A stretch of DNA of 64,000 bases, from assembly GCF_001638985.1 (NCBI RefSeq), contig NW_017265148.1, forward strand, positions 513,367 through 577,366, read 5' to 3'. How positions within the stretch are numbered: the stretch's first letter is position 1; each line of letters starts with the position of its first letter. The notes under the pieces were generated by a model, which had not been told where the DNA came from, made no database searches, and was given only the letters and a program-made list of their open reading frames with translations. Origin of the DNA: Phycomyces blakesleeanus NRRL 1555(-) (Eukaryota; Mucoromycota; Mucoromycetes; Mucorales; Phycomycetaceae). Made by a program: the position numbers and the translations under genes. Below, in pieces: positions 1 to 64,000 of this stretch.

Positions 1-732
1 AAGCCCGTATTTAGTCGTCTCTCCAGGATGAGTCGTTGGAGGAAACATCTCCTGTACCTTGGGGCCACCTCGTGGTACTGTAATATAAAGCTCCTCGTCG
101 TATTGATCTGAAGTCTATGCCATAAAAAAGGAGCAACTTTTAGTTAGAAGTAAGAATGAAAATAAATTGTATAGTATTACCTTGGGTTTGAATACAAGAT
201 TAGCGATCTGATCGTCCCCAAGTGACTCAGCATCCACTCTATCTTGTTCTTCTGAAAATATCTCATACACTGCCGGTTCATCGTGCTCTTCTTGTATTAA
301 ATGAGCTCTTTCTTTTCTTCGTCTCGGGCGCTTTCTCCTGTTCCTACCAAATGGATTTCGAGTAACAAAGCTTGGCATATAATCCCCTCTGGAAAACGCA
401 CCATCTTCTCCGCCTCCATTCTCTAAAACCGACTCAAATTCTCGGTCTCTGGAATTTCTCAAATAACCTTGGATAGTCCGGCCTTGGTAGATTGACTGAT
501 CATTGTAATAATGCGGCCCGAGATTTCCGGTGCTTTCGTCATCGTCATCGAGCTGAATAGATCCTCCTTTAAATATACCAAAGCAAGGACAAAGTTGTGT
601 CATTGAAGGTAGGTAGTTTCTCCATGTGAGGTCGAATGCGTTAAGTTCATCGTCCGGCTGCGACTTCGGTATACAAAATAAGGTGTGTGTATTTGAAGAG
701 CTCATTGACAAGTCGTTCTTATTGTTCATCAT
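1..732 (-). CDS. Partial host protein gene with one intron; function not recognised
   Basis: I do not recognise the family. Exon 1 (181-732) is followed by a 66-bp intron (115-180; GT at 180-179, AG at 116-115) and then exon 2 (1-114), which continues in phase 0 and runs off the left edge. The protein is acidic early on (a DDDDE run), has a basic RRKRPRRRK cluster that could be a nuclear signal, and then an acidic stretch. The open frame extends up to 849, but the extra 39 codons read as a CT-rich tract encoding FVFFSLSLFFF. That looks like a pyrimidine-rich fungal leader rather than a membrane segment, so I prefer the Met-Met at 732/729. It is the only gene here that looks like single-copy host DNA: it has no stops and no transposon motifs. 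Confidence 0.6.
115..180 (-). other. Spliceosomal intron, 66 bp
   Basis: On the minus strand it starts GTAATACT directly after an AAG codon and ends in GCATAG. Reading straight through gives a stop at 115-117, whereas splicing keeps a long hydrophilic reading frame open to the window edge. The length agrees with the 69-70-bp introns inferred at 56377-56445 and 57599-57668. Confidence 0.7.
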
Positions 733-849
733 AAAGATGCATAGCTTTCTCCTTTTGTAGAAGAAGAAGAGAGAGAGAGAAAAGAAAACAAAGATGTATT
801 TTATTAATCTTTTAACCCCAGAATCACAAGTTACTGTATCGTAGCTCAT

Positions 850-1640
850 TTTATTTTATTTTGGAAATAAAGAATGAAATTCTCCAATGAGATGTCTTCA
901 TTTTTGCTCAAAATTTTCAAATATGGTAGTGTATAGTTGTGAAACCGAGAGTTGAGTTGAAAATGACGCGTGCTGAGTTTGTTATGTGTGCAACTTGGGC
1001 AGAAAGTGAAATGATTGAAAATGAACTACAAATGTAATTCGAGAGTACAAGTTCGAAGGGTAATTGATATAATGAAGAGAAAGGTAAGAGTAGATAAGAT
1101 ATGATGTATCTGAAATAGAGATTTAATCCTCAAATTCACTTGAGACAGTTGAGAGTAGAAAAACAGTGAATGTACAAGGAATTTTAAGTAGGAAGAAGGA
1201 ATAACTATCAATTCCACTCAAGACAATCGTGATAATTGGACAGCAAGATACAGGGAATTTAAATAGGAAAAATAAGGAAGAAATGCAGTCGACTTCGCTC
1301 GGGGCAGTCAAGATAATTAAAACAGAAAGGTACTGGTAATGGATGAAAAAAATAATAGAAAAACCGAATCACTGCTTATTTCATTCGGGACAATCGGCAG
1401 ACAAAAAGAGGAGTAAAAAGAAAAATAGGAAACGCTAATCCTAAGGGGACGACGTTGTCAGGTCGGAGACGACATGTTGATTCAACCGGACCACTAATCG
1501 TGACCTTTTTTCCAGTATCAAATAATTATATCTGGTCCCTAAGGATTCATCCTTGCCTTAATAAAACTATTTTAATATGACAAGATAATAGCTTTGACTA
1601 AGTTTAAAATCACTATAGTAAGTGCGTAGTTTTATACATA
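850..1640. repeat. Upstream region of the host gene with a degenerate ~80-bp repeat
   Basis: No gene is supported. A loose motif (CACTYRRGACARTYG-like) recurs near 1137, 1214, 1297 and 1383, a spacing of about 77-84 bp, with similar A-rich sequence between copies. This looks like an old minisatellite or decayed transposon end. The short open frames here are low-complexity and not credible genes. Confidence 0.35.
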
Positions 1641-1820
1641 CAGGATTTTAACTGCAAAATAGTGACTTTTCCTTTTAATATAGTGACATTCCCAAATTAA
1701 CTTAGGCAAACTCCCAAGTTGATTTAGGCAAACTCCCAAGTTAATTTAGTGAAAAGCCCAAATTGATTTAGGCAACCTCCCAAGTTGTTTTTTTTTTTGG
1801 CTGTTACATGTAAAATCAAT
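1641..1820 (+). repeat. Left TIR of the 6-kb element
   Basis: It matches the reverse complement of 7422-7599 with a handful of substitutions. It contains four imperfect copies of a subterminal motif (CCCAARTTRAYTTAGGCAA-like) and two TAGTGAC motifs, which are candidate transposase binding sites. Confidence 0.8.
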
Positions 1821-2240
1821 GTAAATTATAAAGAATGCAAAAAGTAATATCAATGCAAGATGTTTTTATTTTAATAAATTTCTTTACAATATTGGCGACT
1901 GTTAAAAAAACTAATGCTGTGTTGGACCCAGCCTTGGCAGTTTTCTCTTGTTATTTGTGAGCTACATTCTGACAAGTATGTCAAAAAGTCATCAGTCACC
2001 ACAGATGAAATTTGATATCAAATTAGGAAATTGAAAACGCATCTGTTATCTTATTGGCTTACTAAATATATCGCTTGTGTAATTTCCTTTTATACTTATA
2101 AATCAAAACTTGTGTTCTTTATAAGGGAAGGCTTGCAGTACAGACATCTACAAATGTATTTCTAGTATAACAGAAGAGAACTAAAAAATGACTTAATGAA
2201 ATTGGAATGTTTTATTGAGATAAAAAAAAGATATAAAAAA
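1821..2240. other. AT-rich spacer, no gene seen
   Basis: This lies between the left TIR and the 3' end of the zinc-finger pseudogene. It contains no open frame or recognisable RNA. It may serve as the 3' untranslated region of the minus-strand gene. Confidence 0.5.
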
Positions 2241-5025
2241 TTAATAAAAGGAATAAAGGAAGGACCAGTATGAACCAAATTTGTTGAGGTTAACAGCATA
2301 TTTACAGCCAACTTTCAGATGCATGTCTAATAGACAAACAGCCTTCAATTCATCTAGTGGTGTGTATATATCATCAGCATATTTGAGTGCTAGACGATAA
2401 TTGTTGTTAGCAGCATGTGCGGATAGATATTCGATATACAAATGGTATACTTTAGAAAAAAGCACCATTCCAATGATGATATGTCCATTGCTTTGTCTAA
2501 AAAGAGCAAATGTATTGTCTTTTAATATCCTTCCAGGGGTCAAACCTGTACCATTGTTGCCAGCAAATTCTCTGGACCCACTGAGCAAAGTTTCATGGAA
2601 TTTTCCATCAGAGCTTTGTTGCATGTATTCTGCAATAGCTTTTCCATGGGTTTCCCTTAAACCATTCTTGTTTATCCATGAACCACCATCAATAATATGT
2701 CTTGTCATATATTGTTTACCAAATTTGAGACATATATCTTTCGATGTGTTCATCGGTTTGTATGAAACAAGTGTTCACGAATATGCTTGTTGAACTGCTC
2801 TCCCTTTTTGGTCTCGTAGTTAAGAGCAGGCTCAAATCTTCGTAAATCTTCAGGCAGATGGGTCAACAGATGGACTTTTGGCTTGGACGTATAGAAGGCA
2901 TGTTTTTTATGTTTACAGTTAGTGTCGTATTTGTGTAGGACTTCAATTAGACTTCTAACAGCAGTGTCTACTTCACTGATATATGTCTCGTATTGACTGT
3001 CGATAGATCGAACAAATATTAGAGAGCATAGACGGCTGAGACGAACAAAGAGGGGAGTGATTTTCTGCAATACTTCTGTATCTGCAAACTTTATGGCCAG
3101 GATTACCGGAAGTATTTGGATTAGTACCTTGAAGTCTCTACTAAGAAACAAACCAGCATGGGTGAGAGACCTTGTAAACGCTCTTGATATGCCTCTGGAA
3201 TTTTTGTAGTCTTTAATATAATAAAACAGTTCTTCTAGTTCTTTTTTGTTTTTGTTCAAGACAACTTTAACCAGATCAGTTATAAGATACTTTGCAATGC
3301 CAAGGAGAATGTAATGCAATATTTCAGCAGAAGTGTCTTTTGACTGGTCATATGCTTTAAGTTCTAGCAGTTTGTCTGTTGACTTGTTTTTAAAACTTAA
3401 CTCTTCTGCTGTGTTTTTGTCATCAAAGTAAGGAATATCAGGGATCACTGTATCTCTGTCTGGTGTAGAAGCGGCCTGGATATAATGGTCCTTGGTTCTT
3501 GTTGAATGTCTGTTAGTATATTATTCAACTTCGTTCAACTTGGGGATTCGACTTTGCAATTTAATGTAGCACTTTCTACAAGGGTAAGTTGAGTTGGGCG
3601 CACCTAAACCGCAAAGCTCTGAGTGACAAAATGTATCTGCCTCAATCCAAAGTAAAGGAGGTACCACAAGAATATATGCATTATCTTCTGCAGAGAACAT
3701 TACCACGCCGTTTTCTAGCTTCTTCAAATCATCAACAATTTCAGATAACAACAAGGTAGCGTTTGCACCTTTCTTCTTTGGAATTGCTGATATAAATAAG
3801 ATATTCTCTATGGAGCACCTTTCCTCAAAAGAGAGAGCCGCACATTTCATCGACCAGCTCTCGTATGGATTAAATTGCTTAGAGGTGTTTCCAGAAGTAT
3901 CACCTGAGAAAAGAATTACAGGTGCAATCTTTACCTTGTAATATTTTCTTCAGTTGTTTTCTTGGTCAGTTCCGCCGCATATAAGCCTCTTCAGAAAATG
4001 TTCTTCTTCAAGTAATTTACAATGAGTTGGAATGAGCAAGATAATTGTGTCAGGAGAGATGCTGCAACATAAGGAGGTGTTTAATGGGGTTGTGTCAACA
4101 GAGAGAAATGATTCAATATTTATGTCAGTATGATTGATTTTAATGCCAATGCTACAACCATCTTTTGGAGTTTGAACAATATATCCACGAGAGAAAACAT
4201 TAGATGTATCCATTGTATGGAAAGATTCCATCAGAAAGCGAATGTTAGGCGAGCAATCTTTTAACAGAACAATGTCACCAGACCAGAAATCAATGTTGTT
4301 GTGGGTAAACATGGGCTGTTGGAAGTATGGATTTGTTCTCCATTTTGCTCCTTGTTGAAGACAGACAGATTGGTTTGGCATGCGATCAGGTAAAGAAAAG
4401 ATTGACTTTGACTTTATAGGATTGGCAGCAAGGAGTTTGATGTGCTCAGAAGGCAAGTTAAGGGATGCGGTGAATTTTGTGCTGTCAGAGAGAGTAACAT
4501 CTAAACTTTTTGATTTGAAAATTAGGATGTTCGATTCTTTTTGTCAATTGAAGATTTGTTGTTATCGGCAAAAGCAGACATGTTGTTCAAGATGTGATTA
4601 AACAGAGGAATGCTTGCGTTTGGCTCTGTGTTTTCCTCAACATCAAAATCACTATTGTCAACTCTACTTCCATCATCACTTTCTTCACACTCGTCATAAT
4701 TTAAGATACTATTGTAGTATTCATTATCAACGTCTGATTCCTCTTCCACACTTTCACTTGGTGTAAGCGGATTTTTTGGGCTGTCACTCGTCTGTATATC
4801 TTGATATTCGGTCTCTTGGACTATGCTCATATCATCTGCAACCATTTCCGTTATGTCATGGCATCTTTGCAAATGTCTTTTAAGATTCCAGTGATCTTTA
4901 AAGGTCTTCTCACAAAGTGAGCAAGCCTTGCCAATGTCAACAAGACTGAAGTTGAGTTGGCCCAGAATTCTTGGAGTAGGTACTGATACTCTTCCTGGGG
5001 CAAGTTTTTTTGTTACTCTGTTCAT
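2241..5025 (-). pseudogene. Zinc-finger transposase-like protein (family also at 33.4-35.9 kb), broken
   Basis: The N-terminus (about 5025-4850) has a C2H2 finger, CSLCEKTF...HLQRCH, followed by an acidic region. A conserved core follows with LPEDLRRF, YETKKGEQFNKH and HLFHTNR motifs and a CRKCYIKL cysteine cluster. A C-terminal block lies at 2241-2753. The frame is interrupted by a TGA at 3950-3952, a TAA near 3521, and frameshifts near 4500 and 2750. A homologue with the same order of motifs lies at 33369-35924. The KVHLLTHLP segment and the overall plan recall CACTA/Plavaka-type proteins, but I cannot assign a catalytic triad, so the transposase label is tentative. It lies upstream of, and co-directional with, the minus-strand end of its element. 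Confidence 0.6.
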
Positions 5026-5870
5026 TGTTGTTTGTAATGTAAAGGAAGTAAAGACAAAAAGATAGATAGAATTAACATGTACCCCTTAATTTTGTTCAAG
5101 TTACAACGTGTCTATTTTATGAACAAACTAATTAAATTGCATTATTTTGCTGAGATTTTAAAAAACCAAGAAAAAATAAAAAATAAAAAACATAACATTC
5201 TTTACTCTGTATTTTTTTAATACAATCAAGTTACTAATCAAACTTTTAATGCTAGTATACAATAACATGTTCTTCTCGCGAAAATCTATGGTATGATATA
5301 TATGAAGGCTTCTAAAAAAACAATATAAAGGATCATTTATTTTAATTGCCATTTACTAATCACATTTAATCTCAAAATAGTATAAGATCCAACAATTTTT
5401 AAGCTTATAAAGGTACGTGTGTTGACATTAAGAGTAGTCTATACAATATGAATATTAACAAAAACAAATTTATGTCTTACTCTAGATTTATTCATTATCA
5501 ACATTATCAAAGGTAAGTTATTGGAAACAACTCTTAAAGAATGCAGCCACTAATCATTCTTGTCATCTATATAGGTTTGAAACACTTCAAGCTCAATGAA
5601 ATGAAAAGGTCCTATCCATAGCTTTTTTATTTTGTAAATTGTATTGAAGTAGCTAGCTAGCTTTTTATTTATAATAATAGCTACAAGTACCAGCAGCTCC
5701 TGTCTACCCTGCAATAGCAGCCAGTACTAGGCTGGTACTGGTAGCCTAGTATTTTATGACCCCCATATTTTCAACCCACAAAATAAAAATAAAAATATTT
5801 TCTTCAAACCAAAAATTTTTTGTCAGCATTCTATTTTTCAAATTTGATCTATTTTTCAAATTGTAAAGCT
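5026..5870. repeat. AT-rich spacer with a palindromic MITE-like segment
   Basis: No gene is supported. Around 5640-5880 there is a short inverted-repeat-rich stretch (TAGCTAGCTAGC, and GTACTAGGCTGGTACTGG) followed by a poly-A/T block. The same style of sequence recurs near 36500-36720 and 46010-46220, so it is probably a degraded miniature element. Confidence 0.4.
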
Positions 5871-6934
5871 TCAAAAATAGTAAATCCAAAAAAGGAAATC
5901 GAGCCACTGTCGTACATAACAGTCATTTGCAACCCTAGAAAAATCTCCCATAGTAGTATCTAACTCTGGCTTTCTCTTCGCCAAACCCTTTAGCTTTGAG
6001 ACGCTCTCTTCTACTGGATTCAAAAATGGTGAGTAAGATAGCAAGAACTTGATGTGGTGTTGTGTTGTTGCCATAAAGTCTCTGACCAAATGGGATCTGT
6101 AGATGGGAGTATTGTCCAGGATGAACCACTGGGGAACAGCATTGGTGTCATCCAGTGTTTTTATAGTTGGCTTTAAAAACTCGGTGAAAAGTTCAGCATT
6201 GGTGCCTTTTGGAACAAGCTTGGCTGACATGCTCTTGACAACATTATTTGATATTGCTGCCAAGATGCTGATGTTGAGTGCCCTCTTGGTCTTAGTACGT
6301 ACAATGGCATTCTTTCCCTTCTTCGACCACCCTTGTTGGCATATGAGATTAACGTTAAATCCAGCTTTGTCAATAAAAATGCAATTGGCTACATATGCAA
6401 TCCCAAGTTCCAGAAGAGACTCTACAAATTTTCTCTTTGCTTCAATAACATCCGCGTCGTTTCTTCTCTCCTCCACAGCCTTGGTTTGCTTTAAGATGAA
6501 CTCAATATTGTTCATTATATGATGGTATAGTTCACTGAACGTATATCTTTTTCTCGTAAGTTGTCAAAGCGTTTGTAAAGCTTTTCTCTCATCATCTCAA
6601 GAGTCAACGTGCAATTTTTGTCTAGGATCTCAATGAGATATTCTGAATGTTCTTCCATGATTTTTGTACATTCCTTCTTTCTGCCACCTCTTTGCTTGAC
6701 AATGACCTCTCTATTATCTCGGAAACTGTCCTTTATATTATCTACAGTAGATCTAGAAAGGCTAAACATAGAAGCAACTTCTGAAACGGGCTTATGATCT
6801 GTTTTTACAGTCAAGTCAACAATTCTCTTGCATAAAGTCATGGGAATTCTTTCATTCTTCTGCTTTGTTCTTTTTCTAGACTTTTTTTCGTCACTTGAGC
6901 TTTGGGGTGAGATACTTTGGGATGTAGAATTCAT
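5871..6934 (-). pseudogene. IS630/Tc1-mariner (DDE_3-like) transposase, frameshifted
   Basis: The N-terminal part (6934-6515) has a helix-turn-helix region, including the phrase VASMFSLSRSTVDNI. The C-terminal part (6515-5871) carries DDE signatures: FIDKAGFN (first Asp; family members usually have FIDEAGF), WFILDNTPIYRS (second Asp) and YSPFLNPVEES (Glu). The two halves are in different frames and meet at 6515, so a 1-nt indel splits the gene; a programmed shift is possible but I see no slippery signal. This is the enzyme most likely to recognise the CAGG...TA ends of the surrounding element. It would act in the nucleus, cutting and pasting DNA at TA dinucleotides. Confidence 0.75.
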
Positions 6935-7421
6935 AATAAAAGGTAAGAGAAAGAAGAATAGGAATTGTGGTGAAACACCACTGTATTTAAGTTTTATAAG
7001 AAAAAATGTCAGTCATTTGACAAGGCGTACGTATATGACATGTGCTATACGCTACTGATAGGTGTAACACAAATTGATTTAGTATTTAAAGAGTGATCAA
7101 ACACTTTAGCAGAAATTGGTTTTTTATTCTTTTACAAAATTAATAAATAACAAGTAAATCTGATGTATTGTGCTTTAAGAGTAATTTTATCACAGAAATA
7201 ATGAAAAGATATAAAGTGTAGATGAATCTTTAGTTGGATGTTTATATAGATTTTGCTTCATTTAGTTTTGCTTCATTTTATTTTGTTTATTTTTGTTTTT
7301 AAAAAAAAGGCTTCTTGTTTTGTATCTTGTATAATAATTAATATTGTCTTTCATATCATTTATTCTTATTTCAGCTTTAAAATGTTTGATAGCTAAATCA
7401 AAATGATATTAGCTATACAAT
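6935..7421. other. Upstream region of the IS630-like pseudogene, no gene seen
   Basis: This is AT-rich DNA up to the right TIR. It would contain the promoter of the minus-strand transposase. I recognise no other feature. Confidence 0.45.
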
Positions 7422-7599
7422 ATTGATTTTACATGTAACAGCCAAAAAAAAACAACTTGGGAGGTTACCTAAATCAATTTGGGCTTTTCACTAAATTAAC
7501 TTGGGAATTTGCCTAAATCAACTTGGGAGTTTACCTAAGTTAATTTGGGAATGTCACTATATTAAAAGAAATAGTCACTATTTTGCAGTTAAAATCCTG
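7422..7599 (-). repeat. Right TIR of the 6-kb element
   Basis: It is the inverted partner of 1641-1820. It ends in ATCCTG followed by TA and carries the same repeated CCCAARTT motif block. Confidence 0.8.
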
Positions 7600-7856
7600 T
7601 ATGAAGTTGTGACTGCATAAAGTTCAATATTTAGGATTTTTTAAAAACTGGTGAATATTTAATATTATTTTCATATATCGGCATTTGAAATAAAACAATT
7701 CACTATGGGAAAAACCCATGGTAATTCATGTCAAAAAATGTCAACATAAATTACCATAAATCTATGTCTTTTTTTTGCATGGCTCTTCCCGCTAAAGACT
7801 CGGACCCCCTCAGGGGTCCAACTCCACAATAGGTCGACCCAACACTAATCCCATAG

Positions 7857-9045
7857 CTACCAATCCACCACTACCATCATATGCTCAAACCGCATCCACC
7901 AAACCCACTCAGGTCGCATCCATCCTGTTTTCCACCCTCCCTGCCTCACCCTCTCATGTTTGGCACGAAAGCACCACACCCCACTCTATTTTCTTTAACC
8001 CCCCAATTGGCACTCCCCAAGAAGATGCTTTCTGGGACTCACTTCTTGGCTCTGTCCCGCCAACAATATTATTGGTGTGTCTTTCCCATCCAAACAATCT
8101 ACAATGCATGAGATGCATCTTACCGACTCTACTACATGTCTGGACATTTGCTCCAAAGGCTTCCTGGTCAACGATGAACGGTTTTTCCCTTCCCAAGGAA
8201 TACACACTGGTACCAAAATTCTTTGCCTCTACCTCACAAAACTCCCCTTCCTCCCTCGTCAAGTCCTTGAACAGCTCATTAAGGACAGCCTTGCCAAGTA
8301 TGGTATTGTCTGCGAAATTGGCATCCATCTTCGTCACAGTTGCTTTGATAGCACTGGATACGCCTACATCGAACGACCCCCATCACCCACAATATTGCTT
8401 CTCCCCTTATCGTACAAGATCCCCACCTCCGACTCCACCCATTTCCTGGCTACGTGGACACGCATGGGTTCTCACTGCACGTATTGCCGTGCCATGGGCC
8501 ACAACATCGAAGCCTGTCCTATCCACCCCCAAGACTCCCGCAAATGTTTTACCTGCCACGAAACTGGTCACCTTCAAAACACATGTCCACGAACACCTGC
8601 TACAGAATCCGGACCGTCCAAACGCTCCTGGAAACTACCCAGGACTATTTTGTCCGCCCAAGACCCAAAGACCCACCCACCACCTCCCCCAGCCCCACAC
8701 CCTGACTCTGCAGCCCAATCTAAGACGGCAAAACCTCTGACATCGTCCCTCTCCGAGACAACCCAACCAAAGCGCACCTACACTACACGTGCATCCCCAG
8801 GCATAGAAACCGCCAATCCTTTCGCGGTACTCGCTGAAATCTTCAAGGCAGCCAAATCTCACGCGGCTCAAACTCAGGAGAAATCTGACACCAACCCCGC
8901 CAATTCCCCGTCCACTCTTCTTTACCACAACCTGCGGACTGCCTTCATCCCAGAGGGCTCTGGTTCCAGTCCCACTATCCTTGACAAAGAATTCTACGAA
9001 AGCACCTTCGGTGATGCTGACGGCACCCCCTCCTCTGGCGACTAA
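7857..9045 (+). pseudogene. LINE ORF1, zinc-knuckle nucleic-acid-binding protein, frameshifted
   Basis: The uninterrupted part is 8077-9045 (322 aa). Two CCHC knuckles sit at about residues 130-165 of that frame: CTYCRAMGHNIEAC and CFTCHETGHLQNTC. A Pro/Ser/Thr-rich tail follows. An upstream open segment (about 7857-8065) reads sensibly in another frame and joins through a 1-nt shift near 8065, so the real start lies farther 5'. An ATA at 7853-7855 in good context may be a mutated start codon. Such proteins coat LINE RNA for retrotransposition. ORF2 begins 27 bp downstream. Confidence 0.8.
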
Positions 9046-9071
9046 ATGGAGGATACCACTACTCCCCAATT

Positions 9072-12000
9072 ATGATTAACATTGCCACTATGAACTGTTG
9101 AGGGCTTGTCAAATCTGGCAACCCTCAAACTCGATCCCATTTTATATGCTACCTTTGCTCACTCACCCTAGATATCCTAGCCTTGCAGGAAACCCACACC
9201 CACACGGAAGACCTCCAACAAACATTCACCCTAAAATTTCAAGCCAAAGATTCCTTGTGGTCTCCCCACTGCGGACTGGTTTCCGTGTTGCCTTTTCTAT
9301 CCTTCACTGACTCCCTTTTCTCTTTGTGTCACCAATGCATCACGGCCACTGTTGTTCACTCCTCCAATTTGTCCTCTCCTTTTTGTGTTTGCGTTCTGTA
9401 TGCACCGGCCACCGTCTGCCCTCGCTATGACTTCCTTACGTCTCTTCTGTCTTCCCCCCACCTGGTCCCTTCTAAACCTTCTCAATTCCTAATGCTTGGT
9501 GATTTCAACTACGACTCCCATGCTGCAGCCCCCAGGGTCCATTTAGCTCCGAAGTCTTGGCTACAGTTCGTGGCAAATACTCTTGTCGATTGCATTACCC
9601 CCTCGCTCTCGGCACCAATGCCCACCTTCCACCATGACATGTCCTCATCCACCATTGATTACATCTACGCCTCTACCGACCTCGCTCATTGTTATGGCTC
9701 CTCCACAGTCACTTATGTGCAGCCACTATGGACTGATCATTGCCTTGTCCGGACTTGTCTTCACTTTCCCACCCTCTCCAACATCAGCAAAGGCCTGTGG
9801 CGTGCCAACCTGCGTCTAGCTCACAATTCATCCTTCTGTTCCGCCCTCTCTCATTGTCTGACCTCTTTTGTCCCAACTCTCCCCTATAACTCCTCCCTAC
9901 AAATCCAATGGGATCTCCTCAAACAGGAAGTGGCTCGTTTCACTTGCTCTTTCTCTTGCAAATCCCACCCCTCCCTTGCTACACTGGAAGTCAAGTTGCA
10001 AAGTAAACGTGACCACCTGATCCACAGATTTCGCCACCAACCCTCCCAGAACTTCCAACTTCCCATTGTCAAACGTCAAATCCAACAAATCCAACAAATC
10101 CAACAGGAATGCATCGAAATTCTTGCACTTCGAGCTGGGAGACACTGGCGCGAACAAGGTGAAACTTCGGCTGGTTTTCTGAAATGTACTATCACCAACC
10201 GTCAAGCCCACACGACCATCACCAGTCTTCGACACCTCACTACGGATACACTCTGCACCTCCAAAGAGGACCTCACCGACGCTGCTGCAACCTTTTACCA
10301 GGACCTATACACCCCGACGCTCCTTCACAAACTGCAATTGACAACCTACTCACCCATCTACCACCCTCCCTTCATCTGTCTGAGACTACCTCTGCATCTC
10401 TACTTCTACCTCTCGCACTCTTCGACATTCAAGCTGGGGCTAGCCGTGCCCCCAATTCCAGCAGCCCCGGCCCTGATGGACTCCCATACAAGATACTACA
10501 ATTGATCATGGTGCATCCAGCCTGCGCACAGTTAACCCTTTGAGTCTACAATGACGGTCTTGCTCTTGGCGTGTTCCCCCAGTCCTGGCTATCCACCAGC
10601 ATCTGCCTCCTCCCCAAGAAAGGTGATCTTGGCTCACTTCGGAATTGGCAGCCTATTGCACTCATCAACACTGATGCTGAAGTCTTCACTCGTCTCATCA
10701 ACAGCCGCATGATCCCGGCCGCCTCTTCCCTTATCTCTCCCTTCCAGACCAGTTTTGTCCAGGTCCACTTTATCGCAGACAACGGGATGCTCACTAAACT
10801 AGTCATGTCTCAGGCTAAACAAGACGACTCTGCTGGTATAGGCTTACTTTTGGATCAAGAGAAGGCGTATGACTGAGTACACCCCAACTATCTTCGTCAA
10901 ACTCTTCTCCATTTTAACTTTCCCCATTCTCTTGCCACTTGCATCTCTCAGCTTTTCTTCTCAACCCAGATCCAGATCAATGTCAACGGCCACCTGACCA
11001 GACCATTCACCCAAGCTTGCGGACTCCGGCAGGGCGACCCCTTATCACAAGTGTTGTTCAACCTTGCATTCGAATCTCTGCTGCGTTGCATCATCCACGA
11101 CCCCTCTTTCCAAGGCTTCTCTCCGGCTTCTATCCCCTCCCTGGTACCCCTACCCCCTGTCAAACTTCTGGCCTATGCGGACGACCTCCTTGTTTTTCTT
11201 CCCAACGCCAATCACCTCCACCGCCTCCATCATCATCTCACCACCTACTCGCATGCCTCTAATGCTCATATCAACCTCCACAAAACCGAAGCTTTTTCTC
11301 TGTCTGGTCGCCCCCTCCCAGATTGGCGTCCACTTCTTCACTGATTCAGCATCACTGCCTGGTCCTACCAATCCTCTCCCATTCCTCTACGCTACCTGGG
11401 CTTCCCCCTGATACAATTGCTGCCACAACGAACCTCCTTTTGCGAAACGTTGCTGTCCAAAATTGAGACAGGATGCCACATCCACCACTCTAGGTCCCTC
11501 TCCATCTGTGGACGGGCTACCATTCTCAATACTCTGGTTCTCTCAAAACTGTGGCATGTCTTACGAGTTATCACAGTACCCATGTTCTTTTTCCATCATC
11601 TCCGCTCAATAATGAGTAAATTCCTCCAGTATTGTACCTTTCCTCCCATATCTCTTGCCACACTCTGCCAACCTCTCAGTTGCGGTGGCCTAGGAATCCT
11701 TGATCCTCAAGTCCAGCAAGCCGCCCTACAACTGCGTTGGCTTCGTCCTCTGATCCTTTCCCCCCAGCAACCGTCTGGTTTGGTTCCTCCCTGGTTTTCC
11801 TTTCTACTTCGCCTTCACTCTCACTCTGAACATCTGCTTCTTCCTCTTCTTTTCCCACCCCTCTGCTCACCCCATAAACAGGATTATAACTCTCCATTAC
11901 ATACTATTTTTGCCGCAATCAACATTCTTCCACACGACTTCACAGCCATTACTGTCAACCTACCTACCTGTCTCTCTCTTCCTCTCTCAGCCGTGTCTTT

Positions 12001-12871
12001 AGTCCTCCCCAACTGTCCCGCCTTCCCATCCACTTGGCGAGATCTCCGGGTCTCCGATGCTTACGAGGTGGATTGCTGCCATGCAGTTCTTGCACCATGC
12101 CCCCTCCATCGCATCCCCTGTTGACCGATAGTCCTCCATCGCTTCTTCAAAAGGATTTACACTTGCTCACTCCTCATACATCCTCTTCTTCACCAAGCAA
12201 TGATCCCCACTGACATCCTTACCATCCGCTATCCTTCCCTCACCTTGCCCACCGGTTTGTCCATCGACATCCAACCTTTTCTCAATGGACTTGTCCCTGG
12301 CTCCGCTTGGCCGCTGCTCACCCTCAAAGATTTCCATTCCCTATGCAAATTTCACCCTAGTCCCACTCGTTCCATTGTCCCCACTATCTCTCCCCGCTCT
12401 CTCCATCACTGGTGGTCAATCCCCCTCCCCCACAGTGCACGCAACGTGTGGTACCACGCTTGGCATAAGAAGATACTCTGCCGTTCTCACCTACACTCCC
12501 AAATACCGCTGGCTTTCCCTGACCCCACTTGTGCCGTATGCTCTGGGGACTTGGATTCGCAAACTCACTTTCTGTTTGACTGTCCTGCCAAGCTTGCGGT
12601 CTGGTCTTCCATCTGGACCACTTTCTTCGCCTTTCCCGTCACTTCCGACTCAATTCACTCTTGTCTCTACCTCCTCAACTTCCCGCCCTCCAAGGACACC
12701 ACTCTCTCATCTGCCTCCATCTTCGGGCGCACACTACTGGCTATATGGCAACACCACTGGCTCTTTGTATTTGATCAAGTTCCTTTTGTCCCATCTGCCA
12801 CCTTGTCTACTGCTCATATCCTCCTTAACCAACTCTGGAACGAGATCGCTCTTGACCATGGGTCAATTTAG
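9072..12871 (+). pseudogene. LINE ORF2: AP endonuclease, reverse transcriptase, zinc finger
   Basis: The endonuclease domain shows LQETH, LMLGDFNYD, IDYIYAS and TDHCLV. The reverse transcriptase shows GPDGLPYKI, LPKKGDLGSLRNWQPIAL, LLDQEKAYD, LRQGDPLS and the YADD catalytic box (within LLAYADDLLVF), then YLGFPL. The C-terminus has CAVCSGDLDSQTHFLFDC, a zinc-binding motif of the zf-RVT type. One frameshift lies near 10330. In-frame stops at 9099, 10541, 10874, 11342 and 12122 are all TGA. At least two fall where Arg is conserved in relatives (NC-R-GL and AYD-R-V), implying CGA to TGA. The protein would nick the target and prime reverse transcription there. Confidence 0.9.
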
Positions 12872-13033
12872 TTTCTGTCCCCCTCCCATACTACTTCCAC
12901 ATATAAAACAAAATCACAAAAACAATTAGAAAATTAGAAAACCCAAAAACAAGCTGTGACCACCTTTATTACCTAGTAGTGTAAAGTTTCACCCAATAAA
13001 ACAGAGCCTTTGGCTCCTTATAAAAAAATGTCC

Positions 13034-13275
13034 TTTTTTTGCAAAATTCATGTCGCCATTTTTTGACATGGAATCAATGTCACCATTGAAAAAGGCATAA
13101 AACAACATAGAATTGATGTCACCATAGAAACATAAAAAACCATAAATCCATGTCTTTTTTTGCAAAATTCATGTCGCCATTTTTTGACACAGAATCAATG
13201 TCACCATTGAAAAAGACATAAAACAACATAGAATTGATGTCGCCATAGAAACATAAAAAACCATAAATCCATGTC
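13034..13275 (+). repeat. 121-bp tandem duplication in the CACTA subterminal region
   Basis: Two nearly identical 121-bp units start at about 13041 and 13162. Each contains several ATGTC/GACAT motifs in both orientations, for example CATGTCGCCA and CATAGAATTGATGTC. Similar motifs lie at 7725-7770 and 17220-17510, as expected for CACTA transposase-binding subterminal repeats. Confidence 0.75.
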
Positions 13276-13500
13276 TTTTTTAGCCAATTTAACATCAAAT
13301 TGATGTTGTCAAAAAATAAATTTTATATTGTAAATATATATTAATTATAAAAAAATACAGCTATCTATAAACTACTACTATTCTCTTCAGTGTCCTTGCC
13401 CAAACAAGCAAACCTAATAATATTATTGTTAGTCATTTGTTGGTATGTACATAAGATGTTTTGCTTACTTATTTCTTCTTCTATTGCATGACATATTTGA

Positions 13501-13980
13501 TCACTTGGGCTGAACCAGAAACTCCACAACCCAAAGACCACGAGAAAGGTTAAGAACCTCCAATTCCCTAGTTTCTTCTACTGATTTTTGCAGGGTTGAC
13601 ATTACCAGATGCACATAGTCTTCTCCATCCAGGCCCTTCCACTCCTTCTCACCGTTGGTCTTGTCATTGGAGTCATCTTTCAAAGCAAAAGATTGGCATG
13701 CTTTCAAAGATATTTTCTTCAAAATATCTAACAGTTCGTTAGCTCTATCCTCATCGATTTCTATCACATTTTTCATAATAAAATCCCTGATATGGGACTT
13801 CTTCTCTTTCTCAGAACTATTTTTTGGGGGTGGTATCAAGTCTTGACCATCGTTTGCTACATGGCTGTTGATTCCTACTGCTGGACGTGGTATCATTTCT
13901 GTCAATGTACATATCATTGCATGTAACTCTTTGTATTCTTGTTGGTTTTCATGTTTGATTTCTTTCACTGCCTCTTTCAT
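13501..13980 (-). CDS. Coiled-coil-rich accessory protein of the Plavaka/CACTA element, likely partial
   Basis: This is a 159-aa open frame rich in Lys/Glu helices (MKEAVKEIKHENQQEYKEL at the start). I recognise no domain. Sense continues upstream of the Met in the same frame to about 14055 (ATVIEDTNNKPIWFKTF), where a TAA stops it. So the true first exon or start may be lost, or may lie beyond an unrecognised intron. It is transcribed divergently from the transposase at 14303, sharing a promoter region of roughly 300 bp. In the second CACTA element a short coiled-coil frame (28674-28814) occupies the same divergent position, which suggests a recurring second protein. Confidence 0.5.
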   Translation of the reverse strand: MKEAVKEIKHENQQEYKELHAMICTLTEMIPRPAVGINSHVANDGQDLIPPPKNSSEKEKKSHIRDFIMKNVIEIDEDRANELLDILKKISLKACQSFALKDDSNDKTNGEKEWKGLDGEDYVHLVMSTLQKSVEETRELEVLNLSRGLWVVEFLVQPK

Positions 13981-14302
13981 TCTAGCAAAGTGCTCTTCTT
14001 TGAATGTTTTGAACCATATGGGTTTATTATTTGTATCTTCAATGACGGTAGCATTTTATGTGAATTATAAAAGAATAAATAAAGAGATCAATAGAATATA
14101 TGTAAGAAACATATATTTATATAGAGCTGTTGTCTAGGAGAAAAAAAAATGAGTAGATAAAATGTAGTTCAAATTGCAAGAAAATTTAAAATACTCCCAA
14201 GCGATACTAAAAGTAGATAGAGAATTGCTCTTAAGAAAATATCAGTCAACCATAGATTCATTTCTTTTATCCCCCTTTTTTTTTTACTAAAAGCTTACCA
14301 TA

Positions 14303-17176
14303 ATGGTCCAATTTTGCCCTATATGCCAAGTAAAAGTAACTGAAAGAAACAGAAAGAAACACATCAAGATGCATGAAATACAAAATATGCAAGCTCTTCA
14401 AGAAAGAATCAGACAAGAGAGAGATTGGAATCAAGTCAATTCTTTTTCTTCAGTATTATCTCTAAAGTGTACTAGAGCAGAAACAATCTCTGGTGATGAA
14501 CAGACTTACATGTGTTCCAATCAATCAAATGATGTGGACAACCTTTCAGTTGAGAACAATTGCGATCCTGCAGATTTTGAAGAAGGAGAGAAATCACCTG
14601 CTATAAATGCAGAAAACAATCATATGGATACAGAAAATTCAAATGTATCATCCGACAATGTCGAAACTCATGAAGAGAGTGTGGAAGAAAGAGATGATTC
14701 TTTATCCTTGTTTAGTTGCTTGGGAGCCTTTAAAAACACTGTTGAAAGTCCATTATCTTTTGAGTCTGTTACCAATGGCAAATTGTTTGGAACGTTAAAC
14801 GATACAGAACAATCAAGTATCGAGCTCAAAAGCATTCTTCAAGCTAACAATGCTTCAAAAAAGCTTATTAAAATGACTTTCTCTTGGTTCAATAAATATT
14901 TGACAAAAATTGATAGAGAAGATAATTATTGTTATTTATTTGTGTAATCTGAAGGCTTTCATTTTCTTAATTATTGTAATGAAATAGATTACAAGCTTAT
15001 ATTGCCATACAAGTGCGATAAGATAATGAGCGATACTTTGAACAAAAACAGTACCACAAAATATGATATGTGTATAAACGGATGCAAAATGTACTATCCT
15101 GGTGATGCTAGCATTGCATGTTGTTTTTGTAATGAAGAAAGATATGAAGGCATTCTCCCAAGAAAAACAACCTATCAATTGTCAATTGGCAGACAGTTAG
15201 CCGATTTCCTTGCAAACAGTGCCAATGTTTCTAAAATTGTGGAGTACAAAAAAACTATTATTGAGGATTCCTTGACAGTTAAAGAGCCAGTATATAAAAA
15301 TGTTTTCAATGGAAGCGTTTTTGGTGAAGTCAGAGGAATGAAAGAGCTCAGCCTTGTCCTGCATATTGACGGGTTTAACCTATTCAAAAGAGGTGGAATA
15401 TCTATAACAATCATTATGGTCACAATTCTAGACCTTACACCAACAGAAAGATATAAGCAAGAAAACATCTTCATTATTTCGATTATCTCTGGACCAAAAA
15501 AGCCAAAAAATTTATTTAGTTATCTATACCCAGTGCTTCAAGACTTTCTTGTTTTTGAGAGTCAAGGGTTACAAATGAACTTTGAAGATGACTTGACTTC
15601 TTTGTACAGAGCCAGTATTGCTTTTGTGATTGGAGACATTGTTGGAATTGCTGAGCTGTGCATGCATTCTGGACACTCTTCGTACTACAACTGCAGAGTA
15701 TGTAAGATCAGAGGAGACCAGCAGCAGAAAAACCAAAGAGGCATATATTTCAGCAACATGGCTACTAGTAACAATAGAAGCAGACAGAGTTTTATTGAGG
15801 TTGATACTGAATATGAAATTAAGAAACCCACTCCTTTTGGTATTCTATCAAGTTTTACTGGAACATGTTTTTTTGGACTTGACAAACTATATCTTTGGGG
15901 TCAAAATATTGGCAAGCACCTGTGGGCAATAGTCACTGATAATGGGCAAAAGAAATCTGATATCTCAAACCCATTATTCCTAAGGAAGCCATACAGAGTT
16001 ACTTTGGGTAAAAAACTTCTGTTAGCATAAGCCCTTAGCAACCATCATAGCAAGAATAGAAGCTTTTTAAATATGGCAACCTCTGCTGGCTATGGTAGAG
16101 CCATTGATTATATTGACTTCTTGATGTTTGTGGTTTTTACTCTGCTGGTTGAAGCTCTAGAACTTCAAACTGAAGACCTGAAGATAAATTTGAAAAATGA
16201 AAAGAAAAGAAAAGGAAAAGGTAAAGCTGCCAAAGCAACAATCCTGAATCAAAGCAATGAAGTTGATCCTGAGGAACAAAGCATTGGAACTGGAATCGAG
16301 ACCGCTATAAGTTGTATGGATAGAACGGCTGAGGCCCTTGCATCACTTTCCTTGGTTTGCCAGCTATCAGAGAAGCTATATATCAGTACAGAAGATGTCT
16401 CAGCCATTGAACATCATGTAAATATATGGCATGCATTTCTGCGAGATCTTGTTGAAGAGAAATGCTTCACCATAAACCAGCACTACCTGTTACACCTCAG
16501 CAAATATAGAACAGAGATGGGTCCGCTAAAAGAGTATAGTGCTTGCGCATTGGAAAGAACTATAGGCCTATGCAAAGAAAACATAAAGTCGCGTTCAAAG
16601 CCAGGGGAAAACGCTATAAACTTTATGTGTAATAATTTTGCAAGTGCAAAACAAAAATGGCACTACGAACTCAATGAAAGGGATGAAACTCACGAAGCTG
16701 ACTGTACGAATATTTCTTCTGACAAGTTGGATATGATGCTTGATGCTGAGAACATACCTTTTGATGAAATGTTGCTAAATTTCTGTGTTTGTGAAAACAT
16801 ACCCTTCAACTCAAAAGTGCCCATAGTTAACAGAGTAGAGTATACAGTTGCCGGCAATCATCAGACAGTAAAGAAAATTAGAGGAAGAGATGGGATTGAT
16901 ATAATTTCAAAAGAGATCACTCTGGACATGTCTTTAAAACTTTTTATAATCAACATTTAAGCCATGTTTGGCTATCAAGGCCATTGTCTAGCACTGGTAA
17001 AAGGAAAACAGGTTTTGGAAGAAGATAAAAGGAGCAGGTTATTTGTGAACTTGTTAGCGGTAAAAGAAATAGAGAACTCTTACTGTATTATCAATCTTGC
17101 AAATGTTCAAGGTTATGCAATTACTTTACCTTCTCTCTCTTTAGAAGACAAACTATATGTCTGCTTCAAAAAATAA
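14303..17176 (+). pseudogene. Plavaka-type CACTA transposase, three TAA stops
   Basis: A single frame runs for about 958 codons, interrupted only by TAA at 14945, 16028 and 16958. The N-terminus carries a C2H2-like finger (CPICQVKVTERNRKKHIKMH) and an acidic linker. The core shows DMCINGCKMYYPGD, then CCFCNEERY, LVLHIDGFNLF (a candidate catalytic Asp), AELCMHSGHSSYYNCRVC, and later YIDFLMFVVFTLL and HLSKYRTEMGPL...ALERTIG. These match the architecture of the 25.6-28.4 kb gene and are characteristic of Plavaka transposases of fungi. It would excise and reinsert DNA with CACTA ends, but this copy is inactive. Confidence 0.8.
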
Positions 17177-17189
17177 AACTTTTTTTTAA

Positions 17190-17523
17190 AAAAAACCTCT
17201 ATACCAACCATCTTTTTTTTTCAACATATTTTGACATATATTGATATCAACATGGATTTATGTTTAAAAATGATGTTTTATGTTAACATCAAAAGATATG
17301 AGTTTGCTGGTGTATTTATGTTGCTCTATTTCGACACAAATAAACATAAATTAATGTCAACATGGATTTAAGTCAAAAAATAAAAAAAAATGTCTCTGAT
17401 AAATAACATTGATTTGATGGTGACATTTTAAGACATAGATTCCATGTCTTGGCAAAAAAAGACATGGATTTTGATATTAAACACCATAAATTGACATAAT
17501 TTAACATCCAATTTCCCGTAGTG
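17190..17523 (-). repeat. Right subterminal repeat region and end of the first CACTA element
   Basis: This contains many short GACAT/ATGTC and CATGGATTTATG-type motifs in both orientations. It ends with TTTCCCGTAGTG, the inverse of the element's left end. Confidence 0.7.
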
Positions 17524-17741
17524 ATTGATATAAATCTTGAAATTTGCAATTATTAAGAAAATACACTAGGTGCTTATAGAGTGAAGTATCAATCAACCAA
17601 AAAGTGTCAATCGACTAATTGGGCAATAGAACAAAAATACAAATATAGATATAATCCACGTGATAAAATGACATTATTATAATAAATACTATACTTAATA
17701 AATATAATTCTTATCAAATGCATGAAAAATAGATCATTCTT

Positions 17742-18833
17742 TTGCTTTTATTTTTAAATAACAAGACTTATATATTACTTTTAACAATATCATTCATAGA
17801 CTTTAGCCTTTCACCTGTGATTTTGACTGAAGCTGAAATAGATCTGATTGAGTTGATTACAGCAACTAGAAACTTCAATATCTATTTTAAAGATAATAAG
17901 TCTTCTGTTGAAGAGTTGGATAAAAAAGATTCAAGTGAGATACTGTTGCCTCTCAAATAAAGACTCTACAAAAAGAATCACAAGCAAGAAAGGGTGAAAT
18001 TTATCTCTATTTTTAAGGCATTTATCTTGGATCAAACTTTGAGGGCAGACAAGCTTTGTAAATAAAGACATTTTTTTGATATATATGGGAGGTGTATCTG
18101 TGATACAAGAACAAGTTGTCACTTGTAGACATGGTGACCAAGAGACTTACTGTTAGTGAACCATCAACCACTCCAATTTGAATGATGAAGATGTTGGAGA
18201 GAATAGCTTAAAGACTCATTATTGCATATCAAAATCGACTTTTGAGAAAGTCATCAATCTTCTTAAAGACACAGAAGCTTACTGTAACATTGATGATGAC
18301 CAACCTAGAACATAGAGTGTCACCCAGCAGGTGGCTGTTGTTCTTTGGAGATTTACTAATACACACTTTGGCTATAGAATTTCACAGGCAACACTGGCCA
18401 TTAGCCACGGTTTGTACAACTAATTTACAAAATGATTTACTAGGACAATGTCAAATGAGATTTCAAGTAAGGTCATAGTCTGGCCTTCTGCCATTGAAGA
18501 GCAAAGAGAAGTGGCAGAGATCGTTGCATCCCATACTAGAAGCAACAATAACCAGCACTTAAAGAATGTGATAGGGGCTATAGACAGGAAGCTTATTCAA
18601 ATTTAGAAACCAAAAGTCAATACTAACTCATATATTGATTGTAAAAGCAATATCTCAATGAGCCTTATGACAGTCTGTGATTCTGAAAAGCATTTTTTAA
18701 TTATCACTACTGGTACACCAAATAAAATGTTGTTAATTATTTTATGTTTTTTTTTAAAGTACTCAACTTTAAGAATGATATCTTTAGGGAGCTTCCATGA
18801 TACCAAAATATTCAAGCTAAGCAAGCTCTACAA
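17742..18833 (+). pseudogene. PIF/Harbinger (DDE_4-like) transposase, 5' part
   Basis: Read across several frames and stops, the segment gives VAVVLWRFTNTHFGYRISQA, NVIGAIDRKLIQI (first catalytic Asp), VNTNSYIDCKSNISM, LMTVCDSEKHF (second Asp) and SLGSFHDTKIFKLSKLY. These match the order seen in Harbinger transposases. The N-terminal frame 17742-17960 (LTEAEIDLIELITATRNF) probably belongs to the same gene. The text stops at KLY at the edge of the CACTA insertion and resumes at 30207. There are many stops, so it is inactive. Confidence 0.75.
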
Positions 18834-19168
18834 CACTACAGGAAAAAAGGGGCGTTTTTTGTAATTGTGACTTCATTTTTTGCCTATAATAATTAAAAAA
18901 TCCCCAAAAAATCCAAATGAAACAAAAAAATCTCTGTTTTTTGAAATAGCTAATAAAAAGTAAATTGACTACCTAGAATTAAATCGCAGAAGAGACAAAA
19001 GTACATTTCAACTACAGACTTTACATTTTTAGATTGTATAGATTGAAATTGAGGACTATTAAAAGTCAGAAGTAAAAGACAAGGAAAATATCTAAACTTT
19101 CTGCTGCAAGAATGAAATTTGTTAAGACAATTTGAAAAAAAAAATGTATTACAATAAAAAAAAACAAA

Positions 19169-19289
19169 TTATAGGTCTCTATATTGACCAAGATTTAATT
19201 TCGGGCCGTGGTTAAGTTCCGGCCACACTGTATACTTTGTTGTTGTCGTTGTTGTACTATCTGTTGCATCTGACATTACAAGACCAACC
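19169..19289 (-). pseudogene. C-terminal tail of the Plavaka transposase, separated by the gypsy insertion
   Basis: If the LTR element and one copy of the CAACC duplication are removed, the frame ending ...VKELV at 25620 continues here. It gives a Thr-rich stretch, then YTVWPELNHGP, ending at a TAA (19169-19171). This places the original C-terminus about 38 residues beyond the insertion point. Confidence 0.75.
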
Positions 19290-19920
19290 TGTTGTGAATG
19301 AGTATTGATTACTGCTGAATCTGAGAGTAAGACTGAAGGATAAAATAATATCCTCAGCTATTCCAGTCAAACGGATCTCCCTTTATGATATTATCTAATA
19401 CACAGATCATCATACACATAATTGATTATTTATTATTATCACCATGACATGGGATATACAAATACATATACATTATATATATGGCATCATTATATTTCAT
19501 CTACATATTTCTTTTATTATACAAATACTTAATTGAGAGACTACAACTACAACTATCTAATATTATGAAACATTACCCGAGTATCTGGGTCGGAATACTA
19601 AAATATTACCAATAGCATAAATGCTCTTCTTTACCAAAACTCTTGGACTGATCTGACTGGAGAAGTATCATATCAATTGGTCTTTCCGGATCTTTCCAGA
19701 AGAACAATACTCCTGGAAGATGACTCATCGTGATAAAGATTACTTAAGCACACACTGAATTACAAATTAGAAAAACATATAAATATCAGTAGATAGTTCC
19801 GTGTAGAAAGACAATCGAATTTTATATTTCTTTACTTTTCTTTTGAAATAAACAACCTACACAAGTTCTCACGAATTCTTTCGTCTATATTATATTTTGC
19901 TTTATTTTCTCCCCACAACA
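19290..19920 (+). repeat. 5' LTR, family A (631 bp)
   Basis: It starts with TG, ends with CA, and is identical by eye to 24989-25619. Related copies lie at 30902-31532 (solo, reversed) and 58349-58486 (fragment). Confidence 0.95.
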
Positions 19921-19939
19921 TTTTTTTTCGTGAACTACA

Positions 19940-22900
19940 ATGAACTCTCCTGCTGACTTGTTTCCCGCTGGTTTGACCCCTGTTCCTGAGGAGGCTACCT
20001 TGTCCCCCATGTCTGCGGATGAATTATTCTCTGACTTGAGTGAGCCCGTCCTCTTTCCGGATGCTGCCCCTGGTTTTGGTTCCGTTTCTGGTTCTGGTTC
20101 CCCTCCCGTTGGTAGAGAAGTAGCAACTGCTTCCTCCTGTGTGGCCGTTCTCAAGGCTGAATTGGGCAACCACATCGAGGCCTTCAGCGCTGCTCATGTA
20201 GCAAACAATGAGCAAGCAGCTGATGATGCACTCCGCAGGATCGAGCGCACAAGATTGGCAATCACTAGCCTTGAAAAGTGCAGCGAGATGCTTGCCTCTC
20301 CTGGTACAAACACAGAGAGAGCTGGCCGTGAAGGAGGGTTGACTCTCAACAGAAGAGATCTTCCCAAATTCCAATTGGCCTCCAGTATTATTAAGCCCTT
20401 CCCAAATGAAGAGGTTTTTGAATCAGTTGGACATTTCCTACGTACCTTCAAGAATGTGATCGAGTCTTCTTCCTTGGACATCGAGAGAGTTTGGAAGAAA
20501 TTCCTCCCACTTTGCCTGCCTCACACTGATGACGGATGGGTAGAGATGGATCTTAAGAAGTGTATTGATTGGAAGGCGGCGAAATCATGCTTCAACAAAA
20601 GACATGGTTCCAGCTTGGTGTCTCGACGATTCACAGACCAGGTCTTTACAATGATGATGAAGAACACTGAGTCCATCGGTGATTACTCGAAGAAGTTCCT
20701 CCGTGCGGTTTACAATGCTGGTTTACCCAAAGACGATGCTCGCATCGCTGATCGCTTCCTTGCCTCGCTGACCTTATCAGTGCAAACACTGGTAAGAGTT
20801 ACCATGGCCCGCTCTGGTCCCAATGGGGAGTCCAAGCGTGATTGGACTGTAGAGCAGATCACGCAGATCGGCAGAGACATCCTTGGGGATGACAACAGGC
20901 TCTATGCTGAGGCGACCCGATTGATTCCTGGTTCCCGTGGGCAACCTGAGAAGAATAACGAGGAACATCCCAGAAAGAAGCTTCACCATTCCAACAAGAT
21001 AACCAAGCATGAGAAGACATTTTTCTGCTCGCACCATGGAAAAAACCCGACCCATGAGTCCAGCAAGTGTTTTACCTTGATCAACCGCAAGAACAAAGCC
21101 AGTAGTTCCAACAGTCGCAATCCTTGCAGACGTTGTGGTGAAAACTACTACCATGGTCATGTCTGCAAAAGCAAGAACAATGAGCCAATTCTCATGGTAT
21201 CCCAGTCTCCCGCAAAGGATAAGTCTGAGCAGACGCTCAAGACGATCCAGGACAGGATAGATGAAGACATGGAGGAAATATCATTTGAATGTAAGTACCT
21301 ACTTGACAGAATTGAGAGAAGAATTAAAGCTAATGATGCGTTTAATCTTGTAACTCCAATCATAATAGAGAACCAGAAGTTAATCGGGATGATCGATACA
21401 GGCAGTTCCCGCACGTTTATAAATTTGAAATGTTTAAATAACAATTTACAAATAACAAAAATAAATTCTTCAATTGGTTCCTTTAATTTTCTGTCTAAGA
21501 ATAGTAGTACAAAGAGATTAGGAAAAACTGATCCTTTAAATTTTAAATATATAAATGGCATCACCTTTAAGCATGCACCAGAGGTGTTAGAGTTTAATAC
21601 GGGTTTTAATTTTGATATCCTCCTTGGAAGAGATATTTTGGCAAAGATGAATATTGGATTAATTAATGTTGCATATGATATTGAAGGAGAATATGTCCAT
21701 TCAGATAATGCAAAAGACTATGCCGCCATTTATGAAAATCTAAATATTGATAAAGAGAAAAAGTTTGAACCTGATAATTCGCCAGCTGGCACAGCACAGC
21801 AACGAGCAGAATTTATGAGCTCTATTAAAGCATCACTGGAGGAAAATAAGAATATTCCCGTTGAGTCATATTGTCCTTTATCAGAATCTATTATTCGTTT
21901 ACCTACTAAGGAAGGTGCGACGGCTTACAGACGGCAGTATCCTATACCGCACGCTCTAAGACCAACACTTGACAAGCAAGTAAAAGAATGGCTTGAGACA
22001 GGAACTATTGTCAAGTCCAAGACCAACACTTCCTTCAACAGTCCAATGTTGCTTGTTCCAAAGAGAAACAAAGCTGGTGAGATTGTCAGTCATAGAGTGT
22101 GTTTAGATGTGCGATTGTTAAATCAGATCCTACCTCCCACATTCAATTATCCAATTCCAAAAATTCAAACAATATTTCAAAACTTAAGTGGAAAGAAATT
22201 CTTTACCACACTCGACTTATCCAATGCGTATCATCGTTTCAAAGTTGCACCTGAGGATGTACACAAACTGACATTCACTCACTTAGATGGGCAACAGTAT
22301 AGCTTTATTAAAGGCTGTTTTGGCTTGAAGATGCTTACTTCACAATTTCAACATGTCATGGCTACTTTATTTGATAAGATTGACTGTGTACAGAATTTTG
22401 TTGATGATTGTATTGTTGCCAGTGAAACATTTGAACAGCATGTCAAAGACGTAAAATTAGTTATTGAAAAATTGTCATCCGCGAAGTTGATTCTGAACTC
22501 GGAAAAGTGTGTCTGGTTTCAACATTCAGTGAGATTGCTTGGTTTTGTCGTCAATGAGACAGGCACCAAGGTTGATAAGCGAAAGTTGACAAATGTTGAC
22601 AAATGGCCTATTCCTACAACTGCGAAACAGATTCAGCAATTCATGGGTTTGATCAATTACTTCAGAGATTATATTCCTATGATTTCGAAGGTAGCTGAGC
22701 CTATTTCACGTTTGAGTCATGCCAAGAATGTGTCTGGTCAATGGACAGATGAGCAGACGAAAAGCTTTAAAGCACTAAAAGACATATTGCACCAAGATTT
22801 AATTCTTCATTACGCAGATATGTCACGTGAAATGTATGTGGCCACAGATGCATCCCTTTATGGAGCAGCTTGCTTATTGTTTCAGCGAGATGAACAAGGG

Positions 22901-24805
22901 CGTGATAAATATATCAGCTTTGTATCAACTTCCTTAAGCCCATCGCAGCGACGATGGAGCACAACTAAAAGAGAATTATATGCAGTCGTTTTGGCGCTTG
23001 AAAAATTCTGTCCATTTCTGTGGGGCCGACAGTTCACAATTTTTACTGATCATCGAGCACTCATTTATCTCCACACTCAAAAAATCGCTAATCCGATGAT
23101 GATTGGCTGGATTGAGACACTCCTTGACTTTGATTTTAAAGTGGTCCATATTCCTGGTTTGTTGAATAAACTACCTGATTTGCTAAGCCGCTTGTATCCT
23201 CCAGAGGATAGTGACAAGCTGGTGGAGGATGATGGATTGAGAAAAATCAGAACAAATGACTTACAAGCTAAAAACAGAGTTATTGTTCAAAAGAAAAAAT
23301 ATAGTAAAGACAGAGTGCTAAATGTACTTGCAACGCAACTCGTCGAAAATGCTTCAGAGTCGTCCGACTATATGTCACCTCCTGAAGAAAAGCGTAATGG
23401 CTTACTAAAAGAAGCACATTCGTTTGGTCACTTTGGAAGTCAAGCTATAGTGAATGATCTTCATTCACAAGGCTTACACTGGACTAATATATATGAAGAG
23501 GCTAAAGAGATTATTCGTTCTTGCCCTGAATGTCAGAAGCACAATATTAGCAAGAAAGGCTATCACCCATTGACTAATGTTGTAGCATTCCGACCATTTG
23601 ATCATATTGCAATTGACTTATGCGGTGAATTCCCTGTATCAGAGGATGGACACACGTACATGTTAGTTCTGGTTGATGTATGCTCCAAGTACATTATCTT
23701 GAGACCACTGCCAAACAAGAACTCAACAACAATAGCTAAAGCATTGATAAAGATTTTTGGAGATTATGGTTTTCCCAAAGTAATGCAAAGTGACAATGGT
23801 CTGGAATTTAGAAACTCTTTAATGTCAAGCCTATCTAAAGAGCTTGGGATTGATCGAAGATATTCGACAGCATATCACCCACAAGGAAATGGTATTGCCG
23901 AAGCCAGTGTAAAAATTGCAGAGAATACTGTACGTAAAATGATGAGAGCGAACAGCAATGACTGATGTCACTATCTACCGATTGTTCAGCTGTGTATCAA
24001 TAGACATATTCCTCAAAAAACACTAAGTGCGCCGTTTTCATTAATGTATGCTCGCAGAGTCAATGTGCCTGATGAGTATGGTGACAAAGATAAATACTCT
24101 CTTCCAAAAGCCACAGTTACAATTGATGAGCTAGAGAAGCAGATTGATCATATGAAAAATATTATATTCCCTGCCATTAACGAACGTGTGTTAAGGATTA
24201 ATGAGGAATTAAAAAAGAAATATGATCACAAAAATATCCTAATCGACATCCCCAAAGGAACACACGTTATGGTCAGATTACCACATCGATCAAATAAATT
24301 GGCACCTATTTATGAAGGTCCATATACAGTGGTTCGAAAGAATAAAGGAGGATCGTATGAGTTAAAGGATGAGCAAGGTGAATTGTTACACCAAAATTAT
24401 ACACCCTCAGAACTCAAGATGGTCACCATCGATGAATCAACAATTGAGAATGAGCTCTACAAAGTTGAAGACATTCGAGATCATCGTGGTACTGCTGGTC
24501 AACGAGAATATTTGGTCAAATGGGCTGGCTATGGCGAACGCGCTAATACATGGCAAAAGGCTGAAGACTTTACCGATTCCACAATTGTACAAAAATATTG
24601 GAAGAAAGTTAGAGAGTTGGAACGTTTAGAGAATGAGAGAGCTGAAGACTTGATTAACAAAAGTGCATCCTCAAAAAAGAAAATAGTTCACACTTCAAGA
24701 CTAAATGGTAAAAGTAACAATAACGATGAGCACAAGAAAAGAACACTTCCTACCACTTTGAGTAGAGAAGAAAGATTACACAAAAGAAGAGCAACAAAAA
24801 ATTAA
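19940..24805 (+). pseudogene. Gypsy gag-pol polyprotein with one in-frame TGA
   Basis: The Gag-like region occupies about residues 1-340, followed by Cys/His clusters (CSHHGKNPTHESSKC, CRRCGENYYHGHVC). Protease: MIDTGSSRTFI. Reverse transcriptase: FTTLDLSNAYHRF, with the catalytic box QNFVDDCIVA. RNase H: YVATDASLYGA, TDHRALIYL. Integrase: an HHCC zinc site (HSFGHFG...CPECQKH), then IAIDLCGEF, MQSDNGLEF and YHPQGNGIAEA as the DDE triad. The TGA at 23963-23965 replaces what is probably Trp; the same frame continues to 24805 with the integrase C-terminus and a chromodomain (YLVKWAGYGERANTWQ). It would make virus-like particles and integrate cDNA. Only this one stop separates it from an open frame. 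Confidence 0.95.
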
Positions 24806-24988
24806 AATAACAAAAAATGAACACGTAATCCACAAAGCTGAGTTTACAGTGTAGATCTCCATAAAGTACAAAAATTATGTGCATGATTGACTATAATAAA
24901 ATAAGCAATTGGCCAGACAATGAAATAGTAAATGAAATGTTTTATTGCCGAATCAACAAAAGGTATTGTTGAATCTGGTGGAGGATAA

Positions 24989-25619
24989 TGTTGTGAATGA
25001 GTATTGATTACTGCTGAATCTGAGAGTAAGACTGAAGGATAAAATAATATCCTCAGCTATTCCAGTCAAACGGATCTCCCTTTATGATATTATCTAATAC
25101 ACAGATCATCATACACATAATTGATTATTTATTATTATCACCATGACATGGGATATACAAATACATATACATTATATATATGGCATCATTATATTTCATC
25201 TACATATTTCTTTTATTATACAAATACTTAATTGAGAGACTACAACTACAACTATCTAATATTATGAAACATTACCCGAGTATCTGGGTCGGAATACTAA
25301 AATATTACCAATAGCATAAATGCTCTTCTTTACCAAAACTCTTGGACTGATCTGACTGGAGAAGTATCATATCAATTGGTCTTTCCGGATCTTTCCAGAA
25401 GAACAATACTCCTGGAAGATGACTCATCGTGATAAAGATTACTTAAGCACACACTGAATTACAAATTAGAAAAACATATAAATATCAGTAGATAGTTCCG
25501 TGTAGAAAGACAATCGAATTTTATATTTCTTTACTTTTCTTTTGAAATAAACAACCTACACAAGTTCTCACGAATTCTTTCGTCTATATTATATTTTGCT
25601 TTATTTTCTCCCCACAACA
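24989..25619 (+). repeat. 3' LTR, family A
   Basis: This is the identical partner of 19290-19920, offset by exactly 5699 bp throughout. The polypurine tract lies immediately upstream. Confidence 0.95.
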
Positions 25620-28374
25620 CAACCAACTCCTTGACGTCTGCTAGGTGGACTACCTTTGGTTTGAGCTGGCCATTTACCACCACCGGAATGCCATTGTATA
25701 ATACAGTACTATATATCAGCACCAAAACAAGAGGCCACCTTTTACCAGAATTCTCATGTTCAAAGAAAAGAATTACTTTTCCAAAGAAGTCCTTTGCAAT
25801 GGGAATGTATTGGCAACGTACATTTGTGAACAGATCGACTTGCACCTGAAGACAAACATGATGCACCTCTCTTAATGTATTTTGGGCAAATGAGAAGTCA
25901 ATCACACAGCCATTAATAAAAGCTTTGCGACTAGTTATTATAGCTGGTTCAATCATTCCGCATTCAACCCCCTTTGATCTATAAAAGTCTTGAATAAGAA
26001 TCAGAAGACAAGAAATGTCTTTGAAACTATCATCAATTGTTTTATATCCTAAAGGTCTCCAGAACTCAATATTGGAATCTGCACCAGCATGCTCGCCCTC
26101 ACTAGTAATTGGCCAACCAGCAGACATATCTTCGTACTGTAATACAACATCTCTCCATTTGCCTCCATTGGAATCAGTCAACAATCGCCGTGTATGAGCC
26201 AGTCTAACCATTATGTTTCCAGCATTCACACCAATTGCCGAATTGCTTTTGATGGCACGAGAATACTTGCCAATAGCACGCTCCATTGATCTTGTGCTGT
26301 ATGCACAAGGAGGACCAAAGGCACTGATCATAACGGGGTAATGTTGTAGAAGGTGCTGGTTGATGGTAAACACCATTATTTCTATTTTATCATTCCAATA
26401 AAGGTCTTCGAGATACATGTTCCATAATTGTAATTTTCTAGAAAAAAATTATAAGTGGCAAGAAAAAAAACACTGAATCTTATTAAACATACCTTTTTAT
26501 AGAGGTTTGTTTCTCTGCTGATAACTCCCAGCTCATGAGTAAGTTGCAAGCTTGCACAAGTCCAAGCAATGCTTTCCTGGCAGTTGTATCTCTTACACGC
26601 TTGGCCACCAGTGTAGGGACAATGAAGAGGAGGAAATCGGCCCAGTCTACAGCCTTGAAGTATCTACTGTACTTGGATATGTTTCTCCAAGAGCCATGAA
26701 ATGCTGTCAGAATTGTTTTTCTTGTTGCTGCCATTGCCACGCCGATTTCCTTGAGTACATTGGCAGGAAGAAACAGAGAGTGTTTAATCTCATATTTTCC
26801 ATCAATAAGCCCCCAGACCTGTTTGTCTATTCCATGGCAAAGGCCATGCATCTTGTCAAGGGTAAGAAAGAGCGGGCCTGTGAATGATGCCAGTGAAGAA
26901 AAAGAAGATTGTCCTACAAGACCCTTGCTGGGCAAACTTGCTGGATCAAAGTTTTGGAAACTTTCCAAAGTGCACATAGTAGTATCTGGTAAAGATCTAA
27001 AATATTGGCCACGGTCAGGAGTTTGGCCCACAACATTACAGATTCAACAGCCACTTTTGCTCATATGACCAGTGTGATATGCCAGCTTCGCCACTTCCAG
27101 AATATCACTAGTTACAACAAGGACATGGACCTTTGCACGGATGGTGAGAGTTGGGGTTACAACAACCATTCCTTCCTCTTGGAGTACCTTGAGGTCTGCC
27201 AAGATTGGCTTCAAAAATGACCAGAAGTCAAGTGGTGCAGAAGGACCTGGAATCATTGCAATTTGTAGCATCCGGCTTTTCTCATAGCAGACCATCGGAG
27301 GAAAATTAAGAACTGTGGCATGCAGAATAGTAATCGAACCGGGAATGTTATGAGGTGCAAAGCTATCAACAGACAAAGAAATTGCAGCATCGTTTTCACC
27401 AGAGAAAAGGTGTTTGATTGATTGGTATGCATGCCCATCAAAGATGTCTGCCTTGCTGCCATCTGCCTTTTGCTCGTGATTGTGACGGTATAGCATCTCA
27501 TGTCTGGTACCATTGTTGGCCAAAGAAAGGACAATTTGCCTGGCCAAAGGGATCTGAACCATGGTTTTCTTGACAATGGGTATACCGTCCTTATCAGTTT
27601 TGTTGCTTTTGTAGCGAGCTTCACCACAATGCTTGCAAGCAACCTCCTCTGCATCATTAAACATCATACATCTGTTTCGGCAGACGTCATATACTGTTTC
27701 CTCTACACTAGAGAAACGCTTCAAGAGCTCCTTGCCCAGGTATGGTGTACACACTGTACGTTATCTAGGTTGACATCCCCAGAATGCTGTTGAGATGCGC
27801 AGCAAGGTTCTCATGAGCTTGATGGGAAATGTCAAAGTCATTGATGACTTTTATGAACTCCAGGTTCTTTGCATCATTGTTGCTCGGGACAGGAGAAGGC
27901 TGGCTAAAATCGAAAATCAAGGAAGAGGTGCTACTTTCAATTTCACTCTCACAGTCGATATCACGCTTTAATAACGCAAAATCAAATTAGTACAATGCAT
28001 TTGTATATGCATATATATATATATCTTACCATGGGATCATCGAGGTCAGTGCTGTTATTACCATCAGTGCTTTCATGACTAATTGTGCTTGTATTTTCTC
28101 TGTTTATTTGAAGCATTGATATTGTTAATACATAGTTTGCCTTTTTTAACTTTTATTTTTCTCAAACTTACTTAAGCATCAAGTCTGGAATCGCAGCTGA
28201 AACAGACTGGCTAGGCATCGAAAGCAAAGGAGTTGCAGACAAGTGTGCATTTCTCATATTTTCCAACTGATTTTTCAGGCACAAGGTTAAGCACTTCTCA
28301 GCCATTTTCATATTACTATAGGTTTTTTTGCAAGAACCGCATTTATGAGGGAGAGTTTTTTTAATTGACGGCAT
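25620..28374 (-). pseudogene. Plavaka-type CACTA transposase, interrupted at its C-terminus by gypsy
   Basis: The start at 28374 gives a zinc-finger-like exon (HKCGSCKKTYSN...), ended by GTAAGT near 28168. Further small exons are inferred around 28030-28105 and 27700-27967. The main frame (27754-26483) shows VYDVCRNRCMMFNDAEEVACKHC, ISLSVDSFAPH (candidate Asp), DFWSFLKPILADL, YHTGHMSKSGC, FHGSWRNISKYSRY and AVDWADFLLFIVPTL. A further exon is 26418-25620. A TGA at 27044-27046 follows SKSGC, where the relative at 15.7 kb has Arg (NCRVC), implying CGA to TGA. At least one frameshift lies near 27760. Frames that run into 25531-25619 read LTR sequence and are not part of the protein. Confidence 0.8.
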
Positions 28375-28673
28375 TTTTAAGTAGGTAATTGAGTAACTTT
28401 GATAAGAATAGAGAGACTTATCTTCTCAATACGCGTCTTTATACTTAATCCATTGAAGGTGACAATGATATAGATAATTTGAACTCCCTCATGGGACTCG
28501 TAAAGGTAATAACACGTGGTATGTAGTTATTGCAGCTATTATAATAAAAACAATAAACCCCATTAAACCAAAAGATATACCGAAATAAATCTGATAGTAA
28601 TTAGAAAAAAAAATTTCTTCTTCTTTTTCCCTTTTTTTCACAACAAACCCATATTTCTGATTTTTCTAATACA

Positions 28674-28814
28674 ATGAATAATACAGATTATACAATTCTT
28701 CAGATACTTCAGGGCATGCAAGAAACACTTTTTGCATTGCAAAAAGGCCAGGAAGAACTTCAGATTAGACAAGACGCACTCAAGAAAGGTCAAGAAGCAC
28801 TCTGGGATAAATAA
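28674..28814 (+). CDS. 46-aa coiled-coil ORF divergent from the Plavaka transposase
   Basis: This short frame is rich in Gln/Glu/Leu with a visible heptad-like repeat (MQETLFALQKGQEEL, then LKKGQEAL). It begins 300 bp upstream of the transposase start, in the opposite direction, mirroring 13501-13980 in the other CACTA element. An LTR begins 27 bp after its stop, so a longer exon may have been displaced. Function unknown. Confidence 0.4.
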   Translation: MNNTDYTILQILQGMQETLFALQKGQEELQIRQDALKKGQEALWDK

Positions 28815-28840
28815 GCATTGCTTAGGCAGGAGATCACTGA

Positions 28841-29137
28841 TGTGGTATACACACCACAATTGAGTGAAGAACAGACCCCACAACCAAACACTGGTTCCTT
28901 CTTGCTAATGAACCTGGCAAGTTAACAATCTCCAGAACTGTTACACACCAGGCACACATACACTACACACTCATACAGTGTAAACCAACCATTACACAAC
29001 AGGGATTTGAATTACAGGGATTTGAATAGTAGCAGATATAAACAATATTATTTTGTCTCTTTAATAAATAAAACTCTCACAGTATCTACTTTTCCCATTA
29101 TTGAGATACTAACCCATAAACAATCCCAAATACCTCA
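28841..29137 (+). repeat. LTR of family C (297 bp)
   Basis: It is almost identical over 297 bp to 51216-51512: it starts TGTGGTATACACACCAC and ends in CTCA. The flanks differ (ACTGA versus ACCAA), so no clean duplication is visible. It may derive from recombination between elements. Confidence 0.8.
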
Positions 29138-30206
29138 ACCAATGTTTGTAAAGATATGAATGGCCAAGAAAGCCCAGAGCCAGCAATAGTACATAATGTA
29201 AGAAATAATAAAAGGAAGCAAAGTATACAGGCTAATATAAGATAATACAGAATCTCAGTGGAGCAATTCCAAGACCAGTACCAAATATCAAAGATATAAC
29301 TTTGGTACATATCTACAGAATGATGAGCCACAATCTCGGGGTTGAGCTGGATAAAGGAAACAAGGCAATCCTTCACTCTTGTACAGGCTTTGTCTGCGAT
29401 GAGCTGGCCACTCTTCCTTCTGTGCAAGCTCTGGGACAATATCCAAACTGGAGTACAATTTCTCAAGAGAACAAGAACTGGGCGTGCACCAGACATGCTT
29501 GTCTACTTAGAAGCAATGGTATAGACTTTACCAGATGCCACAAAAACTGGGCATCTGTTGCAAAGGTCAGCCAATTATGGAAAAACCGTAAAAAGTGACA
29601 GTAGATTGTAAGTCTGTGCCTGATAGGTATCATATAATAAAATATCAACTATCAATAGAGTCTAGTGAATAAAATTATATTTAGTCAATATAATCTATAT
29701 ATAATAAGCCATTTTTTGTTTTGACAACCAATAAACTATTTTGTGTTTTGACAACCAATAAACCATGTTCTGTAAAATTTATTTCTATTCCAACAACCAA
29801 TAAAGTACTCATTTATAAAAATATTTGGTGAAAAATATGTTTTTAATCCAATTAAAATTATTAATAGTCCAAGCTCTATATAGATGAATACCAATCAAGT
29901 GAATATGAATTGTAAAGTGACCAATCGTTTTAGATATAAGGTTAAAATGAAAATTTTAATACCCAATAAAAGAGAATTATAAACCAAGGCTTTCGTATAT
30001 AAGCACCAATAAAAAGTCAAATATAGATTACAAAAATGTGTATCGGTAACTGAATAAAACTTCACATTTGTTAATGAGCGGGGTTATACGATAATCCATA
30101 ACAGGCAGAAGGTGAAAAAGTGGGTAGGCAAAAAACACTCACCTGGGCAACCTCCTGAGCAGCCCCCCAGTGAACCCTCAGTAGACCCTCTTTTTTTCCC
30201 ATAGTG
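29138..30206 (-). repeat. Right internal and subterminal region of the second CACTA element
   Basis: I support no gene here. From about 29720 to 30020 the motif AACCAATAAA or a close relative recurs about seven times (ACAACCAATAAAC, AACAACCAATAAAG, GCACCAATAAAAAG). This is typical of subterminal repeats bound by CACTA transposases. The region ends at the CCCATAGTG terminus. Confidence 0.6.
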
Positions 30207-30800
30207 CAAGAGCATAATATTTAATGAAAGAAAATTGTGCCTTAATGGTACCTACATAATTAGAGGTATATAAAGATTAGTACAAAGTGATAAATGAAAT
30301 ATATTATCTGTTTATTAGTTACATTAACTGTTTGCTTAACATATTTGGCATACCCTCTTCTTTCTCAACTTCTTATACCATTTTCAGAAAGAAATTTCAA
30401 TGTTACTGACAATGAAATATTATACTGCAAACAGTATAATAAAATATAATTCTCAACTAGACAAAAAATTGAGAATATCTTTGCTCTTCTTGTGTGCAGA
30501 TGGAGATTAATATACAAGCATCTATTTTTGTTAAATACAAACAACATGATTCTTGTTATTAACACATGCTATGCTTTATACAATCTGTGCATTGATAATA
30601 GTGCCAGTATAGCAATGAATGCAGAAGAAGAAGCAGAGATATGTGTCTACCTTGAAAGTGATACAAATGGCAGAGCCGAACTTTCTGTACATTCTCTTTC
30701 AGTAGATCAGTTTTCAACAGCAAGGAGTTTCAATGCTCGTTTGAGACATTTTAAAGAGCAGAGAATAATTAAACGAAATGAAGTCATGAATAGCTTGTAA
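30207..30800 (+). pseudogene. PIF/Harbinger transposase, 3' part
   Basis: It resumes after the CACTA insertion. The frame 30492-30800 reads CRWRLIYKHLFLLNTNNM, then VINTCYALYNLCIDN, matching the conserved C-terminal block of DDE_4 transposases (family form: GR-R-L ... CC-LHN-CI). Upstream, KIENIFALLV suggests the same helix in another frame, so a short frameshift or intron is present. The protein ends at a TAA (30798-30800). It is non-functional as it stands. Confidence 0.75.
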
Positions 30801-30901
30801 AGTTAATTGTTCTCTAAATATTAACTGAGATACTTTCAAATCCATAATATAAAATGATAAAAACAAAAACACGTTTTATTTTAATTCTCACCATTACTAT
30901 T

Positions 30902-31532
30902 TGTTGTGGGGAGAAAATAAAGCAAAATACAATATAGACAAAAGAATTTGTGAGAACTTGTGTAGGTTGTTTATTTCAAAAGAAAAGTAAAGAATAATAA
31001 AATTCAATTCTTTTTCTACATGGAACTATCTACTGATATTTATATGTTTTTCTAATTTATAATTCAGTGTGTGCTTAAGTAATCTTTATCCCGATGAGTC
31101 ATCTTCCAGGAGTATTGTTCTTCAGGAAAGATTTGGAAAGACCAATTGATATGATACTTCTCCAGTCAGATCAGTCTGAGAGTTTTGATAAAGAAAAACA
31201 TTTATGCTATTAGTAATACTTTAGTATTCCGACCCAAATATTTGGGTAATGTTTCATAATATTAAATAGTTGTAGTTATAGTCTCTCAATTAAGTATTTG
31301 TAAAATAAAACAAAAATGTAGATGAAATATAATGATGTCATATATATAATATATATGTATTTGTATATCCCATGTCATGATGATAATAATAAATAATCAA
31401 TTATGCGTATGATGATCTGTGTATTAGATAATATAATAAAGGCAGATCCGTTTGACTGGAATAGCTGAGGATATTATTTTATTCTTCAGTCTTACTCTCA
31501 GATTCAGCAGTAATCAATACTCATTCACAACA
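30902..31532 (-). mobile_element. Solo LTR, family A
   Basis: This is a 631-bp copy of the family A LTR in reverse orientation, with scattered differences. The target duplication CTATT is present at 30897-30901 and 31533-31537, so it arose by LTR-LTR recombination after a full insertion. It sits between the Harbinger transposase end and the Myb-like gene. Confidence 0.9.
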
Positions 31533-31537
31533 CTATT

Positions 31538-32640
31538 GTTCCAAGTGTTGTTATCTTTGTCAGTTTGCTGTACAATTCCAGCCAGAATATCATTCATTCT
31601 CTTTTGTTCTAAAAGGAATATCTCATCTCTCCTTGCTTTTCTTTCTCGATCTACAGCTTTTATCTCCACTTCTCTCTCCCTTCTAGCAGCTTCTCTTGCT
31701 CTAGTCTCCACATCCTTCTCATAAGCTGCAGTATGCCTTGCCCACATCTCAAACTCTTCATCAACCCTTCTTTTCTTCTCCGCTCTTTCTTCAGTTGTAT
31801 CTAAATATGACTCCATAAAGTTCTGAGTGGAGAGTCGTATTTCTTCTCTTATAGCTGTATGCAATGAAGCCATAACATCTAAGACAGAGTTCAAGCTATT
31901 ATTATTCAGCTGTTGAGCATGATGGGGCAACACAGAGTGGTTTACAGAAGTAGGAATGTCAATTAGAGGCTCTTCAGATGGTGTAATCTCTTCCTCAATG
32001 ACTTCTAAAGGCTGGGAAGAGCCAAGATGTTTCCTGGTTATTCTTCCACTTGGTGCAGTGCAAGTAATTGTTGGTTCTTGAAAGTTTAGTGCACTTGAAT
32101 ATAAAGCTAGAATACTAAAGGTTGGGTTATTTAAGATAATCTCATGCATTTCTTCAGCCAAGCCCTATGGTTGCAAATAACTTCAAGTCCAGTTTAAGTA
32201 AATACTCTGTCTGAGGTCTTCTTGTAATTCTTTTTCAATAACTTCAATTTGCAGTTGCATTTTTTACTGTCTATTGCTGACTTGAATCCATGTGGAAGTT
32301 CATCCAATTCTGGATCATTTGTAAAATCCTGAAAGAAATTAGCGCAAATATAGCCAATCTTTTGCATATGTCCTTTAGCAGATTTTATCTCATTGTATAT
32401 GTCAGTATTCAAGATGACTTTCAAGAACAATCTGATAGAATCAGAGCACCAGATTCAGTCACTCGTTGACTCCAATGAGCTTTCTTTGACATTGGAATCA
32501 GATGCATCATCTTCAACTCCACCAATGCCAGTTGCTTTATTGTCTGAAATACTTTTATCAATAGTCTCAACATGGCTCTCAGTAACAGCAGCTGGATGAG
32601 AAGACCGCCCACGTTGTCTAGGCTGGGAAGGATCAACAAG
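31538..32640 (-). pseudogene. Myb/SANT-like partner protein of Harbinger, broken
   Basis: The N-terminal part has a basic, Ser/Asp-rich region followed by a Myb/SANT-like block (CSDSIRLFLKVILN, then NEIKSAKGHMQKIGYICANF). A Lys-rich helix (KLKLLKKNYKKTSDRVF) follows, then a different frame (32161-31538) with a long charged coiled coil (ERAEKKRRVDEEFEMW, AREAARREREVEIKAVDRER). A TGA sits just before the SANT-like block (near 32454) and a frameshift near 32170. In Harbinger elements a Myb-like protein is known to escort the transposase to the nucleus and the TIRs. The convergent position next to the transposase fits that role. Confidence 0.6.
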
Positions 32641-32916
32641 AACGATTTTGAAAGAGTTGGATGATATTTAAAAAAAAGAATATGTTAGATAAACAAGAGA
32701 CTGAAAATTAATAATAAAATAATACTTCTCACATACTGTACTGATAGCAATCAAAATTAAATACCATATATGATATTTGAAAATAATTTGTCTCTGCTGT
32801 TTACCAGGAACATTTTTTGTGGACTTCAAAAATTATATACTATATTTAGGCTTGAGATCCTTCAAAATTGGTTGATTATCACTTTTTGATCGATTGTTAC
32901 TTCACTCTGTGAGCAC

Positions 32917-33368
32917 ATACTATATTGATATTTTTTGAAATTTGGGCCTGTGTCTGCTTATTATCACTATTTTTTAATATAGGGATAGTGATAAAATTTG
33001 AATCCGCCAATATCACTACATCACCAGAGATTTCTGGTATCATTTTGGGTGAAAATTGGCACCTAAGAAATATGATTGGCTTAGAGGCCAAAATATTGTA
33101 ATTTGTTTTTGTACTCATTTTTTTTCATCTGAATAAAGGATAAAATTAAGTTCAGTACTACTTGTGGACTTTTAAAGTAAGAAAAAAAACTGTTAGGTAA
33201 GTCAGTAAGTGTTCAAGTGAGACAAAGGATTTGTTAAGAGAAGTTGAGAGTTGGTTTGAGTAACCAAAAAATGACTTCACAAAAATTATGCAAAAAAATT
33301 GATGTTGAGAAGAAGAAAACAGACGGTTCAAATAATAATTATAATAATAATAAAGAAGTTGCATCATT
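32917..33368. repeat. Pogo-like miniature repeat remnant and AT-rich spacer
   Basis: 32920-33010 resembles the reverse complement of 45690-45800 (TATAGTGATA..., GGCCTGTGTCTGC/GCAGGCACAGGCC, TTATCACTATCCC). This marks a dispersed miniature-element family. I see no gene before 33369. Confidence 0.5.
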
Positions 33369-35924
33369 TTATTCATCAAAAAGAATATTATTGAAAATGA
33401 ACCAGTAGGAACCGAACTTGCTCAAATTTACAATGTAAAATGGGTTGTGGAAAATGTGCAAATCTAACTTACAAACGAGATTCATGTTAGCAATATCAGA
33501 ATGCTCACCTGTCATTACAGTCTTAACATAGTTATTGTTTCTGTCATTATCCATACGAGGAACAATGCTAAGAAACTTAACAACAGAGCCTGAGACAAGT
33601 TCTATACAAGGACGAGAGATTGGATCATCTCTAAAAACAAATGCGTCAAAACTGTTGTTTTGGATGGCGTCATCTTCAATATCTCCAGAGTCGTTGTTGT
33701 TCTTTAGCTCTTTCAAGCCCCCAAAGAAGGTGTAATAGAACAAGGATTCATTGTTGTCCTTAATGAACCTCTCTATTCCAGTTCCAGACTTCTTTCAGTT
33801 GCCAGAGCTATTAATCCACAACCCACTGTCAATTACATGTTGTAATGCTACCTGCTTTGCAAACTTTAGGCAAACATCTCTGGAAGTGTTTTAGCGGTTT
33901 GTATGAAACAGATGTTTGCAAATGTGCTTATTGAACTGTTTGCTCTTTTCTGGATCAAACGACCACAATTCTAATAAGCGGCCAGTTGAACAATCTCTAA
34001 AGCTTATCTCGTTTGCAGGTGTGTTCCTTCTAATTTTTGGAGCATTTGGGATCTCAGTGTCTCTGTCAGGTGTCGAGTTTGCAAGAACATAGTGCTCTTG
34101 AGTTCGTCTCTCATGGGACTCACAGAAGTAGAACAAGTCTTTCACAAAGTCTTTTGCATGTCTAAGTTTGATGTAGCATCTTCTGCAAGGAAATATGGTG
34201 GCCGGCCCAAGCAATCTGCAAAGTTCCAAATGATATGGCATGTCAGCCTCAATCCAAACAATGGGAGCAACAACCAGAACATATGCATTGTCTTCAGTGG
34301 AGAACATTTTTACACCTTTCTTGAGTTTCTTAAAGTCATCAACGATTACTGGCAGAAGAGACATACCATTTGTACCATCTTTCTTAGGGATTGTAGAAAG
34401 AAACTGGATATTTGCTATCAAATTTCGATCCTTAAAAGGCAAGGCAGCGCATCTCATTAACCAGCTTTCAAACAGAATGTACTGCTTTGAACAATTGCCA
34501 GAAGTGTCGTTTGTAAAAAGGATGATTGAAACAATCCTAACTTTGTAAAATACTGCATCGCAATCTACATTACCGGGCAAAACAGAAAGAGGCATAGGCT
34601 TCTCCATTGGATGAACTCCAAAAAGGAGAAAGTCATGAGCAGGACTCAATCTGATAAGGCTACTTGAGATACTGTAGTAGTGATCTCTTTCAACAGGAGT
34701 GGTGTCAACATGAGAGATCTGCTCTACTCTAAGATTGGTAACAGCAACCTCAACGCCATAGCATACAATCCAAATTGCTCTGACCAGATACTCTCTTGCA
34801 AAAATGTTTTTGTTTGCTATGTGGAATGATTCAACCAAAAAACAGATTCTGCAATCGTTTATCTTCAAGTAAATAATGTTTCCAAATCAGACATCTATAC
34901 CATTTACAGTGTGCATAGGCTGCTGAAAGAGATGGTAAATTCTCCACTTTTCACCTTGTTCCAAACAAATCGATTGGTTTGGGGTACAATCAGGCATGGA
35001 CAAGATCAACTTGGATTTCTTTGGCTTTGCCATAAGAAATCTCAAGTGGTCGGATGGAAGGTTAATATGGGTGAATGCATTCCCATTTGATCCAGGTACT
35101 GATATTCTTTGTGAAGGAAAGACAGGCATCTTGAACTTCTTTCTTGCCTGATAATTTAAAAGAGCATCCAAACAAGTTAACTTAAATGTTCTTCCTATGG
35201 AAGTTTCTTGCTGGATCTTAATGATCAAGTTCATTGCAAGCAGTATCTTCTTCAACATTTGCTGGGAGATCATGTCATTATCCCCATTTATAAAAGCAAA
35301 AAGGATCATGGTTTGAAGATCGCAAAAAGGATAACAGCTTGTAGGGTCATTTACAGTGCCAATTGTCTCAAAGACTTCTTCCGGGATCTCAGAGTTATCA
35401 TCAGTCATTGATATTTCATCAGCAGCAGCAGCAGAAGAAAACATGTCAGAGAATGCGTTGAAAACTGGATTACTGTTCATTTCAATATCAAAGAAATTAT
35501 TGACAATATTGTTTTCCTCATCTACAATGTTGTCTTCTTCATCCCCAATACTGAAGGAGTCATCTTCATCACTCGAGTAATCAAATGCATTAGCATCCAG
35601 AATAGTGTTATCGACTATCAATTCGGCCTGTTCAGGTTTGTCAAGTACAGTATTGGTTGTCATTTGATTACTTATATAATGAACCTTTGAATGTCTTTTC
35701 AGTAACCAAGGCTTTTTGAACTCTTTTTCGCATTTAGAGCAGATAAAAACACCTGAGTTGATGCTAAAGTTAAGTTCGCCTTGCCTTTTAGGGGGGTGAG
35801 TCTTAACAATTTTATATGTTTCTTGTCTTGTATTCTTTTGCATAATAGTAAATTGATTGTAAAAACAAAGGGGGGAAAATGACTTTGCACATTTTATAAA
35901 TTCAATTATTTTTGCAAAGATCAA
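33369..35924 (-). pseudogene. Zinc-finger transposase-like protein, second copy, internally deleted
   Basis: One frame runs throughout, with a C2H2 finger (CSKCEKEFKKPWLLKRHSKVH) near the N-terminus. An acidic region follows, then blocks shared with 2241-5025: NQSICLEQGEKWR, FLVESFH, FPCRRCYIKL and FNKHICKHLFHTNR. A TGA (34887-34889) occurs where the other copy has Trp in DFWSGD, directly indicating TGG to TGA. A TAA follows HTNR, and another lies near 33790. Compared with the first copy, about 150 residues are missing between LLELWSFD and FNKHI, including the KVHLLTHLPEDL block. No TIRs were identified for this copy. A better start may be the internal Met at about 35843 (MQKNTRQE). Function is tentative. 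Confidence 0.6.
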
Positions 35925-36903
35925 TATTTAATGTCAGCGGACCAATTAGAATTTTTTTTACTTCTTTTCTTTTAAAAAAATATTACGTGTTTTTGTCTTC
36001 TTTTTCATTTTACTTTTCCACAAAATATTTATTATTTGCATGAGCTTCCATTTGTAAGATATTCCAGTCTGTTTATAGTATTTATAAAAGCAGAATTTTG
36101 CTTAAAGATCATAAGCTCAAAGGTATTTATGCTATCAAAGATTTTTATGTCATTGTGTTTATTAATCATACGATTCTAGTTTATAAATTAGTATTTCATC
36201 ATCTCGGTAAATCAATAAAGAGATAATAACTATATGTTTTTCTTACAAAGCAACAGAATACTAACTATTTACTCCTTACTTGCAGAGATTTGGCTGCCTT
36301 TTATTGCAAATGTCTTGGTATAGTCAAAGATAAAATTCTGTTAAATATATTTAACTAAGTTTAATTACTAATTATTAGCTCTTCTGCTTTAGCTTTTCTT
36401 GAAATTCAAATTTTTATGCTTTTTGAGTTTATTGGCATTTCTGGCACTGGGTCTCTTGGATTAGCTAGACATAGTAGTTTGCACCAATCCAATTGAGTAA
36501 TTTACAGGCATAAGTACAAACAGCTATACTACTAGTATTTCTAGTGGTATAGATATATTGGTGTGCTACTGCTTGTGGATTATATGGTCCAGTCTAGCTT
36601 TTTTTTAAGCCTAATTTTTTTTGAAAATAAAAAATAATTTTTTTACAACCCAAAATTATTTTAAACAAATTAAAAATTTGAATCATTCTTGAAATTGTGC
36701 AATACATTTTTTAATCAAAATCTATTGGCTGAGAGTAGTTCCCCCATCCCCCTACTTTTAAGCTCCCCAAAAAATAAATTTCCTGTTATGGGCAAAATTG
36801 GCCCCATATACAAGAATCCTTTTAAGGAATAATATTACACAAAAAAATCTGCTGTAGTGTATATCAAGCACTGAGTTTATTTTTGTAGTGTAAAAAAAAT
36901 ATA
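35925..36903. other. AT-rich spacer with a MITE-like segment at 36500-36720
   Basis: No gene is supported. At about 36490-36600 lies a short palindromic unit (TACTACTAGTATTTCTAGTGG, then TGTGGATTATATGGTCCAG). A related unit at 46100-46220 is in a similar arrangement, suggesting a dispersed miniature element. Confidence 0.4.
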
Positions 36904-37060
36904 CAATTGTTCCAACGCCAAAAGGCGGCTTTTTAAATGAAAAGGCAGTTAATAAATATTTCTAAAGGGCGGCTTTTCAATTCCCAAAAGGCGGCTTTTT
37001 TTAATTCAAGGGCGGTTTTCGATAATCCAAAGGGCGGTTTTTTTAGACCTTTTCTTTTTG
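36904..37060 (+). repeat. Left terminal GGCGG-motif array
   Basis: Five to six copies of (A)nGGCGG(C/T)TTTT, a short near-palindromic GC core in AT-rich DNA, recur every 15-50 bp from the end inward (36923, 36964, 36989, 37011, 37033). The mirror array lies at 45289-45445. A weaker block at about 38505-38550 (GGCGCCTTTT...ACTGCCCTTGAATTAAAAAG) is an inverted relative, so the transposase gene alone is bracketed by related ends. Confidence 0.7.
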
Positions 37061-37088
37061 TTAAACTTCGTTTTTTTTTCAAATAAAT

Positions 37089-38426
37089 ATGAAGACTACT
37101 TGCTTTTATTATGAAGACGGCCAGGGAAAATTGGTTGATGAGGAAGGAAACGATGCAATAGACTGGGTTGAGGAAGCTACTCCTTTTCACTTAAGAACTC
37201 TGACTCGTATCACAGAGTATTGTAGAAAGCAAGAGGAAGAGGGGGTTTCCTCTGAAGATTCCTTGGGAAATCTTGATGCTGATATGGAGGAAGTCATAGC
37301 TATAGTTAAGAAGCAGAAAAGACTTCATCACAAATACTCAAACGAGCAAAAGCTCACTTTTGTGTATTATAACCGAATTAAATTATTTAACACAGCTAAG
37401 TCAGGGTGCTTAGCAGGCGGCATAGCCAAGAGAACAGCACAGAAATGGGCCAAGAAACTCAAAGAGGATAAGGATTGGAACATATTTGAAAAACAAACCA
37501 ATTTGGTCAATAGACTAAAACCACAATTGGATGAGAGACATAAGGTTCACCTGTTAGAATGTTACAATAATTGTCCACAAGCACAGGTGCTTGATGCAAT
37601 GGAATCACTCACTCAAAAATTCTCTGATCTGACTGTGAAGAAAAGTACTGTTCACAACTTTCTTAAGAATGAGTGCAACCTTTCTTTTAAGAAGTTAACA
37701 CACTTGCCGGTTGCTAGAAATAATTCAGATAAGATCCAAGCTCGTAAAAATTGGGTCATCAAGTGGACTGCTACTGATATGAATTATTTGGAAAACTGTG
37801 TATTCGTGGACGAGTCTGCATTTGATAGAAACATGAGACCTCCTAGCGAATGGTCTGTAAAAGGAACACCCGCTATTACGACCACTCCAACCACTAAAGC
37901 TGTGTCTCATACTGTATTAGGCGCCATATCAACAAAGTTTGTTGTTGCTATAGAACTCCGTAATCCTCAAGAAGAAAGCTCTAAGAGAATTAAAATTGTT
38001 CACAGTGGTAGTAAAAGAAAAGCACCTACTGAAAAAAAGAAAAAATCTGGGGGTACAGAAACTGGTCACTACGTTAGGTTTCTCAAGAAGTGCATGGATG
38101 AAATGGATTTGTATCCAGAACTAAAAGGCCATTATATTGTGATGGACAATGTGCCCATACATACTGCTGACCGGATTGATGAAATGATTACTGAAAGAGG
38201 TTACAGAAGCATCTACCTCCCTCCTTATTCCCCCGAGCTCAACCCAATAGAGAATTTCTGGTCCATTGTCAAAAATAAGGTAAAACGAAGTTCGTTTAAA
38301 GATGCTGAAGATCTAGCCACTCGTATCGCTGAAGCTTGCAATAACATCCCTCCCGAGCATTTGAATGCGTTTGCTCAACACTCTGGTAATTGCTTTGATA
38401 TCTGCTTGCGCGGAGACCCTTTATAA
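37089..38426 (+). CDS. IS630-like DDE transposase, left-arm copy, intact
   Basis: 445 aa. An N-terminal acidic region (about 1-80) is followed by helix-turn-helix segments: AGGIAKRTAQKWAKKL near residues 112-127, and LTVKKSTVHNFLKNE near 186-200. The catalytic domain shows ENCVFVDESAFDRN (first Asp, about 242), GHYIVMDNVPIHTADR (second Asp, about 355) and YLPPYSPELNPIENFWS (Glu, about 390). These are the signatures of IS630/Tc1-mariner (DDE_3) enzymes, and all three catalytic residues are present. A KRKAPTEKKKKSGG insert may be a nuclear signal. The identical gene lies in the right arm. It would cut at CAGTC-type ends and insert at TA. Confidence 0.9.
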   Translation: MKTTCFYYEDGQGKLVDEEGNDAIDWVEEATPFHLRTLTRITEYCRKQEEEGVSSEDSLGNLDADMEEVIAIVKKQKRLHHKYSNEQKLTFVYYNRIKLFNTAKSGCLAGGIAKRTAQKWAKKLKEDKDWNIFEKQTNLVNRLKPQLDERHKVHLLECYNNCPQAQVLDAMESLTQKFSDLTVKKSTVHNFLKNECNLSFKKLTHLPVARNNSDKIQARKNWVIKWTATDMNYLENCVFVDESAFDRNMRPPSEWSVKGTPAITTTPTTKAVSHTVLGAISTKFVVAIELRNPQEESSKRIKIVHSGSKRKAPTEKKKKSGGTETGHYVRFLKKCMDEMDLYPELKGHYIVMDNVPIHTADRIDEMITERGYRSIYLPPYSPELNPIENFWSIVKNKVKRSSFKDAEDLATRIAEACNNIPPEHLNAFAQHSGNCFDICLRGDPL

Positions 38427-38821
38427 AGCTTTTTAATAAAGATATAACTATTTGATTCTAAAACAATAAAACAAACTTTGAAGTGAAAAACCGAAATTTG
38501 AAAAATTGAAAGGCGCCTTTTGGGTTTAAAAAAACTGCCCTTGAATTAAAAAGAGCCAATTGAACAGTTCTGGGCATCGGCAAAAGGCAAAGTGAAGTGC
38601 CACAAGCTTGAAGATAATTAAAAAGGACAGAAATTATGTGCGTTCTTGTTCTTTGTACACTTTTCACCCACCCTCCTCTTAAATCAAACCCATAATCAAA
38701 CCCATTTGGATCTGGATCTTCATGATCTGGATCTTCAATTTGGAAATTATAATTAAACGCCTTACAGCACTTATAATTTATTCCTATTATTGTTTTTACT
38801 TTTATTCTTTTTATATTTTCT
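38427..38821. promoter_or_regulatory. Intergenic region between the two palindrome genes
   Basis: This 395-bp stretch is the 3' region of the transposase and the promoter of the downstream gene. It holds the inverted GGCGCC/GCCCTTGAATT block (38505-38550), a direct repeat of CATAATCAAACCCA/ATCTGGATCTTC-type sequence near 38680-38740, and a T-rich leader just before 38822. No gene is supported; a minus-strand open frame here overlaps both genes and has no known features. Confidence 0.4.
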
Positions 38822-40339
38822 ATGAGACAACACAAGTCTTCTTTACAAACTTTAATAACTGCAGCCATGTTGACGGTACCAAAATCGAAATGCAAGCAAT
38901 GTCTTAAGCCCATTCATTCCACAAGAAATAAAATAAGGCTCTGTCAAGACTGTAGGAAAATACCAATGGAGAACCCGCAAGCCTTCAGTTTTGAAGAAGG
39001 TTCTGAGCAAGCTTTAGGCACGCAAGGTCAAACTGTTAGTCAAAGAAAAAGATCACATCATTTTGTACATTCTGTGGACTGTCAACCATTCAGCTTGGAG
39101 GTATTTGATTGCAATAAACGTACAAAGCTTTCAACAACGTTTGCTTTGATGACAAACGATTCTGCCCTTAGTCTTACTTCTTTGATTGATTTCCAAAATA
39201 ATATCACGTCTGGTATTTTTGACGGAAGGGTTTCTTTCTCATCAAATGATACAATCGAACCAGTGTTAAAAGACAGTGCTTGTATCTCTGCCAAGCTCGA
39301 AATGACTGTACGCACCTCTACTGTTCCAAAACTCTTGCAGGAGCTAGGGCCATATCAAGAAATTGATGCGATGGTACTAGACTTACTAAACTACGATTTC
39401 CGGCTCAGATCTGAATTGATTGAATTAATACCACCATTATTCTGCAGTGCATTGCTTCACGATAGCATCACTTTACTTATTATTACGTGCGAAGTGTACA
39501 GCCATCACTCTTCAGTTGATATACACTCCGAGTCAACTGAATCCTCTGTTCCCAGCGAATCCTCCAGATACAAGAATCACATGTCCTGTACTACATATGA
39601 AAAATCGGATGGTGGTGCTATGAAACTGAAGCTTATCATTGGAACAAAGACCGTCAACCTTTTGATTACTTGCTCTGCTGAAATATCAACTGAACCTAAA
39701 ATCAACATTGGACCTGGTGTAGAGTTTGGTCATGGTTCAATCACGGACTCAAATTGCAAAATCTACTTGATGAAATCAAAAGTTGAAGAATTTTTAAAAA
39801 TGTTTGAGACCTTCAAATTAAATCCTTTACACGTCAATATATCAAATTTGAGACAAATTACATCGAGTTTCAGCAAATGCTCATCTTATTTACTATGGAG
39901 ATCTACATTGCAAGAATTTGACAGTAGTATCTACTTGCTGGCAACAGTGTTCACTCTTTGTGACTTACCAAACAAAGATGGATATGGCGTTGAAGCAACA
40001 TCTGGTGCTAAACTTGGTTCTCAAATATTACAAATACTTGCAAAAGCGATATTAGTCAACAAAGGTGTCATCCAGCCCAGTGATTTCTATAACGTTTTAT
40101 TGGAGTATGAGAGTATAATGAAACAAAAATGCGATGTAAAAGAGTGGTTCTCGATCATTAAAGTATTGGATGGAATAACTGCAAGTCTAATTTCTAGTGA
40201 ATTGAGCGTACCCTCCTTCTGCAACAACAATGGTGGATCAGTCAGTGAAGTCGCCAATAAATTAAGCAGCTCAATTTCCACAGCAAATAATATGATTGCA
40301 AAAAATGTCAAGAAGAAGTTATTACAATTATACCAGTAG
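38822..40339 (+). CDS. 505-aa protein of unknown function, left-arm copy, intact
   Basis: I do not recognise this family. Near the N-terminus is a four-Cys zinc ribbon, CKQCLKPIHSTRNKIRLCQDC. The rest is alpha/beta-like, Ser/Leu-rich, with few charged runs and no transmembrane segment. A second Met at 38867 (AGCCATGTTG) is a better start by context and would remove 15 residues. It follows the transposase co-directionally, with about 395 bp between them. The frame is fully open and identical in both arms, so it has been maintained or was recently duplicated. A role as DNA-binding partner or target-selection factor of the transposase is inference only. Confidence 0.75.
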   Translation: MRQHKSSLQTLITAAMLTVPKSKCKQCLKPIHSTRNKIRLCQDCRKIPMENPQAFSFEEGSEQALGTQGQTVSQRKRSHHFVHSVDCQPFSLEVFDCNKRTKLSTTFALMTNDSALSLTSLIDFQNNITSGIFDGRVSFSSNDTIEPVLKDSACISAKLEMTVRTSTVPKLLQELGPYQEIDAMVLDLLNYDFRLRSELIELIPPLFCSALLHDSITLLIITCEVYSHHSSVDIHSESTESSVPSESSRYKNHMSCTTYEKSDGGAMKLKLIIGTKTVNLLITCSAEISTEPKINIGPGVEFGHGSITDSNCKIYLMKSKVEEFLKMFETFKLNPLHVNISNLRQITSSFSKCSSYLLWRSTLQEFDSSIYLLATVFTLCDLPNKDGYGVEATSGAKLGSQILQILAKAILVNKGVIQPSDFYNVLLEYESIMKQKCDVKEWFSIIKVLDGITASLISSELSVPSFCNNNGGSVSEVANKLSSSISTANNMIAKNVKKKLLQLYQ

Positions 40340-40873
40340 TCATTAAATGCATATTATATTAGTTAATAAAAAAAATAACGAGATTACTTTATTCCAGCCG
40401 TTATAACTTCCATTGAGCCTTTGACTGAAGGATAAACCACAATGCTTCATTTACCCCCATTAGTAAAATAGCATCAATTTATCCATTTTCAATACGTACA
40501 ACCCAATCATTTATACAATCGTCCACGTCATATGTTGATGCTTCTTGTCTCCACTGCACATTAGAATAAAAGGAAGAGTTCAATTACCCCAACGCTAAAA
40601 TATTATTTCCTTTGTCAACAACCAAACATATGTTTTCTTTTCACCATCATATCTCAGGGCCAACCTTTAATTGCAACCATTTATTAGCTCGCGAGCTCCA
40701 AATATTTGTAGTGTAAGACATTTAGTTTTTTACAATCGCAGTATAAGAAATAAGAATATCACGCTGAAGAAAAAAGCACTGTTTAAAAAGCACTAATTTC
40801 AAACAATAATGACCAGTCTTGAATAAAACAAGTGCCGGAGTACTAATTCACACACTCATGGCTACACTTGAAT
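40340..40873. other. Left-arm inner non-coding region
   Basis: No gene is seen. It contains GCTCGCGAGC (40688-40697), a perfect 10-bp palindrome, and a degenerate half unit of the adjacent minisatellite (AGTACTAATTCACACACTCATGG). It is mirrored in the right arm at about 41476-42009. Confidence 0.5.
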
Positions 40874-41123
40874 GAAATCAGTACTTGAGTACTGATTTCA
40901 CACAGTCACAGCTGCGCTCAAATGAAATCAGTACTTGAGTACCGATTTCACACATTCATGGCTGCGCTCAAATGAAATCAGTACTTGAGTACCGATTTCA
41001 CACATTCATGGCTGCGCTCAAATGAAATCAGTACTTGAGTACCGATTTCACACATTCACAGCTGCGCTCAAATGAAATCAGTACTTGAGTACCGATTTCA
41101 CACATTCACAGCTACGCTTGAAT
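40874..41123 (+). repeat. 50-bp minisatellite, 5 units (left arm)
   Basis: Units start at 40874, 40924, 40974, 41024 and 41074. Each unit holds a hairpin, GAAATCAGTACT then TG then AGTACYGATTTC, in which 12-bp arms pair fully when Y is T and with one mismatch when it is C. The hairpin is followed by ACACATTCAYRGCTGCGCTC-like sequence. The right arm has only two units. Confidence 0.9.
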
Positions 41124-41167
41124 AAAATACCATTGTTGATGAAACGAAGGCCGAAAATGTGATACAT

Positions 41168-41331
41168 ACCCACCCTTGGTATAAACTATGGTAGTTAATT
41201 AAGCAAATCCCACCCCTCAAAAAAAAATGAAAAAATGAAAATTATCTAGCTGCTTAGAAAGATATGAGGAGGAAAAGGGAAAAAATTTATTATTCATATA
41301 TATTCTTAAAATAAAGCATGGCTCGGAGAGC
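41168..41331. other. Unique 164-bp spacer at the palindrome centre
   Basis: This is the only part of the element not duplicated. It is AT-rich with a TTAATTAAG site and no open frame. The flanking arm ends read AAAATGTGATACAT and its inverse. Confidence 0.85.
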
Positions 41332-42009
41332 ATGTATCACATTTTCGGCCTTCGTTTCATCAACAATGGTATTTTATTCAAGCGTAGCTGTGAATGTGTG
41401 AAATCGGTACTCAAGTACTGATTTCATTTGAGCGCAGCTGTGACTGTGTGAAATCAGTACTCAAGTACTGATTTCATTCAAGTGTAGCCATGAGTGTGTG
41501 AATTAGTACTCCGGCACTTGTTTTATTCAAGACTGGTCATTATTGTTTGAAATTAGTGCTTTTTAAACAGTGCTTTTTTCTTCAGCGTGATATTCTTATT
41601 TCTTATACTGCGATTGTAAAAAACTAAATGTCTTACACTACAAATATTTGGAGCTCGCGAGCTAATAAATGGTTGCAATTAAAGGTTGGCCCTGAGATAT
41701 GATGGTGAAAAGAAAACATATGTTTGGTTGTTGACAAAGGAAATAATATTTTAGCGTTGGGGTAATTGAACTCTTCCTTTTATTCTAATGTGCAGTGGAG
41801 ACAAGAAGCATCAACATATGACGTGGACGATTGTATAAATGATTGGGTTGTACGTATTGAAAATGGATAAATTGATGCTATTTTACTAATGGGGGTAAAT
41901 GAAGCATTGTGGTTTATCCTTCAGTCAAAGGCTCAATGGAAGTTATAACGGCTGGAATAAAGTAATCTCGTTATTTTTTTTATTAACTAATATAATATGC
42001 ATTTAATGA
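41332..42009. repeat. Right-arm inner region with a two-unit minisatellite
   Basis: The inverse of the left inner region. The 50-bp hairpin units occur twice, at about 41400-41487, against five on the left. This accounts for the whole 150-bp length difference between the arms. No gene is seen. Confidence 0.85.
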
Positions 42010-43527
42010 CTACTGGTATAATTGTAATAACTTCTTCTTGACATTTTTTGCAATCATATTATTTGCTGTGGAAATTGAGCTGCTTAATTTATTGGCGACT
42101 TCACTGACTGATCCACCATTGTTGTTGCAGAAGGAGGGTACGCTCAATTCACTAGAAATTAGACTTGCAGTTATTCCATCCAATACTTTAATGATCGAGA
42201 ACCACTCTTTTACATCGCATTTTTGTTTCATTATACTCTCATACTCCAATAAAACGTTATAGAAATCACTGGGCTGGATGACACCTTTGTTGACTAATAT
42301 CGCTTTTGCAAGTATTTGTAATATTTGAGAACCAAGTTTAGCACCAGATGTTGCTTCAACGCCATATCCATCTTTGTTTGGTAAGTCACAAAGAGTGAAC
42401 ACTGTTGCCAGCAAGTAGATACTACTGTCAAATTCTTGCAATGTAGATCTCCATAGTAAATAAGATGAGCATTTGCTGAAACTCGATGTAATTTGTCTCA
42501 AATTTGATATATTGACGTGTAAAGGATTTAATTTGAAGGTCTCAAACATTTTTAAAAATTCTTCAACTTTTGATTTCATCAAGTAGATTTTGCAATTTGA
42601 GTCCGTGATTGAACCATGACCAAACTCTACACCAGGTCCAATGTTGATTTTAGGTTCAGTTGATATTTCAGCAGAGCAAGTAATCAAAAGGTTGACGGTC
42701 TTTGTTCCAATGATAAGCTTCAGTTTCATAGCACCACCATCCGATTTTTCATATGTAGTACAGGACATGTGATTCTTGTATCTGGAGGATTCGCTGGGAA
42801 CAGAGGATTCAGTTGACTCGGAGTGTATATCAACTGAAGAGTGATGGCTGTACACTTCGCACGTAATAATAAGTAAAGTGATGCTATCGTGAAGCAATGC
42901 ACTGCAGAATAATGGTGGTATTAATTCAATCAATTCAGATCTGAGCCGGAAATCGTAGTTTAGTAAGTCTAGTACCATCGCATCAATTTCTTGATATGGC
43001 CCTAGCTCCTGCAAGAGTTTTGGAACAGTAGAGGTGCGTACAGTCATTTCGAGCTTGGCAGAGATACAAGCACTGTCTTTTAACACTGGTTCGATTGTAT
43101 CATTTGATGAGAAAGAAACCCTTCCGTCAAAAATACCAGACGTGATATTATTTTGGAAATCAATCAAAGAAGTAAGACTAAGGGCAGAATCGTTTGTCAT
43201 CAAAGCAAACGTTGTTGAAAGCTTTGTACGTTTATTGCAATCAAATACCTCCAAGCTGAATGGTTGACAGTCCACAGAATGTACAAAATGATGTGATCTT
43301 TTTCTTTGACTAACAGTTTGACCTTGCGTGCCTAAAGCTTGCTCAGAACCTTCTTCAAAACTGAAGGCTTGCGGGTTCTCCATTGGTATTTTCCTACAGT
43401 CTTGACAGAGCCTTATTTTATTTCTTGTGGAATGAATGGGCTTAAGACATTGCTTGCATTTCGATTTTGGTACCGTCAACATGGCTGCAGTTATTAAAGT
43501 TTGTAAAGAAGACTTGTGTTGTCTCAT
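42010..43527 (-). CDS. 505-aa protein of unknown function, right-arm copy, intact
   Basis: The translation is identical to 38822-40339, including the CKQC...CQDC zinc ribbon. The coordinates are exact mirrors (sum 82349). The preferred alternative start is at 43482. The two copies are convergent toward the centre, so a read-through transcript would form a long hairpin RNA. Confidence 0.75.
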   Translation of the reverse strand: MRQHKSSLQTLITAAMLTVPKSKCKQCLKPIHSTRNKIRLCQDCRKIPMENPQAFSFEEGSEQALGTQGQTVSQRKRSHHFVHSVDCQPFSLEVFDCNKRTKLSTTFALMTNDSALSLTSLIDFQNNITSGIFDGRVSFSSNDTIEPVLKDSACISAKLEMTVRTSTVPKLLQELGPYQEIDAMVLDLLNYDFRLRSELIELIPPLFCSALLHDSITLLIITCEVYSHHSSVDIHSESTESSVPSESSRYKNHMSCTTYEKSDGGAMKLKLIIGTKTVNLLITCSAEISTEPKINIGPGVEFGHGSITDSNCKIYLMKSKVEEFLKMFETFKLNPLHVNISNLRQITSSFSKCSSYLLWRSTLQEFDSSIYLLATVFTLCDLPNKDGYGVEATSGAKLGSQILQILAKAILVNKGVIQPSDFYNVLLEYESIMKQKCDVKEWFSIIKVLDGITASLISSELSVPSFCNNNGGSVSEVANKLSSSISTANNMIAKNVKKKLLQLYQ

Positions 43528-43922
43528 AGAAAATATAAAAAGAATAAAAGTAAAAACAATAATAGGAATAAATTATAAGTGCTGTAAGGCGTTTAATTAT
43601 AATTTCCAAATTGAAGATCCAGATCATGAAGATCCAGATCCAAATGGGTTTGATTATGGGTTTGATTTAAGAGGAGGGTGGGTGAAAAGTGTACAAAGAA
43701 CAAGAACGCACATAATTTCTGTCCTTTTTAATTATCTTCAAGCTTGTGGCACTTCACTTTGCCTTTTGCCGATGCCCAGAACTGTTCAATTGGCTCTTTT
43801 TAATTCAAGGGCAGTTTTTTTAAACCCAAAAGGCGCCTTTCAATTTTTCAAATTTCGGTTTTTCACTTCAAAGTTTGTTTTATTGTTTTAGAATCAAATA
43901 GTTATATCTTTATTAAAAAGCT

Positions 43923-45260
43923 TTATAAAGGGTCTCCGCGCAAGCAGATATCAAAGCAATTACCAGAGTGTTGAGCAAACGCATTCAAATGCTCGGGAGG
44001 GATGTTATTGCAAGCTTCAGCGATACGAGTGGCTAGATCTTCAGCATCTTTAAACGAACTTCGTTTTACCTTATTTTTGACAATGGACCAGAAATTCTCT
44101 ATTGGGTTGAGCTCGGGGGAATAAGGAGGGAGGTAGATGCTTCTGTAACCTCTTTCAGTAATCATTTCATCAATCCGGTCAGCAGTATGTATGGGCACAT
44201 TGTCCATCACAATATAATGGCCTTTTAGTTCTGGATACAAATCCATTTCATCCATGCACTTCTTGAGAAACCTAACGTAGTGACCAGTTTCTGTACCCCC
44301 AGATTTTTTCTTTTTTTCAGTAGGTGCTTTTCTTTTACTACCACTGTGAACAATTTTAATTCTCTTAGAGCTTTCTTCTTGAGGATTACGGAGTTCTATA
44401 GCAACAACAAACTTTGTTGATATGGCGCCTAATACAGTATGAGACACAGCTTTAGTGGTTGGAGTGGTCGTAATAGCGGGTGTTCCTTTTACAGACCATT
44501 CGCTAGGAGGTCTCATGTTTCTATCAAATGCAGACTCGTCCACGAATACACAGTTTTCCAAATAATTCATATCAGTAGCAGTCCACTTGATGACCCAATT
44601 TTTACGAGCTTGGATCTTATCTGAATTATTTCTAGCAACCGGCAAGTGTGTTAACTTCTTAAAAGAAAGGTTGCACTCATTCTTAAGAAAGTTGTGAACA
44701 GTACTTTTCTTCACAGTCAGATCAGAGAATTTTTGAGTGAGTGATTCCATTGCATCAAGCACCTGTGCTTGTGGACAATTATTGTAACATTCTAACAGGT
44801 GAACCTTATGTCTCTCATCCAATTGTGGTTTTAGTCTATTGACCAAATTGGTTTGTTTTTCAAATATGTTCCAATCCTTATCCTCTTTGAGTTTCTTGGC
44901 CCATTTCTGTGCTGTTCTCTTGGCTATGCCGCCTGCTAAGCACCCTGACTTAGCTGTGTTAAATAATTTAATTCGGTTATAATACACAAAAGTGAGCTTT
45001 TGCTCGTTTGAGTATTTGTGATGAAGTCTTTTCTGCTTCTTAACTATAGCTATGACTTCCTCCATATCAGCATCAAGATTTCCCAAGGAATCTTCAGAGG
45101 AAACCCCCTCTTCCTCTTGCTTTCTACAATACTCTGTGATACGAGTCAGAGTTCTTAAGTGAAAAGGAGTAGCTTCCTCAACCCAGTCTATTGCATCGTT
45201 TCCTTCCTCATCAACCAATTTTCCCTGGCCGTCTTCATAATAAAAGCAAGTAGTCTTCAT
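43923..45260 (-). CDS. IS630-like DDE transposase, right-arm copy, intact
   Basis: Identical to the 37089-38426 protein, with FVDESAF, VMDNVPIHT and PYSPELNPIENF all present. Having two intact identical copies contrasts with the decay of every other DNA-transposon gene in the window and suggests recent insertion or ongoing arm-to-arm gene conversion. Confidence 0.9.
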   Translation of the reverse strand: MKTTCFYYEDGQGKLVDEEGNDAIDWVEEATPFHLRTLTRITEYCRKQEEEGVSSEDSLGNLDADMEEVIAIVKKQKRLHHKYSNEQKLTFVYYNRIKLFNTAKSGCLAGGIAKRTAQKWAKKLKEDKDWNIFEKQTNLVNRLKPQLDERHKVHLLECYNNCPQAQVLDAMESLTQKFSDLTVKKSTVHNFLKNECNLSFKKLTHLPVARNNSDKIQARKNWVIKWTATDMNYLENCVFVDESAFDRNMRPPSEWSVKGTPAITTTPTTKAVSHTVLGAISTKFVVAIELRNPQEESSKRIKIVHSGSKRKAPTEKKKKSGGTETGHYVRFLKKCMDEMDLYPELKGHYIVMDNVPIHTADRIDEMITERGYRSIYLPPYSPELNPIENFWSIVKNKVKRSSFKDAEDLATRIAEACNNIPPEHLNAFAQHSGNCFDICLRGDPL

Positions 45261-45288
45261 ATTTATTTGAAAAAAAAACGAAGTTTAA

Positions 45289-45445
45289 CAAAAAGAAAAG
45301 GTCTAAAAAAACCGCCCTTTGGATTATCGAAAACCGCCCTTGAATTAAAAAAAGCCGCCTTTTGGGAATTGAAAAGCCGCCCTTTAGAAATATTTATTAA
45401 CTGCCTTTTCATTTAAAAAGCCGCCTTTTGGCGTTGGAACGACTG
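45289..45445 (-). repeat. Right terminal GGCGG-motif array
   Basis: This mirrors 36904-37060. The outermost five bases read GACTG, against CAATT at the left end, so the left TIR start is mutated at two transition sites relative to a consensus CAGTC. Confidence 0.7.
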
Positions 45446-45450
45446 TAGTA

Positions 45451-45811
45451 TAGTCAAAGCTCAATATAGTAATATGGATGGTGAACAGAAATTTTATAAC
45501 TATCACTATATTGAGCATGTTTTTTTCTTACTCCATGCATTACTTAATGATATTTCTAATGCTGCTGTGAGTGACTACTGTTTTCTAATAGGATTCATAG
45601 TATTTTGTCTAAGAAAGTGAGTTTGCTTTAAAGTGCTAAATAAAATATATACTACATTTATTTTTTATAGTATACAAATAAACTCAGAGCTCAATATAGT
45701 GATACTAGTGGATTCAAATTTTATCACTATCACTATAGCAAAAAATAGTGATAATAAGCAGGCACAGGCCCAAATTTTCCAGACAATTATCACTATATTG
45801 AGCTTTGACTG
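45451..45811. mobile_element. Pogo-like miniature element (MITE)
   Basis: Inverted ends AGTCAAAGCTCAATATAGT (45452-45470) and its inverse (45792-45810) are flanked by TA (45449-45450 and 45812-45813). The first base is T at the left and G (complement C) at the right, fitting CAGTC ends. Internal inverted stretches, including a 56-bp arm at about 45597-45652 that matches 45813-45868, show a composite history. It lies 5 bp outside the palindromic element. There is no coding capacity. Confidence 0.65.
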
Positions 45812-46696
45812 TATATATTTTATTTAGAATTTTAAAGCAAGCCCAGTTTCTTAGACAAAATACTATGAATTCTACGCCACCAGAGAAATTTCTTATATAA
45901 TCATAAACCCAAAAGAGTTTAGTGAATCAGAGTTAATTTTATTTCCTTTTATGAATTTAATAATTTTTGCAATAAATACTGGTTGAAAAAATATCACAGA
46001 TTTAAAAACACGTTTTTGCAAATATTAAAAATAGTTCAAAAAATAGGTTTTTAATTTTGGTTTATTTTGGATTGCAAAAAAATAAAAAAATAAAATACTA
46101 GACTGGGCCATGTAATCCGCAGCAGTAGCATACTAGCAAACTGATACTACTGGTTAAAACAATAGTATGGCTGCTAGCATCAATGCCTGTGGATTATGTG
46201 GTCAATATATAGTAAGCTAATATATCTAGCTACTCCAAGAGAAAACCAGTGTCATGGATGACATAAAAACCAAAGAGCTTGAAGACTTGAGTGTCAATAA
46301 ACTTGAAGACATGCATGCCAAGAGACTCTAAGAGAAGAAAAGCAATTAGTAATCATATTTAAAATACTTTTGTCTAAAGATGCTTACGTTTGAGATTCTG
46401 CCAAGTCATTTATGATTATAAATAGCTGAATACCTACAAGTAAGAAGAGGAAACATTTAGTATTCTATTGTTTTATAGGCAGAGTATATAGTTATTGCTT
46501 CATTACTCATTTAGCCACATAATAAAAAAAACTAATGTATAAACTGGATTGGTATGATTAATAAACATATTGACATATAAAACTAATTTAATAGCACAAA
46601 TACCTTTGAAGTGGGAGTATGTAGAGATGATGTTGTTTTCATAGAGGCTAAAAACATATTAGAATACCTTATAAATAAAAACATGTAAAAACAACC
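45812..46696. other. AT-rich spacer with MITE-like palindromic unit at 46100-46220
   Basis: No gene is supported. It contains CTAGACTGGGCCATGTAATC and, about 100 bp later, CCTGTGGATTATGTGGTC. This is an inverted pair also seen near 36500-36600. Confidence 0.4.
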
Positions 46697-47229
46697 TGTT
46701 GTGATAGTTGAAGTTGAAGAAGTTTTTAAGAGGAAGAATTGAAGATTTAAGATTAGGAACGAAGATTCGTGAGAACTTGTGTAGGTTTTGTTTATTGAGA
46801 AAAGATTTTGTATCAAAGTTTGACCAGGTTCCTATACTGAACTACTACTGCTATTTATATTATTTTGGATCAGGAAAATTATATGACTGGGGTCAGGTAA
46901 TCGATCCTATCTGAGCCTTAATCAGAGCAACGTGATCTTGGGATAATTAATGTATGATTAATTATATAAATGTGTATAGTCCCAATGAAGTATTAACATC
47001 GAAAGTAAATGTGTTTATGAGTTATAATTATGCTTATAATAATCCACTGATGTATCCCATATTATGGTGATATCATCATATGAAATATAATCACTATCAT
47101 GCATGCTAAACCTGTGTGTTAAATAATAAAGTAATCGGTAGACACCTTTGACTGGAATAGCTGAGGCCTTATATTATTTCCTTCAGACTTATTCTCAAAT
47201 ACAGCAGTAGTCAATACTCATTTACAACA
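46697..47229 (-). repeat. LTR of family B, reversed, without target duplication
   Basis: 533 bp, the reverse complement of the solo LTR at 49076-49607. The flanks are CAACC and GCATG, so they do not match. It abuts a 5'-truncated gypsy pol read in the opposite orientation, so a rearrangement or deletion joined two unrelated elements here. Confidence 0.85.
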
Positions 47230-48837
47230 GCATGGATGAACATGATTTTACAGTATGACTTTAAGATCATTCATTTGCCTGGTGTTTCAAATGTGCTTCC
47301 TGAGGTGTTGTCACGTTTGTCTGAAGAGACTGAAACATTATTAAATGAACTGAGTGGGGATAGTATGGTTAGATCCATCATGAGAAATAGTGCTGTCACT
47401 ATGGAACCATTACCAGACATCTTGAGTGGTGAATACTTTACTTCTCTCACAGAAAATGAAAGGAATAAGTTATTAGTTGAAGAACATTTGAAAGGTCATT
47501 TTGGTGTAGAAGCTATACTACATGCCTTAAAGAGAAAAGGTATCTATTGGACCAGCTTGAATAGTCAAGCAAATGATCTTATACAATCGTGTATACAGTG
47601 TCAATGTCATAATATCACAAGAAAGGGTTATAATCCTTTAAGACCTGTGACTGCAACACTTCCTGGTGATAGTTGGGGAATAGATCTGGCTGGGTCATTT
47701 ACAACGTCGACTAGAGGAAATGAATACTTGTTAGTGATGATAGACATTTCAAGCAAATTTTATGTATTGCATGCCATACCTGATAAAAGAGCAGCTACAA
47801 TTATGTTACAAGTACTAGACGTCATTAGTACATGGGGTCCAATGTGAAAGTTGCAGAGTGATTGTGGACGGGAGTTTGTGAAGTCACTGATGACGTATAT
47901 AAAAAAGAATGCTGGTTTGGAACATGCGTTAATTTTGCAGTACCATCCTAGAGCTAATGGTGCAAGTGAAAGAGCTGTCCAGTCGGCAGTGAACACCATT
48001 AAAAAACAAATAGTTGATAATGTTGCTGATTGGGATCAGAAGGTACCATCTGCACAGTTGTTTTTGAATAGCAAGTATAATGCTAGGACTAAGAGTATGC
48101 CATTCTTGTTAATTTTTGGAAGGAATCCAAATGACTTTGTCAATTTTAGTAAAGAAAAGAATAGTGCAACTGCTGAACAAATTCCAAAAGAGTTACAAGA
48201 AAAAATTAAAAGAATGACTGAGATAGTCTACCCTGCCATGTTTGAACACGTAAAGCATGTCACAGAAAAGCAAAAGGAACGCTTTGATGGAAGTCACAAA
48301 ATGATAGATCTGGTTCCAGAAACCATGGTAATGATTTTGGTGACAGAAAAATAGAATAAATTAGATCCGAAGTATAAGGGATTCTACACTGTTGTTAGAA
48401 AGACTGCTGCCAATACTTACATATTGAAAAATGAAAAGGGATTTTTAGAACTCAGGAATTATCCTCCTTCTTTATTGAGAAATGTTTCTGATAAGGTATT
48501 AGAGCAAAAAAATGACTTTTTTGAAGTCGAAGCAATTATTGGTCACATGAAAGATGACAAGAACAATTATTTGTATAGATGCAAATGGTTGGATTATAAT
48601 GAGTCTCACGATACCTGGGAGCCAGAGGATCATTTTACCAATCCTAAGTTCATAAAGAGATACTGGCAAAGAATTGGTAAAGCACCAGAAGGTATCAAAG
48701 ACATCAATAAGGCCAATAAGAAATTATTAAAGGATGTGAAAGTTGCATATTCCGCATCTAAAGAAATTCAGGTACTAAAAGAAAGAATTATACAAAGACA
48801 GCTTATCAAAAGAAGAAACGCAGTAAGGTCTAAATAA
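47230..48837 (+). pseudogene. Gypsy pol fragment: RNase H end, integrase, chromodomain
   Basis: A single frame, 5'-truncated. It begins with the end of RNase H (FKIIHLPGVSNVLPEVLSRL). The integrase zinc site is HLKGHFG...CIQCQCHN, and the DDE residues lie in WGIDLAGSF, LQSDCGREF and YHPRANGASERAV. The C-terminal chromodomain reads YRCKWLDYNESHDTWEPEDHF. Stops: TGA at 47845-47847 and TAG at 48352-48354. It is related to, but clearly different from, the 19.3-25.6 kb element. A polypurine tract, GGGAGGGGATAA, ends at 48949 or so and is followed by TGTAGTGATCC, the start of its 3' LTR. Confidence 0.85.
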
Positions 48838-48949
48838 AGAGTTATTTGAGCATCACAGTACTCGTTTAAAATAAAAAAAAGAACAAGCTGATCAGAAGAA
48901 TTGCATAGAGTACTTGAATGGTATTTAGTTAATACCTGGGAGGGGATAA

Positions 48950-49048
48950 TGTAGTGATCCAGACACTTGGATGTTGGATGTATCACATATAAAAACATAT
49001 TCATATTGGGATAGTGTAGTAGCTATCATCTTGTCAGTATAAAATATA
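48950..49048 (+). repeat. Start of the 3' LTR of the second gypsy element
   Basis: It begins TGTAGTGATCC right after the polypurine tract. The MULE element interrupts it 99 bp in. The LTR resumes at 53489 after the second copy of the AAAATATA duplication. Confidence 0.65.
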
Positions 49049-49075
49049 GGCTATCCTTATGGACAAGACGACGGG

Positions 49076-49607
49076 TGTTGTAAATGAGTATTGACTACTG
49101 CTGTAATTGAGAATAAGTCTGAAGGAAATAATATAAGGCCTCAGCTATTCCAGTCAAAGGTGTCTACCGATTACTTTATTATTTAACACACAGGTTTAGC
49201 ATGCATGATAGTGATTATATTTCATATGATGATATCACCATAATATGGGATACATCAGTGGACTATTATAAGCATAATTATAACTCATAAACACATTTAC
49301 TTTCGATGTTAATACTTCATTGGGACTACACACATTTATATAATTAATCATACATTAATTATCCCAAGATCACGTTGCTCTGATTAAGGCTCAGATAGGA
49401 TCGATTACCTGACCCCAGTCATATAATTTTCCCAATCCAAAACAATATAAATAGCAGTAGTAGTTCAGTGTAGGAACCTGGTCAAACTTTGATACAAAAT
49501 CTTTCTCAATAAACAAAACCTACACAAGTTCTCACGAATCTTCGTTCCTAATTTCAAATCTTGAATTCTTCCTCTTAAAAACTTCTTCAACTTCAACCAC
49601 CACAACA
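49076..49607 (+). mobile_element. Solo LTR, family B, inside the left MULE TIR
   Basis: 532 bp, TGTTGTAAATG...CACAACA, with the duplication ACGGG at 49071-49075 and 49608-49612. Removing it restores a TIR that matches the right one (GACAAGACRACRGGACAA). Confidence 0.95.
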
Positions 49608-49636
49608 ACGGGACAAGATTTTGAGGACAATATTTT

Positions 49637-49656
49637 CATCTCTGACGTCAGAGATG
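49637..49656. promoter_or_regulatory. 20-bp perfect palindrome with TGACGTCA core in the MULE TIR
   Basis: CATCTCTGACGTCAGAGATG is perfectly self-complementary and contains the CRE/ATF core. The right TIR copy (53410-53429) has one change at the central CpG (GATGTC). It may be a transposase or host bZIP binding site; that is inference. Confidence 0.5.
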
Positions 49657-49889
49657 ATTAGTGTAACAATCCCATTTTTTTTGGGGGTCAAATCCGAGTA
49701 TTTTGTAAAAGTTTCAAAAAATATTGATTATAAAAAAAAGTTGACAATTGAGATAAAAATTGATAGAAAGATAAAAGTTGATATAAAGATAAATAGAGAT
49801 AAAATATATAAAAATAAAACTACAAAAATAAAATATTCAATGTTAATATTATCAATGCCAATTCAAGTACAAAATATATACCTTAGTAA

Positions 49890-50560
49890 TTAATACATGA
49901 TCGAGTTGTCACTTAGGTTATATCTTTTGACTATGGCTTTGTGGAAAGGATTTATTTTTAGCCAAGTGAAGTTTCTGATAGGTTTACATTTTGCAAGGAG
50001 AAAATGGTTGATGTCCAAGATGATGATTATTGGTTCGAATTTTTCTGGTGTGGTAGTTAATGGAACGAAGAGACAGTTGCCTGTTTCTCTTGGAGTGTTC
50101 TAATATACAGCTACTGATCTATTGAACGCATCTGCTACAAGTTGTGAATGGTCAATCGTTCTGAACCAATGTTGCGGTGGGAGGGGTGATCTTTTGTCTT
50201 TAAGACTGATTATGAGCGGGTTTGTGGATGCAGACATGTTGCTATTCTCCATTCTTTCCTGGTAATATGTATGCTGATATTTTAAGTATACTTCTAGCAT
50301 ATTTCCTTTAAGTTCAGGCCATTTCTCCTGGTCTTGATATATCTCCATTGCTATTGCTCGGTATCCATAGTTGCCATCTGCTTCGAGAGAAAAGACTTTG
50401 GTTATATGTTTAGAAGCAATAGTAAGATTTGTTAATATTGTGTGATCGATTGGCAAGCCAAGATTGGTGATATTTTGCAAGGCTTTTTGCTCTTAAGTTG
50501 AGAATATTTGTTTTCTAGAAAATAGAGCAAAACTTGAGTGAAATAGATTTATGTAATGTA
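49890..50560 (-). pseudogene. OTU-like cysteine protease domain of the MULE, catalytic Cys lost
   Basis: The frame 50480-50100 shows SLEADGNYGYRAIAMEIY, corresponding to the OTU motif DGNCxxRA with Tyr at the catalytic Cys (TGC to TAC). After a TAG stop near 50100 the same frame continues with ETGNCLFVPL and IIILDINHFLLAKC, where the Asn-His pair matches the OTU catalytic His, ending at TAA 49890. An intron (GTGAGT near 50580, TTTCTAG near 50520) joins it to a basic linker upstream. OTU enzymes remove ubiquitin. This copy would be inactive both by the Cys change and by the stop. Confidence 0.7.
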
Positions 50561-51215
50561 TTATAAATAAATACTCACTTTTTTTGTTCTTTTGCTATTT
50601 TAATTTTTTTTGTATCTTTTTCTTTTTCAGCTTCAATGCAGTGCTCTAATGCAATCATTTTACGCTTTGTATTTTTGGGTCAGCTTTTGATGGCTTCCAC
50701 TATTGTTGGACCATTAAGATCCTCAAGTTTCTGCTTGGTCATTTTTTCTAGTATGTTTTTTACTAAGTTATGTATATCTATTTGTTCTTGTTTGCTGTGT
50801 GTACTGTGAAAGCCTTCATGAACAAGCTCAAGATCATGATCAAATTGAGGCGATATGTTGTTATTTTAGCAATGTTTGCTGTTACTGTTTCTGCATTGTT
50901 AATTGTCAAGTAGTCTATATACAATTATATATTATATGAGAAAATAATGTTATAACTATTATATGTATTACCTTCTCCTTCTAGATAATCTTTTCTCCAG
51001 TGTCTTGAAATTAGAGAGATTGGAATTGTATTAAAAGTAGTGAGTGTATGATAGCATGGTAGGAGATGGTTGTAATATAAGAGTCATTTGCACTCTTTGG
51101 TTAATTTTTCAGGTATGATTGATTTTAATAGTTCTAGTTTAATTTTGACCATTGCAAAGTGGCTAATTTTTTGACAAATGTCATTTAGTTTTGTTCTGTT
51201 GACTTTGTCAAACAC

Positions 51216-51512
51216 TGTGGTATACACACCACAATTGAGTGAAGAACAGACCCCACAACCAAACACTGGTTCCTTCTTGCTAATGAACCTGGCAAGTTAA
51301 CAATCTCCAGAACTGTTACACACCAGGCACACATACACTACACACTCATACAGTGTAAACCAACCATTACACAACAGGGATTTGAATTACAGGGATTTGA
51401 ATAGTAACAGATATAAACAATATTATTTTGTCTCTTTAATAAATAACACTCTCACAGTATCTACTTTTCCCATTATTGAGATACTAACCCATAAACAATC
51501 CCGAATATCTCA
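51216..51512 (+). mobile_element. Solo LTR, family C
   Basis: 297 bp, almost identical to 28841-29137, with the duplication AACAC at 51211-51215 and 51513-51517. It is inserted between the MULE transposase and the OTU-like part. Confidence 0.95.
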
Positions 51513-53290
51513 AACACAACTTCTGTGCTCTCTTCAAGGCACTCTGTCATTAATCTGCATTTACAATCATCAACCTATTTAATATACAAATATATTATAG
51601 CAAATAATTATAATTAGAAAACTTATTCAACTAACACATAAAATAAAATAAGATAATGCAAACTTACCAGTTTCTGATACCACTTTTTTACTTTTAGTGT
51701 CACTGTCATCAATTTACCAGAAGAGGTACCAAGAGAATGCTTGAGGGAAGCATGTGCACTTTCTGCGCAGTTGGAGGTACGATTTCCAAAGTGAGGGTAT
51801 TTATAAACATACATGTTTATCCAGTTCTTCTTGTCTTTTATTTTTCTAGTAAATTATATAAAAATTACCAATTTTTTATAATTAATAAGCCATTTTTATC
51901 AAGTTCAATGGCTCTATATGTATCTTTCAAGAAATTTACTGGCAGTTTTCTCCTGATCCTTGCAATTCTCCTTTGCAAACTCGAGGTACCTATCTGCCTC
52001 TTTCTTTACTTCTTCGGGCATCTCGCACTTCAAAGCAATCTTGCCAATAAACTCTGCCAAAGTCTCCAAAAGCTCTCTCTTCTCACTGCTCTCTTCTCCC
52101 TTCATCATTGGTAGCAAGTCTTTTTTGAAATTATCTTTTATATGCTTATAGCATAAGACTTGCTTCGACTCAGAGAAAACACAGGTAATAGCATTTTGCA
52201 ATGTTTTCTCATTGTCAGTTATAAACACATTAGAAAGAAGAGGTGTGTATGTGTTTGTTTGTGTTTATGTTGTTGTTGCTGTATTTCTGTTACTATTGCC
52301 TCTGTTATTGTCTTTGACATCTGGCCAAACTGCATCACAGAGACAACGAAGTACCCAGAGATAATTCTCAACCATCTCGTACTCTACCCAAGCACCAGCA
52401 ATAGGGAATGTCTTCAATGTTCTACAAGATTTACCAGTTACATTACTGGTATCAGCAATATTGACAAATGTCATTCTATGGCTATTTGTCTTATATGTAG
52501 CATGGATGATTATCATCTCAGGCATTCTTTCCGCTTCCTCAATTACATTCTTGTAAACAAAGAAAACCATGTTGATTCTTTTGTCATCTGTATTATCAAC
52601 AGTATAGCGGATATAGAAGTCCAGATCTTGTAAAGTGGTAATAAAACCAAATATCTCCTTTCCTTCGTAATCTTTTCCAAAGTGCTGCTTGATGTTCTCA
52701 ATGTCATGACATACTACATTGGTGTATCCACATATCTTCAAACTGTTGAAGATAGTTGATACATCATTGTTATTCTCCAGATGTCTTGTTACAAGGGCCA
52801 TGGCCTCAGGCGAAAGTTTTTAGTGCATAGCATATGCCCTATGATCTTCCTCAATTGGATGGTTATGTTGTGCCTTGCACAAGTGCACAGCAATTCTTCC
52901 GTCTTTTTTCTTAGAGGCATACACGAAGCATTGGCAGTCATGCTTTTGTGTATTCTTGACACGTTTTCTTTCTCATCCAGGAAGGGGGCTCTCTTTGCTG
53001 GCAGAGGTTTTTAAAGCAATCTTTACAGCCTTATAAGTGTCTCTATATTTGTCTGCATGCTTACAGATCATCTTTATGCGAGTTTCTGATGAAAACATGG
53101 TGGAAAATGCAATATTATGCGTGGCACCATATGCCTTGACAGCTTCACAAACAGCTACAGTTGAAGAAAATTGTCTTCCAATAAGAAAGATAGAATTAAA
53201 CTCGGTTAAAGCAGTATCGTACTTCTTGGAAGAAGTCTCACTGACAATGACAAAGTCATTGGTGCTGTTGGTGTTATTGATGTTACTCAT
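51513..53290 (-). pseudogene. MULE transposase with FAR1/FLYWCH-type N-terminus, broken
   Basis: The preferred start is the Met at 53290 (MSNINNTN). A FAR1-like zinc region follows, with KHDCQCFVYA, then HLCKAQHNHPIEEDH. The transposase core has IIIHATYKTNSHRM, where the first catalytic Asp expected in the family (DxTYKTN) is replaced, then VFITDNEKTLQNAI (second Asp), VLCYKHIKDNF (the C-x2-H site) and NRTSNCAESAHASLKHSL. In-frame stops: TGA near 52973 and TAA at 52820-52822. A gap near 52228-52265 may be a small indel or intron. The protein would cut the MULE TIRs; this copy is dead. Confidence 0.8.
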
Positions 53291-53488
53291 GTTAAATGTC
53301 AAAAAGATTATGCTGATGTTGTAGTAAAAAAGGGCAGTGATTTTATTGGCAATCCAAAGAACCATTTATCTAGTTGCTCCCCCCAAAAAAAAGGGATTGT
53401 TACACTAATCATCTCTGATGTCAGAGATGAATATCTTTTCCTCGAAATATTGTCCTGTTGTCTTGTCCATAAGGATAGCCAAAATATA

Positions 53489-54160
53489 TATAAATAATTA
53501 AGTAATCAGACCAATAATTACTACAGTTAGTACTGTAGATAATATCTTAAAGATTGTTAAGATAATTATATCATACTGCTGGGTAAACTGTGTCAGATCG
53601 ATATGGAGCTAATTTAGTAGGAAGTTCTAAAGCTCTAGTATAAAAGAGAAAAGAATAGCTAAGAGCTAAAGAAGTACGATTTATGACTTGATATCGTAAT
53701 TGTAACACTGACACTAGTTAAGCAGTAAATACACTCTAATAATCAAATATAGTAAAGGAAGAAAGCCTTAAGAAACTAAGACGTAATGACAAGAGCAGAT
53801 TGTGTTTTCTTATAAAAAGAAACACTTTTTATTTATAAATAAAGACAACTTATATACAGTCTCAAAGTATTTCTATACATCTCTATTATCAAATTTATAT
53901 TCTTTCTATTATTTTGTATCTGAAATATCACATCACATGTCATGGTAATAATAAGGAGTTATCACAGAGTTTTTAGTGTGGTTACAGACTCAGACAACGA
54001 GCTAACCAGTGACTTGTTTAAAATAAAAAATCATTAGAACACTAAATTTTGTAGGTAATTTTCACTAAAAAAATATGCTGCTCATTACAAAAAAATGATC
54101 AAAACAAAATATTTCTTTACATACAAGAGATTCTTTCAAATTCTTATAAGTATATATATA
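53489..54160 (+). repeat. Remainder of the interrupted 3' LTR and AT-rich flank
   Basis: The LTR sequence resumes after the MULE duplication. A TATAAAAGAG box near 53640 and an AATAAAG-type signal near 53838 fit LTR promoter and polyadenylation signals. The 3' boundary cannot be fixed because the 5' LTR is missing; it probably lies between 53860 and 54000. No gene is seen. Confidence 0.45.
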
Positions 54161-55515
54161 CACCTGGCTTAGGGTGAAATTGACTTACTTCCAACTCCGC
54201 TAAAATCAAAGAAGTACACCTCTGTTTTTCAAGGTTAAATAAGTTCTCAAAGACATGATCTTTAAAGACAAAAAATGAATGGAAGATTTTGTAATATGTG
54301 TTGCTTATTTATATTAAAAATTGATGGAGGTTTAATAGTTAATAGCTCCTCCATGCTTCTTCCTAACTAATATCATACGATCTTTAATGCTCAGACAAAA
54401 CTTCACACAAGTACTTGCTGTGATTTCTGCCCACTCCTCCAACAAAGCAACGTCCAGTTCTTTTAGCGTGGTAGGCTGGGGTCTTTTATCTCTAACCTTG
54501 TTATCAAGGTAGCTCCACATATTCTCAATTGGATTGAGATCTGGACTTTTTGCAGGCCATGGTAAGATAGCCACATCGTTTCTTTTTTTCCACTGTTCCG
54601 CCAACTTGCTCTTATGTGGTTTGGCATTGTCTTCTTGGAGAAGGTAGGTGGTGGTGTCCTTGTCAGGAAGGGCAGCAAGAAATGGGAGATAGTTGTCCCT
54701 CAGTGTCTGGACATACATTTCTTTTGTCATGTAGTCATCTAATATAACTAGTGGGCCAACACCTCCTGCCCAAATACATCCCCAAACTGATACTGAACCA
54801 CCCAACCCTTGCACTGCTGGTACCAGACAGTCATTGTCATACTTCTCATGTGGTTGGCGCCAAACATATTGCTGTCCACCTTTCTGAAAAAGGGTGAATC
54901 TGGACTCATCACTTCAGATTACTGATGTCCATTCATCATTCCAATTTTTTTGCTCCCTAACCCATTGCAAGCGTGCCTTCTTATGTGCTTCATCTAGGTA
55001 AGGCTTGGCTACAGCAACACAAGAGCGAAGGTCCATATCGTGCAGATATTTGCATACTGTTGCTTGACTGATTGAGATGTCATGCATCTCTTTAACACTG
55101 TGCATGATGGTAGCTAATGTGTCGCGTCTATTTTTTTTGCGGTGAACTTCAAATAACGAATTGCCCATGGTGATAGCTTCTTGGAGGCCCTAGGATGCTC
55201 CTTCTCAGTGCACATCTTCTTTGTCTCGTATTTTTTAATTATACAATAAACAGTTGATTGGGGTATGCCTTCTGCATGTGAAATCTCATAGGAGCTACGT
55301 CCTTCTTTATATCTTCCAATAATCATTCCTTTTTCGAAATCTGTTGTCTTATAATATGAGTTGGTAGTTTTAGCTTTATTGTTCTTTGGCATTGTGATTT
55401 GTTTTATTAGAGAGATTACAGAATTAAAATAAAAAGAAAATAGAGGATGGTCTTCTTGCATAGAAAGAAGTCATGGCGGAGTTGGAAGTAAGTCAATTTC
55501 ACCCTAAGCCAGGTG
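54161..55515 (-). mobile_element. Tc1-type transposon, 1355 bp
   Basis: Inverted ends of about 40 bp, starting CACCTGGCTTAGGGTGAAAT and continuing TGACTTACTTCCAACTCCGC, lie at 54161 and 55515. TA flanks both ends (54159-54160 and 55516-55517). One transposase gene occupies the minus strand. Confidence 0.95.
54332..55392 (-). pseudogene. Tc1/mariner transposase, one frameshift and one TGA
   Basis: It starts at 55392 (MPKNNKAKTTN). A bipartite HTH N-terminus (EGRSSYEISHAEGIPQSTVY) is followed by a frameshift near 55140 and an ISISQATVCKYLHDM helix. The catalytic domain has SDESRF (Asp), YLLQEDNAKPHKS (Asp) and WPAKSPDLNPIENMWSYL (Glu), the DD34E plan of Tc1. The TGA at 54914-54916 directly precedes SDESRF, where Trp is usual in the family (VIWSDES). 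These are the only two defects seen. Confidence 0.9.
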
Positions 55516-55775
55516 TATATATATATGAACGTTAGTAGAAGCTTTAAAGATATCTATAGTTCTTTTATATTTATCAAAAAGCTGATATTGAATTGGATAA
55601 AGTATTATTCTTTAAGTATATGTTTAATTACATATAGCTGTTTGATCTAATAAAGTAGAATATAGCTAGGATGGTACCAGAAAATAATGGGAAGCTATTA
55701 AATTACTTAATAGCAGCATTAACTGAATATCATAAAAAGAAACAAGATATATATATTTTTTTATTTTTACAATCA

Positions 55776-57908
55776 TTAAAAGATTTGGCTTGAATTTTTA
55801 GACAAAAAGTCCAGAGTTCTTTATCTTCTTCTTCTGTTTTCTTCTGCAAGTTCGATTGCTGTTTCTTCACTTACAGAATTGTCAACCATATATTCCTTAA
55901 TACAATGAACAATTCTTTTACATTTATTGAAGAACTGTCAATCATTGTTTCTCCAAGCAATGTCATACCTCGTCTCCATCTCGTGTACAGAAACACAGCC
56001 AGAGAGTTCCACATGTCATTCTCTCCACAAGTCAGGCACCGTCTGCACACCTCTGCTCATTATATACTGAACAGGTATGTCTGGCAGCTGGGAAATTGGT
56101 CCAGAGTTGTTGGCCGGGACTGGAAATGCTTGGACCTCTGTTGATCTAGCTCCATCTCTTTCCCCTCCATCTTCTTGAAGGGACCAAAGAGGAATTCTCC
56201 CAGATACCAAGTCATCAATCTTCTGGTGAAGAGCACCAAACTCCTGCAGAACTTCTCTGCGAAACTCACTGTCTGCATTCTGCATGTCAGCCAACTTTCT
56301 GGCCATCAGAGGAAGTGCTCTCTGCAAAAAGATGTCAGTAGGCTCGACATCTGTTTCCACAAAAGTCTTGACTGATCTAAAACATTGACATGTAAATATA
56401 TTAGAGCTATTTTTTTCACTGTATTATATATTAGTTTTTTTTTACCTCTTGAACTCAATGTATTTGGGATCATGGAATACACCATGCTGCCACAATAGGT
56501 GCCCTGGAGTTTTGCTCATCATTAACACAGAATTCTGTAGAAAAGTGATTCTTAATTGCTTCAGAAGCTCCAGAAACCCATGTGCAGCTGCGGTTTGCTG
56601 GCATGCTCCTGACAAAATCCTGTTATACCAAAAGTCTACCATTGGGAAAACCTTGCACTGGAGCGACTTGGCTGGTTTTACTTGGGCTCTTGGCAAGTAG
56701 AACTGCCCCTCAGCTGACAGAAATCCAGCTATAATACGCATCACACCTCTTGGAAGATTGGTGAGATATGCACCATTCATTGTGCTGCTATTCCAGTGAA
56801 CCTGCCTTCTGATATCCGACTTGTTGGCATCACTCATGTCAGCCATTCTTGCTGATGATCCATGGGCAGCATGGGTCTTTGCTTTGAAAATGATTCCACA
56901 GGCCTTGAATGCCCTGTTGATTACTTTGAGATGGGTGGAGTAAGGCATTTCCCTGGTTGGTTCCTGCCCAGATCATAGTAACTTATGGTTGAACCATTCC
57001 TTGGATGTTTCAAAAGATGGAAACTGCTCACCATCAATATGTCATCTCCAGAAGAAATAGCATCCAAGTGCCATGAATAGACAAATCTCAACCTTGGAAT
57101 TTCTCAAGCAGGCTGCAAGCTCAATTTGTCTGAACTAGTTCGTCTTTCTCTGCTTCAAGACCAAGACAAAGGCAGAGCATTCAGAAGGTCCTTCATGATC
57201 CAACATGACTGTCTGAAGGTCGGCAAATTTGGCTTTTCTTTCAGATTTGCCACAGAGCATACAAAAATGCAACAGGAGAAAAGACACCACATTTCTCAAG
57301 TCACCTCTGCTTGATCTTGAGAAATAATAGCTAACAATGCTAGAAATCTCGTTCTCTGTGGTGTACCCATCCACCAGAGTTCCAAGGCCACGGTCCTGGT
57401 GTTCAGCACAATGGGTACACTCATCATTGAACTTCATATTGTCCAACAGCTGGATACAAGCCTTGCAAGGGTGAGGGTGGTTGTTCACACTGAATTTAAC
57501 TTGCTTCTGGTACATATCCACAATAGCAGCAAGATAGGCATTGCAGTTCTATACTTGATGGTTTTTCTAGTGTCTCTTCTGTGGGTTTGGTTGACAACCT
57601 AACAGAAGATAAGATAATTAATTCAATTACGTACAGAATATATCTCCAAACAACAGCAAAAAACTTACACAGTCTTTAAGAAACAAATGGAGCTTATCTC
57701 CATATACAGTGTAGCAATTTTCAAGGGGAATGCTCGAGAAAGCTTCATCACATCAATCTTTATACTTTTTTTGCTTAGAAGCATAGCTTCTCTTTGTGTT
57801 CTCTGGTCTGTTAACTTCAGCTTCGCAAAAAGTAGACACCTGGGCCTCCATTATTCTAACATTCACATCAGAGATTGCGGCAGAATAGCTAGGAGCATTT
57901 GGGTTCAT
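55776..57908 (-). pseudogene. Crypton-like tyrosine recombinase with GCR1_C-like tail, degraded
   Basis: Exon 1 (57908-57669) reads RPENTKRSYASKQKKYKD. An intron (57599-57668, GTAAGT...TTAG) leads into NAYLAAIVDMYQKQV after a frameshift. Then come LVDGYTTENEI, RGDLRNVVSFLLLHF and LDHEGPSECSA, resembling fungal Ndc10/CBF3-like and Crypton proteins. The recombinase core HAAHGSSARMAD...QVHWNSSTMNGAYLTNLPRG provides the His-Arg-His/Trp-Tyr series. A second intron (56377-56445) leads to a coiled coil, then VQTVPDLWRE and a GCR1_C-like DNA-binding tail. TGA stops replace probable Trp in several places (KYKD-W, WRE-W), and a TAG follows KTN. Such enzymes recombine DNA via a covalent Tyr intermediate. 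No element ends were identified. Confidence 0.75.
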
Positions 57909-58348
57909 TTTGAGTAGATATTAAAAGATCTGGGAAGATGAAAAGATAGCACTTTTACATGCTACTTATATTAAAGTCTTACCAGAAAATTCATTGCAAT
58001 TTATTATGCTTAGTAAGAGATGACTAAGAGAAATTCCGACATTAAGATATTGCTATACATATATATGAGAAACAAGACAAGTACTTAATAAAGGAAATCT
58101 GCTTCTTCATCAATATGTTAAAGAACATATATAAAAATATAATGATAATTTTTTAGATGTGTGTAAAAAAACTGAATTTTTAATAAAGTTTTATTAGGCT
58201 GCATATAACATGGAAAAAAAAAAAATCGTGGTGACCTTTATTGAAAAGAAATAATTATTTCAGGTGGGAACCTAAGATATTGGCCATTATTCCAGCATCA
58301 GTCATTAAAAATGAACATCCAGAGAAATCTTTAGAAATCCTCACCCCT
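57909..58348. other. AT-rich spacer, no gene seen
   Basis: This lies upstream of the Crypton-like gene and would hold its promoter. I see no repeats or RNA genes. Confidence 0.4.
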
Positions 58349-58486
58349 TGATAATAATAAATAATCAATTATGTATATTAGATAATATCATAAAGGCAGA
58401 TCTATTTTACTGGAATAGCTGAAGATATTATTTTATCCTTCAGTCTTACTCTCAGATTCAGCAGTAATCAATACTCATTTATAACA
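58349..58486 (-). repeat. Fragment of a family A LTR
   Basis: 138 bp of the LTR 5' portion, reversed, ending ATTTATAACA, with an internal deletion and C-to-T changes. It is truncated on its left side. Confidence 0.8.
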
Positions 58487-60853
58487 GCTGCTTTACCCTT
58501 GACCAAAACAAATTTGTTTCAGAAAATTAGGAGAAGAATAAAAACAAAAATAATGAGAAGTCAAATTGTTATAATAAGAAATAAAAATAATATAAATAAA
58601 ATATAAATTAAAATATAAAATTAGAATTAGGAGTTTGAAACTTTGTGACTGATTTAAAAGGTTGAAATCGATTGAAAAAGAGACTAGCACTGCAGCTGAT
58701 AAAAGTCACAACTCACTTAATCATCTAATCTGACATGTGATGTGTTAGGTTTGTTGTAGATTATAATGGATCACTTGGCAAAAAAAATATAATGATAATA
58801 GAATAGAACAGAATATGGATACAGTAAAAGATGGTAAGCAGCAATAGTTGACAGGTAAGAAAAGAGAGAACAACCAATAGAATCGTTGTTAAAAGCGAGA
58901 GAGAGGGAAAGATGTATGAAAAGAGAATGACAAAACAGAAAAGTAATAATTGACGAGGAGACCAAAACCAACAAACAATCTTTCTAAAACCAAGGAACTA
59001 ATATGTTATGTTGCAAGATGATATAAATTACAAAGAGAAGAAAACAAGAAAAAAGATACTGAAACTGGATCAAAGGATAATGGATAATATTTTATTGAAT
59101 AAAATTGCTTCTCTTTTATAAACAAAGAGATTTACAGTTGATAATAGAAGTTTAGAAAAATAAAGATAGTAAAAATAGAATGATGAATAATTGATAAGGC
59201 AAGAATAAAATATATGAATAAAAATATAGTAAAAATATAACAATAAAAGTACTGATATTGGCAAGATGAATTGTGTGCATTGTAGAAAAGAAATGTTACT
59301 AGCATGGATGACCATAATTTTGAATGAGTACAATGTGGACAAATATGGTAATAAGGGAAAAGGAAAAATTATTGTGTGTTGAAGAAACAGGGAATGGAAA
59401 TGAGATTTTTCCTGTGCATAGAAAAATTATCCTCTTACCACCAAGGGCACAGCACCACATCAACAAACAATTGACGTCAGCCCCTCAAAACTGAGACGAC
59501 ATGTCACAACAAACCACTGGACAAACCCACCTAGCAGACTGACCTTCTGGTACCGGACACCATGACATGGCCAAAAGCTGGAGTTGCTCACAACACACAT
59601 GACATATGATGCATGTGTTGCTTATATTTGTGATAAATGTTGACAGGTAATATATTATCACTGCTTTTTGAGGTTTGTATGAGTTCATAGATGTGAAATA
59701 AACTCTCTTTTCCACAAGAGAGAAAAAGACAAACTCAAAAGAAAATGTAGAATTAAAGATAATAAAAGCAATAAGAGAAAAATAAGAGAAAAGCAGTACT
59801 ATTGATCCATCTCGATAGACTTGACTCAATATACTTGGATAATCAAATAAGTAAAATATCAACAGCATTAAATATTAAGAGAACTTGTTTTCAGAAAAAA
59901 GACAAACAAAAAGCAATGTTAATTAAATGCAAGTATTGCGGTATTTATAGTTTGCAATTGACTTGTTGAATAATTAAATAAATAAAATTATTATAAAAAA
60001 ATAGTAAAAGTTGTATAATTGATGATCTATTAAATGTGATTTGTTGTTTACTATCATTAAGTACAAATAAAATAAAATAATTATTAAGTCATAATCATGA
60101 AGATGATTATGCCTGTAAGAAAATATAATAATATTAATTCTAGGTTGATTTGTTCAGTTAAATATAGTGAGAAAATAACATATAATATGTGGTTGCGTGA
60201 AGTTATCATTAACAAGATGATGCTTTTTTATTATACTTATTGGTGTTTTGCTTTCGAATAGAAAAATTGCTTTCTATTCAGCCTTGGCCACTGTCAGAAA
60301 ATAAAAAACAAATAGAATAGAATTTTTCTACAATCACAAAGAATTCTGCAACATTGCCGCACTGCCGGACAACCAAAATTTTGTTAAGTGCTGACCATTT
60401 TTACAACACTCTGTGTCAACAACTGTCACGTGTGGTATGTAACTGTGAGTAGAAGATGTACAAGAAAAGATAATTGTATATAAAAAGAGAAATTGAAAAG
60501 AGAAATTGAGGGTTTGAGTTTGATATCGGATAAATTAAGATGATAAAATAGCCTCTTTGTTACTAAATAGATCAGTTAAAGAAATTAAAAGGGAAACTAA
60601 CACTAAGATAAGAATATAAATAATTTGAATGATCAGAGAAATAGTTAAACTAAAAGAAGTGAAGTAAATAATACTAATTCTAAAGAGTTAACTATAAGAA
60701 AAAAATATTTAATAGAGTAAAAGATTTAGCTAAATGGAAATTAACTATGGTAAATTTACTAAGAGATAAATAAAAGAGGAATGAGACAAAATAATAAAAT
60801 AAAAGAGGATGGTCAATCTTTCACAAAGACTTGACAGAAAAATAAATAAAATG
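58487..60853. repeat. AT-rich degenerate repeat region, no gene
   Basis: 58510-58695 is a diverged direct copy of 62848-63048 (both end TTGAAATCGATTGAAAAAG, then GRGACT). Unique low-complexity AT-rich DNA fills the rest. The open frames here are Leu/Phe/Tyr-rich translations of AT-rich sequence and not credible genes. Confidence 0.55.
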
Positions 60854-61810
60854 TGCTATAAATAAGTATTGACTACTGCTGTAATTGAGAATAAGTCTGA
60901 AGGAAATAATATAAGACCTCAGCTATTGCAGTCAAAGGTGTCTACCAATTATTTTATTATTTAACACACAGGTTTAGCATGCATGATAGTGATTATATTT
61001 CATATAATGATATCACCATAATATGGGATACATTAGTGAATTATTATAAGCATAATTATAACTTATAAACACATTTACTTTCAATGTTAATACTTCATTG
61101 GGACTACACACATTTATATAATTAATCATATATTAATTATCCCAAGATCACATTGCTCTGATTAAGGCTCAGATAGAATTGATTATCGGACCCCAGTCAT
61201 ATAATTTTCCCAATCCAAAATAATATAAATAGCAGTAGTAGTTCAGTGTAGAAATCTGATTAAATTTTGATACAAAATCTTTCTCAATAAACAAACTCTA
61301 CACAAGTTTTCACAAATCTTTGTTCCTCATTTCAAATCTTGAATTCTTTCTCTTATAACTTCTTAAAAAACTTTAACCACCACAACAAAATGGAAGAAAT
61401 TTCACAAGAGAGATCAGAGATAATAGGTAGCATCTTAAAGAAAACTTATATCAGAAAAATTTGACAGTTGTTTATTGATTAATTTTAGAAAGATATTTAT
61501 ACGACTTTATAGATAAAATATATGGCAAAAATAGGCTAGATAAAACTTGATGAGATAATTGTAAATAAAAATATAAAGAAAAATAACTATATAAATATTT
61601 TGTCATGAAAGAAGAAATAGATGAAGTTATAATATATAACTATAAGAAAAAAAATATCAGAAAGAAGTATGTTATAAATAAAGGGAAAAATTATTCAGTT
61701 AACAATTTTGGTAAAGTAGTATTTGAGAGGAAGCGTCACATTTAGTGTGCAGGAATAAAATAAAAAGAAAAGGGAGAAAACAATTTCGGGAAAAATAAAG
61801 GAGAAAGATT
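60520..61810 (+). repeat. First copy of a ~1-kb imperfect direct repeat
   Basis: With the solo LTR removed, it aligns to about 62140-62840. Shared landmarks are GGTCAATCTT...CAAAGACTTGAC, AAGAGAGATCAG, TTTGACARTTGTTTATTGATT, AATTTTGGTAAAGTAGT and CGTCACATTTAGTGTG. Confidence 0.65.
60854..61387 (+). mobile_element. Solo LTR, family B, older copy
   Basis: 534 bp, with the duplication AAATG at 60849-60853 and 61388-61392. It carries many transitions (C to T, G to A) relative to 49076-49607. The other copy of the host direct repeat (near 62425) preserves the empty site. Confidence 0.95.
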
Positions 61811-63073
61811 TTAATTTTTAGAAAATCAGTTTTTAGAAAAAGGCGATTTTTTGAAAATAGAAGAAAGAAATTAAAATTAAAATTAAAACTTTGAAGAAAA
61901 ATTAAAAGGGGTTTTTAAAAGAAAGTCTGAACTTGGTAAAATTTCGTTTTTGGATTGAGGCTACAACTGTTATTACTTTATGTGTCTCCAATGACACATG
62001 TGGTACTTTGTTGTGTGTATAGTGTATACAAAAAAGGCAAGGTATAGGTAATAATAAAAATTGAATTCCATAATGAGGTAGGGTTATTTGAATTTGGGAA
62101 ACAAATGTAATAAAATGTAAATTAAATAAGAAAAACTACTTCTAGAAGAGAAAAATAGAAGGAATTTCAGAAGGGAAAAAATATCTAGAACTAGTAAAAG
62201 GAAATAAATAATGCTAATGTAAAATAAACTAAGTTAAGGGAAGTATTCAGAGAATAAAAGATTAAAAATTAACTAAGAGAATTTCTAAGGTAATTTTAGA
62301 ATAAAAAATAAAGAGAAAATTTAACAAAAGGAAAATTATAAAATTTGAGAAGAAGAAAAATAATAGAAAAATAATAGAAAATAGTCAATCTTCTACAAAG
62401 ACTTGACTAAAAAAACAGTAAACGGAAGAAAAATTTACAAGAGAGATCAGGGAAAATAGATAGCATCTTTAGAGAAAACTTTTATATTAGAAAAATTTGA
62501 CAATTGTTTATTGATTGATTTTGAAGAGTTATTTATACTATTTCTTGGATAAAATTTATAGCAAAAATAGGTTGCACTAATGTCTAGGAGATAATTGTAA
62601 TAAAAAGATAGATAAAATAATTGTAATTGGGATTCATCATAAAAGAAAAATAAATGAAGTTATAATACATAACTACAGAGAATGGAAAAGATCAGGAAGG
62701 AGTATGTTATAAAGAAATAAAAAAACTACAGTTAATAATTTTGGTAAAGTAGTGTTGAGAGGAAAACGTCACATTTAGTGTGTAAGAAAAGTAAGAAAAA
62801 TAAAAAAGGGAGAAACTAATTTCGGGAAAGAATAAAGGGAAGGGAAATTTGTCTTCAGAAAATTGGAAAAGAATAAAAATGAAAATAACGAGAAGTCAAA
62901 CATTTAGAATAAGAAATAAAATTAATATAAATAAAATTAAAATTAAACTTAAAATATAAAATTATAATTGGGGGTTTGAGACTGTGTGACTGATTAAAAA
63001 GATTGAAATCGATTGAAAAAGGGACTTGTATTGCGGCCAATACAATTAACATTGCACCGCCATCTCCCACATT
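61811..63073 (+). repeat. Second copy of the direct repeat and flank, no gene
   Basis: 62140-62840 pairs with 60520-61810, and 62848-63048 pairs with 58510-58695. The region is very AT-rich with no supported coding sequence. Confidence 0.55.
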
Positions 63074-63156
63074 GGAGAGATGGCCGAGTTGGTCTAAGGC
63101 GTCACGTTAAGGCCGTGATCTCTTCGGAGGCGTGGGTTCGAATCCCACTCTCTTCA
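63074..63156 (+). tRNA. tRNA-Leu (anticodon AAG)
   Basis: 83 nt, class II, folded by hand. The acceptor GGAGAGA pairs with TCTCTTC (one G-U), with discriminator A. The anticodon stem TCACG/CGTGA encloses the loop TTAAGGC with AAG at 63109-63111. The extra arm is CTCTTCGGAGG-like. The T arm is GTGGG-TTCGAAT-CCCAC. The A box (TGGCCGAGTTGGTC) and B box (GGTTCGAATCC) are intact, and a T-run at 63160 can end Pol III transcription. No intron. Confidence 0.97.
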
Positions 63157-63603
63157 CGTTTTTCATTCACATGAAATATTTTGGCATTATTTTTGTTGTT
63201 GTTTTCGATCTGAGTTGTTCTTCCAATGCTGTCAGAGTTGACATTGGTGAACAAAATTGGTAGTTATAAGCAGCCAGTAAGAGTTGACTTTTTAGGATAA
63301 AAGATCTTGAATTTGCTGATTGGTCTTTCATATATGTTTTAGATGTTTAAGATGGTGAATATACTTGTAGAAGATATTACTGGACAACAGGCATCTAAGA
63401 CATATTATCATAGCTATTCTTTTAGCCAGAAATCAATTATCATTTTGTATAAATAGTCAAGAAATATATTTAATAAAAAGCATCTTTATTCTTATCTAAA
63501 AACTATTTATAAACTTGACAATCCCCAGTGGTATTGATTCTGCAACTTAGTTACAAGTGCCAGAAAAGAAATACCAGATTGAGACTTGACAATTGGTAGC
63601 TGA
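63157..63603. other. Spacer between tRNA-Leu and the right-edge ORF
   Basis: AT-rich, with the Pol III terminator at its start. I see no gene or recognisable repeat. Confidence 0.4.
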
Positions 63604-64000
63604 ATGAACAGTTCCTCTGCCCAAACTAGTGTCCAATTTACTAATGCTCAGAAAAAGAAATTTGAAATCGAAGAACGAGTTCAGGCCCTGCTTCTCACTG
63701 AACTTGCCAGTTCTTTTGCTGCTTCCCATACTGTACCTTCACTTCCTGAAGAGCAGTGTCTTCGTTCCTCTCCATCTCGCATAGCTTTTTGGGACACCCA
63801 AGCTCAAAACATAGTTGCTAAACTATCTGGTGTACCTGTCTCTACACCTCCTGCTCCCGACTCCCCAGTCCACATACCTGTTCCCAGCTCTCTGCCCATG
63901 AGTACTCCTCCTGTCCCAGCCGACCCTGTTGCTCCTGCTGCCATGACCATGCCCAAACTGATTGTTGCTTTTACTGCAGCTCTCTGCTGTTCGCAACTGC
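63604..64000 (+). CDS. N-terminal part of an unknown Pro-rich ORF, cut by the window end
   Basis: An ATG at 63604 opens at least 132 codons with no stop up to the edge. It begins MNSSSAQTSVQFTNAQKKKF, continues with a charged helix, and then a Pro/Ala/Val-rich stretch (VPVSTPPAPDSP, TPPVPADPVAPAAM). The codon choice is C-rich, like the LINE and gypsy Gag regions and unlike the AT-rich surroundings. It could therefore be a retrotransposon ORF1 or Gag, or the start of a host gene. I cannot decide. Confidence 0.5.
   Translation, partial: MNSSSAQTSVQFTNAQKKKFEIEERVQALLLTELASSFAASHTVPSLPEEQCLRSSPSRIAFWDTQAQNIVAKLSGVPVSTPPAPDSPVHIPVPSSLPMSTPPVPADPVAPAAMTMPKLIVAFTAALCCSQL

Follow-up and report, generated by a model that had tools for sequence, protein, structure and literature searches.

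Is the large palindrome in this part of the Phycomyces blakesleeanus NRRL 1555(-) genome a single mobile element, a product of local rearrangement or an error of assembly, and how have its arms come to be alike? The palindrome lies at positions 36904-45445 of the window, i.e. the whole analysed stretch of 64,000 nucleotides of contig NW_017265148.1, whose coordinates are used throughout. It is 8,542 bp long and bordered by TA on either side. Very probably, as set out below, this is a two-gene transposon of the IS630-Tc1-mariner type, complete and foldback-like, whose TIRs have grown inwards over both genes.

Architecture and insertion site

An earlier note on this DNA had described two arms that are inverse copies about position sum 82349, and a base-by-base alignment upheld this description. 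The arms 36902-40978 and 41371-45447 differ at 8 of 4,077 positions, an identity that the repeat search rounds to 100%. Two of the mismatches (36906 and 36908) lie in the left terminus and six in the minisatellite (40959-40974); the 4,050 bp in between (36909-40958) match the mirror arm without exception. A perfect inverted repeat of 4 kb is far beyond chance. The inner part of the arms lies on a second axis (sum 82499), and the offset of 150 corresponds to three 50-bp units. On this shifted axis pairing is perfect from 41079 to 41167 and leaves exactly 164 nt unpaired, which is the length that the note had given for the spacer. The minisatellite is likewise unequal between the arms, as had been noticed (Table 1). 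The arms make up about 8.4 of the 8.5 kb and contain tandem repeats in their inner parts; in both respects the element is foldback-like. The centre filler is partly similar to repeats elsewhere.

Insertion was precise, at a TA inside a small repeat. The intact copies of this split MITE (L060-L062) display the paralogous empty site for which the note had proposed to search, and the TA flanks it had reported are a target-site duplication of the kind that characterizes IS630-Tc1-mariner elements. Ends starting with CAGT are typical of these elements. The right end reads CAGTCG, as do both ends of the related palindrome C3; the left end deviates (CAATTG) and differs from the three other ends of its family, family A, at positions 3 and 5.

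Table 1. Features of the palindromic element and its insertion site (window coordinates).
Feature	Position	Strand	Remarks
Complete palindromic IS630/Tc1-type element	36904..45445	.	8,542 bp
Left TA of target-site duplication	36902..36903	.	paralogous empty site in L060-L062
Right TA of target-site duplication	45446..45447	.	paralogous empty site
Split MITE M1	36860-36898 + 45811-45874	.	host repeat of the insertion
Flanking MITE copy M2	45449..45813	.	with split MITE M1 yields empty site
Left arm	36904..41167	+	mirror alignment
Right arm, mirror copy	41332..45445	-	mirror alignment
Terminal/subterminal repeats	36904..37045	+	CAATTGTTCC at left end, CAGTCGTTCC at opposite end
GGCGG..TTTT motif, repeated	within 36904..37045	+	part of terminal/subterminal repeats
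DD34E transposase, left copy, 445 aa	37089-38426	+	ORF; D241, D353, E388
DD34E transposase, right copy	43923-45260	-	ORF
Partner gene, left copy, 505 aa	38822-40339	+	ORF; probable start 38867, 490 aa
Partner gene, right copy	42010-43527	-	ORF
50-bp minisatellite, left	40871..41118	+	5.0 units
50-bp minisatellite, right	41371..41511	-	2.8 units
Centre filler	41139..41362	.	small insert, ~29-bp inverted ends
Unpaired centre	41168-41331	.	164 nt

The transposase ORF is intact in both arms, in agreement with the IS630-like enzyme read there before. The last two residues of its catalytic triad are separated by 34 residues (DD34E), and the protein matches the Pfam family DDE_3 (6e-26). The subterminal motif recurs further inside in inverted orientation (38509-38557), just behind the gene. 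The partner gene, for which an intact protein of 505 aa per arm had been claimed, is indeed intact in both arms, but its product probably comprises 490 aa, since in the left arm of C3 an ACG replaces the upstream ATG and the homologue P0001 begins at Met16. The partner protein matched no Pfam family and gave only weak matches with PDB sequences (best E 0.042); its AlphaFold2 model was of no use, with a mean pLDDT of 33.1. Partner genes recur alongside this group of transposases, and two partner fragments may lie on a single contig of Mucor mucedo. Of the other DNA-transposon genes in the window, all of which the note had called broken, those sampled comprise transposase-like fragments (5973-6536 and 54491-54694) and a Transposase_21 ORF of 342 aa (15002-16030).

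Palindromic relatives in the genome

A search for other copies with the same ends, as suggested in the note, identified a close palindromic copy at C3:338949-349855, which has TA-CAGTCG at both ends and flanks without similarity to those of the window element. The transposases of the two copies have diverged with a dN of 0.0215 and a dS of 0.0240, which looks neutral. Besides the window element, the genome contains at least eight further mirrored IS630/Tc1-type elements with TA-CAGT-type ends. Such ends were found on both sides of nine palindromes (the window element, C3, C43, C8a, C20, C4a, L035, C30 and C21p), including the deviant left ends of the window element (CAAT) and of C30 (CTGT). 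C29a, C18, L022 and C8b are palindromic, and a clear pair of TA-CAGT ends was not found for them. L030 is one-armed; the possibility that all other copies have a single arm, which the note had allowed for, is contradicted by C3 and the further palindromic relatives. Among 12 verified palindromes, only the window element and C3 (family A) carry both genes in both arms. Eight of the 12 have a single partner-type gene in the spacer, and this arrangement, with the transposase in the arms, is that of families B and C. Three elements of family C share the palindromic design and have homologous spacers. The note's reading as a foldback-like IS630/Tc1 element is upheld, with the correction that the design recurs across families of the genome.

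The orientation of neighbouring transposase genes was evaluated for 96 matches. Pairs with scores within 2% and a distance of at most 8 kb are inverted in eight cases and direct in none. At 8-15 kb, there are two pairs of equal score, one of them inverted and the other direct (the latter at 12 kb), and pairs of unequal score are found in both orientations. The pairs at C6 (distance 13.8 kb) and at C4:2810477/2814610 lie outside the set examined for palindromes, and the sisters L029 and C10 were viewed within flanks of 1.5 kb. A MULE control yielded no pair with scores within 2% at 8 kb or less; at 9-10 kb it gave two inverted pairs of this kind, which are weak matches of ~34 bits. Note that this control is cruder than the transposase list: a 99-position domain was matched, and of 166 matches, part of which were listed, only 109 were typed, picked by eye as higher scorers or for lying near a neighbour. 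A hAT control was uninformative, since it gave no match even in the 14 control genomes. A general habit of the host to invert repeats was rejected, given no close pair among the MULE matches typed versus eight inverted transposase pairs.

The assembly of such arms is error-prone. C3 contains a gap of 100 N, and the right arm beside it is a mosaic, probably misassembled, with a duplicated inner end; in L035, one of the arms includes 787 N. Because of these gaps and the probable mosaic, the exact arm identity of the window element is less certain than its architecture, and since the assembly mishandles such arms, identity within elements may be inflated through a shared consensus. That the assembler made the palindrome or copied its second arm is nevertheless extremely improbable: each arm terminates at a TA in a CAGT-type end, the flanks of the two differ, the minisatellite copy numbers are unequal, the centre is continuous, and scattered differences between the arms remain in C20 and C21p. 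A missed-adapter chimera, which the earlier note had considered unlikely, was rejected as well, given the precise TA insertion, the empty site, the copy in unrelated flanks and the relatives with TA-CAGT-type ends of their own. It is also very unlikely that two separate single-arm insertions occurred in opposite orientation or that one insertion was duplicated in place in inverted orientation. In favour of such a history, the inverted motif at 38509-38557 may once have been the inner terminus of a simple ancestral element, but the whole unit occupies one TA target, the arms meet at the same base, and the layout recurs in C3 between other flanks. Two independent insertions were rejected on account of the single target and the shared layout. 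The precise insertion with its empty site, C3 in unrelated flanks and the palindromic relatives with their own ends rather support that the element moved as a unit; the evidence for transposition consists of copies at different sites.

Likeness of the arms and its origin

In the three families tested, the two arms of an element resemble each other far more than they resemble the homologous arms of another element, which is the pattern of concerted evolution. Site patterns are given in the order L1 R1 L2 R2, and gap columns were dropped in all families. The count for family A, 11 xxoo and 2 xooo sites, covers only 641 columns, because the rest of the right arm of C3 was excluded for probable misassembly (from column 300 of C3R the stub C3in took its place, and the minisatellite was omitted). 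Family B yielded 60 xxoo and 2 xoxx sites within columns 150-1700, to which the count was restricted. For family C, which was counted on C20 and C4a with L035 left out, 243 element-specific sites (xxoo), 13 single-arm sites, 2 sites with more than two bases and 0 cross sites were found in 1,231 columns. Arm-to-arm copying is the simplest reading of these patterns. Moreover, the transposase stops of C43 and C8a are listed alike in both arms, and the centre of C3 has a 286-bp, LTR-bearing stretch that recurs in mirror image at 100% identity.

Alternatively, each palindrome might have formed anew, with single-arm two-gene elements being repeatedly duplicated in inverted orientation by template switch during gap repair, so that arm identity would reflect recent origin rather than continued copying. 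Palindromes and apparently single copies are indeed interleaved on the transposase tree. Furthermore, the transposase points outward in C43, C8a and C8b versus inward in the window element, C3, C20, C4a and C29a, so that the palindromes arose at least twice or the gene was inverted. Formation anew is nonetheless unlikely. Two elements of family B have the same spacer and the same arm-spacer junction. Between their spacers, 73 of 1,876 aligned positions (~3.9%) are different, a divergence similar to that of the arms between elements; arms and spacer therefore stem from one ancestor. Independent origins would require the identical junction repeatedly, the common design and homologous spacers of family C speak against them too, and of the apparently single copies, at least L035 is in fact a palindrome interrupted by an assembly gap.

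For a transposon with inwardly grown TIRs, the following course is plausible. The transposase would pair both outer ends, for which the repeated GGCGG motifs may be candidate binding sites, and the whole palindrome would be moved by cut-and-paste. The arms would be kept alike through arm-to-arm copying, more likely by host gene conversion between paired arms than by transposition-coupled gap repair or fold-back synthesis. Where it ran beyond the former TIR edge, such copying would extend the arms, over the transposase only in families B and C and over both genes in family A. The short centre is filled with different inserts in each copy. As a somewhat unlikely variant, arm likeness could be renewed at each transposition, e.g. 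by self-templated arm synthesis, instead of by conversion in place. The nearly perfect arms of the youngest-looking copy and the mirrored insert near the centre of C3 are consistent with renewal, but arms match as well in elements whose transposases are broken, although such elements might be moved in trans.

Relation to known elements and significance

Long mirrored arms are known from other systems. Primate Y chromosome palindromes, which are not mobile elements, are kept alike by arm-to-arm conversion. Tc4 of C. elegans, a Tc element of foldback-like form, consists for the most part of TIRs; its usual arms are not known to contain a complete transposase gene. Galileo of Drosophila belongs to the P superfamily and has a P-type transposase. 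The window element, with its DD34E DDE_3 transposase and TA duplication, is not a member of this superfamily. Galileo is foldback-like, its TIRs expand by incorporating internal sequence, among it part of the transposase ORF, and a TE that has entered one TIR can be passed on to its counterpart; no putatively functional copy was found in the genome studied, and the TSD is 7-8 bp (PMC4168063). The likeness lies in the foldback-like form and in TIR growth by taking in internal sequence (PMC4168063), whereas the window element is of the IS630/Tc1 type and holds the whole transposase and a second gene in both arms. It thereby extends TIR growth of the Galileo type to a complete gene set. Bari, a Tc1-mariner element, has long TIRs of ~250 nt around a central transposase gene; superfamily and long TIRs are common to both, whereas the arms of the window element exceed 4 kb and include both genes (PMC4877112). 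The foldback element Tetris has long modular TIRs with tandem repeats, like the window element, which in contrast carries intact ORFs; the Tetris copies are without conserved ORFs and are suggested by the authors to belong to the Mutator superfamily from their TSD of 8-10 bp (PMC4079207). The window element is not a Mutator/foldback (MULE) member, with no MULE domain in the Pfam search and TA as TSD. In a literature search, none of the titles and abstract starts among the matches listed described such an architecture in Phycomyces or Tc1/mariner.

Tentatively, and with considerable doubt, one may envisage a class of self-mirroring two-gene IS630/Tc1 transposons across lineages of Mucorales, in which standing arm copying would keep the gene copies alike, drag neighbouring inserts into both arms and turn short-TIR elements stepwise into complete palindromes; the three types of partner protein may assist the ends or the copying. 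Such palindromes disrupt assemblies and are easily overlooked. Fungi of this kind are known for RNA interference. With arms of more than 4 kb, palindromes would be expected to form hairpins, to suffer double-strand breaks and to yield double-stranded RNA, and this burden raises the question of how they persist. Arm-to-arm copying in a mobile element can be tested directly by way of the substitutions that both arms of an element have in common. The apparently complete IS630/Tc1-type elements show graded steps from the transposase in the arms to both genes in the arms, and TIR growth is therefore open to study as a process.

Structure and insertion of the window palindrome

The sequence as given does contain the inverted repeat. 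Its two arms mirror each other with a position sum of 82349, as the earlier note had proposed, and differ by 8 mismatches in 4,077 positions. A base-by-base comparison of the arms placed two mismatches near the left terminus and six within a minisatellite; the stretch between them, 4,050 bp, is free of differences. Within 36902-40978, positions 36906 and 36908 are the sole arm differences outside the minisatellite. Counted from the left tip of the element, they are its third and fifth bases; this terminus reads CAATTG versus CAGTCG at the three other ends of family A (the window element and its copy on contig C3). With 5.0 of the 50-bp units on the left and 2.8 on the right, the minisatellite differs in length between the arms, and this shifts the centre to a second axis (sum 82499). 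The arms then resume, ending at 41167 and 41332, and the 164 bases left unpaired correspond to the spacer described previously.

Both genes had been called intact in either arm, and each arm indeed encodes a 445-aa transposase and the 505-aa partner ORF. In Pfam, DDE_3 is the match for the transposase, whose triad consists of D241, D353 and E388, with 34 residues separating the last two. The partner has no match in Pfam. Its translation probably begins at Met16: ACG replaces the first ATG in the left arm of C3, and a database relative starts at that residue. Comparison of window and C3 yielded a dN of 0.0215 and a dS of 0.0240 for the transposase, and values of 0.0141 and 0.0395 for the partner; the former pair gives little indication that the transposase has evolved under constraint since the two elements split.

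Repeats make up the flanks of the palindrome, which together with a MITE copy splits a second, inverted MITE copy. Loci L060, L061 and L062 are uninterrupted copies of the split MITE that read through the insertion site with GTAGTATATATTTTATTTAG. The order at this site in the window is TA, palindrome, TA, GTA, then MITE. The uninterrupted copies thus provide the empty site that the earlier note had suggested looking for, and the entire 8,542-bp palindrome therefore occupies a single TA, which was duplicated. The C3 element is a second copy: TA|CAGTCG stands at each of its ends, and its flanks are unrelated to those of the window element.

An older inverted pair (67%) brackets the palindrome, which together with its MITEs is nested within another repeat having inverted parts. 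Elsewhere in the window lies an LTR retrotransposon that encodes reverse transcriptase and integrase and has a chromodomain ORF. Its 631-bp LTRs show 100% identity and the pol ORF spans 1,341 aa, which makes the element look young. A related LTR-like repeat is inverted (94%), and a repeat of about 530 bp is present three times, including two inverted copies at 97.6%.

Coordinates of the features discussed (unprefixed positions refer to the window)
Feature	Position	Remark
Palindrome arms	36902-40978 and 41371-45447	
MITE copy	45449-45813	right flank of palindrome
Second MITE copy, inverted, in two parts	36860-36898 and 45811-45874	split by palindrome and first MITE
Older inverted pair	36117-36606 and 46089-46609	
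LTR retrotransposon	19290-25619	
Related LTR-like repeat	30902-31536	
Repeat of ~530 bp	46697-47229, 49076-49607, 60853-61388	
C3 palindrome	C3:338949-349855	
C3 centre	C3:343341-344908	L007, L008
C3 right arm switch to window type and duplicated inner stub	C3:345524-349857	L007/L008; beside 100-N gap
Family B spacer partner gene	C43:304379-306177	
Family B spacer partner gene	C8:767189-768986	
Family C spacer partner gene	C20:423801-425474	
Family C spacer partner gene	C4:2415777-2417329	
Third-type partner, palindrome C30	C30:221674-223241	
Third-type partner, palindrome C21p	C21:752502-753920	
Palindrome C21p	C21:749932-756379	L064, L066

Palindromic relatives and their partner genes

A transposase search of the genome yielded 96 rows. 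Row pairs with scores within 2% and at most 8 kb apart were inverted in eight cases and direct in none; at 8-15 kb, one pair was inverted and one direct. Twelve palindromes were verified in sequence. In eleven (window, C3, C43, C8a, C4a, C29a, C8b, C20, C21p, C18 and C30), both arms contain the transposase or its remnants. In the twelfth, L035, 787 N cover most of one arm, but 340 bp at its outer end and 110 bp at its inner end match the other arm. TA followed by CAGT-type ends was found on both sides of nine palindromes (window, C3, C43, C8a, C20, C4a, L035, C30 and C21p), with one CAAT and one CTGT as deviants. In C21p, the mirror similarity continues beyond the TA|CAGT ends and takes in about 40 bp of either flank. 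The arms of locus L022 comprise 436 bp, L030 is one-armed, and in the simple relatives L045, L046 and L048 a single transposase is enclosed by TIRs of about 90-125 bp. Palindromic and single copies interleave on the transposase tree (37 rows), and the gene points towards the centre in some families and outward in others. The palindromic form must therefore have arisen at least twice, unless the gene was inverted.

A partner-type gene lies in the spacer of eight of the 12 palindromes and in the arms of window and C3; none was recognised in C18 and C8b. The spacers of family B (C43, C8a) and family C (C20, C4a, L035) each contain one such gene, and the partners of both families are mutually homologous. 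For the C4a partner, Pfam gave a weak match to a C2H2 finger that stays under the cut-off. In these partners, finger-like cysteines and histidines precede an RPD..GEVK stretch that, by eye only, resembles PD-(D/E)XK nucleases. A third partner type, without a Pfam match above the cut-off, is common to C30 and C21p. A profile search against all ORFs detected relatives of the window partner in the C29a spacer (E 4.8e-4 in the first round, 3.5e-25 after one iteration). Besides the four family-A copies, the window partner matched 10 genome loci, and the extracted locus includes transposase sequence in five of them (C21x, L021, L022, L023 and L024). The three partner types have no detectable mutual similarity, which suggests that an accessory function was gained repeatedly.

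Joint evolution of the arms

A site is termed element-specific if the two arms of an element have the same base and the other element has a different one. In columns 150-1700 of family B, 60 sites are element-specific, the right arm of C43 alone differs at two, and none shows a cross pattern. Differences within elements fall in the outer 260 or so columns and at the inner end. An alignment of the spacers over 1,876 positions has 73 differences, which is comparable to the divergence of arms between elements; arms and spacer therefore descend together. For C20 and C4a of family C, 1,231 columns contained 243 element-specific sites, 13 arm-specific sites, two with more than two bases and no cross site. 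The arms differ at 9 of 1,529 and 7 of 1,430 positions within elements, and at 251 of 1,231 between them. Misplaced reads alone could hardly explain this pattern, because reads 20% apart would not be expected to be merged. Arm differences were retained by the assembly in C20 and C21p.

The right arm of C3 is C3-type in its outer 300 or so columns and then identical to the window arm up to the minisatellite, beside a 100-N gap. Across the gap, the inner stub is C3-type again, with no differences from the left arm in the first 418 columns and five in the following 187. Misassembly of this arm is probable. Comparisons thus used only its outer 300 columns and inner stub (641 columns), in which 11 sites are element-specific and the window left arm alone differs at two. 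The left arms of window and C3 differ at 89 of 4,236 positions. Judged from these alignments, the arms evolve together in the three families tested; given the assembly trouble in C3, less confidence can be placed in the exact identity of the window arms.

Window and C3 arms are common up to ATTGTTGA and divergent beyond. The window centre is a small insert with inverted ends of about 29 bp, part of which resembles repeats elsewhere (72-79%). At the centre of C3 lies an ORF of 340 aa whose gag-like character is judged solely from its appearance. An LTR-like repeat (TG...CA) flanks this ORF on both sides in inverted orientation, and these copies account for two of the 43 genome matches reported for the repeat. 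A 286-bp stretch is 100% alike on either side of the ORF. Because the LTRs of an LTR retrotransposon are direct, copying from arm to arm is the probable source of one, mirrored LTR.

Known systems and proposed mechanism

A study on Galileo (PMC4168063) describes a TE inserted in one TIR that was transferred to the other, which resembles the probable mirroring of an LTR in the C3 centre. It also describes the recruitment of more than 500 bp of transposase ORF into the TIRs as so far unique to Galileo. For Bari, of the Tc1-mariner superfamily, another report gives long TIRs of roughly 250 nt (PMC4877112). IS630/Tc1 elements whose two arms each hold complete genes did not come up in a literature screen at the level of titles and abstract beginnings.

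Proteins of Mucor, Rhizopus and Mycotypha include relatives of the partner that are 74-89% identical to parts of the query, and one in Rhizopus arrhizus reaches 40%. The transposase has a 100% match over 73% of the query in Phycomyces blakesleeanus NRRL 1555(-), and a match in Rhizopus delemar has 85% identity over 68%. Such relatives may reflect horizontal spread. Two Mucor mucedo partner-gene fragments (P0004, P0129), each from a 316,816-base contig, are possibly the two arms of a palindrome.

At the sequence level, the results establish a DD34E element with TA duplication that is palindromic as a unit in several families. Its transposase would synapse the two outer ends and move the palindrome by cut-and-paste. 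The arms might grow stepwise, and their likeness would result from host gene conversion between them or from copying during repair. In the broken elements C43 and C8a the arms still match, which favours a process independent of the element's own transposase.
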